Below the pieces are notes generated by a model, which saw nothing but the letters and a program-made list of their open reading frames with translations, was not told the origin of the DNA and made no database searches. Position numbers and translations under genes: made by a program. 64,000 nt of DNA from Planctomycetota bacterium (lineage in GTDB: Bacteria; Planctomycetota; Planctomycetia; Pirellulales; Lacipirellulaceae): contig JAJDED010000061.1 of NCBI GenBank assembly GCA_029259915.1, positions 1-64,000 of the forward strand, read 5' to 3'. This document shows, in pieces, positions 1-64,000 of this stretch. The stretch's first letter is position 1. Every line of letters starts with the position of its first letter.

Positions 1-2
1 AG

Positions 3-101
3 AAAAAGTGGCGCGTGCTGAATGGTTCTTCCCTATTGCCCGACGTTATTCAAGGAATCCAATTCATCGACGGAATAAAAACAACCAAGGATGCCGCCTG
101 A
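3..101 (+). pseudogene. Transposase C-terminus (partial, mutator/IS256-like)
   Basis: An open frame enters from the left edge and ends at a TGA at 99-101. Its last 32 codons read KKWRVLNGSSLLPD followed by VIQGIQFIDGIK. Mutator (IS256-type) transposases commonly end with a W-R-x-L-x-G ... V-I-x-G-x-x-F-x-D-G stretch, so this is probably the tail of such a transposase. Only the end is visible, so whether the gene is intact cannot be judged. It lies directly before other insertion-element debris. The family assignment is from memory of the motif, not from a search. Confidence 0.5.
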
Positions 102-114
102 TTCTCAAATATTC

Positions 115-549
115 TCATCCACAGGTTCTTGCAATATCTCCGAAGTAGAACGTTGGTTGTCCAGAAACATACTCATACAGATTATCTGATCCACCCTCAT
201 ACCCAATCGGATCGCGATTCAGCCACCGCCCCAGCGCTGCATAATAAAACCGATTGCGATTCAACTGCAAGCCGGTCTCCGGATCAAGCCTTCTGCCAGT
301 GTAGCAGTATTCATTATCAATGTCGCTCACACCGTCGGCGTCGGCGGAATAATCAGCATCCAATACGGCCACCTCCCCGTACGGGGTATAGCTGTAGCGC
401 TCCACCACAGTGCCAGTGTCGTCCGCCACCGCGGTCACGTTGAAATTCGCATCGTGCAAGTACACATGCGCAGCAGTATCTGTCATCCGTACCGCTACCG
501 CGTCAACATAATATGGATGATAACTATACATCACGTCGGCAGTCTCATT
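115..549 (-). pseudogene. RHS-repeat core fragment (truncated at both ends)
   Basis: The frame encodes the conserved RHS/YD-repeat associated core: YYVDAVAVRMTD, then DDTGTVVERYSYTPYGEV, then YTGRRLDPETGLQLNRNRFY and GRWLNRDPIGYEGG. In intact RHS proteins this core closes the beta-cage of a large secreted or toxin-delivering polypeptide and is followed by a variable tip. Here only about 140 codons remain. The frame loses RHS character near 550, where an IS3-like end begins. After the DPIGYEGG motif the tail (LYEYVSGQPTFYFGD) departs from the usual pattern and stops. The nominal GTG start at 534 is an accident of truncation. It is a relic of a larger RHS gene. Confidence 0.7.
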
Positions 550-550
550 G

Positions 551-644
551 AGGTGGACCCCAAAAACTGGACAGCCCTATAAGGTGTAGAATACTCCCTT
601 TGGGAGTCCACCAGGAGGTCCAGGATATGGCACGGAAGCGGCCC
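551..644 (+). mobile_element. IS3-like left end fragment
   Basis: Starting near 551 the sequence reads GTGGACCCCAAAAACTGGAC, which resembles the terminal inverted repeat of many IS3-group elements. A ribosome-binding AGGAGGTC (615-622) is followed by an ATG at 627 that opens MARKRPK, the usual start of an IS3-type OrfA. After seven codons the frame runs into the hairpin element at 645. About 95 bp of left end therefore survive, and the insertion cut the RHS fragment. The family call rests on pattern recognition only. Confidence 0.4.
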
Positions 645-705
645 AAAAAAGGGGTCGGGTGTCTTTTTATGGGCCTGGACAAATCAAAGACTCCCGACCC
701 CTTTT
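645..705. repeat. Mobile palindromic hairpin (REP/MITE-like)
   Basis: Two 20-bp arms, 645-666 and 686-705, are inverted copies of AAAAGGGGTCGGGAGTCTTT with one internal mismatch, separated by a 19-base loop. Palindromes built on AAAAGGGGTC...CTTT are typical of REP sequences moved by Y1-type (RAYT) transposases. The element sits inside the IS3-like start and inside the 3' end of the next gene, so it is younger than both. No transposase is present in the window. Confidence 0.55.
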
Positions 706-2010
706 CTCCGCCAGCAGTAATACGCAACAGAGCAAGGCCGCAGAAGATGGTTCAGGCACTGCTGCCAAGATTGCTGAGAGGGCTGCGACGTTGCCGTAGT
801 TCGTCTGCCAATCGGCAAGATCCGATTGGCTTAGCGAGTTGGGTGACCCGCCTTGTTGCCAAATTAGGAAGTCGTTCCCGTCCACGTCGCCATCGAAGTC
901 GAAGTCTCCCGGGGGAGTGTAGGAGAAATCGGTTACAACCACTTCGATCGGACCTGCTCCGGCGGGTGCGGATTGATTCAACCAAAGATTAAATCGAAAG
1001 TTTTCGCGACCTGGTTCCGGAACAATGTGCCCCGAACCGTCTTCGGTATAGACGAAATGGTCGATAACCGCTCCCGGAGGAAAGGAGCCTGGTTGGTGAT
1101 TTCCTAGTAATGTATAGAACTCGATGCGCCCTGGGGACCATGTGAAAAACCGTGTGAGAGAGGCGTCGGCACTCAAGTCGGGTAGCGCGATTCTATGCAA
1201 ATTGCCAGGAACACTAAAAGGTTGCACCACGGCTTGCGAGGAGGTGGGATCTCCCGGATTTCCCCAACGCGAATCCTCGAAGTCGATTTCGCGGTTGGGC
1301 CAGGTTGGAATTCTATCGTCATCGCCAAAGACGTCCCAGGTGAATGCACCGAACGTGGTATTTGCGTCCAGAATGTCCTGGCGACTGTTTGTTTGGAACA
1401 TATACGTGCCATAGCCGAGATTCTCGGTGAGAACAACCTCCGTGCTAAACCACTGGCCGTCATGGTTTTGGATCGTTAGGTGTAGGCCATCCTGATCGAC
1501 CCAGACATCGTTAGAATTTGCGGAGAAAAAATTACCCCCAGGCCCTAAGGGCGCAGGCGCCTCTTTCACTCCCCAATTGCGGCCTGCGAATGCTAAGTTG
1601 GTTCCATATCTTTGTTGGTGAGTCGAAGAAATCGAACTGCTGCCCAGATCGAGCGTGTTGGCACTTTGCATTTGCGGTGGCGTCGTTCCAGTCGGCACCA
1701 CAGAGACGGCATACGTCGAGGCAAATTCGTCGATTCCACCCGTACCGATGTTCACGGAGAAGGTGCCATCGGGGTTAATCGGCACCGTCGGCATACCTAA
1801 GCTTGGTTTTGTCCACCACCCGCCACCGTCAATGTGTAGGTACGCTGCTACTTCATGGGTTGAGAAATCCACCCCCGATACCGAGCCAACAATTTGCCCG
1901 GCAGCTCCGGCTGGCGGCAGGCCGTTAATCTCGATTGTTTGCGCAGAAGCAGTACTTGTCGCACAAAGCCCTATTGCCGCAAAAGAGAAGAATGTGATTC
2001 TCTTCAACAT
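667..2010 (-). CDS. Secreted GH16-fold protein with dockerin-like repeat and PEP-CTERM tag
   Basis: 447 residues with a signal peptide (about 1-24, ending ASA-Q). Residues 25-110 look like an extracellular Ig-like module. Residues 125-365 resemble a concanavalin-like GH16 fold, with an EIDFED segment at 241-246 matching the E-I-D-x-E region of GH16; whether it is catalytic is uncertain because the second Glu is displaced. Residues 368-386 hold a Ca-binding dockerin-like repeat (GDFDFDGDVDGNDFLIW). From about 418 a PEP-CTERM segment follows (VPEPSS, hydrophobic stretch, basic end). The last dozen codons (KRGRESLICPGP) are supplied by the palindromic hairpin at 645-705, so the native C-terminus has been replaced. 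Probably a surface carbohydrate-active protein. Confidence 0.75.
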   Translation of the reverse strand: MLKRITFFSFAAIGLCATSTASAQTIEINGLPPAGAAGQIVGSVSGVDFSTHEVAAYLHIDGGGWWTKPSLGMPTVPINPDGTFSVNIGTGGIDEFASTYAVSVVPTGTTPPQMQSANTLDLGSSSISSTHQQRYGTNLAFAGRNWGVKEAPAPLGPGGNFFSANSNDVWVDQDGLHLTIQNHDGQWFSTEVVLTENLGYGTYMFQTNSRQDILDANTTFGAFTWDVFGDDDRIPTWPNREIDFEDSRWGNPGDPTSSQAVVQPFSVPGNLHRIALPDLSADASLTRFFTWSPGRIEFYTLLGNHQPGSFPPGAVIDHFVYTEDGSGHIVPEPGRENFRFNLWLNQSAPAGAGPIEVVVTDFSYTPPGDFDFDGDVDGNDFLIWQQGGSPNSLSQSDLADWQTNYGNVAALSAILAAVPEPSSAALLCCVLLLAEKRGRESLICPGP

Positions 2011-2147
2011 TTCTTCTATCCAGTCTTGCCCCTCAGCATCTAATCGAGATCGGTAAAGGACACCTTCATGCTTGCGAACCGTGGCAGATCACAAGAACAT
2101 TATACTCTTTGGCCGATGGCCGAGGGGATCGGAGTTTCCGAATGTGG

Positions 2148-2789
2148 CTAATCAGAATCGCCTTGCGGGATAACCTCGTCGCGTCCTTTGCCTATAATAT
2201 AGGCAGCCAGCGCTGCAAGACACATCCAAAGTGTATTCCATTCGGAAAAAGTATTTTTGAACTTCAGCCGCGAAATGGCGAGTGGCTCAACTTGTGTCGG
2301 CTTCTTCACAACCGGAGGAGCTTGCGGCAAGGCGACATCAACATCTTCCGCAGTGTCTTCCAGTGTACTCTCCGTTGCCTCGGGTTCAGATGCGACAGCA
2401 ACCTCTGAATCCTTGGGAACATCCGATTCTGCAGGAGGAGCTTGGTGCGGGGCGACTTCCGAATCTTCCGTAGTGATTACCGGCGCATCGGTTGTCTCAG
2501 GTTCAGGCGTGAGAAAAACCACCTTGGCATTTACAGCGTTTGCTTCCATCACTTTCACGTAGACTTGTCGCCCACCAACTATCGCCGCAAGAGCCAAAAC
2601 AACCGACAGGGCCCCCCGTGCAAAACTACCACCGGAGCCGGGACCTGCTGCGCGGTGGACGCAATACCCTGTGACGACTCCCACAACGCAAGACAGCCAA
2701 CCCAAATCCATCTGAGTGGTATACTCCAGCCCCAACCAGACCGCCGCCGCTATAGCGGCTCCGATGACTCCACTTAGAAATACACTCAT
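2148..2789 (-). CDS. Membrane protein with acidic Pro/Ala-rich linker, unknown function
   Basis: 213 residues if the ATG at 2789 is used. That start is preferred because the upstream 59 codons of the open frame overlap the preceding glucanase gene and do not look like protein. Two or three hydrophobic segments lie in residues 1-80. A long Glu/Pro/Ala/Thr-rich stretch follows (about 95-170, with repeated APP and SEV units), then a last hydrophobic segment (NTLWMCLAALAAYIIG) near the C-terminus. The start lies 20 bp after the GH16 gene on the same strand, so the two may be co-transcribed. No family is recognised; the layout suggests an inner-membrane protein with a flexible periplasmic spacer. 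Confidence 0.6.
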   Translation of the reverse strand: MSVFLSGVIGAAIAAAVWLGLEYTTQMDLGWLSCVVGVVTGYCVHRAAGPGSGGSFARGALSVVLALAAIVGGRQVYVKVMEANAVNAKVVFLTPEPETTDAPVITTEDSEVAPHQAPPAESDVPKDSEVAVASEPEATESTLEDTAEDVDVALPQAPPVVKKPTQVEPLAISRLKFKNTFSEWNTLWMCLAALAAYIIGKGRDEVIPQGDSD

Positions 2790-2808
2790 GGCAATAGGTT
2801 CCAATTGT

Positions 2809-4434
2809 TCAAGACTGAATGTTCGTAACGTCGGTAAGGTGTTTTCCGCCCACGATGCGAGGTTTTCGCAGAGCCAAAATGCTGCCACATGAGCAGAGCA
2901 GTAGAAATATCGTTGACGGCTCAGGGACAGCTGCGGACGAAGCGGCAAGTGGTGCTGTCGTGCCATAGTTGGCTTCCCAATCTGCTAGTAAGCCGACGCT
3001 GTTATCACGCTGCCAGGTGAGAAAATCTGCTCCATCCACATCGTTGTCGAAATCGAAGTCACCGTCAGTGATTGGCTCGAGGAAGAGACCGGCTGAGTCG
3101 ATCCAGATCGCGCCATTGTCGGAGCCGGGTTGTTGGAAGACGAACGACAGGCGGGCTTCGACGGAATTTTGCGGAGCGGTGGCTGAAAGCGTGTGATCGA
3201 ACCAGATGTCCTCTGCGGTCGACCCGTCATGGATGAGTTGCGACACCTCGCCCAAGAAATCACCCGACCCAACCGCAGCGCCAAAGACACTGTAGAACTC
3301 GATCTTCATCGTCACGTCGTTGCTCTTACCAAAGAGCGTATCCCACGACGGGGTGATGGTGCTTGCCTCGGCTCGCAGCAAATCGCCCTCGGAAATAGCC
3401 ACGCCCTGCGAGGCACCCGAGAGGTTACCTGGGCCGTTAAACTGTCCGAAGATCTTCAGGGCGTGCGTACCGTCGTTCGCCAGACTGTTGTCCTCCGAGA
3501 CGTTGGGAACAGTGTTTCCGAAAACGCTCCAATCATTCAGCGACCCCCCAACGTCGTCGAACCCCGGGTTGCTAAGTAGGTTGATGCCAGGATCGGGGGG
3601 AGTAACCTCCCGCTGCCAATAGCGGACATAGTCTACTAACATCGTCTGTGGAAACACGGTGGTGCCATCGGGGTCGCCACCAAAATTACCGCCGACAGCC
3701 AGGTTGACTATGATATTCTTGGCCGTCTCGAAGATAGGTCGGTTAGCATTTTCGGTAACTGTGTGATAAAGATTACCATCGACGTAATAACGGATGATTG
3801 TTTCATCCCATTCGGCGGTGTACGTGTGAAAGCTGTTGTGGAAATTGACCGGCTGGCCGCCTTCGGTAGCGGTGTACTCGGCAAAGACGAACTGATGTTG
3901 GCCGCAGCAAGGTCCCGGGTTGGTTTGCCAATGGTAAGCGCTGGAGACCAAGTTTGGCTGGCTGCCGCGATTTTCCAATATGTCGATCTCACCTCCCTGC
4001 GGCCAGGGTATGTGATTGGCATTCAGCCAGAAGGCCGGCCACATCCCTTGCGAGGTCGGCAGATCGACCCGCGCTTCGAACCGACCGGGACCAAACAAGT
4101 TATTGGAAGTAATGAGCCCAGATTGATAGGCCTTGCCTTGAAGAGGCACGTCGATGGCCGTGAGTTGCAAATTGCCGCCCGAGATGGTGACTTGATTGGG
4201 ATGGTAGTATTGTTTTTCGTTGTTAAAGCTGTCCTTTCGATCGAGCGCTGTCCAGTTCGAAGTATTGAGCGAGGTGCCGTCGAATTCATCGTTCCAAACT
4301 AAGTCCCAACCGGGAACAACAGGAACCTGAGCTGAACCCAGATTCGCACAACATACTATGCCCGGCAGCGCCAGCAGAAAACTGATCAGGTTGCAACGAC
4401 CACGCGTGCGGCAATTCGAATGCGATCTGAACAT
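2809..4434 (-). CDS. GH16 endo-beta-glucanase (laminarinase-like), dockerin-like and PEP-CTERM
   Basis: 541 residues. A long signal peptide ends near residue 36. The GH16 catalytic module spans about 42-278, starting WDLVWNDEFDG and containing the active-site motif GEIDILE at 148-154 (nucleophile Glu149, acid/base Glu154 by family convention). WPAFWLN and the closing MLVDYVRYWQ are also typical of bacterial laminarinases. A CBM-like beta-sandwich (about 283-452, NLLSNPGFDDVGG...) follows, then one dockerin-like repeat (DFDFDNDVDGADFLTWQR) and a PEP-CTERM segment (VPEPSTIF). Expected to cut beta-1,3- or mixed-linkage glucans outside the cell. The GH17 and phosphorylase genes further along support laminarin as substrate. 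Start ATG at 4434 has a GAGAG box just upstream. Confidence 0.88.
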   Translation of the reverse strand: MFRSHSNCRTRGRCNLISFLLALPGIVCCANLGSAQVPVVPGWDLVWNDEFDGTSLNTSNWTALDRKDSFNNEKQYYHPNQVTISGGNLQLTAIDVPLQGKAYQSGLITSNNLFGPGRFEARVDLPTSQGMWPAFWLNANHIPWPQGGEIDILENRGSQPNLVSSAYHWQTNPGPCCGQHQFVFAEYTATEGGQPVNFHNSFHTYTAEWDETIIRYYVDGNLYHTVTENANRPIFETAKNIIVNLAVGGNFGGDPDGTTVFPQTMLVDYVRYWQREVTPPDPGINLLSNPGFDDVGGSLNDWSVFGNTVPNVSEDNSLANDGTHALKIFGQFNGPGNLSGASQGVAISEGDLLRAEASTITPSWDTLFGKSNDVTMKIEFYSVFGAAVGSGDFLGEVSQLIHDGSTAEDIWFDHTLSATAPQNSVEARLSFVFQQPGSDNGAIWIDSAGLFLEPITDGDFDFDNDVDGADFLTWQRDNSVGLLADWEANYGTTAPLAASSAAVPEPSTIFLLLCSCGSILALRKPRIVGGKHLTDVTNIQS

Positions 4435-4535
4435 GACGCTCTCATTCTCCGATATTTCCTATCTGGATGCACCTAGAGCAACTCCAGGCGCAAAATCTAG
4501 TCCGAGCAGACACCCAAACCCCACAATAACGTGAA

Positions 4536-5015
4536 CTAGCGACGTCCGCGCTTTGATTTGTTATCTGCCTCTAGCCCTTCTGACGACAGTTCGATGTTGA
4601 TGGTATTACTACCCTTCTCAACGTTAAACTGTAATCCGGAAGTCTTGGCGATGGCATAGTGCCTGGGTGTGATGTAGGGCCCTGGCATAGGGGGACCCCC
4701 GTTGGGATCCTCGGCACCTGGTTCACGCGAGGCAACAGTTACCAAGTAGTCTCCCACTTCAAGACCTTTCTCTCGATTGGTTTTGAGTGTGTAACTTCCA
4801 TCACTTTGGATGATCCCCGCTGCACGCATGCCGCCACCAGTCGGTGCGAAACCAACTGTCCCACGCTCCAAAGGTCCGCCATCCAGCGTCACTACGCCAG
4901 AAACTGACGCGGGCTTACCACCGCAGCCGACTAGAAATAGGAGCGTAAGCAATGTGCTCAGCTTGACTAGACCAAAACTAGAATTCCGTTCAAATTGCAT
5001 GCGTGTGAAACTCAT
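4536..5015 (-). CDS. Small lipoprotein with carboxypeptidase-regulatory-like (Ig) fold
   Basis: 159 residues from the ATG at 5015, chosen because GGAGG lies 9 bases upstream; an in-frame start at 5069 has no such site. A lipoprotein signal (LLFLVGC-GG) gives a lipid-modified Cys. The mature part begins PASVSGVVTLDGGPLERGTV, the signature of a widespread planctomycete lipoprotein family with a transthyretin-like fold, often encoded beside DUF1559 genes, as here. The C-terminus is basic (KSKRGRR). The function of the family is not established. Probably envelope-located. Confidence 0.8.
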   Translation of the reverse strand: MSFTRMQFERNSSFGLVKLSTLLTLLFLVGCGGKPASVSGVVTLDGGPLERGTVGFAPTGGGMRAAGIIQSDGSYTLKTNREKGLEVGDYLVTVASREPGAEDPNGGPPMPGPYITPRHYAIAKTSGLQFNVEKGSNTINIELSSEGLEADNKSKRGRR

Positions 5016-5108
5016 GAACTGTTGTCCTCCACTTTCTTGCCCGAAAAGGTGCCCTGATTCCGGCTTCACATACCGGTAAGCCTAGTGCTGGATTATGACA
5101 CCCCTCGG

Positions 5109-6173
5109 TTAGAAGTCGAGTCCTGCCACCTCTCCGCCATCCCTTGTTGAAAGGGCCCGGTAAATGTCGTGGTCGATGCCTTCGTTGAGGACCTGTACGG
5201 AAGCGTCAGCCATTGCGAATTGAACGACACCGGGATGAAGACTACGAAACCCTCGGACGTCGTACCAGTCTATTTTGACGTTCTCAAGATTGGGCATGAA
5301 ATAGTTCAATTGCATGTTGCAGCTGGCCCAATCGCCGTCGGAGAAGTAAGCCATACTGTGCAGATCTTGCTCGACAACCGATTCGCCAATCATCAGCGTG
5401 TTGCTCAAACCATCGGAAATTTGCCTAAAATTGATGGGATCGTAGTAGCCAAACTTCCAGAAAAGCCCGTTGCAGCCGAGGCTCTCAAAACGATCAGGGA
5501 TTGAGCCCCAATCCTCGTTACTCCACAAACCGCCTGCATCAAAAGCCTTTCCCACAGCCGTATCGCCCGCCACGCCTTTATAACTCGTCACAGCAACAGT
5601 TGCGCCCGTCCACCACCACATGTCGTCTCTTGGAACTGCTGAGGGATCGGATGGACATGTTAGTACAGACAACTGGTTATCCATAAACTCACGGACATCC
5701 ATCCGTCCCATGCCACTTCCGTTGTTTGCCCTAGCCAAAAAATCCATAATTTTTTTACTCGGATCGTCGAAGCCTAGCTTCATGCCGTCGTACATCGCTT
5801 GCTGCTCAAGCTGCGGCAAGATGTCGACAATCCACCCCTTGCCATTTCTGTTTCTTCCGCTCACATACTTCGAAGGTGAAGCTGGATCTTTACTACCGTC
5901 AGCCTGTAAATAATATTCTCCGCCGAAATTCGTGGACCAGTTGATGTCGAAGGGTAGATGTCTTTTGACATCGTGGTAATTGACGACGGCCAGGGCCACA
6001 TTCTTCATGTTGTTGCTGCATTGAATGCGCCTTGCCGCTTCGCGCGCGGCTTGCACGGCAGGCAGCAAAAGGGCTACCAGGACGCCGATGATGGCAATAA
6101 CCACCAGCAGTTCCACCAAAGTGAACGCGCTGAAAAGTTTTCGCCGTCGAGGAAGATTTCGCGATTCCTGCAT
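5109..6173 (-). CDS. DUF1559 protein with type II prepilin-like N-terminus
   Basis: 354 residues from the ATG at 6173, which has GGAG nine bases upstream; the frame could extend to 6248 but without a ribosome site. A short basic leader is followed by the prepilin segment F-TLVELLVVIAIIGVLVALLLPA, cut by prepilin peptidase before FTLVE. The DUF1559 body starts at VQAAREAARRIQCSNN and closes with the typical H-P-G-x-V-x-F-x-x-x-D-x-S-V (HPGVVQFAMADASV). Planctomycetes encode dozens to hundreds of these pseudopilin-like proteins of unknown role. The adjacent lipoprotein gene (4536-5015) is its usual companion. An intergenic gap of 93 bp between them allows co-transcription. Confidence 0.92.
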   Translation of the reverse strand: MQESRNLPRRRKLFSAFTLVELLVVIAIIGVLVALLLPAVQAAREAARRIQCSNNMKNVALAVVNYHDVKRHLPFDINWSTNFGGEYYLQADGSKDPASPSKYVSGRNRNGKGWIVDILPQLEQQAMYDGMKLGFDDPSKKIMDFLARANNGSGMGRMDVREFMDNQLSVLTCPSDPSAVPRDDMWWWTGATVAVTSYKGVAGDTAVGKAFDAGGLWSNEDWGSIPDRFESLGCNGLFWKFGYYDPINFRQISDGLSNTLMIGESVVEQDLHSMAYFSDGDWASCNMQLNYFMPNLENVKIDWYDVRGFRSLHPGVVQFAMADASVQVLNEGIDHDIYRALSTRDGGEVAGLDF

Positions 6174-6327
6174 TGGTAAAACTCCATGTTTTACGCCAGA
6201 TCTAAAGGCGTTGAGTACTTTTTTTGTGGCCAACTTTATTGCGAACAAAAGGGTAGAAAAAGATAGAAGGCAGCAAAGCCAGCGGACGGGAAATTCGCGG
6301 CTTTGCTGCTCTCTCAGGATCCAACAA

Positions 6328-7608
6328 CTAACGAATTTGCCTTCTCCTCTTCAAACAAACGAGCCCAATCAGTACCAACATCGCCGAGGAGGGTTCCGGT
6401 ACGTTGGTGACGGCGGCCGTTAGAGGAGTGGCGTACTGCGTCTGCCAAAAGCCCAGATCAGTAGCGTTAACAGCTCCGTCGAAGTTGGCATCGCCTTGGG
6501 TGGTCGCAGCACCGCTTAAAATCCCATTTCCACGTTGCCAAGCAAGGAAGTCGTCGCCATCGACGTCGCCATCGTTGTCGAAGTCGGCGGTGGGTACTTC
6601 ACTAAAAATCGGGTCGGGGTTGGTACCACCGGCCCCGGTTGTGATTGGGTTTGCATCAGCAGTCGCCTGATTGGCGAACACTTCGACCAATGCGTTATCA
6701 ATCCACAGGCTGCCTGAAGCAGCTCCACCGGCAAATTCGCCCCAGAACATAACGCTCCGAATCTCTTCAATATCGGCGACAGTATACACGTCGTCATCGA
6801 TGCCAAACCAAGCCGAATCGTCCACTGCGTACTCGACTTCAATCAAAGTCCACGCGGTATCGGTGATCGTGCGGATGCGTCCTTCCCCAGCGGCTGCGGC
6901 GTCGATAACCGAGCCGTTTCCATCGAGGTCAATCCAGATGCCTGCACCCCCATGCTGGTCAGTATCGAATACCTTATCAGCGAAAGTAGGCTGAAGACCG
7001 CCGGCGGTGTCCTGAAAAGTGCTGAGCCCTTCTTTCCAAAACTCAAACTTGAACACTGGCTCGATTTGGGGGGCACCTACGAAATTATTATTGGGATCTT
7101 CGCGAACCCACATCGAATATCGAATGACGTTGCCGTTATTCAAACCCACCCTTGGGTTGGGCGCACCCGTTACAGGACTTGGTGGGGTCGGGTTTGCTGG
7201 AGGAATGACGTTTCCGATACCCGCCCATAAGGAATGGGGAGCGGTCGCGTTATTCACGTCAGGATTCGACGTGTCGTTGGGTAGAATGAGTGTGTCGAAA
7301 GTCTCGGTATACCCATTTTCGCCATTGGAAAGTGGTATCGAAAGGCCAGCTCCGCCGTTGGTACCAAATTTGGTCTGTACTATGATGTCGTTGCCGTGAA
7401 AGGTGGCGATATCGTCTTGGCCAAAGCCGGCATCAAAAGCAAAAGCATCGCTTAAGCCGAACCCCAAGCCATCTGCGTTAATATCGGTATCGAGAGGGTT
7501 GACGGTCGCTGCGAGGCCGGTCGCTGGAAGCAACACTAATGCACCGCCAACTAGAGCGGCAGTCAGCAGATACTGAATCTGCCTTCGAATAGAAAGAATT
7601 CGAAACAT
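6328..7608 (-). CDS. Secreted dockerin-like/PEP-CTERM protein, unknown function
   Basis: 426 residues with a signal peptide (about 1-34, ending GLAA). GAGGAG lies upstream of the ATG at 7608. The body (35-330) is a beta-rich secreted domain with no recognised catalytic motif; it has a WTLIEVEYAVDD segment and repeated W-I-D pieces like those of jelly-roll carbohydrate-binding modules. Residues about 340-400 hold two calcium-binding dockerin-like repeats (DFDNDGDVDGDDFLAWQR and GDANFDGAVNATDLGFWQ), followed by the PEP-CTERM segment (VPEPSSAMLVLIG...KRRRQIR). Likely exported, sorted by an exosortase not in this window, and part of the polysaccharide locus. Confidence 0.75.
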   Translation of the reverse strand: MFRILSIRRQIQYLLTAALVGGALVLLPATGLAATVNPLDTDINADGLGFGLSDAFAFDAGFGQDDIATFHGNDIIVQTKFGTNGGAGLSIPLSNGENGYTETFDTLILPNDTSNPDVNNATAPHSLWAGIGNVIPPANPTPPSPVTGAPNPRVGLNNGNVIRYSMWVREDPNNNFVGAPQIEPVFKFEFWKEGLSTFQDTAGGLQPTFADKVFDTDQHGGAGIWIDLDGNGSVIDAAAAGEGRIRTITDTAWTLIEVEYAVDDSAWFGIDDDVYTVADIEEIRSVMFWGEFAGGAASGSLWIDNALVEVFANQATADANPITTGAGGTNPDPIFSEVPTADFDNDGDVDGDDFLAWQRGNGILSGAATTQGDANFDGAVNATDLGFWQTQYATPLTAAVTNVPEPSSAMLVLIGLVCLKRRRQIR

Positions 7609-7780
7609 GTCTATATTCTCCTCAGATCAGATTGATCAGTTTTTAGGATAAACGGGGCTTAGTGGGGGTACGAAGGGAAGTTCAGATTCCAGCGTTTTAT
7701 ACAATCCGCCCGTGGTCTAGAGTGGTTAGCTCTAAACTGTGCCAGCAAATAAACGGCCACGTCCGTGCAGATGCCGCACG

Positions 7781-7809
7781 GTTTGCCCGCCCTGTGCGGG
7801 CGGGCAAAC
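7781..7809 (-). terminator. GC-rich hairpin downstream of the 7840-8505 gene
   Basis: GTTTGCCCGCC (7781-7791) and its inverted copy (7799-7809) form an 11-bp stem with a short loop, 31 bp past the stop codon of the upstream minus-strand gene. No run of T follows on the minus strand, so it is either a weak or factor-assisted terminator or a dispersed palindrome. Confidence 0.45.
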
Positions 7810-7839
7810 CCGGCAACTAATAACCATTTACTATTACTA

Positions 7840-8505
7840 CTATTTGCGTCGTCGCATCGAAGCAATCGCCAAGCCAGCCAATCCCATGAGGGCAATCGAG
7901 GCAGGCTCAGGAATGGCAACAAGCGACGCATCGTCAAGGAATACCGTGCCGCTGCTAGATACTCCACCGTCAGGCTCTCCGCCAAACGTTTGAATGGCAT
8001 AGACCAACCTTGCGGCGGTAGTACCGGCAGGAGCTATACCACCGACTGATAGCAGTGAGTAAGCGTTCGTCGGAATCACACCGTCATTAGTGACCCGAGA
8101 TACCTCGCCACCGCCTGCGTCGTGCCACTCGATCCGAAACTCAGTGGCTACGCCGAGCGTCCCTAAATCAGGAGTCTTGTGCCACATGCTTCCATCGACC
8201 TGCTGGCCAGGAGCAGCAGCAATGTCCTGAAACACACCTGCGAACGAGTTGTCATCGCCAAGAATACTTAGGTCCGAGTGACCCGTGCCGTTATTCGGCA
8301 TCACCGTGCTGTGGCTCGACGAAGCGAGAGCACTGCCAGCAAAACCTTCCCAAAACCCGATGAACGGTGCGCCGTCAAACGTGTATTTGGCGGGGTCTTC
8401 AAATCCCGGGTCAGTTAGTGAGTTCGCCGAAGCTAGCGAACTGCTCAATGCGATGGATGCCATCGCCACCGCAACCAAACTAAACTTGAGGCACTTCATG
8501 AGCAT
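7840..8505 (-). CDS. Secreted PEP-CTERM protein with CBM-like domain
   Basis: 221 residues. GGAGGG precedes two possible ATGs three codons apart (8505 or 8499). A signal peptide ends near residue 27 (SLASA-N). The body starts SLTDPGFEDP, the usual opening of a carbohydrate-binding-like beta-sandwich found in many PEP-CTERM proteins, and ends with FLDDASLVA. The C-terminal sorting tag reads IPEPASIALMGLAGLAIASMRRRK. There is no dockerin repeat. It is the most upstream gene of the minus-strand block that runs to 667 and faces a 0.9-kb intergenic region carrying a possible regulator site at 8721. The biochemical role is unknown. Confidence 0.75.
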   Translation of the reverse strand: MLMKCLKFSLVAVAMASIALSSSLASANSLTDPGFEDPAKYTFDGAPFIGFWEGFAGSALASSSHSTVMPNNGTGHSDLSILGDDNSFAGVFQDIAAAPGQQVDGSMWHKTPDLGTLGVATEFRIEWHDAGGGEVSRVTNDGVIPTNAYSLLSVGGIAPAGTTAARLVYAIQTFGGEPDGGVSSSGTVFLDDASLVAIPEPASIALMGLAGLAIASMRRRK

Positions 8506-9397
8506 TTTCCCTCCAAAAAAAGTAAAATTGGCTTTTCAACAGATAAGCAGCCAACCTGAAAAGTCGTCCGGGGCGCTACGATGCGTATCCCAATACGATT
8601 ACCTCTCAAAAACCCGACCAGGAAAGTAACAATTCTGCTACTTTGCTGCCCCATCACTCCCGGTCGAATTCCCGCCTACTATTAAGCAAGTACCAACTAT
8701 ACCGCGGCACCCGCGTTTGTGGAACTGTTTCTCATTCAGTTACAGATTAGTCAGTAAAAACCAGCATGTCAAGCATTTTCAGAAAAATTCTCCCAATCCG
8801 ACCTTGGATCCCACATCAGCACCAGATTAGTGCGGCTCCGACTTTCATGATTGCGTGGATCTGGCAGATTGTCTAGAAAATTCTCGATTCTCACTGGTAT
8901 TTAGGGGCCCAAGCACGATCCAATCGTTTCAAAAGGTACAGTCGCGAGGAGCGATTCGTCGGAGGACAAGGTTTCATCCCCTTCGGCCCTTAGATCTCAG
9001 CCGTTGGCTCTGGGCCAGCTCTATGAGATTTCCTAAGAGTGCCAAGTGTAGGTGGGGCATCATCGCGGCTTCTTGCCATTCTCATCGCTGTGTATGTCTT
9101 TCACGATTCGCCTATAAGCGAACTCGAAAATGACCTGATCATTGAAGGCGGTTTCCAGTTAGCGACGAGCTCGAGCACTGACGCACCATTCGCGTCCACT
9201 CGGCCTATGATGCCGTGAAGGCGGGTTTAGCTTCTTCGGTAATTCGTGGGAAATCAGCTAGTGATGTGTTATTGTGGAAGATAACTTTAGGTTTGTTGGA
9301 TGCAAAACGGTTTTGCAGCTGTGACATTGCACTGAATCAATCCGATCGCCGATGCTTTTCTAGATTCGGTGCGATCCGCTAGAGAGGGAGTCCTTCA
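8506..9397. other. Long divergent intergenic region with a possible LacI-type site at 8721-8734
   Basis: About 890 bp separate the divergent genes at 8505 and 9398. No reading frame here looks like protein. At 8721-8734 the sequence GGAACTGTTTCTCA matches, with one mismatch, GAAACTGTTTCTCA at 12564-12577 in front of the lacI-type gene. GAGGGAG at 9385-9391 is the ribosome site for the 9398 gene. Nothing else clear was seen. Confidence 0.4.
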
Positions 9398-11452
9398 ATG
9401 CGTTTGTTTGGATGTGCTGTGCGACTGGTTGGAATGCTATGGGCATTTCTTGCTTTGTCGTCGGCGTCAATCCTGTCAGGGCAAACGTTCACGGACGTTA
9501 CCAATAACGCGGGGATCACGCATGTCCATACGACATCGGCACTCATCGCAGGGTTACCTGGCACTTCATTTATGACGGGCGGAGTTGCTGCGGGGGATTA
9601 CGACAACGACGGCTACACCGACTTGATGTTTACGCGGCTGAACGACACCGATCTCCTTTACCGCAACTTGGGCAACGGCACATTCGAGGCCCGCTCGGCA
9701 ACCGCCGGCTTCACGGTGCCCACGCTTACCAACGGCGTCGTAAGTGGAGATGTCGACAACGACGGCGACTTGGATCTCTACATGACGACATCTGCTGGGG
9801 GCATGCGAAATTACTTATACCTGAATGATGGCACAGGTTTTTTTACGGATTCAGGAACAACGCGCACGGTAGCGCTCTCAAATGGCGTGACTCGAAGTGG
9901 CCAGGGAGCGAGCTTTGGGGACTACAACAACGATGGTTACCTCGACTTGGTTGCAGCCGAATGGGGCAATTTCGTTGCCGACAGCCAATCGCGGCTGTTC
10001 GAGAATCGAGGCGCCACGCAACCTGGTTTCTTCGACGACGTCACCGCAGCTTCAGGCACCGACGTGTATCGTAAAGACCGAACTTATCGCTTCTCTCCTC
10101 GGCTCGTTGATCTTGACCGAGACGGCCATCTCGATCTAGCCGTGGCGTCTGACTTCGTAACAAGCCAGCTGTTCTGGAGCAACGGAGACGGAACATTCAC
10201 CGATGGCACCATCCCAGCGGGCGTTGGAACGGACTTGAACGGTATGGGTTCCACTTTCGGCGACTATGACGGCGATGGCGACCTCGATTGGTTTATTACC
10301 AACATCACCGCCGCACCGGGAGCGCCCCCTGCTTTCGGTGGCTATAACCGCCTCTATCGTAATGACGGCAACCGCCAGTTTACCGATGTCACCCAAGCAG
10401 CCGGAGTTCGCGACTCCCGCTGGTCCTGGGGAACCACGTTCTTCGACTACGACAACGACGGCGACTTGGATCTTGTCGCTACCAACGGGTATAACGGGCA
10501 AGGGTGGCTCGACGATCGTACCTTCCTTTGGCGTAATGACAACGGGGTGTTTACCGATGTGTCAGATTCAGAAGGAATTACCGATACCGGACAGGGACGT
10601 GGCCTTGCGCACCTCGACTACGACAACGATGGCGATCTCGATCTTGTGATTGTCAATAACGAAGCGCAGCCAATTCTCTATCGAAACGATAGCGGCAACG
10701 CCAACGACTACCTGCGGATAGAGGCAGAAGGCACGCTCTCTAATCGTGACGGGATCGGCGCGTTTATCACCGTGACGCCTGACCTCGACAATCCGCAGCA
10801 ACGCATGGTTTGGGATGTTGATGGCGGCAGTAGCTTCCTAAGCCAGAATGAACGGATCGCCCACTTTGGACTAGGGCAATCCAGTGGGACGGTCGATTTA
10901 GTGACGATCGAATGGACCAGCGGACTTGTCCAACATCTACACGGCCTCAATGCAAACCAGACGTTGACCGTCGTCGAAATAGATGAGCAAGCTGTCGCCG
11001 GCGACGTAGATTTTAGCGGTGTGATCGACGCTTCCGACGTCGATTGGCTTCGCACGGCCATCGAGCAACCCGAACTCTATGCGTCGGTGTTTGGAGTTCC
11101 CGCTGAGGTCTCGGCAGATTTGACGGGGAACGGAACCGTCGACGTGGCCGACGTAGACTATCTGCTGAACTTCATCGTCGGTACCCAATACGGCGATCTG
11201 AATCTTGACGGGTCAGTAGATCAGACCGACCTGTCGCTCTGGCAATCCGGATTCGGGCTCTCTTCCAGTGCAGGCTATTTGGACGGAGATATTGATGGTG
11301 ACCACGATGTGGATGGCGCCGATTTTCTAGTTTTGCAGCGTCAGATTGGCTTTGGGGGTCAGCCCGTTTCCCAATCGCAAATGGTCCCCGAGCCACATTC
11401 GCTTGTGCTGGTGTTTGCCACCATGCTCTGTGCCGGAATGCGGAAATTGTGA
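9398..11452 (+). CDS. FG-GAP/VCBS propeller protein with ASPIC/UnbV, dockerin-like and PEP-CTERM parts
   Basis: 684 residues; the ATG has GAGGGAG upstream. A signal peptide (about 1-30) is followed by seven or so FG-GAP/VCBS calcium-binding blades with the D-Y-D-N-D-G-x-x-D-L pattern (for example GDYDNDGYTDLMF and GDYDGDGDLDWFI), forming an integrin-like beta-propeller. Around 450-530 lies an ASPIC/UnbV domain (VDGGSSFLSQNERIAHFGLG ... VDLVTIEW), as in CRTAC1-like proteins. Dockerin-type repeats follow (GDVDFSGVIDASDVDWL, GDLNLDGSVDQTDLSLW, GDHDVDGADFLVLQR), then a PEP-CTERM end (VPEPHS). Probably a surface-attached adhesion or glycan-binding protein. It is transcribed convergently with the lacI-type gene, 27 bp apart. 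Confidence 0.85.
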   Translation: MRLFGCAVRLVGMLWAFLALSSASILSGQTFTDVTNNAGITHVHTTSALIAGLPGTSFMTGGVAAGDYDNDGYTDLMFTRLNDTDLLYRNLGNGTFEARSATAGFTVPTLTNGVVSGDVDNDGDLDLYMTTSAGGMRNYLYLNDGTGFFTDSGTTRTVALSNGVTRSGQGASFGDYNNDGYLDLVAAEWGNFVADSQSRLFENRGATQPGFFDDVTAASGTDVYRKDRTYRFSPRLVDLDRDGHLDLAVASDFVTSQLFWSNGDGTFTDGTIPAGVGTDLNGMGSTFGDYDGDGDLDWFITNITAAPGAPPAFGGYNRLYRNDGNRQFTDVTQAAGVRDSRWSWGTTFFDYDNDGDLDLVATNGYNGQGWLDDRTFLWRNDNGVFTDVSDSEGITDTGQGRGLAHLDYDNDGDLDLVIVNNEAQPILYRNDSGNANDYLRIEAEGTLSNRDGIGAFITVTPDLDNPQQRMVWDVDGGSSFLSQNERIAHFGLGQSSGTVDLVTIEWTSGLVQHLHGLNANQTLTVVEIDEQAVAGDVDFSGVIDASDVDWLRTAIEQPELYASVFGVPAEVSADLTGNGTVDVADVDYLLNFIVGTQYGDLNLDGSVDQTDLSLWQSGFGLSSSAGYLDGDIDGDHDVDGADFLVLQRQIGFGGQPVSQSQMVPEPHSLVLVFATMLCAGMRKL

Positions 11453-11479
11453 TGAGGTTAAGAACAAGCTTTTGATCCG

Positions 11480-12559
11480 CTATAGGGCGCTGTTCCCAAT
11501 TTCCACGCGGGTACCGTCAGGCAAAATACGAACCGGATCGACGGGCGGCTGACCCGTGGAGTTGTTGATTTCTAGCCAGCTTGACAAGATCCGGTGTCCA
11601 GGCCGATCGCCGTTGCTCGCCTCCACACAGCGGGCAAGCTCTGAAAACGCTTCGTATCCGACTTGGCGGGCGTCTTGGCATACGGCGGTCATCTGGGGAT
11701 AGACATAGTTGCGTGAATCTCGATCGTCGAAACCGACAACTGAAAGATCTTTGGGAATCTCAATGCCCAGGCTCTGTGCCCTATGGATCAAGCCGATTGC
11801 AATAGGCGGGTCCGTGATGTAGACCGCCGTGGGCGGTTGGGGCACGCTCATCAGGTTGCGAAGCAATTGAGCCCCGTCCTGGCGGTGGGCGGGGATCCGG
11901 AAAACAATGCTGCGATCTACTTCTAGGCCATGCGCCTCAAGGGTCTTGCAATAAGCGGTAAACCGGTCACAGTGGTCGCCGTCTTCATACTCGTTAGCCG
12001 CAAACGCGATCCGCTGGTGCCCCAGCGTAATAAGGTGATCTACTGCCCGTGAACTGGATTCAATGGAATCGGCGTAAACAAAACTCAAGTTTGGGTGATC
12101 AAAATGGTCGCCTACTACGACGGCGGGAAAATTCTCCTTTGCAATCTGTTTGCAAATAAGACGACCATCGACTGTGGACCGCAAAATCACGCCCCGGACA
12201 CCTTTGCGTAGGAAGAATTGGGTGTAAGACTCCTCGGGACGTTTATCGCGCACGGGGTTGAGAATCACTAGGTCCAATGTGGTCAAATCCATGGCCTGTC
12301 CCATGCCCTCGATAAGGGCCGCGTCGTACGGCGAACCCAGAGAAAAAGGACAAGCATAGACCAGAGCTAGAAACGATGTGGCCCGTCGAGCCACGTTGGG
12401 CACGTAGCCGCAGCGGTTCACCGCATCCAAGACCTTTACGCGAACCTCCTCGGTTACGGCTGGGCTGTTGTTGATTACCCGGGATACGGTCGCGATGGAA
12501 ACTCCCGCATTTTCAGCAACTTGTCGAATCGTTGGCACGGTGGTATCATCCTGTAACAA
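11480..12559 (-). CDS. LacI/GalR-family transcriptional regulator
   Basis: 359 residues. The helix-turn-helix plus hinge occupies residues 8-60 (TIRQVAENAGVSIATVSRVIN, then VRVKVLDAVNRCGYVPN). The rest is a periplasmic-binding-protein-like ligand domain with FVYADSIESSSRAVDHLITLGHQRIAF and SVVGFDDRD, both characteristic of sugar-responsive members. It is divergent from the GPH symporter gene at 12826 (266 bp apart), so it probably controls sugar uptake and the neighbouring glucan genes. The palindrome GAAACTGTTTC at 12564-12574, just before its own start, is a candidate operator and implies autoregulation. The ligand is not predictable; an oligosaccharide from beta-glucan would fit the context. 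Confidence 0.92.
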   Translation of the reverse strand: MLQDDTTVPTIRQVAENAGVSIATVSRVINNSPAVTEEVRVKVLDAVNRCGYVPNVARRATSFLALVYACPFSLGSPYDAALIEGMGQAMDLTTLDLVILNPVRDKRPEESYTQFFLRKGVRGVILRSTVDGRLICKQIAKENFPAVVVGDHFDHPNLSFVYADSIESSSRAVDHLITLGHQRIAFAANEYEDGDHCDRFTAYCKTLEAHGLEVDRSIVFRIPAHRQDGAQLLRNLMSVPQPPTAVYITDPPIAIGLIHRAQSLGIEIPKDLSVVGFDDRDSRNYVYPQMTAVCQDARQVGYEAFSELARCVEASNGDRPGHRILSSWLEINNSTGQPPVDPVRILPDGTRVEIGNSAL

Positions 12560-12563
12560 GTTT

Positions 12564-12577
12564 GAAACTGTTTCTCA
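12564..12577. promoter_or_regulatory. Candidate operator of the LacI-family regulator
   Basis: GAAACTGTTTC (12564-12574) is an 11-bp palindrome around a central T, 5 bp upstream of the regulator's start codon. A near-identical 14-mer lies at 8721-8734 upstream of a PEP-CTERM gene. Most LacI-family operators are even palindromes with a central CG, which weakens the call. Confidence 0.35.
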
Positions 12578-12825
12578 GTTTTCATCTTAGTCGCTTTCTC
12601 TTGGCTGTCAAATTCCATTCGAAAATAGACATTCGTAAAAGGTTGCCTGCCGACCAAATGCTGCAGAAAAAGCCGAAACCACTCCGATGATTGCTTCACA
12701 AGCAAAAAAAGGAATTCTGGCATGAATACCACATTAATAGCCTGGACACGCGTCCAACAAGTATTTGACTTGAGTCACTGTTCTATATGTATTGGCAAAG
12801 ATTCTGATGAGAATCGAGACTTCGG

Positions 12826-14274
12826 ATGACTGAGCCAGACCACTATGCCACTGCACCCGAAGATCGGATCTCCATTGGGCAAAAATCCGCATATGCCATT
12901 GGCATGCTGGTCAATAACCTGCAGGCAGCTGCGCTGCCGGCGATGGTCGTCATTCTGAATCTCGGCCTGAAAATGGATCCGGTTTTAGTGGGCATCATCC
13001 TCTTTGCCCCTCGCATCTTCGATGCCGTGTCTGATCCGATGATGGGCTACATTTCGGATAACACACGGTCCCGATGGGGGAGGCGCAGGCCTTATATCCT
13101 TGCCGGCGCGATTCTTGCCGGGTTGGTCTTTGCCGCTATGTGGCAGCTACCCGCAGGTCACTCGGAAAGCTTCTACTTTTGGATCTTCATGACTGCGTCA
13201 ATTCTCTATTTCCTCACTTACACCGTGTACGCAACGCCATTTGTTGCCTTCGGTTTTGAAATGACTCCCGACTATCACGAACGGACTCGCCTGCAAGCTT
13301 TTGCCAATACGGCTGGCCAACTCGCCTGGGTGGGAGTTCCCTGGTTTTACGCAATCATGGCCAGCGACATGTTCTCGGACACGGTACAGGGAGCACGAAT
13401 TTTGGCTCTCTGGGTAGGTGGGACTATTTGCATCCTAGGAATGGTCCCTGCAATTTTCTGCCGAGAGAAGTACGCTTCGCTGCCCAATGTGGAAGATCTC
13501 GCCAATGAATCTAGCGACCAAAAAGGCCTCTGGGGCCATACCAAGGACTTTTTCAATGGCGTTGGCACTACGTTCAAGTGCCGCCCGTTTGTCAAACTTT
13601 GTTCTGCAACCTTTTTGGTTTTCAATGGTTTCCAATTAGGGGCATCATTTTCGTTGTACGTAATGATTTATTACGTATTTTTCGGAGACGATGAAAAAGC
13701 CGGCATACTCTTTGGGTTGTTTGGAACGTTGACTGCCGTTTGCACGCTGGCGGTGATCCCATTAACCGCATGGATCTCGACGAAGATTGGCAAACGTAAA
13801 ACCTTTTTAGTAACTATTTCTCTCTCACTCGTCGGATACGCTTTGAAGTGGTTCGGCTACAATCCCGAACATCCGTATTGGTTGATTGCCTCCTGTCCAT
13901 TCGTTGCCTTCGGAACAGGTTCGCTGTTTACCCTGATGGGTTCCATGGTGGCCGACGTTTGCGACTATGATGAACTCGAAAGCAATCAACGCCGCGAAGG
14001 AGTTTTTGGAGCGATCTATTGGTGGATGGTAAAACTAGGCATGGCACTGGCGGGACTTCTTTCGGGAATCATGCTCAAAGCATCCGGCTTTGATGTCGAG
14101 CTGGTTTCGTCCCAGTCGGATCAGACTCTGTTTTTTTTGAGAGTTTTTGACGTTGGCGTTCCGATGGTAACTTCGGCGATTGCAATTTGGATTATCTCCA
14201 CGTATGAAATAACCGAAGCAATGGCGCACGAGATCCGCGAGGAGCTTGAACAGCGAAGAGGAAGACCGGACTGA
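12826..14274 (+). CDS. MFS sugar:cation symporter of the GPH type
   Basis: 482 residues with about twelve membrane segments. It starts IGQKSAYAIGMLVNNLQ. The loop between segments 2 and 3 carries D-N-T-R-S-RWGRRRPYI, the hallmark of the glycoside-pentoside-hexuronide:cation symporter family. The segment MVADVCDYDELESNQRREG with FGAIYWWMVKLG is also typical of this family in its second half. It should import a mono- or oligosaccharide with H+ or Na+. Located between its likely regulator (lacI-type, divergent) and the phosphorylase gene (convergent, 58 bp), it is the probable importer of glucan oligosaccharides for cytoplasmic phosphorolysis. Confidence 0.9.
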   Translation: MTEPDHYATAPEDRISIGQKSAYAIGMLVNNLQAAALPAMVVILNLGLKMDPVLVGIILFAPRIFDAVSDPMMGYISDNTRSRWGRRRPYILAGAILAGLVFAAMWQLPAGHSESFYFWIFMTASILYFLTYTVYATPFVAFGFEMTPDYHERTRLQAFANTAGQLAWVGVPWFYAIMASDMFSDTVQGARILALWVGGTICILGMVPAIFCREKYASLPNVEDLANESSDQKGLWGHTKDFFNGVGTTFKCRPFVKLCSATFLVFNGFQLGASFSLYVMIYYVFFGDDEKAGILFGLFGTLTAVCTLAVIPLTAWISTKIGKRKTFLVTISLSLVGYALKWFGYNPEHPYWLIASCPFVAFGTGSLFTLMGSMVADVCDYDELESNQRREGVFGAIYWWMVKLGMALAGLLSGIMLKASGFDVELVSSQSDQTLFFLRVFDVGVPMVTSAIAIWIISTYEITEAMAHEIREELEQRRGRPD

Positions 14275-14331
14275 CGGCAACGACGTTTCGGTTGCATCGA
14301 CGGTTGACCCGCTCTTAATTCATTTGCGGCG

Positions 14332-17300
14332 TTACGCTCGCAGAATCTGCTCTTGAGGAATCTGAACGTCAATCCGTACGATCTCGCCCGTGCGTTCGAA
14401 CAGCTTAAGGCTTAATTCCGCACTGAGGCTTTCCTGTTTCAAGGAGACGGCCTTGCCGTCTGCGAGAGTTACGTCAACTTGCAAAGGCGCCTCCGACAAT
14501 TGGTAAACCACCGGCACCTGGCAAAAAGTGAATGCGAGTGATCCCGACGGGAGTTCCATCCTTTGCTTGTCACCTGCGAGATCAAAGTACGTGAATTCGG
14601 CTTCGCTCTCAAAGAACTCTCGTCGACGCAGCAGCAGGGGCTGAAATCGCAACCGGCCATCGCTGACGACCACTCCCAATTCGCCTTGCCGGGTAAGAAT
14701 CTCTTCTTTCACTTGGCCCGTCATACCCGGTTGTTGGGCTCCAATGTGCTTGGGCGTGTGCGAGTAGGGGTCTGTGGGAAACGCACCGTATTCGCTAGGT
14801 GTCTTATCGGAACTCAGGCCGCCTCGGACCAAAAAATAAGCGTCGGCAAGGGCCTCGACAATAGATTTCGACGCTTGTCGGTCGGAGGCGTTGAGCACGT
14901 TTTCTTGAATGGCCAGCAGAAGTTTCGAAACCATGTGCCAATAAACGCATCCAATGCCTTCATAACCATACATCGTGCCCGAACGGCCCGTGTAAGTCTT
15001 GTGACAAAACACTTCTTCAAAGACATCAAGAACCTGCTGTCGATCGCTGGTAACCAACTCCGTCCATCGATCGTCAAGGGCCAACCGATCTAACCGATCC
15101 TCCAAGTCTGCCTGCTTTTGGATCGCGTGGAAGAAGTGATAGTTCTCAAACACATCGCAGACAATGATCGTGGAGTCTTCCGCTTCAACAAGTTGCTGGA
15201 GCAGTTTTACCGATTTCACACGGTTTGCATCAATCTGATTTCGCTCCAAGAACCCTGGTAGCTTCCGATCAGGGTAGAGCATAAAACTGCGTTGATTGGG
15301 GCGGTATAATTTGCTGTCGAACATCGCGTCGACTAATTCGGCAGCCTGCCCCGCGTCAAGCATGCCACTACTCAGCGCCGCAACCTGGCCTTCCAGCATT
15401 TCGTAAAGGTTGTTTACACCTGCAGCGTGGTCGTTGTCTTTCAAATCAAGCAAATTGTACGCGTGGTAAAGGTAGTCCTCGCGACGATTCGCACGAATCG
15501 AATGATCGAGATACCCGGCAGCCAGCCGAAAGAATTCAACGAGTTCGGTGCTGCTTATCGTGTGTTTTCCGGAGAAGCCCTCATCATAAACCTTCAGACG
15601 ATAGTCAGAAAATGCTTTTCCGGCCTCCTCCAACATATGCCCGCGATCGTCCTCGGTAATCGTCGATTCGTTCAGCAGTGGGCGGTTATGTTGCAAGAGG
15701 GTGCGGATGCCTCGGAACCATTGCTCGACTTCCACAGAAATTGCAAATCGTCGATCGCCAAGCTCTCTCAACAATTGGACGAGTAATTTTAGATGGCGAC
15801 GCAGGTAACAGACCGTTACCATCGATAATCCAGAACCCACGAGCGCATTGTTGGCGTCGTTCCATTCAGGTCGCTGCGTGTTGAGCCAAATGCCTCCATC
15901 CACGGCAAAGTTGGAAAGCTTGGTAAGCACCGGGACGAGAAGCTTTTCCATGAGGTTGACGTAGTAAACCTCGCCCTGCGCGTCGAGGACTAGTTTGCCA
16001 TCGTCGCCCAGGGTTTCAACACGGCGACTAATTTCCGTAGCGGTGAATCGATCGTAGTCGATCGTTTCGCACCTATTGGCGACGATCTCGTCATACGATT
16101 TAATGCGATAAGGCACGTTCGCATAGCAGAAGATTTGATCTTCGAACAATTGTTCCAACTTGCCAGGAAAAAACTTGTGCAATGCTTCCAGCAGTTTCGT
16201 TAAATAGATGATCTGATGGTCGCCCCAGTAGCCAATGTTGCTCCAAGGGTCTTCCGGGTCTTGCTCCTCCCAGTCGATGCCATTTCGGGTAATGCGGTAG
16301 GGATTGAATCCGTCGACCGTCGAGGCATTGACGAATTTGGCAACCATGCTTGGAAGAAACGCGGGAAAGCTAGTCCCCAGCGCTTCCCAGTTTTGAAAGA
16401 TGTCGCGCCAGTTACCTTGGTAGTTGTAAATTTTCGATCTGTCGTCATTGCGAACATGAATCTCAAATACATTCCAGGGGCGACTTGGGTCTCCATGCCG
16501 ACGACTAAAAGTAAGCGGCAAGTATTCCAGCACCAAACGTGTCAGATCCGTATTTCCCTGTTTGCGAGCCCGAGCAACCAATTCCGTGTACTCGATCCGC
16601 TCGGGCAACGCATGCAAGAATGTCTGTTCTGCACTCTTTACCGTTTGATTCCTAGCTGTAACAAAATCTGAAAAATCGCGTGTTTCAACCAAATAGTTCC
16701 ATGCAAACACGCCACCCCGCATGTTGTTGAACAACACATTTGCAAAGTGGTGTGCGGTTGCCAGTTGACTTCCGGTTGCTTGCAGGCCGTCTGCACTTGC
16801 AACATTCTGCAACAGATCACGGTGATCCTTTTGAATCGTCTCTTCCAGTGCGTCCTCTATCGGCGCATCGGCAAGCAACTGCTTGCAGATCCCTGCAACC
16901 TGCTGATGGTCACGACATACGTCGGCCACAGTGGTCCACGTACGCGACTGGCCCGGCGCTAGCTTTACCGAAGCGAAAGTAAAGTAATTGCCTCGTTGAC
17001 CAGTGCTTGAAGCTTCGGGCTGGGGTGTGGCCCCACTACAAAATGCGTGGAGTCCTGCGGAGGACAGAAAGACCTGGCCATCCGGCAAACCGCGGCACCA
17101 GACGATCGTGGCTTTCAGAACCTCGGCGGCTTCAGCCCGGTCGAGGATCTGCGACGTCAGGCTATAGACGCCCATTCCCGTCTCCGAGTCGTATTCGTTG
17201 TGCTTATAAGCATCCACCAAACAACTCGCGCGTTGATAGGTAGAGAGCGGCACGCCGCTAAGACTTATGTTCTGAAGTCCGTCGACGAGCTCGATTTCAA

Positions 17301-17814
17301 CTTCACGCGATCCAGTGTTCTCTAGTGTCGCTGTGCGTACGAAACCGAACTGCGTTGAAGTTCTCCAACTGTATCGGAAGGTCAGTCCCAGACGTTCGTT
17401 GATTTCCTCGAAGATTACCTGGTTCCCCACGATGTGTTTAATCAACCTGCGCGTCCCGGCTTTGCTGCCCGTGGTGCCGTTCTTGAATGGCTGCCAGATG
17501 GAATGGTCAGCCGACTCTTCTCGATGCCGAATCAGCGTGATTGGCCCTGTATGTCGATAGCAATCGTGCAGTTTGTCGGCCGTTAGGTAGGGAAACAAGC
17601 AGTTTTCAGCCGAAACGCGTCCTGCAGTGAGTCCACCTGACGAAGAAACATACATCCAGTGATCGCCGACGCTCACTATGCTCATTAAGAACGGCGGAAT
17701 TTCGTCGTAGTTTTGAATTTGATAAAAGTCTTGTCCATCGATTTCGACAAAGCTTCCAGATGCTGACGAATCTTGTCGAGCCGACGCTGTGATTCCAGTC
17801 AAAGTTTTACTCAT
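14332..17814 (-). CDS. Large glycan phosphorylase, GH94/GH149-like (predicted beta-1,3-glucan phosphorylase)
   Basis: 1160 residues, no signal peptide, so cytoplasmic. An N-terminal beta-sandwich opens with SFVEIDGQDFYQIQNYDEIPPFLMSI and YVSSSGGLTAGR. An alpha/alpha-barrel follows with PWNVFEIHVRNDDRSKIYNYQGNWRDIFQNWEAL in pieces, WNDANNALVGSG, and a conserved YEGIGCVYWHMVSKLLLA near 930. This order matches the cellobiose-phosphorylase superfamily. The length of about 1100-1160 residues, well above the roughly 800 of classic GH94 enzymes, fits GH149 beta-1,3-glucan phosphorylases, a family described from Euglena and bacterial sequences. Predicted reaction: beta-1,3-oligoglucan plus phosphate gives glucose-1-phosphate. 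Phosphorylase superfamily is fairly sure; the exact family and substrate are inferred from length and from the GH16/GH17 neighbours. Confidence 0.72.
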   Translation of the reverse strand: MSKTLTGITASARQDSSASGSFVEIDGQDFYQIQNYDEIPPFLMSIVSVGDHWMYVSSSGGLTAGRVSAENCLFPYLTADKLHDCYRHTGPITLIRHREESADHSIWQPFKNGTTGSKAGTRRLIKHIVGNQVIFEEINERLGLTFRYSWRTSTQFGFVRTATLENTGSREVEIELVDGLQNISLSGVPLSTYQRASCLVDAYKHNEYDSETGMGVYSLTSQILDRAEAAEVLKATIVWCRGLPDGQVFLSSAGLHAFCSGATPQPEASSTGQRGNYFTFASVKLAPGQSRTWTTVADVCRDHQQVAGICKQLLADAPIEDALEETIQKDHRDLLQNVASADGLQATGSQLATAHHFANVLFNNMRGGVFAWNYLVETRDFSDFVTARNQTVKSAEQTFLHALPERIEYTELVARARKQGNTDLTRLVLEYLPLTFSRRHGDPSRPWNVFEIHVRNDDRSKIYNYQGNWRDIFQNWEALGTSFPAFLPSMVAKFVNASTVDGFNPYRITRNGIDWEEQDPEDPWSNIGYWGDHQIIYLTKLLEALHKFFPGKLEQLFEDQIFCYANVPYRIKSYDEIVANRCETIDYDRFTATEISRRVETLGDDGKLVLDAQGEVYYVNLMEKLLVPVLTKLSNFAVDGGIWLNTQRPEWNDANNALVGSGLSMVTVCYLRRHLKLLVQLLRELGDRRFAISVEVEQWFRGIRTLLQHNRPLLNESTITEDDRGHMLEEAGKAFSDYRLKVYDEGFSGKHTISSTELVEFFRLAAGYLDHSIRANRREDYLYHAYNLLDLKDNDHAAGVNNLYEMLEGQVAALSSGMLDAGQAAELVDAMFDSKLYRPNQRSFMLYPDRKLPGFLERNQIDANRVKSVKLLQQLVEAEDSTIIVCDVFENYHFFHAIQKQADLEDRLDRLALDDRWTELVTSDRQQVLDVFEEVFCHKTYTGRSGTMYGYEGIGCVYWHMVSKLLLAIQENVLNASDRQASKSIVEALADAYFLVRGGLSSDKTPSEYGAFPTDPYSHTPKHIGAQQPGMTGQVKEEILTRQGELGVVVSDGRLRFQPLLLRRREFFESEAEFTYFDLAGDKQRMELPSGSLAFTFCQVPVVYQLSEAPLQVDVTLADGKAVSLKQESLSAELSLKLFERTGEIVRIDVQIPQEQILRA

Positions 17815-17873
17815 GTCTGTGTTCCGTAAAAACTAGGTGTCTTCATAAGAGAGTTTGGTACAGAATGAATTTA

Positions 17874-18947
17874 TTATTTTTCGTCGAGAGCGGTTAAGGC
17901 CGCCTTGGGTTTGCGATTTGCATGAAACACCCCCCAGTGTTTCTCCACTTCGTCAGGATGGGGGCCGCCCTTCCACGATTCGTCAAACGCCTCGAAGTAG
18001 AAAGTGCAAATTTTGTTCTTGCGAGCCCAATCTGTGAATTGCTGGTAGTACAACTGCTGTTCCGCTTCACCTGCTTTCCCCTTAATCAGCTTGGCTTGTT
18101 CCCCTTCGTTATGGACCTGGGTTGCCCAACCCGCCTCGCCAATCACGACTGTTTTGTCAGGGTGGTATTCGCATATTTCTGCGTAAATTCGTTCGGTCCA
18201 TTCCATCGCATTTGGGGGTTCAAGCCCAGCCCACATCGCGTGGACGTGCAACACGATAAAATCGACTCCCTGTGCGACAAGCTTGCTTTCCGGTTTATTC
18301 CAAAAATTAAAGTCGTCCGCCGTCGTCACGGGCACTTGTGTCGCCTCGCGGACTTCTCGAATGTATCGAATCAAAGTCTCCGGTTGGGTTATGTGATCCG
18401 ACCAGTATACTTGCGTCTCGTTGCCAACGTTCACGGCGATCACTTCGTCCGGGTACGCATTGGCCAAGCGGATGACCTCGGCGACTTCATCTTGATTCGA
18501 TTGCTTCGCAACATGGGCAACTCTTGCCCCCAATGTTTCTGATTCTGTTTCGGAAGTAATCCATGCTCCAAGCATGACACGAATAGGAAGCTTCTTTTCG
18601 TGAATAATTTTCAGCACGTCCTCGGAAACTTCTCGCGAGCCGTACATGCGGATGAGGCTCCAATGCTTCGAAACCAAACTCAAGTCCTCGGCCAGTTCTT
18701 CTTCGAACGGCTGCGCGCCCCCCGGCGATTGCCCTTCGCGATAAGCGCCGTACGAAACGCCATTCCCGATCCATTTCCCATCGAGCAAGGGAGATAACGT
18801 ACGCTCTTCAAGCTGCTGTCCGCTGGACTCGCTGGATTGTTTCGAATTGCTTGCATCCACTTCTACAGCGGCCAAGTCGCGAGCCTGTAAAAAAGAAATT
18901 GACAGTATAAGAACTAGTAGTCCTGTTTTATAAATCGAGTCGAACAT
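17874..18947 (-). CDS. GH17 glucanase/transglycosidase (beta-1,3-glucan active)
   Basis: 357 residues with a signal peptide (1-22, hydrophobic LLVLILSISFL). The (beta/alpha)8 barrel starts near residue 60 (GNGVSYGAYREGQSPGG), with IRMYGS at 99-104. Acid/base Glu177 is in AVNVGNETQ and nucleophile Glu271 in VVIGEAGWATQ; both motifs are diagnostic for GH17. Bacterial GH17 enzymes hydrolyse or remodel beta-1,3-glucan. It is exported, probably to the periplasm, since there is no PEP-CTERM tag. It lies 59 bp upstream of the phosphorylase gene on the same strand, so the two likely form an operon: GH17 trims oligosaccharides outside and the phosphorylase uses them inside. Confidence 0.88.
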   Translation of the reverse strand: MFDSIYKTGLLVLILSISFLQARDLAAVEVDASNSKQSSESSGQQLEERTLSPLLDGKWIGNGVSYGAYREGQSPGGAQPFEEELAEDLSLVSKHWSLIRMYGSREVSEDVLKIIHEKKLPIRVMLGAWITSETESETLGARVAHVAKQSNQDEVAEVIRLANAYPDEVIAVNVGNETQVYWSDHITQPETLIRYIREVREATQVPVTTADDFNFWNKPESKLVAQGVDFIVLHVHAMWAGLEPPNAMEWTERIYAEICEYHPDKTVVIGEAGWATQVHNEGEQAKLIKGKAGEAEQQLYYQQFTDWARKNKICTFYFEAFDESWKGGPHPDEVEKHWGVFHANRKPKAALTALDEK

Positions 18948-19616
18948 AAACTTTATGAAGTCCTCACATTCATGAGTTAATCTACTTATCAGAGTATTCG
19001 TTAGTAAGAAAACCCTCTCACTTGTTTATAGAAGTAGAGAAGGTCACTACGAGAAACCGTTGTCAATATTATCTCAATAGCTTCGGATGACAACTGATTG
19101 TTTGCTAAGACAACCGTCACCACGAGTTGTCGGCAATTGAAATCGCCTTGAACAATAGGGGCTTTCGATTGTAACGCCGTTACATTGATGGCCGTTAAAC
19201 TTTGATTCACGCCCAGATTTTTTCACTTGGCGTGTTCGGTCGCATCACGTGACCATGGTCATGAGATCATTGCGACGCCTAAGATCCGGTGTAGAAATTG
19301 AGGAGGTCGATTACGAATTCCGGAGAGAAGGAAATCGAGTGATGCAGGTTCTTTGTAAAAGGGCCGAATTTAGTGCTTCTGGGAATAAAGAAAATGTAGC
19401 CCATGATGCCACGCTTTTAGGACCTGGAATTCGTTGTGTAGGTGTTTACTCGCGTCAGCGTCGACGTGAATCGGCACTAGATGATCAAGCGTGATTCGGG
19501 ATGAAATCGTTTCGGCAGGTACCGTACCTTCGACCGTATCCTGCGAATTCGGTAACGTCCCAGATAACACAAGCCAAGTACGAGAAACCGTCGATTCAGA
19601 AAAACCTCTGTTGCAG
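18948..19616. other. Intergenic region between the GH17 gene and the tRNA-Leu remnant
   Basis: About 670 bp. No frame looks like a protein. One small perfect hairpin (TGTAAC-gcc-GTTACA, 19168-19182) was seen. This is presumably ancestral chromosomal DNA on the left flank of the island insertion. Confidence 0.4.
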
Positions 19617-19670
19617 TAGCCGAGGCGGGACTCGAACCCGCACGGGAGTTCCCTCCCACTGGATTTTAAG
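19617..19670 (-). pseudogene. tRNA-Leu 3' half left behind by island integration
   Basis: 54 bp match the 3' half of the intact tRNA-Leu(UAA) at 57103-57188, from the discriminator base through the acceptor and T arms to the anticodon loop (TTTTAAG), with two substitutions in the variable arm. The match stops abruptly after TTTTAAG and unrelated DNA (ACCTTCAATC) follows. This is what integration of an element into the anticodon region of a tRNA gene leaves on the side away from the integrase. Not a functional tRNA. Confidence 0.85.
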
Positions 19671-19810
19671 ACCTTCAATCTTGCATGGCGATTGTGTCGG
19701 TGAAGTGACGTAAATGCGTTGGAGTAAACTAACTTCGCGCGATCTTACACGTACTTTGCCGAGGGTACAAGTGGCGTCAATATTGGCCATATCGTCACCA
19801 ATTTGTCACC
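19661..19810. repeat. Left attachment-end repeat of island 1 (attL)
   Basis: 150 bp starting at the core GGATTTTAAG are repeated at 25615-25764 with about nine differences. The repeat ends with two copies of GTCACC spaced 11 bp apart (19794-19799, 19805-19810), exactly 133 bp from the core, like arm-type integrase sites one helical turn apart. Confidence 0.8.
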
Positions 19811-19997
19811 AGTTCCTATCAAGCGCAACTGCGTGCGGAGGGGCGTCACCGCTGTCACGTAGCAAGCTACTTATCCTGCGGAGGTGAAAATCACCTCGCG
19901 CAGTTCGTGCAGTTATCAGGACGATGAAGTTTGTCCAATCGCTGGCCGTTCGAGAACTCCCAAACTGAGCGGGGATGTGCATACAGCCGCATCTAAC

Positions 19998-22409
19998 TCA
20001 GCAAGTATGGGTGAATCTGTACGCGCGGCGACGAAACACTAAGATCGCACCTACCAAGAACAAAGCCACTGACGATGGCTCAGGTACCGTTGCCACGCCG
20101 GCCGACAGCGGGCTGACACCGATGCCGAACTGCCGTTGCCAGGCAAGAAAATCAAAACCATCAACGTCGAAGTCGCCATCGGCATCGCCGTCCATGTGCC
20201 CGGCGCCCGCTGCCATGCCAAAGCCCGCCTCCCACTTGGCCAGATCGGCGTCATCGACCATGCCGTTTTCGTCAAAATCTCCAGCGAGGAAATCGGCTGT
20301 GGCAATTTCTAAGGTTACTTTGTTGGAATCGGTAAGATAATCGACGGGAAGCCACGTCACCGCTCGAGCTCCGAGAATACTGGGAAAGTTTTCGTCGAAA
20401 AAAGTACCGGCGATGGCACTGGTTGACTCGATAATGTCGAATCGATCGCCAGCGGTAGGAGTGTAGCCGCCCAGGTCAAGGGCAAGCACATCGAGTGTTC
20501 CGCCGAGGTCAACCGTGCCTGTCGAACTGAGTTGATCGTGTTGTGTGCCGGGAGTGAGTCCGCCGATCTCAATTTCCAAATGGGCCTGGGCGTGAGTGAT
20601 CGAGTAGTTTCCCTCGAGCGGCACAGTTCCCACACTATTGCCCGGGGCGTGAACCGTACCAGAAGAGTCGAAGTCGATCGAGACGTCCTTAAGTATGCCG
20701 ACTCCCTCCAGGCGAGTACGAATACGGACGGGATCGGCAGCGGAGTCGCCTTCGATGCGGCCATTGTTGACAAATGTGCCGGAACCGATAATCTGTCCGT
20801 CGCCGCGGACGATATGACCCGAATCCTGCGTAATGGTGTTTCCATTGGGGCCAATATTAGCCTGAGAGCTATTGTTCGCACCGTTCAAAAAGATTTCCCC
20901 GGTGCCGTCGAGTAGCGTGTCTTGGTTGAATTGCAGGACGGAAAAGAAAACCCCTCCGTCGCTGTTGATCGTGATCGTGCCGTCGTTGGTCAGCGCGCCG
21001 GCACCGACGTTCAGCGTTTTGAATGTGGGAACGTCAAAATTTCCGGCGTTCGTAACATTGTTTACGGTCGAGGAGTTGATGACGACGAAACGACCGCTGC
21101 CGGTAGTCTCGAGCCGGCCGCCGGTGGTCGTGTTGGCATTCAGTTCCACAGTGCTGCCGTCCGCCGCAGAAATGACGCCGCTGGCCGATTGCGTCGGGCC
21201 AGAGACATTGGAAAAATTGATCGTTGTGCCCGAACTGGCCTCAATGAGGCCGTTGTTCGTCTGGGGCTGATTGAACGACAGCGTCGAGCCGTTGGTACCT
21301 GGTTCGGCACGGATCGTGCCATTGTTAATGATCGGGCTAGCAATAAAACCGGCACCGCGGATTGTGTGACTGGCCCCCTGAGTAAACTCAAACGGGGTGC
21401 CTGGCAACACACCGACGAACGTGTCGGCGTCTCCGCCCACGAGGACGATCTCTCCCGAGCCGCCGAGCATGCCAGAAGACGTGAATCCAAACTGCGCCTT
21501 TCCACCCGACTGGCCATCGAGCGTAATGGTGGAATTGTTCGTGATCCCTGCGCTGTCGGCACGGATAACGTGATTGCCCACGGCATTGGTGTTGTCGATC
21601 GGCGCGTTGATCGTCACGGCTGATAAATTGAGCGAGCCATTTCCGTCGAAGAGCTGGAAAACGCCGCCACTGATCGTTTCGAGTGAGCCGCCGGTGATGC
21701 TACCACTCTCGAGAGCTATATCGCCCGTGTCGGCGATGAGTTGCCCGCTTGCATTTTGAGAGTAGGTGAATGATTTCATTTCGATCGACGCTCCGGCGGA
21801 CGAACGCAACTCACCGTGGTTCGTGAACGTTGTGTTGTCCAATCTCAGCACGGCTGACGCATCGCCACTGGTCTCTTCGGCTCTTACAATCCCTTCGTTG
21901 ATCCAGTGCAGATTGATCGTTCCCTCACCGCGGATCGTATGGCCCAAGCCATTGGTAACCTCGCTCCCATCTCCGCCTCCGGAGATCGTTGCGTTGGAAG
22001 AGACCGTGTCGTCGCTGTTCTTCAACACAACTTCGCCGCTGCCGGAGAGTGTCGTGGAATTACCAACGAGCAAATGGGATAGAATTGCCGATCCGTCTCC
22101 GACATTGATTATACCACTGTTGTCCGTGTCGCCTTGTGGTTGCAGTGTGCCTGCGGTGATATCAATGGTTCCACCATTCTCTAGCTCATCGAAAATCTCG
22201 AGCGTATTGACTTCGGGGTTGTCGCCACCGCCAATAATCGCCTTGTCGGCCGGTTGGGGTTTCTCGTCAAGAGTCCAATTGTCGTCTTCATCCCAAAAGC
22301 TGTTGGGGCCACCGTTGTCCCAAGTTTTGTCGACGGCATGAACACTATATGGTAAGAAAAGCAGATTGTAGGCAATCGAACAGAGTAGAACATATCGCAA
22401 GCTGGGCAT
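19998..22409 (-). CDS. Large beta-helix (autotransporter-like repeat) protein with dockerin-like and PEP-CTERM ends
   Basis: 803 residues; GAGGAG precedes the ATG at 22409. A signal peptide ends near residue 25. The opening KTWDNGGPNSFWDEDDNWTL is a pattern common in planctomycete passenger-like proteins. Residues 60-680 are Gly/Thr/Asn-rich repeats with many short I-x-N-x-G-T-I turns (INEGIVRAE-like units), indicating a long right-handed beta-helix. Near 700-760 are dockerin-like repeats (GDFDENGMVDDADLAKWE and GDADGDFDVDGFDFLAWQRQ), followed by the PEP-CTERM segment (VPEPSSVALFLVGAILVFRRR). Likely an extracellular structural or adhesive protein. It lies inside island 1, about 330 bp from the attachment end. 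Confidence 0.8.
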   Translation of the reverse strand: MPSLRYVLLCSIAYNLLFLPYSVHAVDKTWDNGGPNSFWDEDDNWTLDEKPQPADKAIIGGGDNPEVNTLEIFDELENGGTIDITAGTLQPQGDTDNSGIINVGDGSAILSHLLVGNSTTLSGSGEVVLKNSDDTVSSNATISGGGDGSEVTNGLGHTIRGEGTINLHWINEGIVRAEETSGDASAVLRLDNTTFTNHGELRSSAGASIEMKSFTYSQNASGQLIADTGDIALESGSITGGSLETISGGVFQLFDGNGSLNLSAVTINAPIDNTNAVGNHVIRADSAGITNNSTITLDGQSGGKAQFGFTSSGMLGGSGEIVLVGGDADTFVGVLPGTPFEFTQGASHTIRGAGFIASPIINNGTIRAEPGTNGSTLSFNQPQTNNGLIEASSGTTINFSNVSGPTQSASGVISAADGSTVELNANTTTGGRLETTGSGRFVVINSSTVNNVTNAGNFDVPTFKTLNVGAGALTNDGTITINSDGGVFFSVLQFNQDTLLDGTGEIFLNGANNSSQANIGPNGNTITQDSGHIVRGDGQIIGSGTFVNNGRIEGDSAADPVRIRTRLEGVGILKDVSIDFDSSGTVHAPGNSVGTVPLEGNYSITHAQAHLEIEIGGLTPGTQHDQLSSTGTVDLGGTLDVLALDLGGYTPTAGDRFDIIESTSAIAGTFFDENFPSILGARAVTWLPVDYLTDSNKVTLEIATADFLAGDFDENGMVDDADLAKWEAGFGMAAGAGHMDGDADGDFDVDGFDFLAWQRQFGIGVSPLSAGVATVPEPSSVALFLVGAILVFRRRAYRFTHTC

Positions 22410-22689
22410 GAGGCTCCTCGGCTCTATAGGTACATTAGGGGATAAACTAGCTGGTGATATTGTGGTCGACTACAACAGAATACGCAAGTAATCTCGCAGT
22501 GAGCCCTACAAGCAGACAAGAACTGTGAGCTGGCTGATACGCTCTTCGAGAGACCGATCTTATTTGTGGACGTGGACTTATGTGTATGCAAAGAAGCTGA
22601 CTAGCGGTAGAGACTCTGACCGCCGCGATTTGGCTACGGACGCCAAATTGCGGCGGTTGCATCAGTTGCGCCAAGCAAAGCTTGGGAAA

Positions 22690-23284
22690 GGGAAATGAAA
22701 TGTAAACTACATATCTGAAACCTTTCAACGGAACCTTGCGGGTGAGAAGCCCGCCCAGTAGAGCCTGACCAGCAACTGGAAGCGAGTCTTGCGTGGGGTC
22801 TAGGTAACCGGCACTGCGAAGCGTAGACAGCGAGTCCGAAAGCCATGCTATTGAGCGTCGAAAGACCCAATCGTGGGAGCCTTTGCCTTCTGATGACCAA
22901 GGGCCACGTTGCTGCACTACATGGTCTGGTGCAAGCAATCCTGCCGGCGTCGGTTTGGAACATGTGCAAACGAATTATTGAGGTTTCCCAGGAACTTGGG
23001 AGATCCTGTCGTCTCCTCGGCAATTCCCGGCGGGAGTACCGGGATACCAACTCCAGGCCTCAACGGTGCACTCGACCGATGAGGAGCGAACTCACGGGTG
23101 CAACCGAGGTACCGCCAAACGAAGGCAACGAAGTGTGGTGGGATGGGCGTCAGGAAGTCGTAGCGTTTTGATAGTACTGCTGAAGCTGGGGAACTCGCCC
23201 CGGAGGACCCAGTGGAGGGAAGCGAAACGTCGATCAACAGACTCGGTCGAGGGAAACGTGTCGAACACTTTGAGGTTCGATTAA
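22690..23284 (+). mobile_element. Probable group II intron remnant (5' RNA region and start of its RT reading frame)
   Basis: The stretch carries phrases I associate with bacterial group II intron RNA domains: GTGAGAAGCCCGCCCAGTAG with AGCCTGACC (22740-22775), and a run of short G-A-rich hairpins. Near its end, a frame reads LLKLGNSPRR followed by KRRSTDSVEGNVSNTL (about 23168-23275), resembling the N-terminal leader of intron reverse transcriptases (LLKPGNA... VEGNMSNT). It then stops at 23284, before any RT domain. No RT motif or domain V was found, so only the 5' part persists. The assignment is pattern memory; a covariance-model scan would decide. Confidence 0.45.
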
Positions 23285-23431
23285 CATGTCACCGTCACTT
23301 GATCGAATAGCTGTGGTGCCCAAATGCTTGGCTCTGATCCGATGAGGGGAGAATTCATGGAGGCTATAGTGCTTTCAATGGGTCGATATCCATCTGCAGA
23401 ACATTGCTTACACGAGGGAACGCTAGAGCCC

Positions 23432-24529
23432 TCACAGTCGCAGCCATTCCAATGCTTTGGTGATTGCAGTTGTGCGGCCTGTAACTTTCAGCTTGTAATA
23501 AATATTCTGACAGTGTTTATCAACTGTGCGTTCGCTCGTTTCGATTATATGACCGATCTCCAGATTCGTGTTGCCTGCAATGATCCAATAGAGTACCTCC
23601 GTCTCGCGTCGGGTAAGTCCTAAGCCTTCCAGCAGCCTAGGGGAGTCGAGAGGCCGCGCCGAGTGCATGATTAGCAAGTAGCGCTGCGGTTCGCGATCTG
23701 TTGCAACTCGAATTACCAGGCGCCCGTGCTCACCGCTAAGGATCAAGGGCTTAGGCTGTTGGGTGGATTCGCTTTCCTGGAGCAGGGCAATTATCTGTAC
23801 TTTCGCCCAACGCTCCAACGTCTCTGGCAGCCTTTTTGCCAATGTTGCCTGGGACTCTCCTCGGAAATATTCTGTGGAATAACGAATTGCTGCCGGAGAT
23901 GCGCTGTGCACTTGGCAAGTATCATCGATCACGACTATACCACGATCGATTCGTTCCAGCACATCGTAGGCACGCCCCAACTCACCGGAAAGTTCTGTTA
24001 TCAAGGCCGCATTCTCGTACGCTTGACGCAAGTGGGGCTGCATCAAGGCTAATAATTTTCGATCGCGCTCGGTGAAGTCCTTTTTCCCGCGATTTAGCGC
24101 GACCGCCACAACCAGGGGAGCTGGGCTAGGCATCGTGACGACCATCTGATACTTGGTACCGATGTTACGGTAGAATTCCTGATACAACTCCAAACGACGA
24201 AACTCCGCATTCGACAGAAAATCGGAGATCTTCCGCGGGCCATCCGCAGGCTGCTTGATGTAGTGCGACAAGACCGGGTGTTGATGCATGTAACGCTCCC
24301 AAATGGGTAGCGACTCTGTGATGTCGGCTTGACGCTCGGCGGGCTCAAACACTACCTGCAAGCGTTTGCGACTTGGGTCGACCTCGTTGTATCCACTCAA
24401 TTCATTTGGAACTAAGCAAGTTGATAGTCTTAGAGCTGCTCGAGGCAAGGTATCAAGATTGTGGTGGGCGTACAAATCACGCAATCCTCCTTGAAGGGTT
24501 TCGTAATCCTTATGCGTGATTCTCGCCAT
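23432..24529 (-). CDS. LuxR-type transcriptional regulator with N-terminal sensor-like region
   Basis: 365 residues. The C-terminal 60 form a LuxR/NarL-type helix-turn-helix (GLTRRETEVLYWIIAGNTNLEIG, then SERTVDKHCQNIYYKL). Residues 100-200 look GAF-like (ISDFLSNAEFRRLELYQEFY, FTERDRKLLALMQPHLRQAYENA). This arrangement recurs in LuxR regulators found in planctomycetes and other soil bacteria. Residues 200-290 may be a PAS-like module (RGIVVIDDTCQVHSASPAA). There is no receiver domain, so it is not a phosphorelay regulator. It is divergent from the small PEP-CTERM gene at 24806 (276 bp apart), a possible target. Confidence 0.88.
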   Translation of the reverse strand: MARITHKDYETLQGGLRDLYAHHNLDTLPRAALRLSTCLVPNELSGYNEVDPSRKRLQVVFEPAERQADITESLPIWERYMHQHPVLSHYIKQPADGPRKISDFLSNAEFRRLELYQEFYRNIGTKYQMVVTMPSPAPLVVAVALNRGKKDFTERDRKLLALMQPHLRQAYENAALITELSGELGRAYDVLERIDRGIVVIDDTCQVHSASPAAIRYSTEYFRGESQATLAKRLPETLERWAKVQIIALLQESESTQQPKPLILSGEHGRLVIRVATDREPQRYLLIMHSARPLDSPRLLEGLGLTRRETEVLYWIIAGNTNLEIGHIIETSERTVDKHCQNIYYKLKVTGRTTAITKALEWLRL

Positions 24530-24805
24530 CCGCTTACCTGTTTATTCGGTGTTGATTATATCGCTAGGCAACTGATTTCCCAATCTAACTACGCGGTTTC
24601 GCGTATTGAAACGGTTGGTTCGCGTGGCTACTCTACGAGAATGGCTGGAGGATAAGTGAGCACCTACTCGTTCAAGTGTTTGCCATTCCCTCAGTGTGAG
24701 GACTGCCTAGAAATGTATTTGGATTATATGTCATGTTTGGCGCATGTCAGTCGTGCCAACAATAGATGGGTTCACTCTGTTCTAAAATGCTAAGGGAAAG
24801 TGCTC

Positions 24806-25384
24806 ATGCGCGTCTCACTTCTAACGGTCTCACTATTGATGTTATGTCATATAGTCCCGGCTGACGCAGCCCTGATTCGATACGACTTCGACATCAATGA
24901 CTTCTTTCCAGGTACTGGGAGCCCTCCTGTTTCTTTCGATCAAATCGCCGGAAACGCGGTGGTCGACGTAAACTTGGGGACGAATACGATCAACAGCTTG
25001 GTTGGAGTTGATCTAGATATCATCGGGGCGCCCGGCTCGCATTTTGACGGTTCAAACACTGGCATAGTCCAGTCGCTCAATAGCGTCACGATCGGTGGGC
25101 TACCGGCTGGTGTAGGTGGCTTAGATCCAGGAGTTGGTGGGGCTACTGATTTTCGAATTAACTTTAACATCGCTTCCGGTGCACTGAATCCCACATTTCC
25201 CTCTAATCCGGCAAGCTATGTACTTTCGGGCGTTGCCGGAATATGGACCGCTAATTTTGGTGCATCCAGTACGGTAACTGCGCGAGAGCTTGTTCCTGAA
25301 CCAGCCTCCTGCTTTCTGATGCTATTCGGATTTGCCGGGGTATGTTATCTCCGGCTTTTCCGTTCAATGACTTTGTACCGCTAG
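24806..25384 (+). CDS. Small secreted PEP-CTERM protein
   Basis: 192 residues from the ATG at 24806, which has AGGGA nine bases upstream; a GTG two codons earlier is possible. The signal peptide (LTVSLLMLCHIVPADA-A) is cleaved near residue 21. The body begins LIRYDFDINDFFPGTGSPPV, a beta-rich domain of unknown function common in PEP-CTERM proteins. The C-terminus is VPEPASCFLMLFGFAGVCYLRLFR. There is no dockerin repeat. It is the last gene of island 1 and divergent from the LuxR gene. Confidence 0.75.
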   Translation: MRVSLLTVSLLMLCHIVPADAALIRYDFDINDFFPGTGSPPVSFDQIAGNAVVDVNLGTNTINSLVGVDLDIIGAPGSHFDGSNTGIVQSLNSVTIGGLPAGVGGLDPGVGGATDFRINFNIASGALNPTFPSNPASYVLSGVAGIWTANFGASSTVTARELVPEPASCFLMLFGFAGVCYLRLFRSMTLYR

Positions 25385-25469
25385 CCAGACCTCGTGGCCT
25401 CCAGTCTGCCACAGAATTCCCAAGCCGAGTATGGACGGTCGAAAGTACGAAAATCTCGCGGGCCTAAGG

Positions 25470-25486
25470 GTCACCAGTATGTCACC
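25470..25486. repeat. Arm-type site pair at right end of island 1
   Basis: GTCACC at 25470-25475 and 25481-25486, 11 bp apart, the same arrangement as at 19794, 25748 and 57024. It lies 145 bp before the attachment core. Confidence 0.55.
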
Positions 25487-25614
25487 GATGAAAGAGTCAG
25501 TCGACTTTGTAGGGTCCAGTTGTAGCCAAGCAGGGTTTTGAAATCGATCAGTTTTCCGTACAAATCGATCCCAGTTGGGAAATGAGGGGACTTATGTGGC
25601 ATTTACATGGCACA

Positions 25615-25764
25615 GGATTTTAAGACCTTCAATCTTGCATGGCGACTGTGTCGGTGAAGTGACGTAAATGCGTTGGAGTAAACTAACTTCGCGCGATCTT
25701 ACACGTACTTTGCAATGGGTACAAGTAGCTTCAATATTGGCCATTTCGACACCAGTTTGTCACC
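25615..25764. repeat. Left attachment-end repeat of island 2
   Basis: Copy of 19661-19810 at about 94% identity over 150 bp, beginning with the core GGATTTTAAG and ending with GACACC/GTCACC at 25748 and 25759. Here the core is not preceded by the tRNA 3' half, so it marks the boundary between tandem elements. Confidence 0.8.
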
Positions 25765-25876
25765 GCTCGGTTCATCTTGTGCGGGCAATGTCAGAGGTCG
25801 TCGTGTCAAACGCTTGAGGACGCGAGAGGACCGCTATCCAGAAACAGTCAAGATTTCATACATCGACGACACATTG

Positions 25877-27610
25877 CTACTGAAGAAGCTCAATTTTCAT
25901 CAAGTCTGCACCATACTTCCGAATGAATCCTTCAACGGCCTTCATTCCACGGTCAAGTTCTGCAAAACTAATCTCGCTTGCTCGATGGATAACCATATCG
26001 CGATGGCCTACCAAGGTGCTCAGCTGGTCGCGATATGATAGCTCCCGGTTGTCTACAAGTATCTTCTCCTCCTGTAACCGTCGCTGAAGAGTGGCAAGTG
26101 ACTCACGAGGCCCAAGTGTTTGTTGTCCTCGGTTGCCAAAAGCGGAGATTCCGAGATCCTCACGCCGCTCGAATAGGCCGTATAGGAACATTTCCATTGC
26201 ATGTACAGCCGCGATTGCAGAAAGCCGTCGATTATTAACTCCTCCTTCATACGCGAGCTCCTCGGCTTTTCGGAAGAAATCCCGCGACATCAATAGGAAT
26301 CCGTCTACCTGCTCAAGCATCGACCCAGACCGAGAGAAATAATCCATAACAAGGACAGTTGTATCTGCCTTCTCCCATTTCTCAGCTTGCCAGTATCCGA
26401 GAGGACGCTGTAGTTCGTGCACCGAACGGTCACCGGCAGCGGTAACATGCTCCAAATCAACCAACATGCCAGAGCGGCGTACAGCTTCGAGGGCGAGTAC
26501 CATCGCAACTAGGTCACGGCTCTCAAATAGGTCTGCGTTTTTGTATGGTGAGTTATTGCAGAGCCACAGCACAGCACTTCGGATAGCAGTCCGGTGGCTA
26601 TCGTTTCCAAGCCTTTGGAGAACGACGACCATCATCGAAGTAATTCGTAAATCCGGTTGGTCTTCCAAATGCCAATATCCTTCAGCCGATTGGCATGAGG
26701 CGAATCTGGCTAGTAAGCCGTTAATCACACGTCTAAGACGTAACTTCAACGTGTGACAGCTAATGCATTGCCAAAGTGGTCGCAATTCGTCTTCTGTAAA
26801 TGATTCCAATGCCGAATGTTTGGCAAGAATCCCGCGAAGCACCTCTTCGCAAGCTGCGACGGCATCGTCGAGGAATCTCTCTTCCGTGGGAGCTCCGTAG
26901 TTCTCCAGCAGCCAGACAAGAGAAAACGGTCGATTATTCTTTATTTCAGCAAATCTATTCTGCTCTATGACGGATTCGACGAGCGTTCGGCAATCTTCTT
27001 GCGAGGCACCAAGGTGCTTGAGGGCCTCAAAAGACTGGCTACTATTGAAGTTTTCACGAAGATATTCTACGGCCTTGTCCAACGATGGAGGAAAGGATGA
27101 AATTTCCTGCTTGAGTGCAGCTGCCCGCGTATCGTTTTTCGTTGCAATCGCCTCGGATAGCTCACTTGAAACAAGCTTGATGTCACGCTGCGGCGGTTCC
27201 GGTTGACCGTGTTCAATCACCTCGGTTGGAATATCGCCGTCTTTGACAGCCCAATGTGTTCGATAATCCTCAAACTGGTCCATTCCGAGCGATTCAGCGA
27301 ACTCCTGAATTCTTGCACGCGGGATGTATGCACGCTCATTGTCCGGGGTGAAGTTGAACTGAAGATTTTTTCCTGCCAACTCTATCCGAGTCAAACGGCC
27401 GTATCGGACAAGCCGAACGTTGTCGCCGTGAGCACCAAGTTCATACATCAGGATAGTTGGAATGCCGATAAGGGCCTGTAGGCTAGCAGACTCTTTTAGA
27501 GAGATACCCTGAGCATCTTCCCCGCTATACTCGCCAAATCTACTGCGGTCCATGCTATACGGCGGCTTCTCCCAAGCATTTCCATTTCCTGAGACAATCA
27601 GATTAAACAT
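25877..27610 (-). CDS. Alpha-toroid plus HEPN-like protein, candidate single-gene defence effector
   Basis: 577 residues; a perfect AGGAGG stands 7 bases before the ATG at 27610. Residues 40-130 are a beta-rich N-terminal domain of unknown type. The middle (about 300-470) is all-helical with repeated aromatic-rich turns (GYWHLEDQPDLRITSMMVVVL and GYWQAEKWEKADTTVLVMDYF), like the QW-type repeats of terpenoid-cyclase alpha/alpha toroids. The C-terminal 120 residues look like a HEPN domain (NRRLSAIAAVHAMEMFLYGLF ... LVGHRDMVIHRASE) containing R537-x4-H542, the RNase signature of HEPN toxins. It is the first gene inside island 2 and stands alone. No known family name is claimed. Confidence 0.6.
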   Translation of the reverse strand: MFNLIVSGNGNAWEKPPYSMDRSRFGEYSGEDAQGISLKESASLQALIGIPTILMYELGAHGDNVRLVRYGRLTRIELAGKNLQFNFTPDNERAYIPRARIQEFAESLGMDQFEDYRTHWAVKDGDIPTEVIEHGQPEPPQRDIKLVSSELSEAIATKNDTRAAALKQEISSFPPSLDKAVEYLRENFNSSQSFEALKHLGASQEDCRTLVESVIEQNRFAEIKNNRPFSLVWLLENYGAPTEERFLDDAVAACEEVLRGILAKHSALESFTEDELRPLWQCISCHTLKLRLRRVINGLLARFASCQSAEGYWHLEDQPDLRITSMMVVVLQRLGNDSHRTAIRSAVLWLCNNSPYKNADLFESRDLVAMVLALEAVRRSGMLVDLEHVTAAGDRSVHELQRPLGYWQAEKWEKADTTVLVMDYFSRSGSMLEQVDGFLLMSRDFFRKAEELAYEGGVNNRRLSAIAAVHAMEMFLYGLFERREDLGISAFGNRGQQTLGPRESLATLQRRLQEEKILVDNRELSYRDQLSTLVGHRDMVIHRASEISFAELDRGMKAVEGFIRKYGADLMKIELLQ

Positions 27611-27982
27611 GTTCCGCCTCCTGCGTGACCGGCATCATATATTTCTAAGACGCGAATGTTGAATCAAGGAAAGCCCCAGTAATTAGACTCGATACCTAAA
27701 AAGTTAGAAAGTCGTTTAAGGAATGACATTTAACTCTAGCAACGTCGGTTTATCAAGACTTCGGCACTATATGTAGAGCGCATCCGTGGAAACGAGGTAA
27801 CCATCGGAAATCCCAACTATGTGATCGGTCCAAAACTGTTCGAACAAGAGATTAAGACGCTGCGGTCTGGCCCACGGACGTTGAACATCAAAAGCGAAAC
27901 CGTCTCTGCTAAGGTGGACAGTACATTCTGCACCTAAGTTAGCAACAATCGATGAGGCTGGTGGTGCGAATCAAGCCTCTTA
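27611..27982. other. Intergenic region with a short protein-like fragment
   Basis: On the plus strand, 27751-27939 reads YVERIRGNEVTIGNPNYVIG, then PKLFEQEIKTLRSGPRTLNI, before a TAA. The frame is blocked by a TAG upstream and has no start, so it looks like the remnant of a longer gene. The rest holds only the ribosome site of the 27610 gene. Confidence 0.35.
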
Positions 27983-28222
27983 TCATTTTTCACTTTCCTC
28001 TTGTTGCGACTGAAATATCCAGGTGTGAGCCTGGTCGCTAACCTTCGCGAGCAACGGCAAGTCGTCGCGGCCAAAACTCGCCGACTCCTGCCATTGGTCC
28101 TCATCCTTGTATAAACGCGACACGGTCACATTATGTCGTGGTCCATTGTCAGTGTCATTCTTCCAGATGGCGGCTTTAATCCGTCCCAGACGAATGACAT
28201 GTACAGGTTTAGTTTTGCTCAT
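27983..28222 (-). CDS. Small conserved-looking protein, unknown function
   Basis: 79 residues; AAAGG precedes the ATG at 28222. The sequence VIRLGRIKAAIWKNDTDNGP ... NVTVSRLYKDEDQWQESASFGRDDLPLLAKVSDQAHTWI alternates strands and one helix, and reads like a compact beta-sheet protein. I associate it with small proteins carried on planctomycete plasmids and islands. The overall shape recalls PC4-like or single-strand nucleic-acid binding folds, but that is only an impression. It lies in the transfer half of island 2. Confidence 0.65.
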   Translation of the reverse strand: MSKTKPVHVIRLGRIKAAIWKNDTDNGPRHNVTVSRLYKDEDQWQESASFGRDDLPLLAKVSDQAHTWIFQSQQEESEK

Positions 28223-28673
28223 AGTATTTACCTTTCAAGTATTTACTAAGTAGGAGAGGGAACTGTGCGTCATTGTTTGACGCTGGTCGACTCACTTCAG
28301 CCAACCAAAAAAACATTTGCGATTCGCACCACCAAACCTCTCGCCAGAGCAAACCGACTTTGGCGAAAAGCTGATGACCGGCTTTCTTCTTCTCCAATGA
28401 CGAATTCAAGCAAAGAGCAGCGTTCGTCTCCCGACCTTAGCAGCCTCTTAAGTCGCTAATCAAATCGCTATGGCACCTACACATGGACGCCACATCAGGC
28501 TTGTAACTGCCCGAATCTCTACGACAATCGCCATTGTTGTTCTTTGTCAACTTGGCCTCTCTCGCATTTTTTCTCTCCTCCTCACGAGAGACAAAAAAAG
28601 TGAGGAAATGTTAACGAGGCTTGTTGTGCATCCGCTGCGGCGGGGACACAGGTCTCTCATCGGGAGAAAGGCG

Positions 28674-29015
28674 ATGGCAGTGAAGCAAGGCACCGCTTAC
28701 TTTTGTAAGTGGTTACACTACGAGAGCGGGCGGCTGACGCACCGCCGATTGAACGTCCTGGAGATCCAGGCACGTGATGGACTGGTTTATACCGTCCAGG
28801 GAGATAAACTCCCTCAGTCGCTTGTCACCTATACCGGTGACAAGGTGCAAGGCCAGAATGTTGCTCAGATCTTACTCCACCCGGAGAAGACTAAGCGACT
28901 GCCGCTGATGTTTGAGAAGACCCCATCTCCTCTAACATTCCGCGATCTGGTGGCGATGATTTTTGGCTTCTGGTTGTTTCCAGTCGTCTTCCTTGTCATC
29001 CACATCCTGCGATAG
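28674..29015 (+). CDS. Small tail-anchored membrane protein, unknown function
   Basis: 113 residues from the ATG at 28674, chosen for the GGGAGAAAGG box just upstream; the open frame extends further 5' but without protein-like content. The N-terminal 85 residues are soluble and beta-rich (GRLTHRRLNVLEIQARDGLVYTVQGDKL). The last 25 are one membrane segment (LVAMIFGFWLFPVVFLVIHIL) ending in R. The gene is convergent with the VirD4-like gene, and its stop codon lies inside the first hairpin of the chain at 29007. A perfect 9-bp hairpin (CTTGTCACC/GGTGACAAG) lies within the coding region, so a non-coding explanation cannot be excluded. Confidence 0.5.
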   Translation: MAVKQGTAYFCKWLHYESGRLTHRRLNVLEIQARDGLVYTVQGDKLPQSLVTYTGDKVQGQNVAQILLHPEKTKRLPLMFEKTPSPLTFRDLVAMIFGFWLFPVVFLVIHILR

Positions 29016-29370
29016 TCCTTATCGCAGACAAGTCCTAGGAAGTTTTTTTCGCCTATCTTCCTAGGCACCCTTACAACGATGCCACAAGTGGCACACCCTC
29101 GTCAATTTGTAAGAGAACGACGTCGTTCTCTTCCTCTTTTGCCTGTTTCAGAGGTTACACGAGTAAACAGGACAAGAATGTCTCCGCAGTTGCGCAGACA
29201 TAGCTACCTCAGTTAAGGTAGCGATCTGGAGCGAATCAGGACTCACTCATTGCGACGGCTTCGGCGACGGCAACCAGGCGAGTCCAATGGTCGAGACGGT
29301 GGTCGGTTTTTCTGACCCAAAGTCGATCTTTCGCGAAGGGAGACAAAAGACCCTGCGGGGTCTTTTGTCT
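29007..29370. other. Chain of about ten hairpins between convergent genes (possible structured RNA or folded transfer region)
   Basis: Successive inverted repeats: CTGCGATA/TATCGCAG (29007-29027); CCTAGGAAG/CTTCCTAGG (29034-29065); TGCCAC/GTGGCA (29080-29093); a 22-bp perfect palindrome (29111-29132); CCTGTTT/AAACAGG (29142-29171); TGTCT..CGCA/TGCG..AGACA (29179-29200); GCTACCT/AGGTAGC (29203-29222); GGACTC/GAGTCC (29239-29285); GGTCGG/CTGACC with one G-U (29301-29317); and a 13-bp terminator-like stem (29341-29370). All arms differ, so they are not copies of one repeat. The last hairpin probably terminates the VirD4-like gene. Confidence 0.7.
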
Positions 29371-29380
29371 TTGGTGGGGG

Positions 29381-32371
29381 TCACTCTTCCAGTTCTCTCG
29401 GTAAATTATCTTCATACAATCGCTTGAGGACTTCTTCACGACGTTGTCGCATTTTCTCTTTCCCACTCTCGTCGACTTCCGTTGGACTCTGCCCGCCTAC
29501 GACCACACCTGAATCTTCTGCTGGTTCCTCGACTGGCCAAGGGCGATCCGATAGTTCCTCATAATCCTCCATGTGCATCGGCCAGGTGCTGCGCAAGTGG
29601 ACACAAGCACCTCCAAACTGTGTGTAGCCGCGACCACGTGATACATGAATCACCGAATCGAGTGGGTGGTCGCTTATCTTGAGGATGTCATTCCGACTAA
29701 GCCGTGGCTTGATGAAGTCCGTTAACGTCCGCGACCAATCCTTACTGCTTGTCCCCGTCGATCTCAGTGCACCGACTTCCTCCCCGGAAAGCTGCATGAG
29801 TTCGTCCATTTCTCCAGGGTCAGTAACCGAGAAGAACTGCTTGTAACGCGTGTTCGTATTGACTGTCGTCCGCAAGTCAACATCGTGCAATTTCAGGTCG
29901 GAACGAGTTTGATTCGCCAAGATTGCCGAGAGTCCAAAACTCCGTGCTTGTTCCAAAATAATCTTGAAATTCTCACTTGCGATTCTTTGGAACTCATCGA
30001 TCACTAGATACGCTTGCCGTTTGGGAAGCCCAGCCCGCTTTCGGTCAATCGCCGCCGTCAAAAGCCCAAACAGTGCAAGCTTGCCAATCTCTCGCACGCT
30101 CACACTCTCCAGTGCCGAAGGCAGCCAGAAGTAGACGACTTGAGAATTCTCCAGGACCGTGGGCATATGGATCACCCGGTCTTCTGGCCGTGGCGGCTCG
30201 CGGGTAGCAAGTTGCGGGTATTGGGCGAGCGCCTCGACGGTCGCCATCAATTCAAACACGTCGTCATGGCTTCCTTCCAGCCGCTCGTACAATTCTTCGA
30301 TCGATTGCGGCTGGGGCTCCTTCCTCATCACTTCAAATAACTTATGTCGGGTCTTCCGAGAGTAATAGGAGCGGCCATACCCTTCGCCGTGATTCAGTCC
30401 CAAAGAGTCGAGCAGCAATTGGCATAGCTGCAAGATCGAACGGTTTTCGGTAATCAGGCTCTGGAAAGGATTGAAGAAACAGGAACCACGTCCCTGTTCG
30501 GGAGTGAAAAACATGAACGCATCGCGATTGTTTGGGTTGCGTCGCTCGACTTCCTGACGCACCAAGTTAAACAGCGCCATGTCTCCTTTGAGGTCGAGGA
30601 TCACCATCGGTGGGGGAGGCGTCATTTCCGCCGCTGCTTCCTCGGACAATTCTTCTCCACTCGTGTCACCCCGGATCAGTTGCACCAGCAGTGGCATCAA
30701 CCCCAAACTCGTCTTTCCGCTTCCTGAATCACCGACGAGGTAGGCATGTTCGGATAAAATCTCTCGGTCCAACAGCACCGGAAAATCGGCGACCGGCTCG
30801 ACACCCAGGAACAAGTGGTCCCGCTCCCGAACGGGTGGGCCTCCCAGAGGACCCACAGCAGACTGATTCGAAGAGCGTATCCGGTCGACATACCATTGCC
30901 ACTCAGGACGATCATCACGGTCTAGACTCGCTACGACTCCCGCTTCGCTTCCAGCGTGCTTCAGCAATGGCAACCAAGTAGCAATCAGGACCAGCACGGG
31001 CAAGGCACCTGCTAGTGCTATCGCAGCAGCAAGTACGAAGATGAACACAGGTTCGCCGTGCATGACGCCAACAATTGCCACATATACGGGCATAACGGGC
31101 TTTTGCTCTAGTAAGCTCTCAAAGATAGGCCGTGCCTTCTCTCGATATTGTGCTTCTCGCCTCGCTGTTTCTTTTTGCTGATATTCGCTCAATGCGAGGG
31201 CATACTTCTGTTGGTACTCGTCCTCCGTGCGTGCTCGAATCTTCGCTGCTTGCCACTCCGGTAACTGTTGCAGGGAATAGTCGGTCAGCGGCTTGGGTAA
31301 ATCCTGCCATTGGGCATCGGGTGCCAACCCGACCACTATGTCCAGGAGTGGCGGGCTCGTGGCAATCTGTTCCTTGCAGACGCGGTGAAACGCTCCCGAG
31401 AGAAACGGCATATCCCACGGAACAAAACCACTCAGTGCGATCGTCAATGTCAACGTCGGCAATGATACCAGCAGTATTGCTGTTGTTTGCCGCCGTAGTA
31501 TCCATCCTCTCGGTCGCCAGACACCGGCAGCTTCAGAGGAATACTCACCATAATTAAGGTAGCGGGCGAACACCCCTCGCAGGGATGGTAATAGATGTCC
31601 TAACTGAGATTTCGTCTGCCGCCAACTGAGTCGTGCTGAACGGCCTCCAATCCAAAAGAGTGCCAAGGCTGCCACACCAATGATCGCTAGCCAGTTTCCC
31701 AGCCAAGGAACCAACACGGCAATCGCCAGCAGTCCGGCCAACACGAGGACCGACGGTTGTGGTAGCGGATCTCGCTTCTGCCATCGAGTGCTCGGCTTCA
31801 GTTGTGGAGCTGTGTAGAGCCATTGACGGTAGAATTGAAATGGCTTCGGTGAATTCTTCACCACCAAAATAAATGTGACAATTCCCAATACCGCTGCCAA
31901 CAACATCGGGCGCACCATCAATATTGACGATGCCTTCAAAGCCACGGCAACCACGATTGGTTTGATCGCCGCTCTTACCAACTGCACGGAGGATAACACC
32001 GAAGCACGGTAATTTCCGATGACACTCAATACGCTGAATAATCCACCTACTGCCAAAACCAACTGCCACGAAACAATGGGCAGCAGTGTTACAAATGCCA
32101 GTGAGCCGAAGCTCGTGAGTAACATCCCTACAGCAAGTTGCCGGTCGACGTTTTCTAGCAATTCCGATTCAGGAATAGGCTCTTCTCGGTAAGCCAATTC
32201 CATCGACTCCAAGTCCACCGGAGCTGGCAAACGCTCGACGTTCACACTTGCTTCCGAACGTGGCTTGTAGTCCAGTGCCCGGCGCGGGAGGGCATCTTTT
32301 TTTTCCATGAAACGCTGCCCCTTGTGCAGGCCCAGCAACTGCGTCGATTTTTTCTTTTTATGAGCGCCCAC
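29381..32371 (-). CDS. VirD4/TraG-like conjugative coupling ATPase
   Basis: Open to 32428, but the GTG at 32371 is preferred because AAGGAG lies 7 bases upstream; that gives 996 residues and overlaps the upstream gene by 14 bp. The N-terminal half has several membrane segments in two groups (about 60-200 and 300-480). The ATPase domain holds Walker A GDSGSGKTSLG, a Walker B-like MVILDLKGD, and LVIDEFQRIASENFKIILEQARSFGL with ILANQTRSDL, the usual end of TraG/VirD4 coupling proteins. Such proteins bring relaxase-bound DNA to a type IV secretion channel. It forms an operon with the two upstream genes. No other secretion genes are present, so transfer would depend on a helper. Confidence 0.85.
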   Translation of the reverse strand: MGAHKKKKSTQLLGLHKGQRFMEKKDALPRRALDYKPRSEASVNVERLPAPVDLESMELAYREEPIPESELLENVDRQLAVGMLLTSFGSLAFVTLLPIVSWQLVLAVGGLFSVLSVIGNYRASVLSSVQLVRAAIKPIVVAVALKASSILMVRPMLLAAVLGIVTFILVVKNSPKPFQFYRQWLYTAPQLKPSTRWQKRDPLPQPSVLVLAGLLAIAVLVPWLGNWLAIIGVAALALFWIGGRSARLSWRQTKSQLGHLLPSLRGVFARYLNYGEYSSEAAGVWRPRGWILRRQTTAILLVSLPTLTLTIALSGFVPWDMPFLSGAFHRVCKEQIATSPPLLDIVVGLAPDAQWQDLPKPLTDYSLQQLPEWQAAKIRARTEDEYQQKYALALSEYQQKETARREAQYREKARPIFESLLEQKPVMPVYVAIVGVMHGEPVFIFVLAAAIALAGALPVLVLIATWLPLLKHAGSEAGVVASLDRDDRPEWQWYVDRIRSSNQSAVGPLGGPPVRERDHLFLGVEPVADFPVLLDREILSEHAYLVGDSGSGKTSLGLMPLLVQLIRGDTSGEELSEEAAAEMTPPPPMVILDLKGDMALFNLVRQEVERRNPNNRDAFMFFTPEQGRGSCFFNPFQSLITENRSILQLCQLLLDSLGLNHGEGYGRSYYSRKTRHKLFEVMRKEPQPQSIEELYERLEGSHDDVFELMATVEALAQYPQLATREPPRPEDRVIHMPTVLENSQVVYFWLPSALESVSVREIGKLALFGLLTAAIDRKRAGLPKRQAYLVIDEFQRIASENFKIILEQARSFGLSAILANQTRSDLKLHDVDLRTTVNTNTRYKQFFSVTDPGEMDELMQLSGEEVGALRSTGTSSKDWSRTLTDFIKPRLSRNDILKISDHPLDSVIHVSRGRGYTQFGGACVHLRSTWPMHMEDYEELSDRPWPVEEPAEDSGVVVGGQSPTEVDESGKEKMRQRREEVLKRLYEDNLPRELEE

Positions 32372-33104
32372 GACGTGACTCCTTCTTCCCATTCTTGAGG
32401 GACCGCAGTTGCTGACACGCGTCGTCAATCGTTATAGTCGACGGTGCAAAATCGATTTCGATGAATGCTTTCTTTCTCAGCCCTGATTGACTGACCGCGC
32501 TCTTGATCGCCTTGACTCGGGTTTGCTCTAACGACGGGTCGTCCACCAGGATCGCATAACCGTACTGCCGCCCTTCGAGCCAATCGGCTAACGTTTCGTC
32601 TTCTTGTGCTTCGGCCACTTCTTGTTTGAGCCACCTCACAACGTCCGCCGGTTCCATTTTCTCTCCCGTCAAACGGAGTCGAAGTACGACGTGCTCCTTT
32701 TTTTGATTTTGTTGCACGCAGTAAGAAACGTTGCTCGACATGTTGATGCCGAATTGCTCAAGCAGTTCGCTACTCGTAAGCAGCGGGCGAGGCTTCTTAC
32801 GCATCGTCGCGAACCAGAGCGTCGCTAGACGTTCATTGAGTCGTGAGCCTTCAAGCGAATCGGCGTGGGAACTGGGAAATCCCCGCATGCTATTCTCTTG
32901 AGGACTCAATTGGTAATAGCTGCGGTTGCCTTTGAATCCTTTTTCTACTGTGAGCAGTCGTTTTTCCTTGAGGAGTCGCTGGATGACGTTGCCTGCATTG
33001 CCGCTGCGGAACCAAAATCGCTCATAAACGATTCGTAGACCAATCCCATAGCGACCCGTCAGGTCGAGAATGGCGTTGTCACGCTCTAAGTTACGTCGCG
33101 TCAT
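32358..33104 (-). CDS. Winged-helix-like protein of the transfer module, unknown function
   Basis: 248 residues. The start ATG directly follows the stop of the upstream gene (TAGATG), and the end overlaps the ATPase gene, so the three are translationally coupled. The first 75 residues resemble a winged helix (AILDLTGRYGIGLRIVYERFW, then NVIQRLLKEKRLLTVEKGFKG). The rest (SSELLEQFGINMSSNVSYCVQ ... GYAILVDDPSLEQTRVKAIK) is not recognised. The layout resembles the replication-relaxation protein encoded just upstream, so it may be a divergent relative or partner acting in DNA processing. Confidence 0.65.
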   Translation of the reverse strand: MTRRNLERDNAILDLTGRYGIGLRIVYERFWFRSGNAGNVIQRLLKEKRLLTVEKGFKGNRSYYQLSPQENSMRGFPSSHADSLEGSRLNERLATLWFATMRKKPRPLLTSSELLEQFGINMSSNVSYCVQQNQKKEHVVLRLRLTGEKMEPADVVRWLKQEVAEAQEDETLADWLEGRQYGYAILVDDPSLEQTRVKAIKSAVSQSGLRKKAFIEIDFAPSTITIDDACQQLRSLKNGKKESRRGRS

Positions 33105-33785
33105 CTACCAGATCTCATAGGCCCAGCGCCGGTGGGCGCAGTATTCGTGGAACTCCCGCAGTTTGCAGGCAGGGTAGCTGCCGCCGAACTCAATCACCCG
33201 CCGCTGACCACGGTCGATGACCATCGCATCAGGGACTTTGCCGACTCCGCCGGAGCGTTCCTTGGCTAGACGAGCTTCACTTCGCCAAGTGCTTGCTAGC
33301 TTCGCGTTTTCGCTCCTTAATTTCAAGTAGATGCTGGCTAAATGCAGATCATGGGTGGCTTCACTTGGTCTAGGTTTGCGGCCACCGTCACCGCCAAAGA
33401 GTTTTCCCGTTTGTGCCGTGGCAATCGCCATCGCTTGCACTCTGGCTGACTCCTGCCAGCGGATTTTGAGGGCGTAGGCCACAGCATCGAAATCGGCCTG
33501 TTTGCCACCCTGTTTCCAAGTAGCGAGCGGTCCGGCCAAGTCGAGTTCAGGACGAGCGGAAGCATCGAACAGCATCACCCAGCCCGCCCGCTCCAGCCGC
33601 ATTAGTCGCGTCCGGCAGAGCCGCTGTGGATTGCCGGTCGCCTCCCACCAAGTGCGGGCGATTTGGGTGAGCGTTAGCACGCGGACCCGGCTTGCCAAAG
33701 TGTCCAGTAACTCTCGGTCACGCGATGTGAGTGTTACCTGTATGGCAGGTGTACTGGCTGTTTGGTGGTGCTTGTCAGGTGACAT
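33105..33785 (-). CDS. Replication-relaxation family protein
   Basis: 226 residues from the ATG at 33785; a TTG at 33824 would add 13. Neither has a clear ribosome site. The N-terminal winged helix (SRDRELLDTLASRVRVLTLTQ ... LCRTRLMRLERAGWV) and C-terminal VPDAMVIDRGQRRVIEFGGSY with FHEYCAHRRWAYEIW match the pattern of replication-relaxation proteins (PF13814 type), which accompany VirD4/TraG ATPases in conjugative elements. The C-terminal D...E-F pattern recalls nuclease-like folds. It is the first gene of the transfer operon and is divergent from the HTH gene at 34109, with paired inverted repeats between. Confidence 0.75.
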   Translation of the reverse strand: MSPDKHHQTASTPAIQVTLTSRDRELLDTLASRVRVLTLTQIARTWWEATGNPQRLCRTRLMRLERAGWVMLFDASARPELDLAGPLATWKQGGKQADFDAVAYALKIRWQESARVQAMAIATAQTGKLFGGDGGRKPRPSEATHDLHLASIYLKLRSENAKLASTWRSEARLAKERSGGVGKVPDAMVIDRGQRRVIEFGGSYPACKLREFHEYCAHRRWAYEIW

Positions 33786-33835
33786 GGGTTGGGTCTTGGG
33801 TAGGTTCCATGTGACTGGTGTCAAATCGAATTGAG

Positions 33836-33908
33836 GTCGAGTTCCGAGTGAGAAAATCTTGCTCGACTCATTTCATTACCTATGTGGCGCTATCTAAGTA
33901 GTGAAATG
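33836..33908. promoter_or_regulatory. Two inverted repeats in the divergent promoter region
   Basis: GTCGAG/CTCGAC (33836-33841, 33862-33867) and CATTTCA/TGAAATG (33869-33875, 33902-33908) lie side by side between the transfer operon (minus) and the HTH gene at 34109 (plus). They may be operators for the HTH protein, or part of the general hairpin richness of the island. Confidence 0.4.
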
Positions 33909-34108
33909 GGTAGTCAGTTGGGTTGGTGAGGGGAGTTATATGGCTGTTTAGTCCTTGTTTTGTAGGTCCATTGCTTCGTCTTGGAGTGGGGTGATTCGTA
34001 AAATTTTTACGCTGTGAGGCGGTGAGTCAGTAGCAAGCGACTCGTTTTTTACTGTTATTGGCGTCGCTCCATCATCCTACCAATGACCAAGTTAGCAAGG
34101 AACCAAAC

Positions 34109-34510
34109 ATGCCCATATTAACACCCTCAGATGACAACCCAGAACGTGACAAGCGATTGGCCCAACATATCCTGCGTGAATTTAGGCAAGAAGTCAGTGA
34201 TTCTTTTGCCGAGCTACATGAGCGGCTTGACCTTACGAGAGACGAATTCCGAAACATCCACCAGCTACTTGGTGGTGCAATCGATACGGCAGCCCAACTT
34301 CCCGTTGAGAAGTCCCATTACACGCCAGCCGAGGCGGCTGAGCTATTGGGAAGGCGTCCCTACACGGTGCGGGAATGGTGTCGGTTTCAACGAATTCATG
34401 CTGCCAAGCGTCCGACTGGTCGCGGGGATTCCTGCGAGTGGGAGATTTCTCACGAGGAGATTGAACGTATCAAGAGCCATGGGCTGCTGCCTCCACCGGA
34501 GCGGTATTAG
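34109..34510 (+). CDS. Excisionase/MerR-like helix-turn-helix protein
   Basis: 134 residues from the ATG at 34109 (AAGGA eight bases upstream). Residues 1-60 are charged and helical (DDNPERDKRLAQHILREFRQ), possibly a coiled coil. Residues 70-130 carry a helix-turn-helix of the HTH_17/excisionase type (YTPAEAAELLGRRPYTVREWCRF, then WEISHEEIERIKSHG). It may regulate the transfer operon, from which it is divergent, or act as a recombination directionality factor for the distant integrase. A second, smaller protein of the same type is encoded at 47781. Confidence 0.8.
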   Translation: MPILTPSDDNPERDKRLAQHILREFRQEVSDSFAELHERLDLTRDEFRNIHQLLGGAIDTAAQLPVEKSHYTPAEAAELLGRRPYTVREWCRFQRIHAAKRPTGRGDSCEWEISHEEIERIKSHGLLPPPERY

Positions 34511-34804
34511 GGCAGTGTGTTGGCCGCCCAAACCAGTTCGGGTCCCGGACGCCTGGGTCTTCTCTCCGACTACAATCCACTGCTCAAAACGGCGACTTGC
34601 CCAAACTGTTTTTGGCGGAGGGGGAAGCGGCGAGGCCGCTGCTGTGTTGCTCGTTCGCTCATTGCCGCTGGGCTAGCCTTTCTCTGTTCCCATTGGGGTG
34701 GGGTGGCGGTTTCTGGTTGCTAAGGAGGTAATTGAAGAAAGAACTGCCCCGCAAGTAAGCGGGACAGCCCTGGATTGGAAAGACTGCGGACTACTTGGTG
34801 CTGT
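34511..34804. other. Intergenic region with small hairpins
   Basis: No credible gene. AGCGGC-gag-GCCGCT (about 34627-34641) and CCCGC/GCGGG (about 34749-34764) form perfect short stems; the latter may be the terminator of the 34805 minus-strand gene or of the HTH gene. Confidence 0.35.
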
Positions 34805-35041
34805 TTACCACGGCTCGGTTTCATCGAGGATCACCATATCGCCGTCGTCCAGTTCGCAGATGTGAAGTATCTCCAGTTCGATCGGCTGACCCGTATCGTG
34901 GTCTCGGACGATGCATGATGTGGTTTGCACGATGTCACCTTGGACCTCCGGTTCGTCCCGATGTTGAACTCTCTTTGCTTTATGGTCGATGATCCAATTG
35001 TGTTTGGTAATTTCTTGGGGTGTAAGTTTCTTGGTAGTCAT
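34805..35041 (-). CDS. Small acidic protein, unknown function
   Basis: 78 residues; AAGGAG lies 10 bases before the ATG at 35041, which supports it as a real gene. The sequence begins TTKKLTPQEITKHNWIIDHK and continues with a short beta-rich acidic part (IVRDHDTGQPIELEILHICELDDGDMVILDE). No family is recognised. It stands alone between small hairpins and the branched structure at 35129, which would be its 5' leader if transcription begins upstream. Confidence 0.6.
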   Translation of the reverse strand: MTTKKLTPQEITKHNWIIDHKAKRVQHRDEPEVQGDIVQTTSCIVRDHDTGQPIELEILHICELDDGDMVILDETEPW

Positions 35042-35128
35042 GGTTGGTGTCTCCTTGATGACCGTAATCGGCCTTTGCGGTCGTTGTCAAAAGTAAGTGT
35101 GAGCCTGCCGACGGCTCGACCCAGATGC

Positions 35129-35223
35129 AGCACGGCATAGTCAAGGTGGAGTCTTTTACTGGCCAAGTGGCCAGTAAAAGCAGCAGCGACGGCTCTGGCC
35201 GGAGCGGACCTTGACGACGTGCT
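35129..35223. other. Branched inverted-repeat structure (candidate structured RNA)
   Basis: An outer stem AGCACG (35129-35134)/CGTGCT (35218-35223) continues as GTCAAGGT (35140-35147)/ACCTTGAC (35208-35215). Inside are a perfect 13-bp hairpin (35153-35180, CTTTTACTGGCCA and its complement) and a small GCTC/GAGC hairpin (35192-35205). A further hairpin, GACCG/CGGTC, lies at about 35058-35080. This is a closed multi-branch fold of 95 bases just upstream of the 35041 gene. It could be a leader RNA, an independent small RNA, or a folded DNA site. Confidence 0.6.
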
Positions 35224-35476
35224 AGTCTGGGAAGAGACGGCGGTAGGCGACTGTTGGTAGGACAAGTATGTCGGCGTAATCGATGTGGAACAGACCTTCG
35301 GCATTCAAGTCTGGCGAGCAGTATGCTATTGAAAAAGGTGGTTCCTTATTCTCATGATTTACGGGTAGTTGACCTGCACGGTTGCCTCGGAGGGCGGATG
35401 CGTTTTCCGAGCCGGTGCCGTGCGTAGGTTTTTAGGCCCGGCGTTTTTCTTTGTCCTTTTTGAGAGGGGAAACGTC
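35224..35476. other. Intergenic region upstream of the DUF3768 gene
   Basis: No further structure or gene is evident. It should contain the promoter of the DUF3768 gene on the plus strand and possibly that of the 35041 gene on the minus strand. Confidence 0.3.
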
Positions 35477-36037
35477 ATGAGTGAGCGAACTTATCGGTTG
35501 GGTTGTCTGCATTGCGATCGTGATGATTGCGACTATGTTGGGGCTTTGCCGAAAGATTGGCATTTGGTTGAGGAGATCGCTCCCTGGGAAGAGGCTTGCC
35601 GCCCAGCACAAGGAGGCGAGGCAGGTGTCTTCGATTGGCAAACCCATTTGGGAGTCTGTCCAGCTTGTTGGTTAGAACAAGGGTATGAAGACCGAACATC
35701 GAAGTCGATTGCCGAACAGAACGACGAGTTCCGCTCGGCAATCTGTCGTGGTCAGCCGTCGCTAAAATATCCTGGTCGTATCGTGATGACTGTCGGAATT
35801 TCAGCTCTCAAACACGATTTGCCCCGCGTGCTCGAAAGAGTCGCTTCGTTTCAGAGCTTTACGGACGACAATGACGCTCATGGCGAGCATGATTTTGGAA
35901 GTTTTGATGACGGAGAGAATCGAATCTTCTGGAAAATCGATTACTACGACTCGGGATTGCAGTTTGGATCGGAGAATCCCTCGAATCCCGATGAGACGGT
36001 TCGAGTCTTGACGGTGATGCTCGCCGAGGAATACTGA
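35477..36037 (+). CDS. DUF3768 protein with N-terminal Cys-rich segment
   Basis: 186 residues from the ATG at 35477 (AGGGG eight bases upstream). The N-terminal 75 residues have paired Cys (GCLHCDRDDCDYVG and GVCPACW) suggesting a zinc-binding module. Residues 80-186 match DUF3768: GRIVMTVGISAL, VASFQSFTDDNDAHGEHDFG, RIFWKIDYYDSGLQFGSENPSNPDETVRVLTVMLAEEY in segments. DUF3768 proteins are frequent on plasmids and integrative elements of Alphaproteobacteria and have no known biochemical role. The gene is followed by an 8-bp GC-rich hairpin (36046-36078). Confidence 0.85.
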   Translation: MSERTYRLGCLHCDRDDCDYVGALPKDWHLVEEIAPWEEACRPAQGGEAGVFDWQTHLGVCPACWLEQGYEDRTSKSIAEQNDEFRSAICRGQPSLKYPGRIVMTVGISALKHDLPRVLERVASFQSFTDDNDAHGEHDFGSFDDGENRIFWKIDYYDSGLQFGSENPSNPDETVRVLTVMLAEEY

Positions 36038-36045
36038 GCGATTCA

Positions 36046-36078
36046 GAGCCGGTTGAAATATGGAAATGGCACCGGCTC
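36046..36078 (+). terminator. Hairpin after the DUF3768 gene
   Basis: GAGCCGGT (36046-36053) and ACCGGCTC (36071-36078) form a perfect 8-bp stem 9 bp past the stop codon, with a 17-base loop and no T run. A second perfect hairpin, GATAAG-cctt-CTTATC (36111-36126), probably ends the opposing defence operon. A DnaA-box match TTATCCACA lies at 36157-36165. Confidence 0.5.
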
Positions 36079-36167
36079 CGCCAAACTTCTCGAAATCACC
36101 AAGAATGCCCGATAAGCCTTCTTATCAGACACTATGATTCCGGGTAGTTAGGTCAGTTATCCACAAC

Positions 36168-38273
36168 CTAAGAATGGTTGCTTACCGCTTCTGATAGGTC
36201 GTCGAGAAACTCCGAGGCTGGCTCAACGCCGCTGACCATGAGAAAATCTCGTGCCCGTGTGCACGCGACGTAAAGTAGGTGCCTCTCCGTGTTGTAAACC
36301 TCTTCCAAATCAGCATCATCGCCAACGGCTGCGATGCGTTCTTGCAGCGGCAAGATTTCATCATCGCAAGCCATCACGACGACCGCTCGAAATTCCAGGC
36401 CCTTGGCCAGGTGCATGGCTAAGATAGTAACCGCCCCTTCGTGAGTTTCTACTGCGTGTTCGAGTTCGATACTCTCTAAGCCGCTATCCTCAATCGCTTT
36501 GCGTGCTCTGGAGAACTGTCCCGCAGTGCGAACAAAAACCGCAATCTGTTCAGGTAAGAAACCTTCTTGCACACGTTTACTTATCCACTGGCTCACATCG
36601 ATTGTTTCATCTTCCTGCGAATCGAAGACGTGAACTAAGGGCTCAGGCCCGTCGAAAGCGGAAATTGTCCCCTTTCGTTCCTCACGGTTGCCGTCTACGT
36701 CTGCCATCGCCGGTGGCAACAGTCTGTCTGCTTGAGAGCGGATTTGATGAGAAGTGCGGTAGTTGATTCGTAACGTGCGGGATCGCCCCCGAACGTCCAC
36801 GCCCAACGACTTCCAGGAAAACGGCGGCTGAAAGATTCGTTGTCCTAAGTCCCCAGCAAAGAAAAGGCCGTTTGGCTTCCCGCCACCCAAGACCGCCAAT
36901 AATCGCATCTCTGGAACGCCAATATCTTGAGCTTCATCTACGATGCAGAAATCAAACGGGAGTGACTCGCTGCTCTCCAGGTTTTCAGTAACGCGGGCTA
37001 ATAGTGACGCCTTGCTTAGTAAGCCACGCTCGGCGAGTGTCTGACGAACCGATTCAAAAATGTCCCATAAAGACTTTCGCTGTTGCTCGCCGAGTCGTGT
37101 CTTGCGCCCCAGCCGGGCGACATCGCGATAAGCCTCCCAAGTCTCTAGCTGCCAGGCGTCAACGACGTCATTCCACTCCGACCATAGAAATCTCGCTGAG
37201 AACTTTTGTGCTTCTTTACTGGCCGACACCTCCGCGAGGAGTTCTCGAATTAGTTCGTCCTCAGCGACTTGTGGCTGACCGATTCGCCCCGCATACAATC
37301 GGCGTCCCAAGTCACGCATCGAATAGACTTCGATGCGTTCGTACAACTTTGGGCGATTTCCCAACACTTGCCTGAGTTTGGCTTCGAGTGCTTTGGCAAG
37401 TGTGCTGCTGAACGTGGTGACCAGAATACGAGCGTCTTCATGCGTTTTCGCTAGGTGGGCTGCTCGATGGAGGGCGACCACCGTCTTGCCCGTTCCCGCC
37501 GAGCCCGCCACCCTCGCCGGACCGTTGTAGTCTCGCTCGACCAACTCACGCTGAGCCGGATGGAGGAACACCGTCCATTTTTCCCACGGGAAGTCGAGTG
37601 CTTGTTGCAATTCTTCCGCATCGGGCATAAGACGGAATCGGCGCAATGCATCGGGGTGCTCAAACGGACTGGCCGTCGCCGCGACTGGCTGCGGAATCGC
37701 TGGCGTGCCACCAGTCGCTAATTCGAGCAAAGCTTCGGTCGCCTCACGCGGAAGATGCTTGGCTAAATCGAAGAGCGATTCCTCATTGGCTAGGCGAACG
37801 TCATCGACCCAGTCTGTTGGCACACCATAGGCAAGTAATTCTTCTTCAGAGAGATTCTCAAACAGCAAAGGTTGCAGCGGAACCGGTTGCTCCACTTCGA
37901 CATATTTGGGAATCGTGATTTCCTTGACAGTCTCGCGAATCTCGACAAGTTGCGCCGCACCTGTCTTCGGATGCGTCTCAAGTTTGCGACGTTCTGCCCA
38001 ATGGTAGGCGGCGTCATGGTGGTCAACGTAGCAAAGCAGCAGGCTGGCAGCGGACTTGTGAACAATGAGCCGAATATCACGGCTTACCCGCACCGACCAA
38101 AAATTCTTGTCGCGAGCCTTATCGAGTTTGTGAAACTGCATCCCCGGATTAGCAGGGTTCAATTGCAGGTCAAACGCGGTTGTTTTGACTGCTTTTTGTT
38201 CATCGCCAGTGAGCTTGGCGAGGCTGTAAGTGAAGGTGTCGGCGATGCGGAATTGCATGTGAGTAATGTTCAC
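36168..38273 (-). CDS. UvrD-like SF1 helicase fused to an N-terminal RelE/ParE-like domain
   Basis: 701 residues. Residues 1-110 resemble a RelE/ParE toxin fold (FHKLDKARDKNFWSVRVSRD followed by IRLIVHKS and LLCYVDHHDAAYHWA). The helicase has motif I GSAGTGKTVVALHRAAHLA (about 255), motif II VDEAQDIG, GDLGQRIFQPPF, INYRTSHQIR, and the closing motifs LAKGLEFRAVVVMACDDE and LYVACTRARDFLMVSG. Fusions of a RelE-like module to UvrD-type helicases are widespread, and their role is thought to lie in DNA repair or phage defence. It is the last gene of the five-gene operon that starts at 48008, 14 bp from the KAP gene. Confidence 0.88.
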   Translation of the reverse strand: MNITHMQFRIADTFTYSLAKLTGDEQKAVKTTAFDLQLNPANPGMQFHKLDKARDKNFWSVRVSRDIRLIVHKSAASLLLCYVDHHDAAYHWAERRKLETHPKTGAAQLVEIRETVKEITIPKYVEVEQPVPLQPLLFENLSEEELLAYGVPTDWVDDVRLANEESLFDLAKHLPREATEALLELATGGTPAIPQPVAATASPFEHPDALRRFRLMPDAEELQQALDFPWEKWTVFLHPAQRELVERDYNGPARVAGSAGTGKTVVALHRAAHLAKTHEDARILVTTFSSTLAKALEAKLRQVLGNRPKLYERIEVYSMRDLGRRLYAGRIGQPQVAEDELIRELLAEVSASKEAQKFSARFLWSEWNDVVDAWQLETWEAYRDVARLGRKTRLGEQQRKSLWDIFESVRQTLAERGLLSKASLLARVTENLESSESLPFDFCIVDEAQDIGVPEMRLLAVLGGGKPNGLFFAGDLGQRIFQPPFSWKSLGVDVRGRSRTLRINYRTSHQIRSQADRLLPPAMADVDGNREERKGTISAFDGPEPLVHVFDSQEDETIDVSQWISKRVQEGFLPEQIAVFVRTAGQFSRARKAIEDSGLESIELEHAVETHEGAVTILAMHLAKGLEFRAVVVMACDDEILPLQERIAAVGDDADLEEVYNTERHLLYVACTRARDFLMVSGVEPASEFLDDLSEAVSNHS

Positions 38274-38287
38274 TAAAATTGTTGCTA

Positions 38288-41200
38288 TTAGCCTTCAGAG
38301 GGCGACGCATCGTCTTCCGAACCATCTGACTCCAACTCTTCAATGGTAATTTCAATCGCAAGTTTGTCTGCAAGTTGATTGATAAGATTTTGGGCATCGT
38401 CTTCCTGTGGGTTCGAAATGCAATCTCGGATTCGTGTCACAAATTCTTGGACTTTGTCATCCGAAGACGAAACTTCTACAAGTGCGGGCGCCTGTTCGAA
38501 AATATTCAAAAGCCATTTGAGCCCTCGGACACTTCTAGCACGAACAATCGGCGAAAAAAGTCTTGAAACTGTGCTGTCATTTGCTGCTAGTGTTGCAGCG
38601 ACACCAATCTCTTCGCCATACATTTGAAAAAATGCATCGTCTATGGCCCCATCAGCGGCAATAGCGATCGCCAGAACACGAGGCTGCAGTGAACTTCTTA
38701 CGCTTCCGTCAACAAGGTCGAGGACATCGCCCCAACGTCCGACCACAGCCTCTTCGGGAATATGTTGTCCCTTCACGACCGATTCGATGTGCTCTTCAAT
38801 TGCATCGGCGAAAGGCGTTGTTAGTGTTGGAGGCCTGTTCTTGTCAGCAAGATTCAGTGCTAGCCACACACATTCGGAAGTTCGGCTGAGATCACTTATC
38901 CATGCGCTCTTGACTAGGCCCTCTATGCCTGACTTGCACCAATCCAAGAACTCAGGAGTGTCATTCTCTTTCGATGTTAAGATTCTCCAATACAGTTCTG
39001 AATTATCTGGTAAAAACCCACCCTCAGAGTCAAGGATCGACTGACATAAGTTGTCTTCATCAGCAAGTCGCCCGAGCAATGCGTCAAAAACATTATCTTC
39101 TTCATCAGTTGTTAATGCATCGCGTATGTTCTGCCATCGCTTCGCAATCACTGCATTCGAAAAGAGGCGTGCGGGCGCCGTGCTCTCGGCTACAACTTTG
39201 AGGCATGAGCCAATTAGATTATCGCACTCTTTCCGAGAGTCAATAATATCAAATATAGAACCGAGTTCATCGTGTTCGTCTAGCAAGTCAACCAATTGAA
39301 CGGCAAGCTCTTCATCAGACGATTCAAGTAAGCCTATATACTGTTGGTGGCCCGCAGCCGAGTTCCCTACTCCTGGAGGCGCTGTGAGGTCGGGGGCTTG
39401 ACGAATCTGCGTGAGAATACACAGTGCTTTGCCTTCGCTATTTCCACTCGCGTTAGCCTGCTGAAGGTGGTGCATAATATGACCACCCTCCACAAGCGTC
39501 TTAATTGAGCTTTCTACTCCCTTCGCACCCTGCCTTCGTAAATGCCAAAGTCCTTCGAGCAACAAATGCATTTCATCGTGCTCAGCCCCAATTTCCGCAC
39601 GAAGCCGAGCATCGATCGCAGATACTACGGCGCTCCAATCGGACTTCATCGAACACGCATCTGTAACTCTAATGGTGCTGATACTATGTTGGTCGAATTC
39701 CCCATTGCCCACCGCTCCTTGAATCGCTGTCGATACGTCATCAAACTTTACCTTGGGACGTATGCGGTTCCAGTGTGTGCTTGTACTTGGGGTTTTACAA
39801 AAGGTGTCACATACAGTGACCCACTCATCAACATCAACTGGTAGCACAGTCGTCGCCGGAATAGCGGAGTCATGTTTTAGATTTTCCAATTTGTCAAATA
39901 CTATCATCAACGCAGATGCAAGTTGTTCAACAGCTACGGTCTCTTTATCCTTCCCACCGGCCTGGGCAGTTGCCTGTACAGACTTTCCTACTTGTTCTGA
40001 AAAAGTGTCTGAGTTTTGTAGCTCACAAAGCGCTGCGATGCCTTCCGCCATTCCCTCATCGAACGGGTCCCATTTTTCAATTGCCTGCCCAGCCTTGCGT
40101 AGACCATCTAGAACCGATTTTGCTTCTGGTCGGGTATCCTCCAAGATTGCTGCACCTAACAGGCAGTTTGCCGCCGCAGCAATCGACGCTGGATCTGAGT
40201 CGTACAGCTTCGTATATGCGACGCTTTCGAGAACAGCCCAAAACCCTTCTCTGTGACGCTCATTCAAGTCCTTCAATCTGCTAGAGTCCTTGCTTCTCAA
40301 GCAATCCAACACACCATCGGACAAGAGAAGCTCCATTCCCTTATCCGCCTGGGTGTTGAAACTGAGACCAGCTAAACTTTGCGTAAGCTCTTCACCTAAC
40401 AAGCGTACTGCGTCAGTAGACGGGAAGTTTTCGCCCCGAAGTTTATCGATAAGCGACATATGCTTTCGATTCTGGAGCACATAATAGGCAACGTGGCCTA
40501 GCGGAAATTCATGCTGCCACTGTCGGTGAATCGCTCCTATTTGATTTACATAGAGTTTGATCTCTCTCGGGGTTGGCAGCAGCCTATGTGTATTACGTTC
40601 GTTTTCATAAATTCGATAGAGTATGTGTTGGTCGTCTGCATGACTTGGCAGTGCTTCTTCGATCAGTGAATACAGATATGCTTTCCAGTCAGACAAAACG
40701 GGGGGAGGAACTCGAAACCGAATCTGAAAACTCTTGTCAAGAAACGACTCAGAGACATTGGCGTCGCCGGAATCGGAGATGTCATCGGCATACCTTGAGC
40801 CCCATAATTTGCGTAATCCAGCGGGGTCGTAAGGGGCTAGTATCCATATTTGAGTAAACCATGCCTCAGTGTTACCAGATCGTTCTTGCAAAAAAGTTTG
40901 TAGAGTGGACCAAATTGCTAGGGCATCTTCCGGCTCAACGCGGTCTAGATTATCAACAACTAGCAATATTCGGCGGCTCGAATCACTTCCCAGTGAGTCA
41001 CTCATTGCCTCCGTAAAAAAGTCTTCAAATTCGATCGATGTCGGGTTGGAGGACTCAATAGTATCTGTATAAGTCTCTTGGATAGCTTTGCTGAATAAGA
41101 AAGACCAGTTTGAAGGTGGTGCTTCTTCCTTTACTTCATTTTTCCGCGCCTTAGGGTCATGAACTGGTTTGCCAAAGTAGCTATAGAAAGGCAGACAAAC

Positions 41201-41836
41201 CCACTTGTAGAATGTCCGCCATATCGAGCGGCATATGATTCTGACAAGATTGCAGGCAAGCACTAGGAATGGCGCAATCAGACAAATTGCCCCAACGATC
41301 CCAGCGATAGTTGGCGATGAATATGCCTGCTCAACACCCGTCCGTAAAACAGCGGCTAGCAATGTTGTTCCGATTGGAACAAGCAGGATCGATATGGCGA
41401 GCGCAACACCTAAAGGTGTAGGTTTGGGGGTGATTCGAGTGGATGTTTCCTTTCGGCGTTTGGCGAGTCCTTGAAGTATCTTGTTCCATTTGAGCTGGTC
41501 GAGAAGCCAATCGTTTGATTGAAGAGTTCTAATGATCGTCTCAAGGTAAGACCGGCGGAGGGGGTCCCCTTCGTGTGCCCAAGCATCGAACGGCACAACA
41601 AGGAAGCTTGAGTTGTCAGTGAGAGAATTCCGCACAAACTTTACGACTGTAGATTTCCCTGACCCCCACCCGCCCTCAAGGCCGATGGCTTTTCCACCTA
41701 GTTCTTCAGGTGATGAAACTAATTCTACTATTGCATCAGCGACTCTTTGATGCGGCCCGAACGCATCGTTTTCCGCCGGAGAATCTTCCAGAAGAATTGT
41801 GCGGCATTGTGAGTTAGCTTGTTTCATTTTAGTCAC
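38288..41836 (-). CDS. KAP-family P-loop NTPase, membrane-associated
   Basis: 1182 residues. The Walker A GLEGGWGSGKSTVVKFV lies near residue 50 and the Walker B ILLVVDNLDRVEPEDALAIW near 290, both diagnostic for the KAP (Kidins220/PifA) family. Between them are two or three hydrophobic segments (VALAISILLVPIGTTLLAAV and IVGAICLIAPFLVLACNL), a typical insertion that anchors KAP NTPases to the inner membrane. The C-terminal 700 residues are helical repeats without a known motif. PifA of plasmid F, a family member, causes phage exclusion. The position between the Mod and helicase genes (36 and 14 bp) supports a defence role in one operon. Confidence 0.88.
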   Translation of the reverse strand: MTKMKQANSQCRTILLEDSPAENDAFGPHQRVADAIVELVSSPEELGGKAIGLEGGWGSGKSTVVKFVRNSLTDNSSFLVVPFDAWAHEGDPLRRSYLETIIRTLQSNDWLLDQLKWNKILQGLAKRRKETSTRITPKPTPLGVALAISILLVPIGTTLLAAVLRTGVEQAYSSPTIAGIVGAICLIAPFLVLACNLVRIICRSIWRTFYKWVCLPFYSYFGKPVHDPKARKNEVKEEAPPSNWSFLFSKAIQETYTDTIESSNPTSIEFEDFFTEAMSDSLGSDSSRRILLVVDNLDRVEPEDALAIWSTLQTFLQERSGNTEAWFTQIWILAPYDPAGLRKLWGSRYADDISDSGDANVSESFLDKSFQIRFRVPPPVLSDWKAYLYSLIEEALPSHADDQHILYRIYENERNTHRLLPTPREIKLYVNQIGAIHRQWQHEFPLGHVAYYVLQNRKHMSLIDKLRGENFPSTDAVRLLGEELTQSLAGLSFNTQADKGMELLLSDGVLDCLRSKDSSRLKDLNERHREGFWAVLESVAYTKLYDSDPASIAAAANCLLGAAILEDTRPEAKSVLDGLRKAGQAIEKWDPFDEGMAEGIAALCELQNSDTFSEQVGKSVQATAQAGGKDKETVAVEQLASALMIVFDKLENLKHDSAIPATTVLPVDVDEWVTVCDTFCKTPSTSTHWNRIRPKVKFDDVSTAIQGAVGNGEFDQHSISTIRVTDACSMKSDWSAVVSAIDARLRAEIGAEHDEMHLLLEGLWHLRRQGAKGVESSIKTLVEGGHIMHHLQQANASGNSEGKALCILTQIRQAPDLTAPPGVGNSAAGHQQYIGLLESSDEELAVQLVDLLDEHDELGSIFDIIDSRKECDNLIGSCLKVVAESTAPARLFSNAVIAKRWQNIRDALTTDEEDNVFDALLGRLADEDNLCQSILDSEGGFLPDNSELYWRILTSKENDTPEFLDWCKSGIEGLVKSAWISDLSRTSECVWLALNLADKNRPPTLTTPFADAIEEHIESVVKGQHIPEEAVVGRWGDVLDLVDGSVRSSLQPRVLAIAIAADGAIDDAFFQMYGEEIGVAATLAANDSTVSRLFSPIVRARSVRGLKWLLNIFEQAPALVEVSSSDDKVQEFVTRIRDCISNPQEDDAQNLINQLADKLAIEITIEELESDGSEDDASPSEG

Positions 41837-41872
41837 CGTGCTTCAACTTCTCATTGATGTACATACCAGTTG

Positions 41873-44686
41873 TTACTCCACCCGAAACACTTTCATCACC
41901 TCGTCGCCGAGGTGGTTGATTACTTTTACTGCGATTCTCCCGCTTACCGGTTTGTCGAAGGAACGAGATGTGTCGCTGTTTAGGGTTGCCCAGGCTTCTT
42001 CGTTGATTTCGGCTTTGAGAGTTGTTTTCAGACTCTTGTAAGGGTCGTTTGCACCGAGGAAGTAGGCGTGCCTCACAAAAAAGCTTTCTTCGTTGTAGTC
42101 GGTGTCGATGAACCAACAAGCGATGCCTTCGGCTCCGTCGCTGCGGACTTCACCCGTGTTGGGATGGAAAACATCGACGCCGTTGATTTTTACTTCGATT
42201 TTTCCACCATCAACTTCGTTGATATCGATATCGGGTTCGCCGAAAATGACGAACAGGTTTGCCTTGTCAGTCTTCTTGAGGTCTTCGCCCATGTGCAGGT
42301 CGGCGTTCATGCGGGCCTTGAGCACGGGAACGCGGCCAAGCTTGTCGAACTCAGACGAATGAGCGTCGTAGTTGAACGCACAAGCGATCAACACCTCGAA
42401 ACCAGCGTCGCCCGCTTCGCGTGCAGCAGCCACCAAATCGGGACGGCTGACAGTGCCGAATTCAGGGCCGATGAAGATGCCCGCACGCTTTTCGTCTTCC
42501 CCTTCGGTGTAGTGACCTTCGCCACAAACAAAATGCCCGGGCCAAGGCACGATAGAGGAAAACTCGATTTTGTCTTCTTTGTGGGCTTGCTGAACACCCG
42601 CTGTTTTGAGGTTGTCGAGAATCATTTCGACGAAACCGACTTCGTCACCCGCCTCGGGCTTCGACAACTTTTGGGAATCGATTAGCTCATCGTCTTCCCC
42701 GACGGCAAGCACTCGGTGCGGCGAAATACTCTCGACGGTAAAAGGCCCCGCGACACGGACCTTTTTCTTATCCTCGTACGGCTTGTCGTAAAGGTATTCA
42801 AAGTCGGTTTTCGCAGTAATCGAAGCGTCAATTTCCTTCTGCCGAGAAATCAGCTGCCCCCACCAATCTGCGTGGAACTTCTTCGCTTCCTTAGACCACT
42901 CTTCTTCAGCTTCGCGAGGAATTTCCCATTCCTCCCACTTCTGCTTGACTGCCTTGTTGAGTTTCTCGCGAAGCAGTTCGAGTTCCTTTTGATACTGCTC
43001 CCAAATGACGTCGATTTCAGAATTGTTAGCGATCGATTTGAGCGTAATGTGCGGTACGCGCTCGTAAACGAATCCCTGCCGAATATTGTTATGCGTATTA
43101 GCTATACTTGGCTCTGACTGGGTTACTTCCGCCTCTTTCTCTTGTCCTGCTTTACTGTCGGACAGCAAGAAATAAGGATAGCGAGCCCCCATAATCCGAG
43201 AACGTGCCAAAGCAAGTGCAACGCGAGAAGTATCGATTGTAATCCATCGACGCCCCCACTGTTCGGCGACGTAAGCGGTTGTTCCGGAGCCGCAAGTTGG
43301 GTCGAGAATCAAGTCACCGGGGTCCGATGCCATCAACATGCAACGCTGGGCCACTTTAGCACTGGTTTGTACAACGTAGACCTTATTCTCTGATCTACTG
43401 CTAAAGAGAACATCGTCCCACCAGTTCCCTAGTAGTGTAACTGGGAAGTCGTTGACGAATCGTACATACGAAAGCTGTTTCCCGCGAGGTTCAAGTCTCC
43501 TTGCTTTATGGAGATTAGCCAAACCAGCAAGCGTAGTTTTCCAATGTGAATTCGAATTCGGCTTAAACGACCTTCCGAACACTTCGAATGGGGTAGAAAG
43601 AGCCTTAGACGAACCGCTTGAGATGATGTCGCTCTGCCTATAGAACTTTGAACCATTTTCGACAAAGTCCGACAAACGCTTTCTTTCTTTCGAATTCAGA
43701 GAACGCCGATCTCCGTTCACAAGTTCTACACGGCGATACTCTGTTTGTTCTTCAAGAATTTTCTCTTTGTAAGGTTGTCTGTATTTAACTTGCTTGATGT
43801 CCTTTGCGTACCACAGCACATAGTCAAACAGACCACCAATAACATTTGTTTTCGCTTCGGGACTACTCACGGCGGCTACTTTTAGAAATCCTATTTGAGA
43901 AGCACAGTTCGTCTCTCCAAATATCTCGTCGAGTAATGGTCTTACTCGATGAACATTTTCATCACCTATCTGCACGAAGATCGAGCCGCTATCCGCCAGT
44001 AGGTCTCTTGCAACTGTCAGGCGGTCCCGTAAATAAGTGAGATACGAATGAATCCCATCCCGCCACGTATCGCGGAAAGCCTTCACTTGCTCCGGTTCAC
44101 GGGTAATGTGGTCGGCCTTGCCGTCTTTCACATCGCGGCTAGTCGTTGACCATTGAAAGTTCGAATTGAACTTAATCCCATAAGGAGGGTCTAGGTAAAT
44201 ACATTGAACCTGACCGCGTAAGCCTTCCCGCTCAGCGAGCGACGCCATTACTTGCAGGCTGTCGCCGAGGATCATGCGGTTGGTCCAGTTGGCATCGTGC
44301 TGATAGAACTCGGTGCTGCGAGCTTCATCGGGCAAACCATTGAAGTCCGAAAACAAATCCATTTGCGGATCGGCATCCTTTTCTTGCACTTCCGTTCGGC
44401 GCAGCAAATCGTCGATGAGGACCTTCGGTTTCACTTTTTCCTGGATGTAGAGCGGTGGTGCATGGACCACCAAGTCCGACCAATCCTGCTCGTCCTTGCC
44501 ACGCCAAACAAGTTGCGGATCAAGATCGAGATTGCGACGCTCGTAAGCGACGGCGATCGGACTCTTCTGCTGCTGGTCCATCACCGACTGCAATTCAGCA
44601 GTCGGGATGTTCCGCCGCGAAGCTTCCTCGTGCCGTAAGGCCTCGACTTCCTTCTTTGGTTTTTTCTTTGTGGCTCGTTTTGCCAT
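41873..44686 (-). CDS. mod: Type III-like DNA methyltransferase (Mod, beta class)
   Basis: 937 residues. Motif IV DPPYGIKF (about 177) precedes the AdoMet motif LILDPTCGSGTTAYVAEQWG (about 455), the order of beta-class N6-adenine or N4-cytosine amino-methyltransferases such as type III Mod proteins. The region between is the target-recognition domain. The C-terminal 300 residues (FVCGEGHYTEGEDEKRAGIFIGPEFG ... VMKVFRVE) exceed the usual Mod length of about 650 and may contact the partner. The gene lies 22 bp downstream of res. The order res-mod is reversed relative to classical type III systems. Together they should recognise, methylate and cleave DNA. Confidence 0.9.
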   Translation of the reverse strand: MAKRATKKKPKKEVEALRHEEASRRNIPTAELQSVMDQQQKSPIAVAYERRNLDLDPQLVWRGKDEQDWSDLVVHAPPLYIQEKVKPKVLIDDLLRRTEVQEKDADPQMDLFSDFNGLPDEARSTEFYQHDANWTNRMILGDSLQVMASLAEREGLRGQVQCIYLDPPYGIKFNSNFQWSTTSRDVKDGKADHITREPEQVKAFRDTWRDGIHSYLTYLRDRLTVARDLLADSGSIFVQIGDENVHRVRPLLDEIFGETNCASQIGFLKVAAVSSPEAKTNVIGGLFDYVLWYAKDIKQVKYRQPYKEKILEEQTEYRRVELVNGDRRSLNSKERKRLSDFVENGSKFYRQSDIISSGSSKALSTPFEVFGRSFKPNSNSHWKTTLAGLANLHKARRLEPRGKQLSYVRFVNDFPVTLLGNWWDDVLFSSRSENKVYVVQTSAKVAQRCMLMASDPGDLILDPTCGSGTTAYVAEQWGRRWITIDTSRVALALARSRIMGARYPYFLLSDSKAGQEKEAEVTQSEPSIANTHNNIRQGFVYERVPHITLKSIANNSEIDVIWEQYQKELELLREKLNKAVKQKWEEWEIPREAEEEWSKEAKKFHADWWGQLISRQKEIDASITAKTDFEYLYDKPYEDKKKVRVAGPFTVESISPHRVLAVGEDDELIDSQKLSKPEAGDEVGFVEMILDNLKTAGVQQAHKEDKIEFSSIVPWPGHFVCGEGHYTEGEDEKRAGIFIGPEFGTVSRPDLVAAAREAGDAGFEVLIACAFNYDAHSSEFDKLGRVPVLKARMNADLHMGEDLKKTDKANLFVIFGEPDIDINEVDGGKIEVKINGVDVFHPNTGEVRSDGAEGIACWFIDTDYNEESFFVRHAYFLGANDPYKSLKTTLKAEINEEAWATLNSDTSRSFDKPVSGRIAVKVINHLGDEVMKVFRVE

Positions 44687-44708
44687 GCTGTTTCCTTACC
44701 GTCGCTTG

Positions 44709-47700
44709 CTATCCCGCTGGTGCAGCGACCACCGAATTGATCATTTCGTTGAACTTCTGTTCGACCTTGGCTTCAAAGTCGGATTCAATTTCATAGACTT
44801 CCGTAAACTCCGCAAAGTCCCAGCGACCGTGGGAGCCGAGATTGTTGACCCCTGGAACCCAATAAGTGTCCATCGTCGCTTTCTTTTCCTTGGCATCCTC
44901 GCGGCGATAGCCCTTTATTTCTACGACCAAGTGCAACAGGTCGTCATCACCGTGTCCGTCATCGATGAGAACAATAAAGTCGGGAATGTATTTTCGACTT
45001 TCAGAGCCATAGCGATAAGGAACCTCCAAGCCTAGGTTGTGGTTCTTTACGTATGCCTTCACGCTAGGATGAGCTTCGGCGACACGGCAAAATTCTCCTT
45101 CCCAATCGCTATCGAGCACGACCCAATTGATATGACAACGGCGGGAATCAGTTTCCCAGCGAAGCCTTTTCGAGGTGGTGAAGTTGACGTGCATGGTGGA
45201 GCCGAATGGATTGTATGGATCGAGGACTGCTTTGATTGGGCTCTCACCAATGAGATTGCTAACAATACCACGTGTGATCTTCTCACATGCCATATCCGCC
45301 AACTCCTGATACATGAGCTGTGCCGGATACGTGCCACCTTTGCAGACCAAGTAGTTGTCGAGCCACTGCTTCGTGATTCGCTTGAGCTGTCCGAACAGGT
45401 GAAGCTTGGCATCTTCGCCAGGATCGCGCCATTTGGTGTAAAGCAATCGCTTTGCGACATGAAATAACAGTGTCGAGCGACGCATATCGCCCAAGTGTTC
45501 CAGGCTGAGATCGACATCTTCGCCGATGATACCGGCATTCTTCGTAATGGATGGACCCACTAGATCGGGATTGAGTTCCAACACGGAGTCATCATCATTG
45601 AATTTCGCTTCGAGTCGTTCCTCGGGGAGTTCCACGCGATAGCCTTCGACACGCGGAAACTTAATTTCTAATTCATCGCGGTCAGGGCGGACTGCTTTTA
45701 CTTGGACGGTTTCACGGGGCGGTTGCGGGGGCGCGACGACGGGCTTGGCTGTGAAGTCAAACGGGATACCGAGTATGTCAGCATATTCGACATTGAAAAG
45801 ATTGTCGTCATTAAGGTCATACGATTGCCGCCGGAGGGCGCGACCAATCACTTGTTCGCATAAGAGCTGTGTGCCAAATGCTCGCACTCCCAAGACATGT
45901 GTTACCGTGTTGGCATCCCACCCTTCGGTGAGCATCGACACAGAAACAACGCAGCGAATCGCCTCGCCAAGTCGGCCTTGTTTGCCGACGGTGTTCATCA
46001 CTTCTCGCAAAAGGTCTTGGTCAGAAATGTTTTCTGCCTGACGAAGGTCACCCGTCCGCTCCACAATCTCGCGACGAAAGCGTTCAATTTCATCGGACGC
46101 CATCGCTCGAAACTTATCGTCCAGAGCGTCACCCGATTCGAGTTGTTCGCTATCAATCAGCAGCGTGTTGGGACGACCCAGGGGATTGCCATGCTCATCG
46201 AAATTACGAAAGAGCGGCAACCGACCATTCTCAAGCGTCGTCGAGCCGTCTTCGTTCTCGCGATGAAATCCCGAAACGAAATCGTAGACAAGTTTCGACG
46301 TAGAAGTGTTGTTGCAGACGACAATGAAGCACGGCGGCACCTTGATGCCGCTTTCTTCCCAAAGCTGGTGCGTTTTTGCGTAGTGGCCATAGAGTGCTTC
46401 GAGGGCTGTCTGTAATTCAACCGGCAGACTCAGCGGATCGAGAACGCTCGCCTTTCCTCTCCCCTTCTTGGGCATCTTCTTGCCAATGTGTTCCCACAAG
46501 TTGCGAAACTTTGGCATATCTTCGCCGGGGATGTTGTCGGCGACAGGAACACGAGGAAGCTTGACGATGCCACACTCGATAGCATCCATGAGCGAGAAGT
46601 CGCTCATCGTCCATGGAAACAACGTGCCTTCGGCATAGCCGGAACCACGTAAGAAAAACGGCGTCGCAGACAAATCGATGATATGATTCGTCCCCAGCTT
46701 TCGGCGAACCGTTTCCAGACCGGAAATCCAAAGCCTTGCGGCCTCACGATTCTTTTCGGCTTCCTTCTTATCGTCACCCTTGAGATCGGCGTCTTCTTCG
46801 CTGTTGGGCTTTTCGCGGTAGCAATGGTGGGCCTCATCGTTGAGGACCATAATATTCTTCATGCCCATCAGGTCGGGCACGACTCGCTGGAGCATTTGCC
46901 CTTCGGTTTCCAGCGTATTCAGGTCTTCACCACGACCCTGGAGCAAGGAACGCCCTCCTTTGGAGAGGTCTATTCGCTCACGCAGTTTGAACGCGTGGTA
47001 GTTGGTGATGACAATCTTCGCCCGGTCTAGGTCGGCTACCATATCTCCCGGCACGAGTTCACGACTCTGGTAATAACTGTCGGGGTCGTTTGGTTGCAGC
47101 ACTCGGAGCCTGTCACGAATAGTCAGTCCCGGTGCAACAATGAGAAAACCGCGAGTGAACTTCTTGCTGTTGGGGCGACGCACCGAATTGACCGTTTGCC
47201 AAGCGATGAGCATTGCCATCACAGTGGTTTTACCGGCACCTGTGGCGAGCTTGAGAGCAAGCCTCAGCAGTTCAGGATTCGCTTGCTCATTGGATTTGAC
47301 TAGATGGTCGAGAAATTTCTTGCCTGATTTGGATTTCGAGGCAACCTCAATCAACCAAATTGCTGTTTCGACTGCTTCCACCTGACAGAAGAACGGACGG
47401 ATGCTGCTAAACTTATGGTGCCGCCAGTGTTGCAGGAGGCGTGCGGTTTCAGGAGTGACTTGCCAATCATTGGGATTTGGCCAGTTTCGCCATTGGTTCA
47501 CATGTTGGCGAACCTCGTTGAGTATCGATGTTGGGTCGTATTGCTGTTCCTGCGTGGAGATCCCCAATCCCTCGTCGAAGACAATGTCTTGTTGCTGCTC
47601 GGTTTTTGACTTTCGCTTCTTTGGCTTAGGAATCGGTGTGATGAAATCAGCGTGACGACGCTGCTCGACAATGTTTTGCGTCGGTTGGCCGCTGGCATCG

Positions 47701-47771
47701 AGTTCCCAATGGCGAGCAGGATACTCGTACGGAGAATTGAGGATGGGCTGTTCAAAGAATCTGTTTTCCAT
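44709..47771 (-). CDS. res: Type III-like restriction subunit (Res, SF2 helicase-nuclease)
   Basis: 1020 residues. SF2 helicase motifs: Walker A LATGAGKTTVMAMLIAW (near 175), motif II NDEAHHCYREKP (near 315), IIDLSATPFF, VSVSMLTEGWDANTVTHVLG and the arginine-finger motif QVIGRALRRQSY. A PD-(D/E)xK nuclease closes the protein: IPDFIVLIDDG ... LHLVVEIKGYR (about 950-975). This is the domain order of type III Res. The start lies 9 bp after the small HTH gene and the end 22 bp before mod. ATP-driven movement and cleavage of unmodified DNA are expected. Confidence 0.92.
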   Translation of the reverse strand: MENRFFEQPILNSPYEYPARHWELDASGQPTQNIVEQRRHADFITPIPKPKKRKSKTEQQQDIVFDEGLGISTQEQQYDPTSILNEVRQHVNQWRNWPNPNDWQVTPETARLLQHWRHHKFSSIRPFFCQVEAVETAIWLIEVASKSKSGKKFLDHLVKSNEQANPELLRLALKLATGAGKTTVMAMLIAWQTVNSVRRPNSKKFTRGFLIVAPGLTIRDRLRVLQPNDPDSYYQSRELVPGDMVADLDRAKIVITNYHAFKLRERIDLSKGGRSLLQGRGEDLNTLETEGQMLQRVVPDLMGMKNIMVLNDEAHHCYREKPNSEEDADLKGDDKKEAEKNREAARLWISGLETVRRKLGTNHIIDLSATPFFLRGSGYAEGTLFPWTMSDFSLMDAIECGIVKLPRVPVADNIPGEDMPKFRNLWEHIGKKMPKKGRGKASVLDPLSLPVELQTALEALYGHYAKTHQLWEESGIKVPPCFIVVCNNTSTSKLVYDFVSGFHRENEDGSTTLENGRLPLFRNFDEHGNPLGRPNTLLIDSEQLESGDALDDKFRAMASDEIERFRREIVERTGDLRQAENISDQDLLREVMNTVGKQGRLGEAIRCVVSVSMLTEGWDANTVTHVLGVRAFGTQLLCEQVIGRALRRQSYDLNDDNLFNVEYADILGIPFDFTAKPVVAPPQPPRETVQVKAVRPDRDELEIKFPRVEGYRVELPEERLEAKFNDDDSVLELNPDLVGPSITKNAGIIGEDVDLSLEHLGDMRRSTLLFHVAKRLLYTKWRDPGEDAKLHLFGQLKRITKQWLDNYLVCKGGTYPAQLMYQELADMACEKITRGIVSNLIGESPIKAVLDPYNPFGSTMHVNFTTSKRLRWETDSRRCHINWVVLDSDWEGEFCRVAEAHPSVKAYVKNHNLGLEVPYRYGSESRKYIPDFIVLIDDGHGDDDLLHLVVEIKGYRREDAKEKKATMDTYWVPGVNNLGSHGRWDFAEFTEVYEIESDFEAKVEQKFNEMINSVVAAPAG

Positions 47772-47780
47772 CGAGTTTCC

Positions 47781-48008
47781 TTAGCCCTTCCGTTTCTTTC
47801 TAACTTGCTTTCGGTCGGCCAATTTAGGCCGCTCCAAACGCCGTAGGAGTTTGAGTAGGTCAGCCCGTCGGTAAAGCCGGTAGTTGTTCAGCGGATGACG
47901 ATATTCGGGTAGCTTTCCTTCCCGTCCCCAATTACGGATTGTGTTTGGCGAACAGCCGATCAATTCGGCTGCCTCTTTCACGAGTAGATAAGTCTCTTGG
48001 CCACTCAT
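47781..48008 (-). CDS. Small HTH_17/excisionase-type DNA-binding protein
   Basis: 75 residues. YLLVKEAAELIGCSPNTIRNWGREGKL followed by YRLYRRADLLKLL is the helix-turn-helix plus wing of excisionase/MerR-like proteins; the tail is very basic (RPKLADRKQVRKKRKG). It heads the restriction operon, 9 bp before res, a position suited to an autoregulator that delays nuclease expression until methylation is established. In many restriction modules of this kind a small HTH protein precedes the nuclease genes. Confidence 0.85.
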   Translation of the reverse strand: MSGQETYLLVKEAAELIGCSPNTIRNWGREGKLPEYRHPLNNYRLYRRADLLKLLRRLERPKLADRKQVRKKRKG

Positions 48009-48254
48009 GGACGCTCGTCTTTTCCGTTGGTCCCACAGGCTGCAAACATTACCAAATGAGAAGCCCTAAGACTACCGTTTGATAGGCGGCGGAGAAAGTA
48101 CCTACTCCCGGCTTCAGGGTAGTTTTTATCGCTGAATTTGCCATTGAAGCTCAAGTTTGTCGTTGAGTCTGACTTTGCTTCCCTCAGATTCCGTTGTTTC
48201 GCCCCCAAGCCAAGGGTGAGGGGCAAACCAATGAAACCTTCGGAGAGAATCAAG
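48009..48254. other. Promoter region of the restriction operon
   Basis: About 245 bp between the divergent genes at 48008 and 48255. It contains loosely paired segments (ACTACC/GGTAGT around 48071-48123; CTCAA/TTGAG at about 48150-48168; CCCTC/GAGGG at about 48182-48223). It should hold the operon promoter and the site of the HTH protein. Confidence 0.35.
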
Positions 48255-48428
48255 ATGAATCAGCAACAACATTCCATCGAGTCAACGAGACCAAGCCAAC
48301 TCGCACCGCAAGATCGCGAGAAGCAGGAACATCAAGAACAGACTCAAGAAGAAATGCTTGCCGCTTACATTGAGCAACAGCAAAGAATGTGCTGCCCCGG
48401 TTGTGGTGAAGGTGCTCAGATTTATTGA
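48255..48428 (+). CDS. Small Gln/Glu-rich protein with a C-terminal Cys cluster
   Basis: 57 residues from the ATG at 48255 with GGAGAG upstream. It is hydrophilic and helical (QDREKQEHQEQTQEEMLAAYI) and ends with MCCPGCGEGAQIY, where three Cys could bind a metal with a partner. No family is recognised. It lies between the divergent restriction operon and the convergent rhuM gene, 22 bp from the latter's stop. It could be an accessory or antitoxin-like peptide, but nothing in the sequence proves this. Confidence 0.45.
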   Translation: MNQQQHSIESTRPSQLAPQDREKQEHQEQTQEEMLAAYIEQQQRMCCPGCGEGAQIY

Positions 48429-48450
48429 GTAATTCTATCAGCAACAGAGC

Positions 48451-49524
48451 CTATTCTTCCTGGCCCTTATCTTCGTCATCCTGTTGCTGGTCTTTCTTCT
48501 CTTTCTCAATTCGCTTCAACTCATCAAGCGACTGCTCGAAGTGTTTATCAACCGGACGTGGCAAAGCGTCTTGCTGCAACCGAAACTGCTCGTATTCGGC
48601 TTCTGCTTTTTCCTTCGCCGTGTCATGCGAGATTCTGCCTGCATGGTCGAGAAGTTCACGGTCGCTGAGACGCAGAAAGTCGTCGAGTTTTTCGATCCAG
48701 TCATTCATCGACATCGCCTTGCGGTTCATTGCTTGTAGCTCCGCAAATTCGAGATATGCGGTCACGATGCGATTAAGGGCTTCCAGTTCTTGCTCTTGCA
48801 GGTAGTTCTTTCCGACGGTGACATCCGTCTTACGAGGCTTGTCGCCACTGAACGAAGTGAGTCCCATGTTTGGCTGCGAAGCATCGGTTCGCTTGTGTAC
48901 GATCTCGGCTGCGGTGTGGCCGTGAGCGGCCCAGTGCATTTTGTTTTGAACTGTTTTGAAGAAGAGCGTGGAAGACTCGACTGCCGGGTCGTAATCGATA
49001 CTGGTAGCGTAGATGTCGAGCACCTTTCGCCAGAAAACACGTTCGGACGAACGGATGTCACGGATGCGCGCGAGTAATTCCTCAAAGTATTGCCCACCCC
49101 CGGCCTGCTTGAGCCGGGCATCATCCATCGCAAAGCCTTTGACGAGATATTCCCGCAAGCGTTCAGTTGCCCAGATGCGAAATTGGCTCCCTCGTTGCGA
49201 GCGGACGCGGTAGCCAACAGCAAGGATGGCATCAAGGTTGTAATGCGAAACCTCGCGAGTAACCTGCCTGGAGCCTTCTGATTGAACTATCCGGAATTTC
49301 CGGAGAGTTGCCTCGCGACTCTGCTCCCCCTCGCTAAAGATATTGACGAGATGCTCGTTGATCGTCTTTACGGAGACCTGAAAAAGGTCGGCTAAATGCT
49401 TCTGAGTCAGCCAGATTGATTCCTCCTGCAAGCGGCATTCAATACGTGTCTGCCCATCTTCGGTCTGGTAGAGCAGAAATTCGCCTTCGGGCGGTTGTTC
49501 AGCGGGCAGGTTATCTTCGCTCAT
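48451..49524 (-). CDS. rhuM: RhuM-family protein
   Basis: 357 residues. The N-terminal third matches RhuM/virulence-related proteins: GEFLLYQTEDGQTRIECRLQ, ESIWLTQKHLADLFQVSVKTINEHL (helix-turn-helix-like) and REVSHYNLDAILAVGYRVRSQRGSQFRIWATE in part. The rest is helical, with DYDPAVESSTLFFKTVQNKMHWAAHGHTAAE, and an acidic tail rich in Lys, Glu and Gln. RhuM was first noted on a Salmonella pathogenicity island; homologues often sit beside restriction genes and toxins on islands, as here, and their biochemical role is unknown. AAGG precedes the ATG. Confidence 0.9.
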   Translation of the reverse strand: MSEDNLPAEQPPEGEFLLYQTEDGQTRIECRLQEESIWLTQKHLADLFQVSVKTINEHLVNIFSEGEQSREATLRKFRIVQSEGSRQVTREVSHYNLDAILAVGYRVRSQRGSQFRIWATERLREYLVKGFAMDDARLKQAGGGQYFEELLARIRDIRSSERVFWRKVLDIYATSIDYDPAVESSTLFFKTVQNKMHWAAHGHTAAEIVHKRTDASQPNMGLTSFSGDKPRKTDVTVGKNYLQEQELEALNRIVTAYLEFAELQAMNRKAMSMNDWIEKLDDFLRLSDRELLDHAGRISHDTAKEKAEAEYEQFRLQQDALPRPVDKHFEQSLDELKRIEKEKKDQQQDDEDKGQEE

Positions 49525-49575
49525 TGGTTGGCCTTCACTACTGAACTACTTATTTCATGAGCAGTAGGACCGGTT

Positions 49576-49782
49576 TCAATCAGAATTTTCTGGCCAGACA
49601 TCCTTGCCAAATCCTTCCATGTGCTTGGGGTTGGTGCTTAGATCTCCACTGCCTGAGTGGATGCAACCAATTAGCCCCTTTTTGACAAAGGCATCGTAGA
49701 GCGTGCGGCTAGGCTTGCCCGTTTGGTCGGCAATCAACCGACGCTGGTTGCCGTTTAGCTGGTCTTTTGGTTCAGTAGCCAT
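49576..49782 (-). CDS. Small hypothetical protein
   Basis: 68 residues (ATEPKDQLNGNQRRLIADQTGKPSRTLYDAFVKKGLIGCIHSG in part). The RTLYDAFVKKGLI segment resembles a recognition helix, so a small DNA-binding protein is possible. The N-terminal half is polar and helical. The ribosome site is weak. It lies between rhuM and the 49838 gene on the same strand. No family is recognised, and it may not be expressed. Confidence 0.4.
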   Translation of the reverse strand: MATEPKDQLNGNQRRLIADQTGKPSRTLYDAFVKKGLIGCIHSGSGDLSTNPKHMEGFGKDVWPENSD

Positions 49783-49837
49783 GCCGAAATTCTACCACAC
49801 AGCGATTCACCGGCAAATCCACCTAAATCCCATGCAA

Positions 49838-50779
49838 CTACGCTGCAAACACTCGCACAGGACGGAGCCGAGTAGGAACGAACTCCCTCGGCACGCGGTC
49901 CTTGATTCCAGAGCGTCGCCGCTTTTGGTTGACCTGTTTGTGAATCGAGTAGAGCTGTCTCAAGAGGGGTTTGTATGGCTCAAAGCCAATTTCATAAAAC
50001 ATCATGCCAAGCTGCTCGGCTGAACGCTTCGTCGAAAGCTCCAGAAATGTTGCCTTCAACTTGCGGTAGGCTTCGGGGTGTAATTCGACATGGGAGTGCC
50101 ACTTCGGGTCGATCTCCCCTTTTCGGGTCAGTCCGCCCGGCTTGTAGCTAATCGAGTAACCACCTACTCGTAACGGTGCGTATGGAAACTTTCCCGTGTA
50201 GCCAGTGCGTTTCTCAAAGTCGCGAGGCGGCTTACGGATGCAACGCAGGTTTGCCGCTTCGGATTCCCAAATTGGTGAGTGCCCAAGTGTCGTGAACAGG
50301 AAAAACCGTCGCCCAAGGCGATAGTAGCGAGTATTTGCCAAGCCTTGCAGTTTGCGTCGGTAGCGGCAACTCTCCGATAGATTCGCCGCGTACTTGTCCA
50401 TCAGTCGCCGGTCAATATCGCCAGGGTCTTTGTGTTCGGGGATGACTCCCGACACATACCACCAGTAACCCCAGCGAATCGTATGCACGGCAATCTGCTT
50501 CACCAGTGCGGTTAACGAACTGATTTCGCAAACCGCTTGCCGTTTTCGACGTACTGGCGAAAATAATGTTGAGGGGGAGCCGGAATACAAAACCGGCTTT
50601 CCCCCCGGAAGAAAAACCTGTGTGGAAGGTGGGCATGCGGTGGCTCTTGAGCTGCTGCTGCCCGCTTTCCTTGCGTGCAGTGCAGCACTCGCATCGTGCG
50701 AGACAAGGACACCTGGTGCCTTTTGATTTTGCGAAACCATATTCATATTGATAGCTACGCTAACCATATTCCCCTTCAC
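49838..50779 (-). CDS. Conserved-type planctomycete mobile-element protein, unknown function (start uncertain)
   Basis: The frame is open for 313 codons, but the first 85 or so overlap the hairpin chain and are low-complexity. Protein-like sequence starts near 50515 (TALVKQIAVHTIRWGYWWYVSGVIP), so a GTG at 50503 or a nearby codon may be the true start. The body (DPGDIDRRLMDKYAANLSESCRYRRKLQGLANTRYYRLGRR, then GYSISY and KWHSHVEL) recurs in my memory of planctomycete plasmid- or island-borne proteins. A role in replication or DNA nicking is conceivable given its place near repA, and the WHSHVEL stretch contains spaced His, but no HUH motif is evident. Function not assigned. Confidence 0.6.
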   Translation of the reverse strand: MKGNMVSVAINMNMVSQNQKAPGVLVSHDASAALHARKAGSSSSRATACPPSTQVFLPGGKPVLYSGSPSTLFSPVRRKRQAVCEISSLTALVKQIAVHTIRWGYWWYVSGVIPEHKDPGDIDRRLMDKYAANLSESCRYRRKLQGLANTRYYRLGRRFFLFTTLGHSPIWESEAANLRCIRKPPRDFEKRTGYTGKFPYAPLRVGGYSISYKPGGLTRKGEIDPKWHSHVELHPEAYRKLKATFLELSTKRSAEQLGMMFYEIGFEPYKPLLRQLYSIHKQVNQKRRRSGIKDRVPREFVPTRLRPVRVFAA

Positions 50780-52041
50780 TACGTGAACATCGACAAAGAC
50801 CTTCGCGTGCTTTGCACGCTCGACTTTGCCATCAATTCAGCCGTCATTTTTAGAAGGCCCTCCCGAGCCCTTTAAGAATGACCAGCAACCAATCACGGAT
50901 CCGCCACGGCGGACACGCAACAACAAGCAAAATTATTGGAGCCTCCTAACTCCCCTCTCGGTCAGGTCTTTCGTCGTCGTGACGGTTTGGCGACTAACCA
51001 AACCCGAACGGCTCAGGACTGCCTTGCCCTGCACGTTGCAACGGCAACGTGTTGTCTCCTTCGAGACAAAGCACGCCATCGCTTGGAAGCAAGCGACGCT
51101 ACCTACTTGACCCACACTCCCCTCGTGCAGCTTTTCAAACATCCAGGCTGCCAAGCCTAGACACCGGGAACTAACTCCGGCAGCAACACGAGTTCCTGCG
51201 TTAGCAGTCGTCATCATTTGTGTGGTCACGTCTCTAGCGGGTGTTACCCCACAGACACCGCAACCGTATGTGCAATCTTCCGATTGCCATAGTTTCCGAA
51301 AGACGAGCTTTCGATTTCTGCAAACCGAACATGGAAGCATTTGCTTACCCTCCGGTCACGGGTTTTCGAAATTTGGCTCCGTCTCCACACAAACTAACTG
51401 GCTGCCCTCACGGGCTTTCAGGGTTGAGCTATTCACGGCCAAGCATTTAACTTGGTCCCCGAGGCGGCTAAACCTCGACTACTGTTGTCACCAACAGCAG
51501 GCTCCCCCTAGCCAGCCAGGTTAAACGGCCTCAATGAGAGCCGAATCCCCTGGACGGGATTTGCGGACAATTGATTCCATGTCCACTCACCCGCTTTGAA
51601 CAACTGCGGCTTTGAACGTTGAAAACCAACAATCAAAGTTTTTCCGCATCGCCCCCGCTCTCTGTTCAAGTAAACGCCTCGCGTTTACTCAAGAGCATCG
51701 GGTAGAATGTCGGGATTACTCTTCACGGGACTGCGATACAAATGCAGTGATCCCACGAAGGATTACTCCGACAAGCCCCCGTCGAGCTGAGCAAGCTAGT
51801 CTCCCAGCACTCAGCTCTACCGAGCAACGACATCAGGGATAGTAAACTCCCTGCCCTTAGCTTGAGTAGTCAACTCAAGTTTACCGGGCGTCGCCGATTG
51901 CTTGTTGGCGTCTAAGAGCGAGCAGCGTTGGAATCAGCGAACAATGCGATTCAACAACTCCGCTTGGCATCTTTGACGACACACCCTGACTACCCGTGTC
52001 AGGGTCTATCTTTGGCGGTACCGTACGTTATGAAAACGTAC
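50528..52041. ncRNA. Giant hairpin chain (about thirty stem-loops over 1.5 kb): candidate ornate non-coding RNA
   Basis: Perfect or near-perfect stems follow one another: TTTTCG/CGAAAA (50543-50563), AGCCGG/CCGGCT (50578-50598), CTCGCA/TGCGAG (50688-50702), TTCAC/GTGAA (50775-50787), GCGTGC/GCACGC (50805-50819), TCCGCC/GGCGGA (50900-50913), GGTTTGG/CCAAACC (50984-51004), CACGTTGC/GCAACGTG (51032-51051), TTGTCTC/GAGACAA (51052-51069), TCGCTTG/CAAGCGA (51079-51096), GCAATC/GATTGC (51272-51287), CGAAAG/CTTTCG (51297-51313), CGAGG/CCTCG (51460-51477), CTGTTG/CAACAG (51482-51497), AATCCC/GGGATT (51544-51561), nested TGCGG-CTTTG-GTTG (51605-51648), AGTAAACGC (51669-51689), ACTGC/GCAGT inside GGGAT/ATCCC (51712-51754), GAGCTGAG/CTCAGCTC (51784-51817), CAGGGA/TCCCTG (51834-51853), CTTGAGT/ACTCAAG (51861-51879), ACCCTGAC/GTCAGGGT (51983-52005), GTACGTT/AACGTAC (52023-52041). 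No frame codes. Strand unresolved; a DNA role is possible. Confidence 0.5.
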
Positions 52042-52099
52042 AACGGCCTTTCTTCATGTGAGTTAAAGTTACGGGCGATGCCGTAGGGGATGTTTTGAA

Positions 52100-53167
52100 T
52101 CAACGCTGAGTGAAGCGTCGTAGAGCTTTGCTAGTTTCAAACACTCGGCTTGCTGTGGGAACGACATCTTCAAATCGCCCATTGCGATAGACGCGATGTT
52201 CTGGCCGCAGTTGACGGACACTTCCTTTCCCTGCTCCCGCAGTACGCTTTGGTTGGCGATGTGCTTGTCCCAGCTTGAACGTTACATCCCAAAGACCTCG
52301 GCAGCCTTCCTTCTTTACAAATTGTTCAGCTTCCTCCATTGGCTCCAGATACTTTATTTCGGCTAGCTCGTTTATGGCTTTGGAGAGATTTCTGCGGATT
52401 TGGGCCGCATCGTAGCTGCGACTCATCCCCAGACGTTCGTACGCCAGAGTTCTCAAGTCATACTTGAGGGTGGTTCGCATGGGTGGATTGAAATTCTTAT
52501 CGAGCAGCCGGTATAGCCTGAGAGAAAGCGGTTTGAGCCGCATGGCAATGTTCAGGTCGAGGCGTTTGAGATATCCCGAATCAAAGGATTCAAACAGCAC
52601 CGAGCCCCAGCGAAATTCCGACAAATATTCTCGGAAATCACGATCACCCTTTTTTCTGCTATCCCGAAAACGATAGTAGTCGAGAATGGCAATATTCTCA
52701 GTGACGCGGCGATATTCTTTGGTGCGATTATCTCGCCAGTAGTTCACACATTTCAGCCGGACGCCCGCCAGTTGGTCCAGGCATCGGGTGAGCCGATGGT
52801 AGGACGAATCCTTGTTAGGCCACTTGAGTGTCTTAAGCATTTCGCCGCGAGAGAAAAACACCTGCGGGTCCGAAAAGTTATTGTAGGCCCGTGTGTGGTG
52901 TAGGAGAGCGAGCCATACCTTCTCCGCCGCCGCTGCCGGGATACCATACTTGGCACTGCCGGTGACAGTCACCTGACGGCGAACGACTTGCTTGAGATTG
53001 CGGTCGAAATCCTCAACCTCGAACTCCAGCACGTTAAGTCCTGCCGGTGCCCGCGAAGACAACAGAAACACGGGCAGTTCGACGAGATTCATTTCGTCTC
53101 GTCCGTTGCCCAAGTCAGCGAGGAATTCCCTCGCCTCAGCTTCCGTTCTTTTTACAGCGGTATTCAA
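52100..53167 (-). CDS. repA: Plasmid-type replication initiator protein (RepA-like)
   Basis: 355 residues if the TTG at 53167 is used (GAGAGGG close upstream); an ATG at residue 26 is an alternative. The opening MNLVELPVFLLSSRAP, then GIPAAAAEKVWLALLHHT, FFSRGEMLKTLKWPNKDSSYHRLTRCL and EFRWGSVLFESFDSGYLKRLD, SLRLYRLLDKNF are the conserved order of the replication initiator protein A family, two winged helices that bind iterons. Six direct repeats (53267-53393) and a DnaA box (53677-53685) just upstream confirm the role. A 7-bp palindrome at 53189-53211 next to the start may be its autoregulatory operator. It implies that the island replicates as a plasmid after excision. Confidence 0.9.
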   Translation of the reverse strand: MNTAVKRTEAEAREFLADLGNGRDEMNLVELPVFLLSSRAPAGLNVLEFEVEDFDRNLKQVVRRQVTVTGSAKYGIPAAAAEKVWLALLHHTRAYNNFSDPQVFFSRGEMLKTLKWPNKDSSYHRLTRCLDQLAGVRLKCVNYWRDNRTKEYRRVTENIAILDYYRFRDSRKKGDRDFREYLSEFRWGSVLFESFDSGYLKRLDLNIAMRLKPLSLRLYRLLDKNFNPPMRTTLKYDLRTLAYERLGMSRSYDAAQIRRNLSKAINELAEIKYLEPMEEAEQFVKKEGCRGLWDVTFKLGQAHRQPKRTAGAGKGSVRQLRPEHRVYRNGRFEDVVPTASRVFETSKALRRFTQR

Positions 53168-53188
53168 ATCCCTCTCAAAAAAAGTTCG

Positions 53189-53211
53189 CTAAGTAGTTTG
53201 TACGTACTTAG
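53189..53211. promoter_or_regulatory. Palindrome before repA (candidate autoregulatory operator)
   Basis: CTAAGTA (53189-53195) and TACTTAG (53205-53211) flank a 9-base spacer, 22 bp upstream of the repA start. Iteron-type Rep proteins often repress themselves as dimers at such an inverted site. Confidence 0.45.
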
Positions 53212-53266
53212 TACCTTGTAGCGGTCGAAAATCGTGAACAAAAGCAACGCGTTGCCCAAGCTTTCC

Positions 53267-53393
53267 TGTTTCAAATGGCGTGGTTCCAATGTTTCGTTTG
53301 GCGTAACTCCCTGTCTCAATTGGCGTAGCTGCCTGTTTCAGTTGGCGTGCAATCGCTGCTTCGAATGGCGTATGGGCTGTTTCAATTGGCGTA
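53267..53393. repeat. oriV: Six iterons of the replication origin
   Basis: Six 16-bp direct repeats of consensus TGTTTCAATTGGCGTA begin at 53267, 53290, 53312, 53334, 53357 and 53378, spaced 21-23 bp, two helical turns. The GGCGT end is invariant. A diverged inverted copy lies at 53521-53536. They stand 100 bp upstream of repA, the classic layout of an iteron-controlled plasmid origin. Confidence 0.88.
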
Positions 53394-53570
53394 TGCACCA
53401 TCCCTGGTAAGCTGATGCTGCGATGAAGTTGCTGTATAGCTGACATAGAGAGTTTGTTACTTCAATTTGCTTGAACAAAACCACGTTACTGGTACACCCT
53501 GGGACTGGCAACAAGAAACGTACGCCAATCGGTACAGACTTCTTTCCGCCCTCAATCAGTTCTCTATTGC

Positions 53571-53685
53571 CATATTGCAAGCTTGCCAGCCTGCAATATG
53601 ACAACCAAGCTGCCCACCTTGCTTGCTAGATGGAAAGCTTGCCAACCAGCAAGCCAGAAATATTGCTTGCCAGCCTTGTGGATAA
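53571..53685. promoter_or_regulatory. Partition/origin control region: 9-bp inverted repeat, GCTTGCC repeats, DnaA box
   Basis: CATATTGCA (53571-53579) and TGCAATATG (53592-53600) form a perfect inverted repeat around AGCTTGCCAGCC. The unit GCTTGCCA recurs at 53581, 53637 and 53665. A perfect DnaA-box match (TGTGGATAA) lies at 53677-53685. Directly upstream of parA, these repeats could be the operator and centromere bound by the ribbon-helix-helix protein encoded at 54399. Confidence 0.5.
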
Positions 53686-53704
53686 CCTTGTACCTTTGGC
53701 AGCG

Positions 53705-54409
53705 ATGATCTTCGCAACCGCAAATTCAAAGGGGGGAGTAGGGAAGACGACCGTATCAGTTCATCTGGCGGGTTGGTTTCACTTGCATGGAATGAAAGTC
53801 GTCCTGGTGGACTGTGACCCCCAGCAGCAAGCCGCCGGTTGGTTAAGTGAGGCGGTTCCGGAAATCGACATCGAGTGTCATACCGACCCGACCAAAATTA
53901 TCGACGAACTTCCCAAGCTACTCAAGTCGTATCAAGTTGTGGTGGCGGACGGTTCCGCCAAGCTCGATGAAGTAAGCCGTGCCTTGTTGCTTGTCGCTGA
54001 TGCCGTGTTTGTGCCGTGCAAGGCCGGTGGCTTAGAGGCGAGGGCGCTCACCTTGGCGACGAACGTGATTCGGCAAGTGAAAGAAATCCGCAAAGGACTT
54101 CCCCAGGCAGTAACGCTGCTGACTCAAGTGCAAGAACGCTATGTGCTTACCGGGGATATGGCCGAAGCCGCCGAAGAGATTGGCTTTCCCGTGCTCGACC
54201 AAAAACTGAGTCTCAGCCAGGTCTATGCCCAGGCACCGACCGATGGCAAACTTCTTTGGCAAATGGGCTCACGGGCTAAGAAGCACGCTCTGGAAGTCGA
54301 CGCCGTGTTTCGCCAGACACTCCCTGCCGTGCTTGATGACAGCGGAATAAGTGAAGTCCAGAAACTTTATCAACGACCGAAGAAGCAAAAGAAAAGACAT
54401 GCCGCGTAG
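53705..54409 (+). CDS. parA: ParA-type partition ATPase
   Basis: 234 residues from the ATG at 53705; an in-frame ATG at 53630 would start inside the GCTTGCC repeats and adds sequence unlike ParA. The deviant Walker A SKGGVGKTTVSVHLA lies at residues 8-22, with VVLVDCDPQQQAAGW (Walker A') at 34-48 and VVVADGSA later. The short N-terminus without a helix-turn-helix is that of type Ib ParA, which pairs with a small ribbon-helix-helix protein; just such a gene overlaps its end. It should segregate the excised element and may also stabilise it. Confidence 0.92.
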   Translation: MIFATANSKGGVGKTTVSVHLAGWFHLHGMKVVLVDCDPQQQAAGWLSEAVPEIDIECHTDPTKIIDELPKLLKSYQVVVADGSAKLDEVSRALLLVADAVFVPCKAGGLEARALTLATNVIRQVKEIRKGLPQAVTLLTQVQERYVLTGDMAEAAEEIGFPVLDQKLSLSQVYAQAPTDGKLLWQMGSRAKKHALEVDAVFRQTLPAVLDDSGISEVQKLYQRPKKQKKRHAA

Positions 54410-54767
54410 ATCTATTTCACAATCACTAACCGCCCGTGAAATCGAGTTCATCAGAGCCCCGTTGGTGGAGACAAAAACCAAGGACTCCAGCCCCAAAGTA
54501 TCAGAGAGCAAAAAAACTCCCAAGAAATCTAAGCCGCCTTCTGTGCCAGCTCAAAGCTCCAGTGTTCCTTATGGAAAACCTCAAGCTACTACTCAGCCAA
54601 CGGGCAGCCAGCAACCTTGGGTAACGATTACTACGCGGCTTCCCAATCAGTTGCACTCGCGACTTCGCCGCGCTGCTTTTGAACGGTCCGAACGAGGCCA
54701 GGAGCCAAATACAATTCAAGATATTCTTGCCACTGCTGCAGCTTCGTGGCTCGACAAGAACGAGTGA
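54399..54767 (+). CDS. Ribbon-helix-helix partition partner (ParG/ParB-like)
   Basis: 122 residues from the ATG at 54399, which overlaps the parA stop by 11 bp, so the two are translationally coupled. The N-terminal 75 residues are basic, Pro/Ser/Lys-rich and flexible. The C-terminal 45 (WVTITTRLPNQLHSRLRRAAFERSERGQEPNTIQDILATAA) resemble a ribbon-helix-helix domain. This is the layout of type Ib centromere-binding proteins. The GCTTGCCA repeats before parA are the likely target. Confidence 0.75.
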   Translation: MPRRSISQSLTAREIEFIRAPLVETKTKDSSPKVSESKKTPKKSKPPSVPAQSSSVPYGKPQATTQPTGSQQPWVTITTRLPNQLHSRLRRAAFERSERGQEPNTIQDILATAAASWLDKNE

Positions 54768-54781
54768 GGCAAGCCGCTCTC

Positions 54782-55354
54782 TCAGAACAGCCGTTTCTCG
54801 ACTTGGTTCCCAAATACTGTCCAGCCAGGAACCTGTTGACGGCCAAACAGTTCCAGATAGGGACCATCGCACACACGTTCCAGCAGCTTGCGAAACTCGG
54901 CAGGTTTCTCGCTGTGCCGTAATCGAGATAGTTCCAGCCAACTCTTCACGCTACGGTCTGAAAATCGCAGCTTTCCGCGAACGCCAAGTAGCAGGAATTC
55001 GTGAGACACCCGCCAATAGTTACCAAGTCCCATTTGAGGTTTCACCCAGACCAGACAGCTTTTGTAATTGAATCCCCATGCTTCAATCACACGCTTGGCG
55101 TCAAACAGGAAAGCATTCGTGGTCCAGAGATGCAGATGAGCATTTTCACATGCCAGTTTTTCAATTGGCAATTCGCAGATTTCTTCCAGCGTTAGGGTAG
55201 GGTAGTGATTGCTGGCGGCACCCCGGCTTGCACGATTGTTGTATTTCCAGGGCGGGTCAGCATAAATGCAGCTGTATTGCTTATTGTGATGTAGTAATTC
55301 ATCGAGATTTGTGATGACGCGGCAGCGACTGAGGCTATTCGATAGAGGGTTCAC
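54782..55354 (-). CDS. MT-A70 family adenine methyltransferase
   Basis: 190 residues. YSCIYADPPWKYNN holds the catalytic DPPW motif of MT-A70 N6-adenine methyltransferases. HYPTLTLEEICELPIEKLA, HLHLWTTNAFLFDA and WGFNYKSCLVWVKPQMGLGNYWRVSHEFLLLGVRG in parts are also family features, ending with YLELFGRQQVPGWTVFGNQ. No restriction partner is adjacent, so it is an orphan, as on many phages and plasmids, possibly protecting the element from host nucleases. Its start overlaps the end of the small zinc-ribbon gene by 4 bp. Confidence 0.92.
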   Translation of the reverse strand: MNPLSNSLSRCRVITNLDELLHHNKQYSCIYADPPWKYNNRASRGAASNHYPTLTLEEICELPIEKLACENAHLHLWTTNAFLFDAKRVIEAWGFNYKSCLVWVKPQMGLGNYWRVSHEFLLLGVRGKLRFSDRSVKSWLELSRLRHSEKPAEFRKLLERVCDGPYLELFGRQQVPGWTVFGNQVEKRLF

Positions 55355-55557
55355 AGGCCGCCCTCCGATAAATCACGATCAGCATGCCTGCCGCTATTCC
55401 ACCATGGTGGATTCTCTTGATGTTGTTTAATGACAGGTGTCCCGCACCGAGGGCAGCTTAGAGACCCGTACGGTGCAAACCACTTTGCTGTGCAATGGCT
55501 ACAAGCAGAGTACCAGCAGCGACCGTATTTTTCGTTGTCATTTTTATTGCTTGTCAT
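55351..55557 (-). CDS. Small zinc-ribbon protein
   Basis: 68 residues from the ATG at 55557 (GGGA upstream); five codons more are possible. Cys pairs CWYSACSHC and CPRCG can bind one zinc. The end overlaps the MT-A70 gene start (ATGA), so it is the first gene of a two-gene operon. No family is recognised. A DNA- or protein-binding accessory to the methyltransferase is a reasonable guess. Confidence 0.6.
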   Translation of the reverse strand: MTSNKNDNEKYGRCWYSACSHCTAKWFAPYGSLSCPRCGTPVIKQHQENPPWWNSGRHADRDLSEGGL

Positions 55558-55676
55558 GATCCCAACATTCATTCAGCGACTAGAATTATTCCGCTCAATG
55601 GATGTTAAGTTTGAAGGCAGGCCAAAACCATCGGCACAAGTGCCATATAAGAACAGGCTGCAAGCATAAGACCAAT

Positions 55677-56939
55677 TCAAGCCCCAATCGGTATCGTGGC
55701 GGCGAACGGTTGCTTACCGTTTGGAGAACCGAAGACAGACTCCAGAGCCGCGTGCTGCTGGTCGGGGAACAAGTGTCGGTATCTCCGTCGCATCTCTTCG
55801 GTTTGATGCCCCATCCACTCGTCGATAATCCGCTGGTCGATGCCAGCGGCAGCCAAGTTGGACGCAAAGCTGTGCCGGAAGACATGAAACCCTCGCACCT
55901 TCTCCCAGCAACTCTTTCGCATGGGACTCTCGAAACATCGCTCGACTGTGGTCTTAGTGAGGCAAGTTCGAGCAGTCTCGCAAAATGCAAACGGACCGCC
56001 TGGATGAATCAATTTCCACTCACGAATTGTTTCGCATAGCCGCCCAGACATTGGCACATGACGAAACGTCGTCGCCTTATAGCGACTCTTTTTCTTCTCG
56101 CGAATGATGAAGACTCGCCGCGACAAGTCAAAATCCTCCAGTAGTGCCCGCATGAGTTCGCTCCGTCGGGCACCCGTATGGGCAACACTTACTAGCAGCG
56201 GATAGCTCACCACATAAGGAGCATGAGTTTGCACATGGTCGAGTAACTCGTCGATTTGGTTTCGGTCCAAAAACAGTGCTGCCCACAATTCTTTTTCTTC
56301 TTCGGCGGTGACGCTACGCTGAATGATGGCTGCTTCGATTTGTGACCACGTCATAAACGGCGGTTTTTGGTCAACCTTGGGATAAACGAGCTTGCGAGTG
56401 GGGAGGGGAGTCGCAATGTGTTCCGCCTCGATGCCCCAGTTCCAGATGAGTCTGAGCGTAGTGATCTCTTTGCGGACGGTGGCGGGCTGAATCAGTTTCT
56501 TGCGATGCCGTTCGGAGAGACGGGCATTGACGTAATCTTGCAACACCGTGTGCTTGACGGTTTTCAGCGAGCGGCGACTCTTGAGAAGTCGCAAGAGATG
56601 CCCGCGATGGATTCGCTCGCCTTCCAGCGTCGAATCTTCCTTGGCACCCGGCGGCAGCGACTCGTCGTAGGCACAGAACAACTGGGCGAGCGTGCAAACC
56701 GTCGAACGATTCTTTACGGCTATAGGCTTGCCGTCCGCCAGCAAAAAAGTCGCGGCGTCTTGGTCGGCGGGAATCTCTAGTCGGCCCATTTCCACGAGCC
56801 GAATGGTTTCGCTCAGCCGGGCGAGGCGGCTGTTGGCTTCGGTGAGGCTCCGCGTCTTGAGCGAACGTTTTACGCGTTCGCCCGCAAAGCGAAAGTGGAC
56901 GTGAAAAATCCCGTTGGGATACTGTTGGAGAGACGCCAT
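55677..56939 (-). CDS. int: Tyrosine recombinase/integrase of island 2
   Basis: 420 residues; GAGGT precedes the ATG. The N-terminal part has an arm-binding-like segment (YPNGIFHVHFRFAGERVKRSL) and a SAM-like core-binding domain (about 80-180). Catalytic residues: Arg in HTGARRSELM (258/259), Lys in the beta-hairpin near 282-288, His352-x-x-Arg355 in FHVFRHSFASNLA, His378 in MGHQTEE and the nucleophile Tyr387 in RRRYRHLF. It is encoded 163 bp from the tRNA-Leu it targets and is transcribed away from it, as usual for tRNA-directed integrases. The GTCACC pairs at 57024 and the other ends are candidate arm sites. Confidence 0.95.
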   Translation of the reverse strand: MASLQQYPNGIFHVHFRFAGERVKRSLKTRSLTEANSRLARLSETIRLVEMGRLEIPADQDAATFLLADGKPIAVKNRSTVCTLAQLFCAYDESLPPGAKEDSTLEGERIHRGHLLRLLKSRRSLKTVKHTVLQDYVNARLSERHRKKLIQPATVRKEITTLRLIWNWGIEAEHIATPLPTRKLVYPKVDQKPPFMTWSQIEAAIIQRSVTAEEEKELWAALFLDRNQIDELLDHVQTHAPYVVSYPLLVSVAHTGARRSELMRALLEDFDLSRRVFIIREKKKSRYKATTFRHVPMSGRLCETIREWKLIHPGGPFAFCETARTCLTKTTVERCFESPMRKSCWEKVRGFHVFRHSFASNLAAAGIDQRIIDEWMGHQTEEMRRRYRHLFPDQQHAALESVFGSPNGKQPFAATIPIGA

Positions 56940-57023
56940 CGTGACCTCGGCAAGTGCGAGTGCATCGTAGGAGTCCGCACGCCAGGGGGGCTAGCGATAC
57001 GAACCCAACGCACTTGCCGCGTT

Positions 57024-57040
57024 GTCACCGATTTGTCACC
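57024..57040. repeat. Arm-type site pair at right end of island 2
   Basis: GTCACC at 57024-57029 and 57035-57040, 11 bp apart, between the integrase start and the tRNA. Same spacing as at 19794, 25470 and 25748. Confidence 0.6.
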
Positions 57041-57102
57041 AATGGGTTTTTGGGAAGATTGAAGTCTGTTTGGGCAATCGACGTAAGTCGTTACGTAGTA
57101 AG

Positions 57103-57188
57103 TAGCCGAGGCGGGACTCGAACCCGCACGGGGGTTACCCCCCACTGGATTTTAAGTCCAGAGCGTCTGCCAATTCCGCCACTCGGCC
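57103..57188 (-). tRNA. tRNA-Leu (anticodon UAA), island attachment site
   Basis: 86 nt on the minus strand. Acceptor GGCCGAG pairs with CTCGGCT (terminal G-U); D arm GCGGAATTGGCAGACGC; anticodon stem CTGGA/TCCAG around CTTAAAA with anticodon TAA; long variable arm (GGGGG/CCCCC); T arm GCGGGTTCGAGTCCCGC. The class II length and variable arm fit Leu. CCA is not encoded. The 3' half was brought by the element and the 5' half is chromosomal, since the old 3' half remains at 19617-19670. Confidence 0.93.
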
Positions 57189-57300
57189 ATTTTCACGTGC
57201 TCGAAGAAATCTGAGAGCGGAAAGCTGAGAGCGGAAGGGCGGTTGGCTGGCTTTCCGATTCGGCTTTCCTCTTTTCTTTCAGCAGGCTCCAGGTTACTGT

Positions 57301-57858
57301 GTGGAGGCTTTGACGCCAACTACGAAATTTGCCGAAGCGGCAGATCATTTTCCACTCATCGAGCAGAGAGCAATGGATTTTCCTGGCTGGGATGGATTTC
57401 TGGGAACGCGGGCTTCGTTGATGCTCGATGTGGTCTGTGTGGGCATGATCGTTGTGGTTGCAGTGCTAGGATGGAGTATCCGGCAGGTCCGTCGGCATCA
57501 GCGCTACGAGTTGCATCGGCGTGTGCAACTGGGGCTGGCAGGTTTTTTGCTGGTTGTACTCACGGTCTTCGAGACCGATGTTCGTTTGCATGGCTGGCAA
57601 GCGCGTGCAGCGGGTGAAATCGGCGGGAAGGCTTCGACCGCGGTGTTGGCCACGTTGACGGTGCATCTGTGTTTTGCGGTGAGCACGGTGCTGTTGTGGA
57701 TCGCAGTACTCTTTATGGCTTGGCGATGGTTTCCTGTGCCTGCAGAGCCGAACTCCCACAGCTTCACGCACCGCCGCTGGGCCCGACTGGCAGCCTGGGA
57801 CATGGTACTGACCACGGTGAGCGGCTGGGTGTTTTATGTGATGGCATTTGTGGTATGA
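57301..57858 (+). CDS. DUF420-type membrane protein
   Basis: 185 residues, GTG start. Four membrane segments (SLMLDVVCVGMIVVVAVLGW, LGLAGFLLVVLTVF, LTVHLCFAVSTVLLWIAVLF, MVLTTVSGWVFYVMAFVV in parts) with histidines in HRRVQLGLAG, DVRLHGW, TVHLCFA and HRRWARLA fit the DUF420/YozB family, small membrane proteins often encoded near cytochrome oxidase genes. It is the first chromosomal gene right of the island. A 10-bp inverted repeat (57859-57898) follows its stop and separates it from the convergent leuA. Confidence 0.75.
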   Translation: MEALTPTTKFAEAADHFPLIEQRAMDFPGWDGFLGTRASLMLDVVCVGMIVVVAVLGWSIRQVRRHQRYELHRRVQLGLAGFLLVVLTVFETDVRLHGWQARAAGEIGGKASTAVLATLTVHLCFAVSTVLLWIAVLFMAWRWFPVPAEPNSHSFTHRRWARLAAWDMVLTTVSGWVFYVMAFVV

Positions 57859-57898
57859 GGCGCTAGTTGCTAGGCGTTAGGGACTAGAAACTAGCGCC
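57859..57898. terminator. Bidirectional hairpin between DUF420 gene and leuA
   Basis: GGCGCTAGTT (57859-57868) and AACTAGCGCC (57889-57898) form a perfect 10-bp stem in the 53-bp gap between convergent genes. CTAG units recur in the loop and beyond, allowing alternative pairing. Probably a shared terminator. Confidence 0.6.
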
Positions 57899-57911
57899 AA
57901 ATAACTAGCAA

Positions 57912-59438
57912 CTAACTATCGATTTCAATGCGGTTGATAGCATTGAGGAAAGCGCGGGTGCCGGCTTCGACGGTGTCGGTTGAAACGCCTCGTCCGCGAT
58001 AAACGCGACCGTTGTGTTCGACTTCGACAATCGATTCTCCCTGAGCGTCTTTGCCCCGGCTAGCGCTTTGAACGCGGAAGTCGCGTACCACGACCGTTTG
58101 TCCGGTGATTTCCTCGATCGCGTGAAACAATGCATCGAGAGGCCCGTCGCCACAGGTTTGGGTGACGGTAAACTGTTCGTCGCCTCGGGCGAGTGTGAGC
58201 GATGCCGAGGGCGATTGGCCGCTGGTTGCCTCGATGTTGTAGGACACAAATTGCCACTGGTCAGCGATTTGGGTATGACGCTGTTCGATCAGCGCGGCAA
58301 TGTCGCCATCGTAAACCTCCTTTTTCTTGTCAGCCAATTTTTTGAAATCGTCGAAAACTTGTTTCAATTGTTCTTCGTCAAGGTGGTAACCGAGGGTGCG
58401 TGCTCGGTCCATGAGTGCTGCGCGGCCGCTGTGTTTTCCCAGGACCAAGTCGGTTTGCGAAAAGCCGACATCTTCTGGCCGCATGATTTCGTAGGTGGTG
58501 CGTTCTTTGAGCACGCCGTCTTGGTGGATCCCTGCCTCGTGGGCAAAAGCGTTTCGGCCGACGATCGCTTTGTTGCGTTGAACCTGCATGCTGGTGATGT
58601 TCGAGACCAGTCGGCTGGTGGGTACGAGTCGAGGTGTGTTGATGCGTGTGGCGGCATGGTACACATCCGCCCGCGTACGAAGTGCCATAACCACTTCTTC
58701 CAGCGAGCAGTTTCCCGCTCGCTCGCCGATGCCGTTGACGGTGCATTCAATCTGCCCTGCCCCGTTTTCAACGGCAGACAAACTGTTGGCCACAGCCAAT
58801 CCCAAATCGTTGTGGCAATGCACGCTGATAACCGCCTTGTCGATATTTGGCACGCGATTGACGAGGCTCTTGATCGTCTTGCCGAATTGGTCTGGCGTGG
58901 CATAACCGACTGTGTCGGGGATGTTGATTGTCGTTGCCCCGGCTTCGATGGCTGCCTCCACCACTTTGCAGAGGAAATCGACTTCCGTACGCGAAGCATC
59001 TTCGGGAGAAAACTCAATGTTGTCGCAAAGATTTCTGGCGCGTTTGACCCCTTCCACGGCGCGACGGATGATTTCTTCTTTGTCCATACGAAGTTTGAAT
59101 TCACGATGGATGGCACTGGTCGCCAAAAAGACATGGATGCGCACATTGTCGCCATTTTGGAGTGCTTCCCAAGCGCGGTCGATATCTTGATTGCGGCAAC
59201 GAGCCAAGCCGCAGATGGTTGCCCCTTTGGCTGTCGCGGAAATTTCGCGTACCGCCTCGAAATCGCCTACCGAAGTGATGGGGAAACCGGCTTCGATCAC
59301 ATCGACTCCCAAGTCGACAAGCGCATGCGCAATTTCAATCTTTTCGTTGAGATTCATACTGCAGCCAGGCGATTGCTCACCGTCGCGCAATGTCGTGTCG
59401 AAGATCGTGATCGGTTTCGGTTTGGTGGAAGTAGACAT
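57912..59438 (-). CDS. leuA: 2-isopropylmalate synthase
   Basis: 508 residues, the usual length of the LeuA1 type. It catalyses the first committed step of leucine biosynthesis: acetyl-CoA plus 2-oxoisovalerate to 2-isopropylmalate, in the cytoplasm. It opens ITIFDTTLRDGEQSPGCSMN (metal-binding Asp). SVHCHNDLGLAVANSL holds the metal-binding His pair, and GERAGNCSLEEVVMAL follows. The C-terminal regulatory domain (about 395-508: SYNIEATSGQSPSASLTL ... VVRDFRVQS) binds leucine for feedback inhibition. Expression is probably controlled by the leader peptide and attenuator upstream (59512-59648). It stands apart from other leu genes in this window. Confidence 0.97.
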   Translation of the reverse strand: MSTSTKPKPITIFDTTLRDGEQSPGCSMNLNEKIEIAHALVDLGVDVIEAGFPITSVGDFEAVREISATAKGATICGLARCRNQDIDRAWEALQNGDNVRIHVFLATSAIHREFKLRMDKEEIIRRAVEGVKRARNLCDNIEFSPEDASRTEVDFLCKVVEAAIEAGATTINIPDTVGYATPDQFGKTIKSLVNRVPNIDKAVISVHCHNDLGLAVANSLSAVENGAGQIECTVNGIGERAGNCSLEEVVMALRTRADVYHAATRINTPRLVPTSRLVSNITSMQVQRNKAIVGRNAFAHEAGIHQDGVLKERTTYEIMRPEDVGFSQTDLVLGKHSGRAALMDRARTLGYHLDEEQLKQVFDDFKKLADKKKEVYDGDIAALIEQRHTQIADQWQFVSYNIEATSGQSPSASLTLARGDEQFTVTQTCGDGPLDALFHAIEEITGQTVVVRDFRVQSASRGKDAQGESIVEVEHNGRVYRGRGVSTDTVEAGTRAFLNAINRIEIDS

Positions 59439-59511
59439 GGTGGTGGTTCGTTGTTAGAGGTCAGTGGTCGGAGGTCAGTTGCAACGGACAACGGGCGACT
59501 GACAAAGTGCT

Positions 59512-59551
59512 AAAATAAAAAAACCCTGAAGCCGGCGGGGCTCAGGGTTTT
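59512..59551 (-). terminator. Attenuator terminator of leuA
   Basis: On the minus strand AAAACCCTGA (59551-59542) and TCAGGGTTTT (59529-59520) form a 10-bp stem, extended by GCC/GGC, and followed by a T-rich tract (59521-59512), an intrinsic terminator 74 bp before leuA. Its 5' arm can instead pair with AGGGTTT at 59587-59581, which overlaps the leader stop codon: a 7-bp antiterminator. Confidence 0.9.
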
Positions 59552-59585
59552 GAATAGTTTCGCTCTGCGATGTCAATACAAACCC

Positions 59586-59648
59586 TAATTCCCGCTTAGT
59601 GCGAGCTCCGGTAGAAGCAGGTTCAGTAACAACGCTAAAGAAATCATC
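59586..59648 (-). CDS. leuL: leu operon leader peptide
   Basis: 20-codon frame MISLALLLNLLLPELALSGN followed by TAG. Nine of 20 residues are Leu, with two runs of three. A modest CCGGAA ribosome site precedes the ATG (59648). Position, leucine content and the terminator/antiterminator pair after it are those of classical amino-acid attenuation. When charged tRNA-Leu is scarce the ribosome stalls in the Leu codons, the antiterminator forms and leuA is read. When leucine is plentiful the ribosome reaches the stop codon, covers AGGGTTT (59587-59581) and the terminator forms. Confidence 0.9.
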
Positions 59649-59870
59649 GCAATTCCGGTCTAAAAAATGGTCCGAAAAACAGGACTGCCGGCACGTCCGA
59701 CACCCTTCAAGTGTAACGGAGGCGATTGGCAGAGTCAAGGTTCACTTCCGGAGGGGTAATTTCGGCTCGCGGTTGGCATAGAGCGACAATTGAGGTTGGA
59801 ATCTAGCGTTGGTCGGAGATAAAATCTGCGATGCCGATGCGTTTTCATTCGAAACATACTGGGAACTGCG

Positions 59871-60119
59871 ATGAGTAAAAAAGGCCGTCATCTTGATCTG
59901 TCTAGTTCCGCCGCGAATTCGCAAAAGCGTGCATCCGAGTCTGGTGGGGCGGCCGGCAAGTTTCTCGGCGTACATTTTGCGTGTTGCGATGTCTATACGC
60001 GAGTGTATCTAAATCGAGACCAAACCGCCTACGAGGGACGGTGCCCCCGTTGCGGGAAACTTGTTCGAATGCAAGTGGGCGAGGGGGGGACCGATGCCCG
60101 GTTCTTCACGGCACACTGA
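59871..60119 (+). CDS. Small planctomycete zinc-binding-type protein
   Basis: 82 residues. A Ser/Ala-rich basic N-terminus is followed by FLGVHFACCDVYTRVYLNRDQTAYEGRCPRCGKLVRMQVGEGGTDARFF, with Cys pairs CC and CPRC suited to bind zinc. I recall proteins with this F-L-G-V-x-F-x-C-C-x-x-Y-x-R-V-Y pattern as widespread in planctomycetes, without known function. A perfect 22-bp inverted repeat follows its stop. Confidence 0.75.
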   Translation: MSKKGRHLDLSSSAANSQKRASESGGAAGKFLGVHFACCDVYTRVYLNRDQTAYEGRCPRCGKLVRMQVGEGGTDARFFTAH

Positions 60120-60123
60120 GCTT

Positions 60124-60175
60124 TAGCCGCGATCTTACAGATCGCAGGCCCCGGCGATCTGTAAGATCGCGGCTA
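60124..60175. repeat. Perfect 22-bp inverted repeat (palindromic dispersed repeat or terminator)
   Basis: Arms at 60124-60145 and 60154-60175 are exact inverted copies (core GCGATCTTACAGATCGC) with an 8-base loop. It sits 4 bp past the stop codon of the small gene at 59871. The length, perfection and internal sub-palindrome suggest a dispersed REP-type element reused as terminator. Confidence 0.7.
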
Positions 60176-60311
60176 GTCCCATAGGAAAAAGCAATGCTAG
60201 CAGCTTGCTGTGTTTGGCTTGTGGTTCGGGTGCGAATTTCTTACTATTCCTCGCCACGCTGGCAGAGGGATTCCGTCTGCCATTCCGCCACTAGATGAAA
60301 CACGAGAACCT

Positions 60312-60833
60312 ATGCTGCTCGATTTCGACGTACGCAGTTGCAGCCGACGTTGCGCAGAGACCGGCGATGAATTGAAGCCGGGCGACGTTTATTTTTCGGT
60401 TCTTGATGAACAAACGGGCGAGTTGATTCGTCGTGACTTCTGCGTGCAGGCCTGGCAAGGGCCGCCGGAGGAGTGTCTCGGCTGGTGGAGGTCTCGTGTA
60501 CCAACCAGCGGGGACAACAAGCCACGGTTGGCACCGAGCGACGTGATGCTCAACTTGTATGCAACCTTGGCAGGACGGTCCGACGACGAGCAATTCCGCT
60601 ATTTGCTGGGGCTGTTGCTGTTGCGACGTCGAGTGATTCGACGCGAAGGGTCGCAGACCGACGATCAAGGACGAGAGGTGCTTAGCCTCTTCTGCCCGCG
60701 GCGCAATGAACAATCCGATTTGGTTGTCGCAGAACCGGATGCAGAACAGGCAAAACAAATTCAACAACGGATGATTGATCTTCTTTATGGCGACGGCGAA
60801 GAAGTCGAGGCCGAACAGACGGCAAAAGATTGA
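60312..60833 (+). CDS. Conserved-type planctomycete protein, unknown function
   Basis: 173 residues from the ATG at 60312; the open frame begins earlier but the N-terminus only becomes protein-like here. DVRSCSRRCAETGDELKPGDVYFSVL opens the protein, with Cys pairs that might bind metal. LRRRVIRREGSQ and LSLFCPRRNEQSDLVV follow, and an acidic tail ends it. The next gene begins right after its stop (lipoprotein at 60835), so the two form an operon. I recall this pair as common in planctomycetes; the function is unknown. Confidence 0.75.
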   Translation: MLLDFDVRSCSRRCAETGDELKPGDVYFSVLDEQTGELIRRDFCVQAWQGPPEECLGWWRSRVPTSGDNKPRLAPSDVMLNLYATLAGRSDDEQFRYLLGLLLLRRRVIRREGSQTDDQGREVLSLFCPRRNEQSDLVVAEPDAEQAKQIQQRMIDLLYGDGEEVEAEQTAKD

Positions 60834-60834
60834 A

Positions 60835-61995
60835 ATGCGTATGGTGCCTTCACAAACCGTGAACAAAACTGGTGCGAGTCGCATGGCGAAAGCATGTTTA
60901 ATTGTGCTGCTGGTGTTTTGTGGGTCGGGTGCCACGTGCTCGAGCTCGCTGCGCAATCCTTTTTCAGCAGTGGGGCCGCCGGCTCCGGATTTGTTGATGC
61001 CTGGTGCTTCGCTCGATCAGGTAATCGGAGTGGTAAATCAGAATTCTTCGCGGATCGTGAGTTATCAGACGAACAACGCCTCGCTGACCGTGCCGGGGAT
61101 GCCTTCGATACCTCATTTGCGTGGCAATATCGCTGCCCAGCGTCCGGGAAGATTGCATCTGCAGGCGTCGACCGCATTGACGGGCCCCGAAGTCGACTTG
61201 GGTAGCAATGACGAACTGTTTTGGTTTTGGGTCCGTCGGAACGAACCGCCGGCTTTGTACTTTTCGCGGCACGATCAATTTGTTGGCAGTGCTGCCCAGC
61301 AACTCATGCCGATCGAGCCGCAATGGCTTCTCGACGCGCTGGGGATGATGCAGTTTTCGCCGAACGACTATCACGAGGGACCCAACCCCGTTGGGAACGG
61401 CGCTATTGAGATTCGTTCGGTCATGCAAACCCGTACGGGAACGCTCACGAAAAGCACGCTGGTCGACGCCAGCAAGGGGTGGGTTTTGCAGCAACATATA
61501 TACGACAGCACGGGCACTTTGCTTGCCAGTGCCGTGGCCCGTTCCCATCGGTACCATCCCGCGATGGGTGTGTCGCTGCCGCAGAAGGTGGAGATTCGTA
61601 TGCCGAAGGCGCAATTGTCGCTATCGATCGACGTCGGGACTGTTTTGTTAAATCAATTGGCAGACAATCCTGCGTTGTGGAGTTTGCCTGCCATGAGCGG
61701 TTATCCGCAGGTCGATTTGGGCACAGCGCCGCCCGGCGCATTTCCTGCGATGGGAAGTACAGGGAGCCGCGACTGGTCGACGTTGGCCTCGCCAGCGTTT
61801 GTCGGGCTGACCCCTGGGACTGCAATCGCTGGCGCGCAAACGAACCGCTTATCACCGCCCGTTGCACTGACAAGTCCGTCGCCGGTGGTTCCGACGCCGA
61901 ACACGCCAATCGTGCAGCAGCCAGTGGCTCAGGCCTTGTCACCCGGCGGGATTCCAGCGCTCAGTGGCAATCGACCGCCAGGGGCGTTTCATTAG
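60835..61995 (+). CDS. Lipoprotein of planctomycete type, possibly LolA/DUF4292-like fold
   Basis: 386 residues from the ATG at 60835, one base past the upstream stop. A basic N-terminus leads to a lipoprotein signal (ACLIVLLVFCGSGATC-SSS). Residues 60-280 read like the concave beta-sheet of LolA/LolB-related proteins: VVNQNSSRIVSYQTNNASLTV, GNIAAQRPGRLHLQAS, ELFWFWVRRNEPPALYFSRHDQF, and WVLQQHIYDSTGTLLASAVA. The C-terminal 90 residues are Pro/Ala/Thr-rich and unstructured. It may carry lipids or sense the envelope; the family function is unknown. Confidence 0.7.
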   Translation: MRMVPSQTVNKTGASRMAKACLIVLLVFCGSGATCSSSLRNPFSAVGPPAPDLLMPGASLDQVIGVVNQNSSRIVSYQTNNASLTVPGMPSIPHLRGNIAAQRPGRLHLQASTALTGPEVDLGSNDELFWFWVRRNEPPALYFSRHDQFVGSAAQQLMPIEPQWLLDALGMMQFSPNDYHEGPNPVGNGAIEIRSVMQTRTGTLTKSTLVDASKGWVLQQHIYDSTGTLLASAVARSHRYHPAMGVSLPQKVEIRMPKAQLSLSIDVGTVLLNQLADNPALWSLPAMSGYPQVDLGTAPPGAFPAMGSTGSRDWSTLASPAFVGLTPGTAIAGAQTNRLSPPVALTSPSPVVPTPNTPIVQQPVAQALSPGGIPALSGNRPPGAFH

Positions 61996-62011
61996 CGGTT
62001 AGACTTTCGGC

Positions 62012-62611
62012 TCAGCATTTCTCCGACAGAATTCTGAGAAATCGGACAAAGCTAGGCAACTTCTCCTTGAGAACTGCAGGTGAAACCTTTGCCAGCACTT
62101 CAAAGGACCGCTTCCCCTTGGAATACTTGTTGGTGCAATTCCTGGTTGCGTGGATCAAGGCATCTTGAACATTGTCTCGCGAACGACTTTCCAGATTCTC
62201 AAGTGATGGCAAAGCATTCTCTTGGAAGCCATTACTGTAGTGTCTCGAAAGAGCAGTCCGGTCAGCGACGATCCATGTTTCCATACAAGTGGTCATCAAC
62301 AAAACCTGCTGGTCCTGTGCATTCGCAGGTTTTTCCCAACGGTCACGATTTGCTAGGTGGGTCCAGGTCGCTTCGATATCTTCAATAGGCTCTTCGCTGT
62401 CGATGAGCATTGCTACAAAATCCGTCCCAGAACTATTTGCATGTTCAGTCTTAAACCTTCTGAACGCAGAGTTTCGACTGCCGCAAGCGATAAGTCTGGG
62501 CAAACGACCTGAGAGGCCACTTTTTTCGAGTAACTTAGAGAAGCCTTCACGGCACTGAGCATTGAGGGAACGAGCCTCGCCGCCACCTTCAAGGCATAGA
62601 GTTGCACTCAC
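62012..62611 (-). CDS. DUF4276-type protein, partner of the AAA ATPase
   Basis: 199 residues from the GTG at 62611, which overlaps the stop of the ATPase gene (GTGA) and has GGAGG ten bases upstream. VSATLCLEGGGEARSLNAQCREGFSKLL contains the early E-G-x-x-E region of DUF4276. Later features are FVAMLIDSEEPIE (D-S-E) and LLMTTCMETWIVADRTAL, with motifs reminiscent of TOPRIM/RloB-like nucleases. DUF4276 proteins nearly always follow an AAA_21-type ATPase, and such pairs are suspected antiphage modules. The nuclease activity is an inference. Confidence 0.8.
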   Translation of the reverse strand: MSATLCLEGGGEARSLNAQCREGFSKLLEKSGLSGRLPRLIACGSRNSAFRRFKTEHANSSGTDFVAMLIDSEEPIEDIEATWTHLANRDRWEKPANAQDQQVLLMTTCMETWIVADRTALSRHYSNGFQENALPSLENLESRSRDNVQDALIHATRNCTNKYSKGKRSFEVLAKVSPAVLKEKLPSFVRFLRILSEKC

Positions 62612-63783
62612 CAGCGATTGCCTCCGATATCCCCTCTCGCCCATAACTGGCCAAGACGATACTCTTCCAACCACGGAGCCAGTTCTGCTGCGTCAAGGCG
62701 ACGCATAGTTGTCTTGCCCTCATGCTTTTCGCAGACAACGACAGCACTAGGATGATCTGAAAGTGCATCGATAAGCACATCTGAATGAGTGGTTACGACG
62801 ATCTGAGTTCGTTGTGATGCAGTGACAAGCAACTCGGCAAGTTTCGGCAAGATATCTGGGTGGAGTCCAAGCTCAGGTTCTTCGATCCCTATGAAAGGCG
62901 GCGGATCGGGATCACAAAGTATTGCCAATAGGCAAAGATACCTCATGCTTCCATCTGAGAGTCTTGTCGCTGGAACAGAAAATGATCCTTCAGTAAAGTA
63001 TACCTGTACAGTACCACCATCGATAGAAACATCGAAATCAGAAAGGCCTTCGTAAAGATTTTTCAAATAATGAAGTAGGGTAGTCTTTGCTTCTGCATCA
63101 CGCCGCAACCGGTTGAGAAACAAGCCCAAATTAGAAAAATCTTCTTCGAGCGGGCAGGAACGTAAGTCTGCTTTCTGTGGTTCGCGAAAAATTGTATTAC
63201 GACCGAACTCCCATTCCCTATAGAGTCGGATTTGATCGTAAGATTTTGTCAAATAGGCTAATTCAGGATAACTATCCGGATCTTGTCGCTGGGCAAGGAT
63301 TGATAACTGAGGATCGACTGATTCGGGTCTGAGTTTCCGTTGACCGCCTTCGTAAACATTGATTGCAGGATGTCCGCCCTGATAAGCATAGTAGAGATAG
63401 GGTTCAGAATGATCGCCAAAAGGTTTTGCATTTTCAATCCGTTCGTCTACTATCATAAAAGAATGGGACTCACGATGAAATGCAATTGAATGGCGCAACG
63501 ATCCTTTGCCATCAGGAAATTCCAACAGACATTCTAGTGAGGCCGGTTTTTCAGGGTACCCCTTCCAAATCCACTCACCTATTCCGCCCCCCTGGGCGAT
63601 TACAGATCTCAAACCCAAAGGAGAATTCTTGTGGGGAGCTCCACGCAAAAGCGAGATCGCTTCCAGTAGGTTCGATTTTCCGGAACCGTTTGGGCCGATC
63701 AAGACATTCAGGTTTTCTAGCGGCAACGATTCCGCGTCTGGCCCAAATGAAAGCAAGTTTTGCACTCTGATACTGTCAAACAA
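62608..63783 (-). CDS. AAA_21 (ABC/SMC-like) ATPase
   Basis: 391 residues. FDSIRVQNLLSFGPDAESLPLENLNVLIGPNGSGKSNLLEAISLL contains the Walker A GPNGSGKS near residue 31. SVPATRLSDGSMRYLCLLAIL is the signature motif, GIEEPELGLHPDIL the Walker B and TQIVVTTHSDVLIDAL the switch His. This is the AAA_21/OLD-like class of small SMC-related ATPases. Translationally coupled to the DUF4276 gene; together they resemble two-gene defence modules in which the ATPase senses and the partner acts. The long insert between Walker A and signature (about 60-260) is typical. Confidence 0.9.
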   Translation of the reverse strand: MFDSIRVQNLLSFGPDAESLPLENLNVLIGPNGSGKSNLLEAISLLRGAPHKNSPLGLRSVIAQGGGIGEWIWKGYPEKPASLECLLEFPDGKGSLRHSIAFHRESHSFMIVDERIENAKPFGDHSEPYLYYAYQGGHPAINVYEGGQRKLRPESVDPQLSILAQRQDPDSYPELAYLTKSYDQIRLYREWEFGRNTIFREPQKADLRSCPLEEDFSNLGLFLNRLRRDAEAKTTLLHYLKNLYEGLSDFDVSIDGGTVQVYFTEGSFSVPATRLSDGSMRYLCLLAILCDPDPPPFIGIEEPELGLHPDILPKLAELLVTASQRTQIVVTTHSDVLIDALSDHPSAVVVCEKHEGKTTMRRLDAAELAPWLEEYRLGQLWARGDIGGNRW

Positions 63784-63915
63784 AGCTGAGATTTCCTCGT
63801 TTCATTTTGAGTTGGGCTATGCTCATGCAAGTTTGCTCTTGGCTATCTGAATGAAGCCAGACGAGCAGTCGTCTCTTCAGATTCTAGCAAGTTTTCCATC
63901 TCTTGAAATGGCCAC
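63784..63915. other. Short intergenic region before the ATPase gene
   Basis: 130 bp; should contain the promoter of the ATPase-DUF4276 pair. No other structure is seen. Confidence 0.3.
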
Positions 63916-64000
63916 TTATCTGCGGCTCCAGATTCCGCGTTGGGCGGCTTGGGCTTCGTCTTCGGCGCGGCGGAGCCGTTGTTTTTTGGCCTCGCTGTAG
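63916..64000 (-). CDS. Thermonuclease-like protein, C-terminal end (partial)
   Basis: The frame enters from the right edge and reads YSEAKKQRLRRAEDEAQAAQ then RGIWSRR, stop at 63916-63918. A helix of the type L-x-x-A-E-x-x-A-x-x-x-x-x-G-I-W-S is the usual end of staphylococcal-nuclease-like (TNase) domains. Only 27 codons are visible, so the call is tentative. Confidence 0.5.
   Translation of the reverse strand, partial: YSEAKKQRLRRAEDEAQAAQRGIWSRR

Follow-up and report, generated by a model that had tools for sequence, protein, structure and literature searches.

A hairpin-rich interval between acpG and repA in planctomycete DNA is very probably a circularly permuted group II ribozyme

Circularly permuted (CP) group II ribozymes (T-large RNA) have been described from Thermus pTT8, Polaromonas pPNAP05 and Comamonas (Roth et al. 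2021, PMC8637638), with a 3′ splice site of the form NU, a 5′ splice site GGGCG and predicted circles of 15–86 nt. That paper prints the pPNAP05 circle as 32 nt, places the pPNAP05 RNA near the plasmid origin and reports that this RNA is expressed, with processing not seen in cells; in pTT8, nearly the whole ribozyme could be deleted without a significant effect on replication, and a chromosomal copy might complement. According to the same paper, CP group II ribozymes are without a known role, and no homology of the associated protein AcpG with any known protein class was detected; the string 'planctomycet' is absent from its main text. Among titles and abstract starts in the open literature (most subscription journals being outside this scope), it was the only paper found on natural CP group II introns. 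In this report, we describe an interval of the window (the whole 64,000-nt stretch of DNA analysed) that is, with high confidence, a circularly permuted group II ribozyme with an AcpG partner gene. Our analysis establishes the parts of this element, their order, their conservation and covariation, and their linkage to acpG. The parts and neighbours are as follows.

51897–52040, minus strand: hairpins of the 5′ flank, in a P1-like position, with clear likeness in one close relative
51825–51896, minus strand: 5′ module (P2-like) with covarying helices
51873–51866, minus strand: P2 hairpin loop, pairing with 51000–50989 (pseudoknot)
51819–51824, minus strand: D4 closing helix, 3′ strand, pairing with 50962–50957 (helix 6)
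51784–51817, minus strand: domain 5, 34 nt, with AGC triad, UU bulge and GAGA loop (Rfam RF00029)
51697–51781, minus strand: domain 6 with conserved internal loop and branch-point A at 51703
51697, minus strand: 3′ splice site, after AU
51655–51696, minus strand: predicted 42-nt circular RNA ("exons"), with a stem-loop and ending in the 6 nt of IBS1
51649–51654, minus strand: 5′ splice site GGGCGA, where the D1 side begins, invariant in 35/35
51195–51651, minus strand: domain 1, closing helix 51651–51645 with 51200–51195; helices 11–38
51327–51332, minus strand: EBS1 (AUGUUC), pairing with IBS1 (0/2000 shuffles)
51122–51192, minus strand: domain 2, numbered by position; helices 39–42
51114–51121, minus strand: J2/3-like stretch, with GGGAG unchanged across the alignment
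50964–51113, minus strand: domain 3, numbering by this analysis; helices 43–49
50957–50962, minus strand: D4 closing helix, 5′ strand
50768–50956, minus strand: structured leader from ribozyme to acpG, hairpins alike in two close relatives
49838–50767, minus strand: acpG, predicted RT/maturase-like fold without catalytic DD
52100–53167, minus strand: repA, replication initiator (RPA family; PF10134, E 3.7e-8), directly upstream
53630–54409, plus strand: parA-like ATPase (PF13614, E 5.2e-17)

In a normal group II intron, D1–D4 lie upstream of D5; here, the distance from D5 to the end of repA (52100) is only about 280 nt. The RF00029 match spans all 77 model positions (51819–51697, minus), and neither a match to the Rfam D1–D4 families nor an RT-sized ORF was found within the element.

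The interval had attracted attention as a chain of hairpins, and the comparison of folding energy with dinucleotide shuffles that the original prediction had proposed revealed surplus stability in 50500–52199 on both strands. Eight 300-nt segments from 50500 to 52199 gave z values of -1.2 to -6.2, with z ≤ -2.6 in 15 of 16 values, and the plus-strand RNA of 50528–51500 folded with z -5.98; other segments tested lay mostly between -2.1 and +1.6, the exceptions in the flanks being 50300–50599 (minus, z -2.5) and 53500–53799 (minus, z -3.5). This surplus on both strands and the adjoining repA and parA genes would suit single-strand-folded DNA used in replication or transfer (an origin or oriT), one of the two readings first offered, but the group II hallmarks and the covariation argue against it: splice sites, branch point and IBS–EBS pairing are conserved on one strand. 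In addition, the deletion of nearly the whole pTT8 ribozyme without significant replication effect, with its chromosomal-copy caveat (PMC8637638), points away from folded DNA, and we give this reading practically no weight. The strand, at first regarded as open, can be assigned, as it is the minus strand that carries group II domains 5–6 and the conserved features. The arm sequences are unrelated because the arms are different helices of a single RNA. The element also contains a described motif where none had been recognised, namely RF00029 (51819–51697, minus; 45.4 bits, gathering score 40); in an Rfam scan of the element only group II D5–D6 reached a gathering score, and GOLLD, ROOL and the other Rfam large RNAs did not. 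The supposed lack of a coding frame does not apply to 50528–50767, which we read as the 5′ part of acpG: the gene starts at ATG 50767–50765, preceded by GAAGGGG, and its N-terminus from 50767 is common to one close relative (L052). No promoter above chance was found for the element.

The consensus structure was obtained with RNAalifold from 35 full-length homologues and comprises 257 pairs in 49 helices, with standard pairs in 91.5% of its cells. Changes on both sides were observed in 1978 cells, compared with 584.6 in shuffles, and 206 pairs show such changes; the covariation score was 0.604, compared with 0.198 (sd 0.004) when shuffled and at most 0.125 when slid, numbers that overstate the case in that the structure was derived from the alignment on which it was scored and the shuffles ignore relatedness, while the margin is still very large. 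Covariation in homologues, another of the proposed checks, lies far above shuffles and strongly supports the prediction of a large, structured non-coding RNA belonging to a mobile element; this RNA is not new as a class, its class almost certainly being that of the CP group II ribozymes. Of the hairpins described across the whole interval, the covarying core (51896–50957) is borne out, and the sides were compared in two close relatives only, the 3′ side hairpins being alike in both and the 5′ side hairpins clearly alike in one. Within the core, bases just 5′ of D5 pair with bases just 3′ of D3 (helix 6, the D4 closing helix), with 97.6% of cells paired and five of six pairs changed on both sides. 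Helix 6 joins both ends of the RNA; in our reading, the two ends together close the D4 stem, and the permutation opens D4, so that the element corresponds to a group II intron opened inside D4. When the P2 loop was compared with all columns, the best window was the loop at 51000–50989 (5.00 versus 4.33, 0/2000 shuffles), this partner, like the EBS1 loop, having been picked on the same alignment used for its test. It falls in D3 by our numbering, whereas the CP paper names D2, and pairing of P2 with the two loops that we numbered D2 gave no signal.

If a canonical group II intron had decayed or been fused, so that D5–D6 was left over amid unrelated structured sequence, this would explain why Rfam detects D5–D6 alone, and a canonical group II intron RNA does match elsewhere in the window (22745–22959, plus strand; Rfam group-II-D1D4-6, 100 bits). 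However, D5–D6 precedes the D1–D4 profile on the same strand in all 35 full-length elements, this permuted order is accompanied by covariation throughout, an RT-size ORF is absent from the element and the splice-site bases are invariant; a remnant is thus very unlikely.

The permuted ribozyme is further characterized by its conserved splicing signals. The branch A and the D5 bulge (UU or UC, that is, UN) are conserved in 35 of 35 homologues and the AGC triad in 33 of 35, and the linker from D6 to D1 is bounded in all 35 by AU (3′ splice site) and GGGCGA (5′ splice site), so delimiting a predicted circle of 16–59 nt across homologues and 42 nt in the window. IBS1, the last six linker bases, pairs with a D1 loop at a mean of 4.07 of 6 positions versus 3.48 when shuffled (0/2000); this holds for a single offset among eight, and the second-best reached 47/2000. 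Applied to pPNAP05, with the D6 end placed by eye, the same linker rule gives 32 nt, the value in PMC8637638. A 5′ splice site at GGTGAG (51590) was our first choice and showed no consistent IBS–EBS signal; the site was moved to 51654 because of the helix 11 structure and the published GGGCG.

By known group II chemistry, a minus-strand transcript would fold as P2-D5-D6-linker-D1-D2-D3 with its ends pairing as the D4 stem, and A51703 in D6 would attack the 5′ splice site (51655/51654). The freed 3′ end would then attack the 3′ splice site (51697/51696), releasing 42 nt of RNA as a circle; what is left would be a T-shaped branched RNA, with a D1–D4 arm that could extend into the acpG message. 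We infer that the ribozyme is transcribed and catalytic, with AcpG binding the RNA as its maturase. A copy that is inactive in this genome would recall pPNAP05, with its expressed RNA and processing not seen in cells (PMC8637638), yet the window copy retains the invariant catalytic positions and could form five of six IBS1–EBS1 pairs (two of them G-U), and we regard inactivity as unlikely.

Homologues were found mainly in planctomycete records. A blastn search with the element matched 24 of 147 genomes, a count that includes its own genome, and in several of them the matches were colinear and broke off where D6 ends on its 3′ side. Of the 147, 32 were hit by a covariance model built on the D2 region, and RF00029 at its gathering score matched only five of eight relatives scanned. 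A pattern derived from D6 identified 28 stretches in a collection of 84,980 species genomes, and the element was confirmed by profile in 24 of them, the four misses being Pelagibacteraceae records. Among these 24, of which two are duplicates or near-duplicates of others and most are MAGs, the record labels name planctomycete groups in 18 cases, "bacterium" only in two, and Bdellovibrionales, Competibacteraceae, Contendobacter odensis and Hydrogenedentes once each. The D6 pattern had 0 matches in viral contigs, and blastn of plasmids with the window element gave none. In one relative (L021, the G006 element), the D5–D6 profile match is interrupted by about 80 extra bases.

The sequence of the element has diverged from the published CP members beyond profile detection, pTT8 and pPNAP05 giving no significant match to the nhmmer profiles or to model R1. 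When added to the alignment, pTT8 matched 102 of 165 columns (95% conserved; shuffle mean 83.7, maximum 93) and pPNAP05 matched 113 of 165 (mean 88.2, maximum 102; 24 shuffles each), and on the opposite strand of pTT8 the column matches did not exceed their own shuffles.

We then consider the gene at 49838. In 36 of 38 loci, a profile search in all frames detected a homologue near the element, and all 36 homologues lay downstream of it in the same orientation; the RNAs of the two other loci (L057, L060) match only the first part of D1–D4. RNA and AcpG were also searched separately over the same 147 genomes. Of 42 RNA places, 40 had an AcpG match in the same orientation within the next 1.5 kb downstream, the two exceptions being G066:C154, at a contig edge, and G008:C28; on the other strand, no match lay within 2.5 kb. 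All 32 RNA-positive genomes were also AcpG-positive (Fisher p 1e-26, without correction for kinship). AcpG matches alone occurred in six more genomes, four of them short or weak and two (G035 and G045) covering most of the profile, and 11 of 51 AcpG places lacked an upstream RNA match. In a forward test, AcpG matches in six plasmid records led to pK2D_1, one Calothrix record and one of four Leptolyngbya records, and in all three a CP RNA precedes AcpG in the same orientation. A second, partial CP RNA lies about 2 kb before the full unit on Calothrix plasmid5 (L073, 588–1004), with no AcpG-like gene directly behind it.

On sequence-profile evidence the gene at 49838 is AcpG, because it matches five Thermus AcpG proteins by hhalign (Prob 94, E 1e-7, 167–170 columns; reversed-profile control, Prob 0.4) and is positioned beside a CP RNA; on pTT8, TTHC007 (the Thermus AcpG) was recognised from its place and size. 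Single-sequence BLAST and our first profile gave nothing between the two groups. Pfam, NCBIfam and PHROGs hold no family for the window AcpG; over 35 AcpG members, Pfam gave chance-level matches only (best E 0.062), PDB sequences gave only a designed protein (E 0.039), none of 20 pattern matches in viral contigs was confirmed and none was found in phages.

At 40 of 42 places the RNA precedes acpG in the same orientation, and structure continues to the start codon, as would also be expected of a 5′ leader that mainly controls acpG expression, with splicing incidental. Conservation is, however, centred on the splice sites and catalytic core, and the stretch 3′ of D4 is not alignable across the 35 homologues; we hold such a leader to be a minority possibility, and the least improbable of the alternatives.

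Structure prediction suggests that AcpG takes an RT palm–thumb fold, RT/maturase-like and without an active site. The predicted fold aligns to group II RTs over 158–203 residues and to spliceosome chains, which we take to be Prp8, over about 200 residues; in a second Foldseek list, only the first three matches were RTs, followed by unrelated proteins, and a viral fold library gave nothing below E 0.001. AcpG thus resembles group II RT/maturases and Prp8 in predicted fold and differs from them in lacking YxDD, in having hardly any acidic residues in the strand resembling motif A and in its core of about 230 residues without a significant sequence match. Against a group II RT/maturase profile hhalign was not significant (Prob 0.6, E 0.089), and Thermus AcpG gave no signal with RT profiles. 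The catalytic DD is present in 0/35 AcpG members; in 16 of these, the YxDD turn holds one D or E. On balance, we lean towards a model whereby AcpG represents a reduced group II RT/maturase that has lost catalysis, as a bacterial counterpart of spliceosomal Prp8, and has remained with the permuted ribozyme, RNA and AcpG forming one conserved, often plasmid-borne RNP; we think that the two act as one RNP.

Two relatives of the element carry a canonical group II intron inside D5 of the CP RNA: L052 (G008:C114, of the window's genus; 1363–3773, 2411 nt) and L048 (Gemmataceae; 4886–7287, 2402 nt). Both introns have GTGCG...AC ends and ORFs with RVT_1, maturase and HNH domains, and their insertion point is identical, after D5 base 20, the outer parts of 20 and 14 nt adding up to a 34-nt D5. 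The inner intron would have to leave before the outer ribozyme could fold. The intron/D5 junction pattern was found in 0 of 392 sampled genomes of the phylum, and a profile search showed no CP RNA in the surroundings of a third RT gene of this kind (L076).

The location next to plasmid-type genes was correctly noted at the outset: RepA and ParA genes adjoin, and the arrangement recurs in relatives, with a RepA or ParA homologue within the fetched stretch at 12 of 20 wide-flank loci, a count without a chance control. A RepA search of genome contigs found nothing. We do not claim a replication role for the RNA, because deletion of nearly the whole pTT8 ribozyme had no significant replication effect, subject to the chromosomal-copy caveat. 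Several near-repeats of the type TTTCAATTGGCGTA, read by eye, occur between repA and parA (53265–53400) and look like plasmid-origin iterons. A tyrosine integrase gene lies near a tRNA gene (57103–57188, minus) within 55677–57188, possibly an integration site, and a ResIII/RE_endonuc (type III restriction-like) protein and a RhuM-family protein are encoded downstream of acpG (44709–49524).

The intron-encoded proteins of group II introns belong just after D4. If our model of AcpG is true, the missing intron-encoded protein of CP introns has always been next to them, in this very position; AcpG would be a second case, besides Prp8, of a group II maturase without reverse transcription yet with a splicing partner, and AcpG–CP RNA would be a tractable bacterial counterpart of Prp8. 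AcpG, which had been without known relatives, gains a testable identity as a putative dead RT/maturase. The class of CP ribozymes is extended to Planctomycetota and Cyanobacteria, and the RNA and AcpG usually move together as a unit in this branch.

Compared with the CP ribozymes of Roth et al. (2021), the elements described here have the same order D5-D6-linker-D1-D2-D3, the 5′ splice site GGGCG and 3′ splice site NU, the UN bulge in D5, the D6 internal loop, IBS1–EBS1 pairing, a circle within 15–86 nt and no internal RT gene, and often have plasmid replication genes near and AcpG nearby. In contrast, their hosts are mostly Planctomycetota, with Cyanobacteria and a few others, the P2 loop partner is in D3 by our numbering, and AcpG, where near the RNA, is always directly downstream on the same strand, whereas the 2021 paper describes variable orientation and frequent absence. 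With canonical group II introns (RF00029 and the D1D4 families), the element shares the same domains, catalytic triad and branch A, but here D5–D6 come first, the splice sites are reversed and internal, and no intron-encoded RT lies inside.
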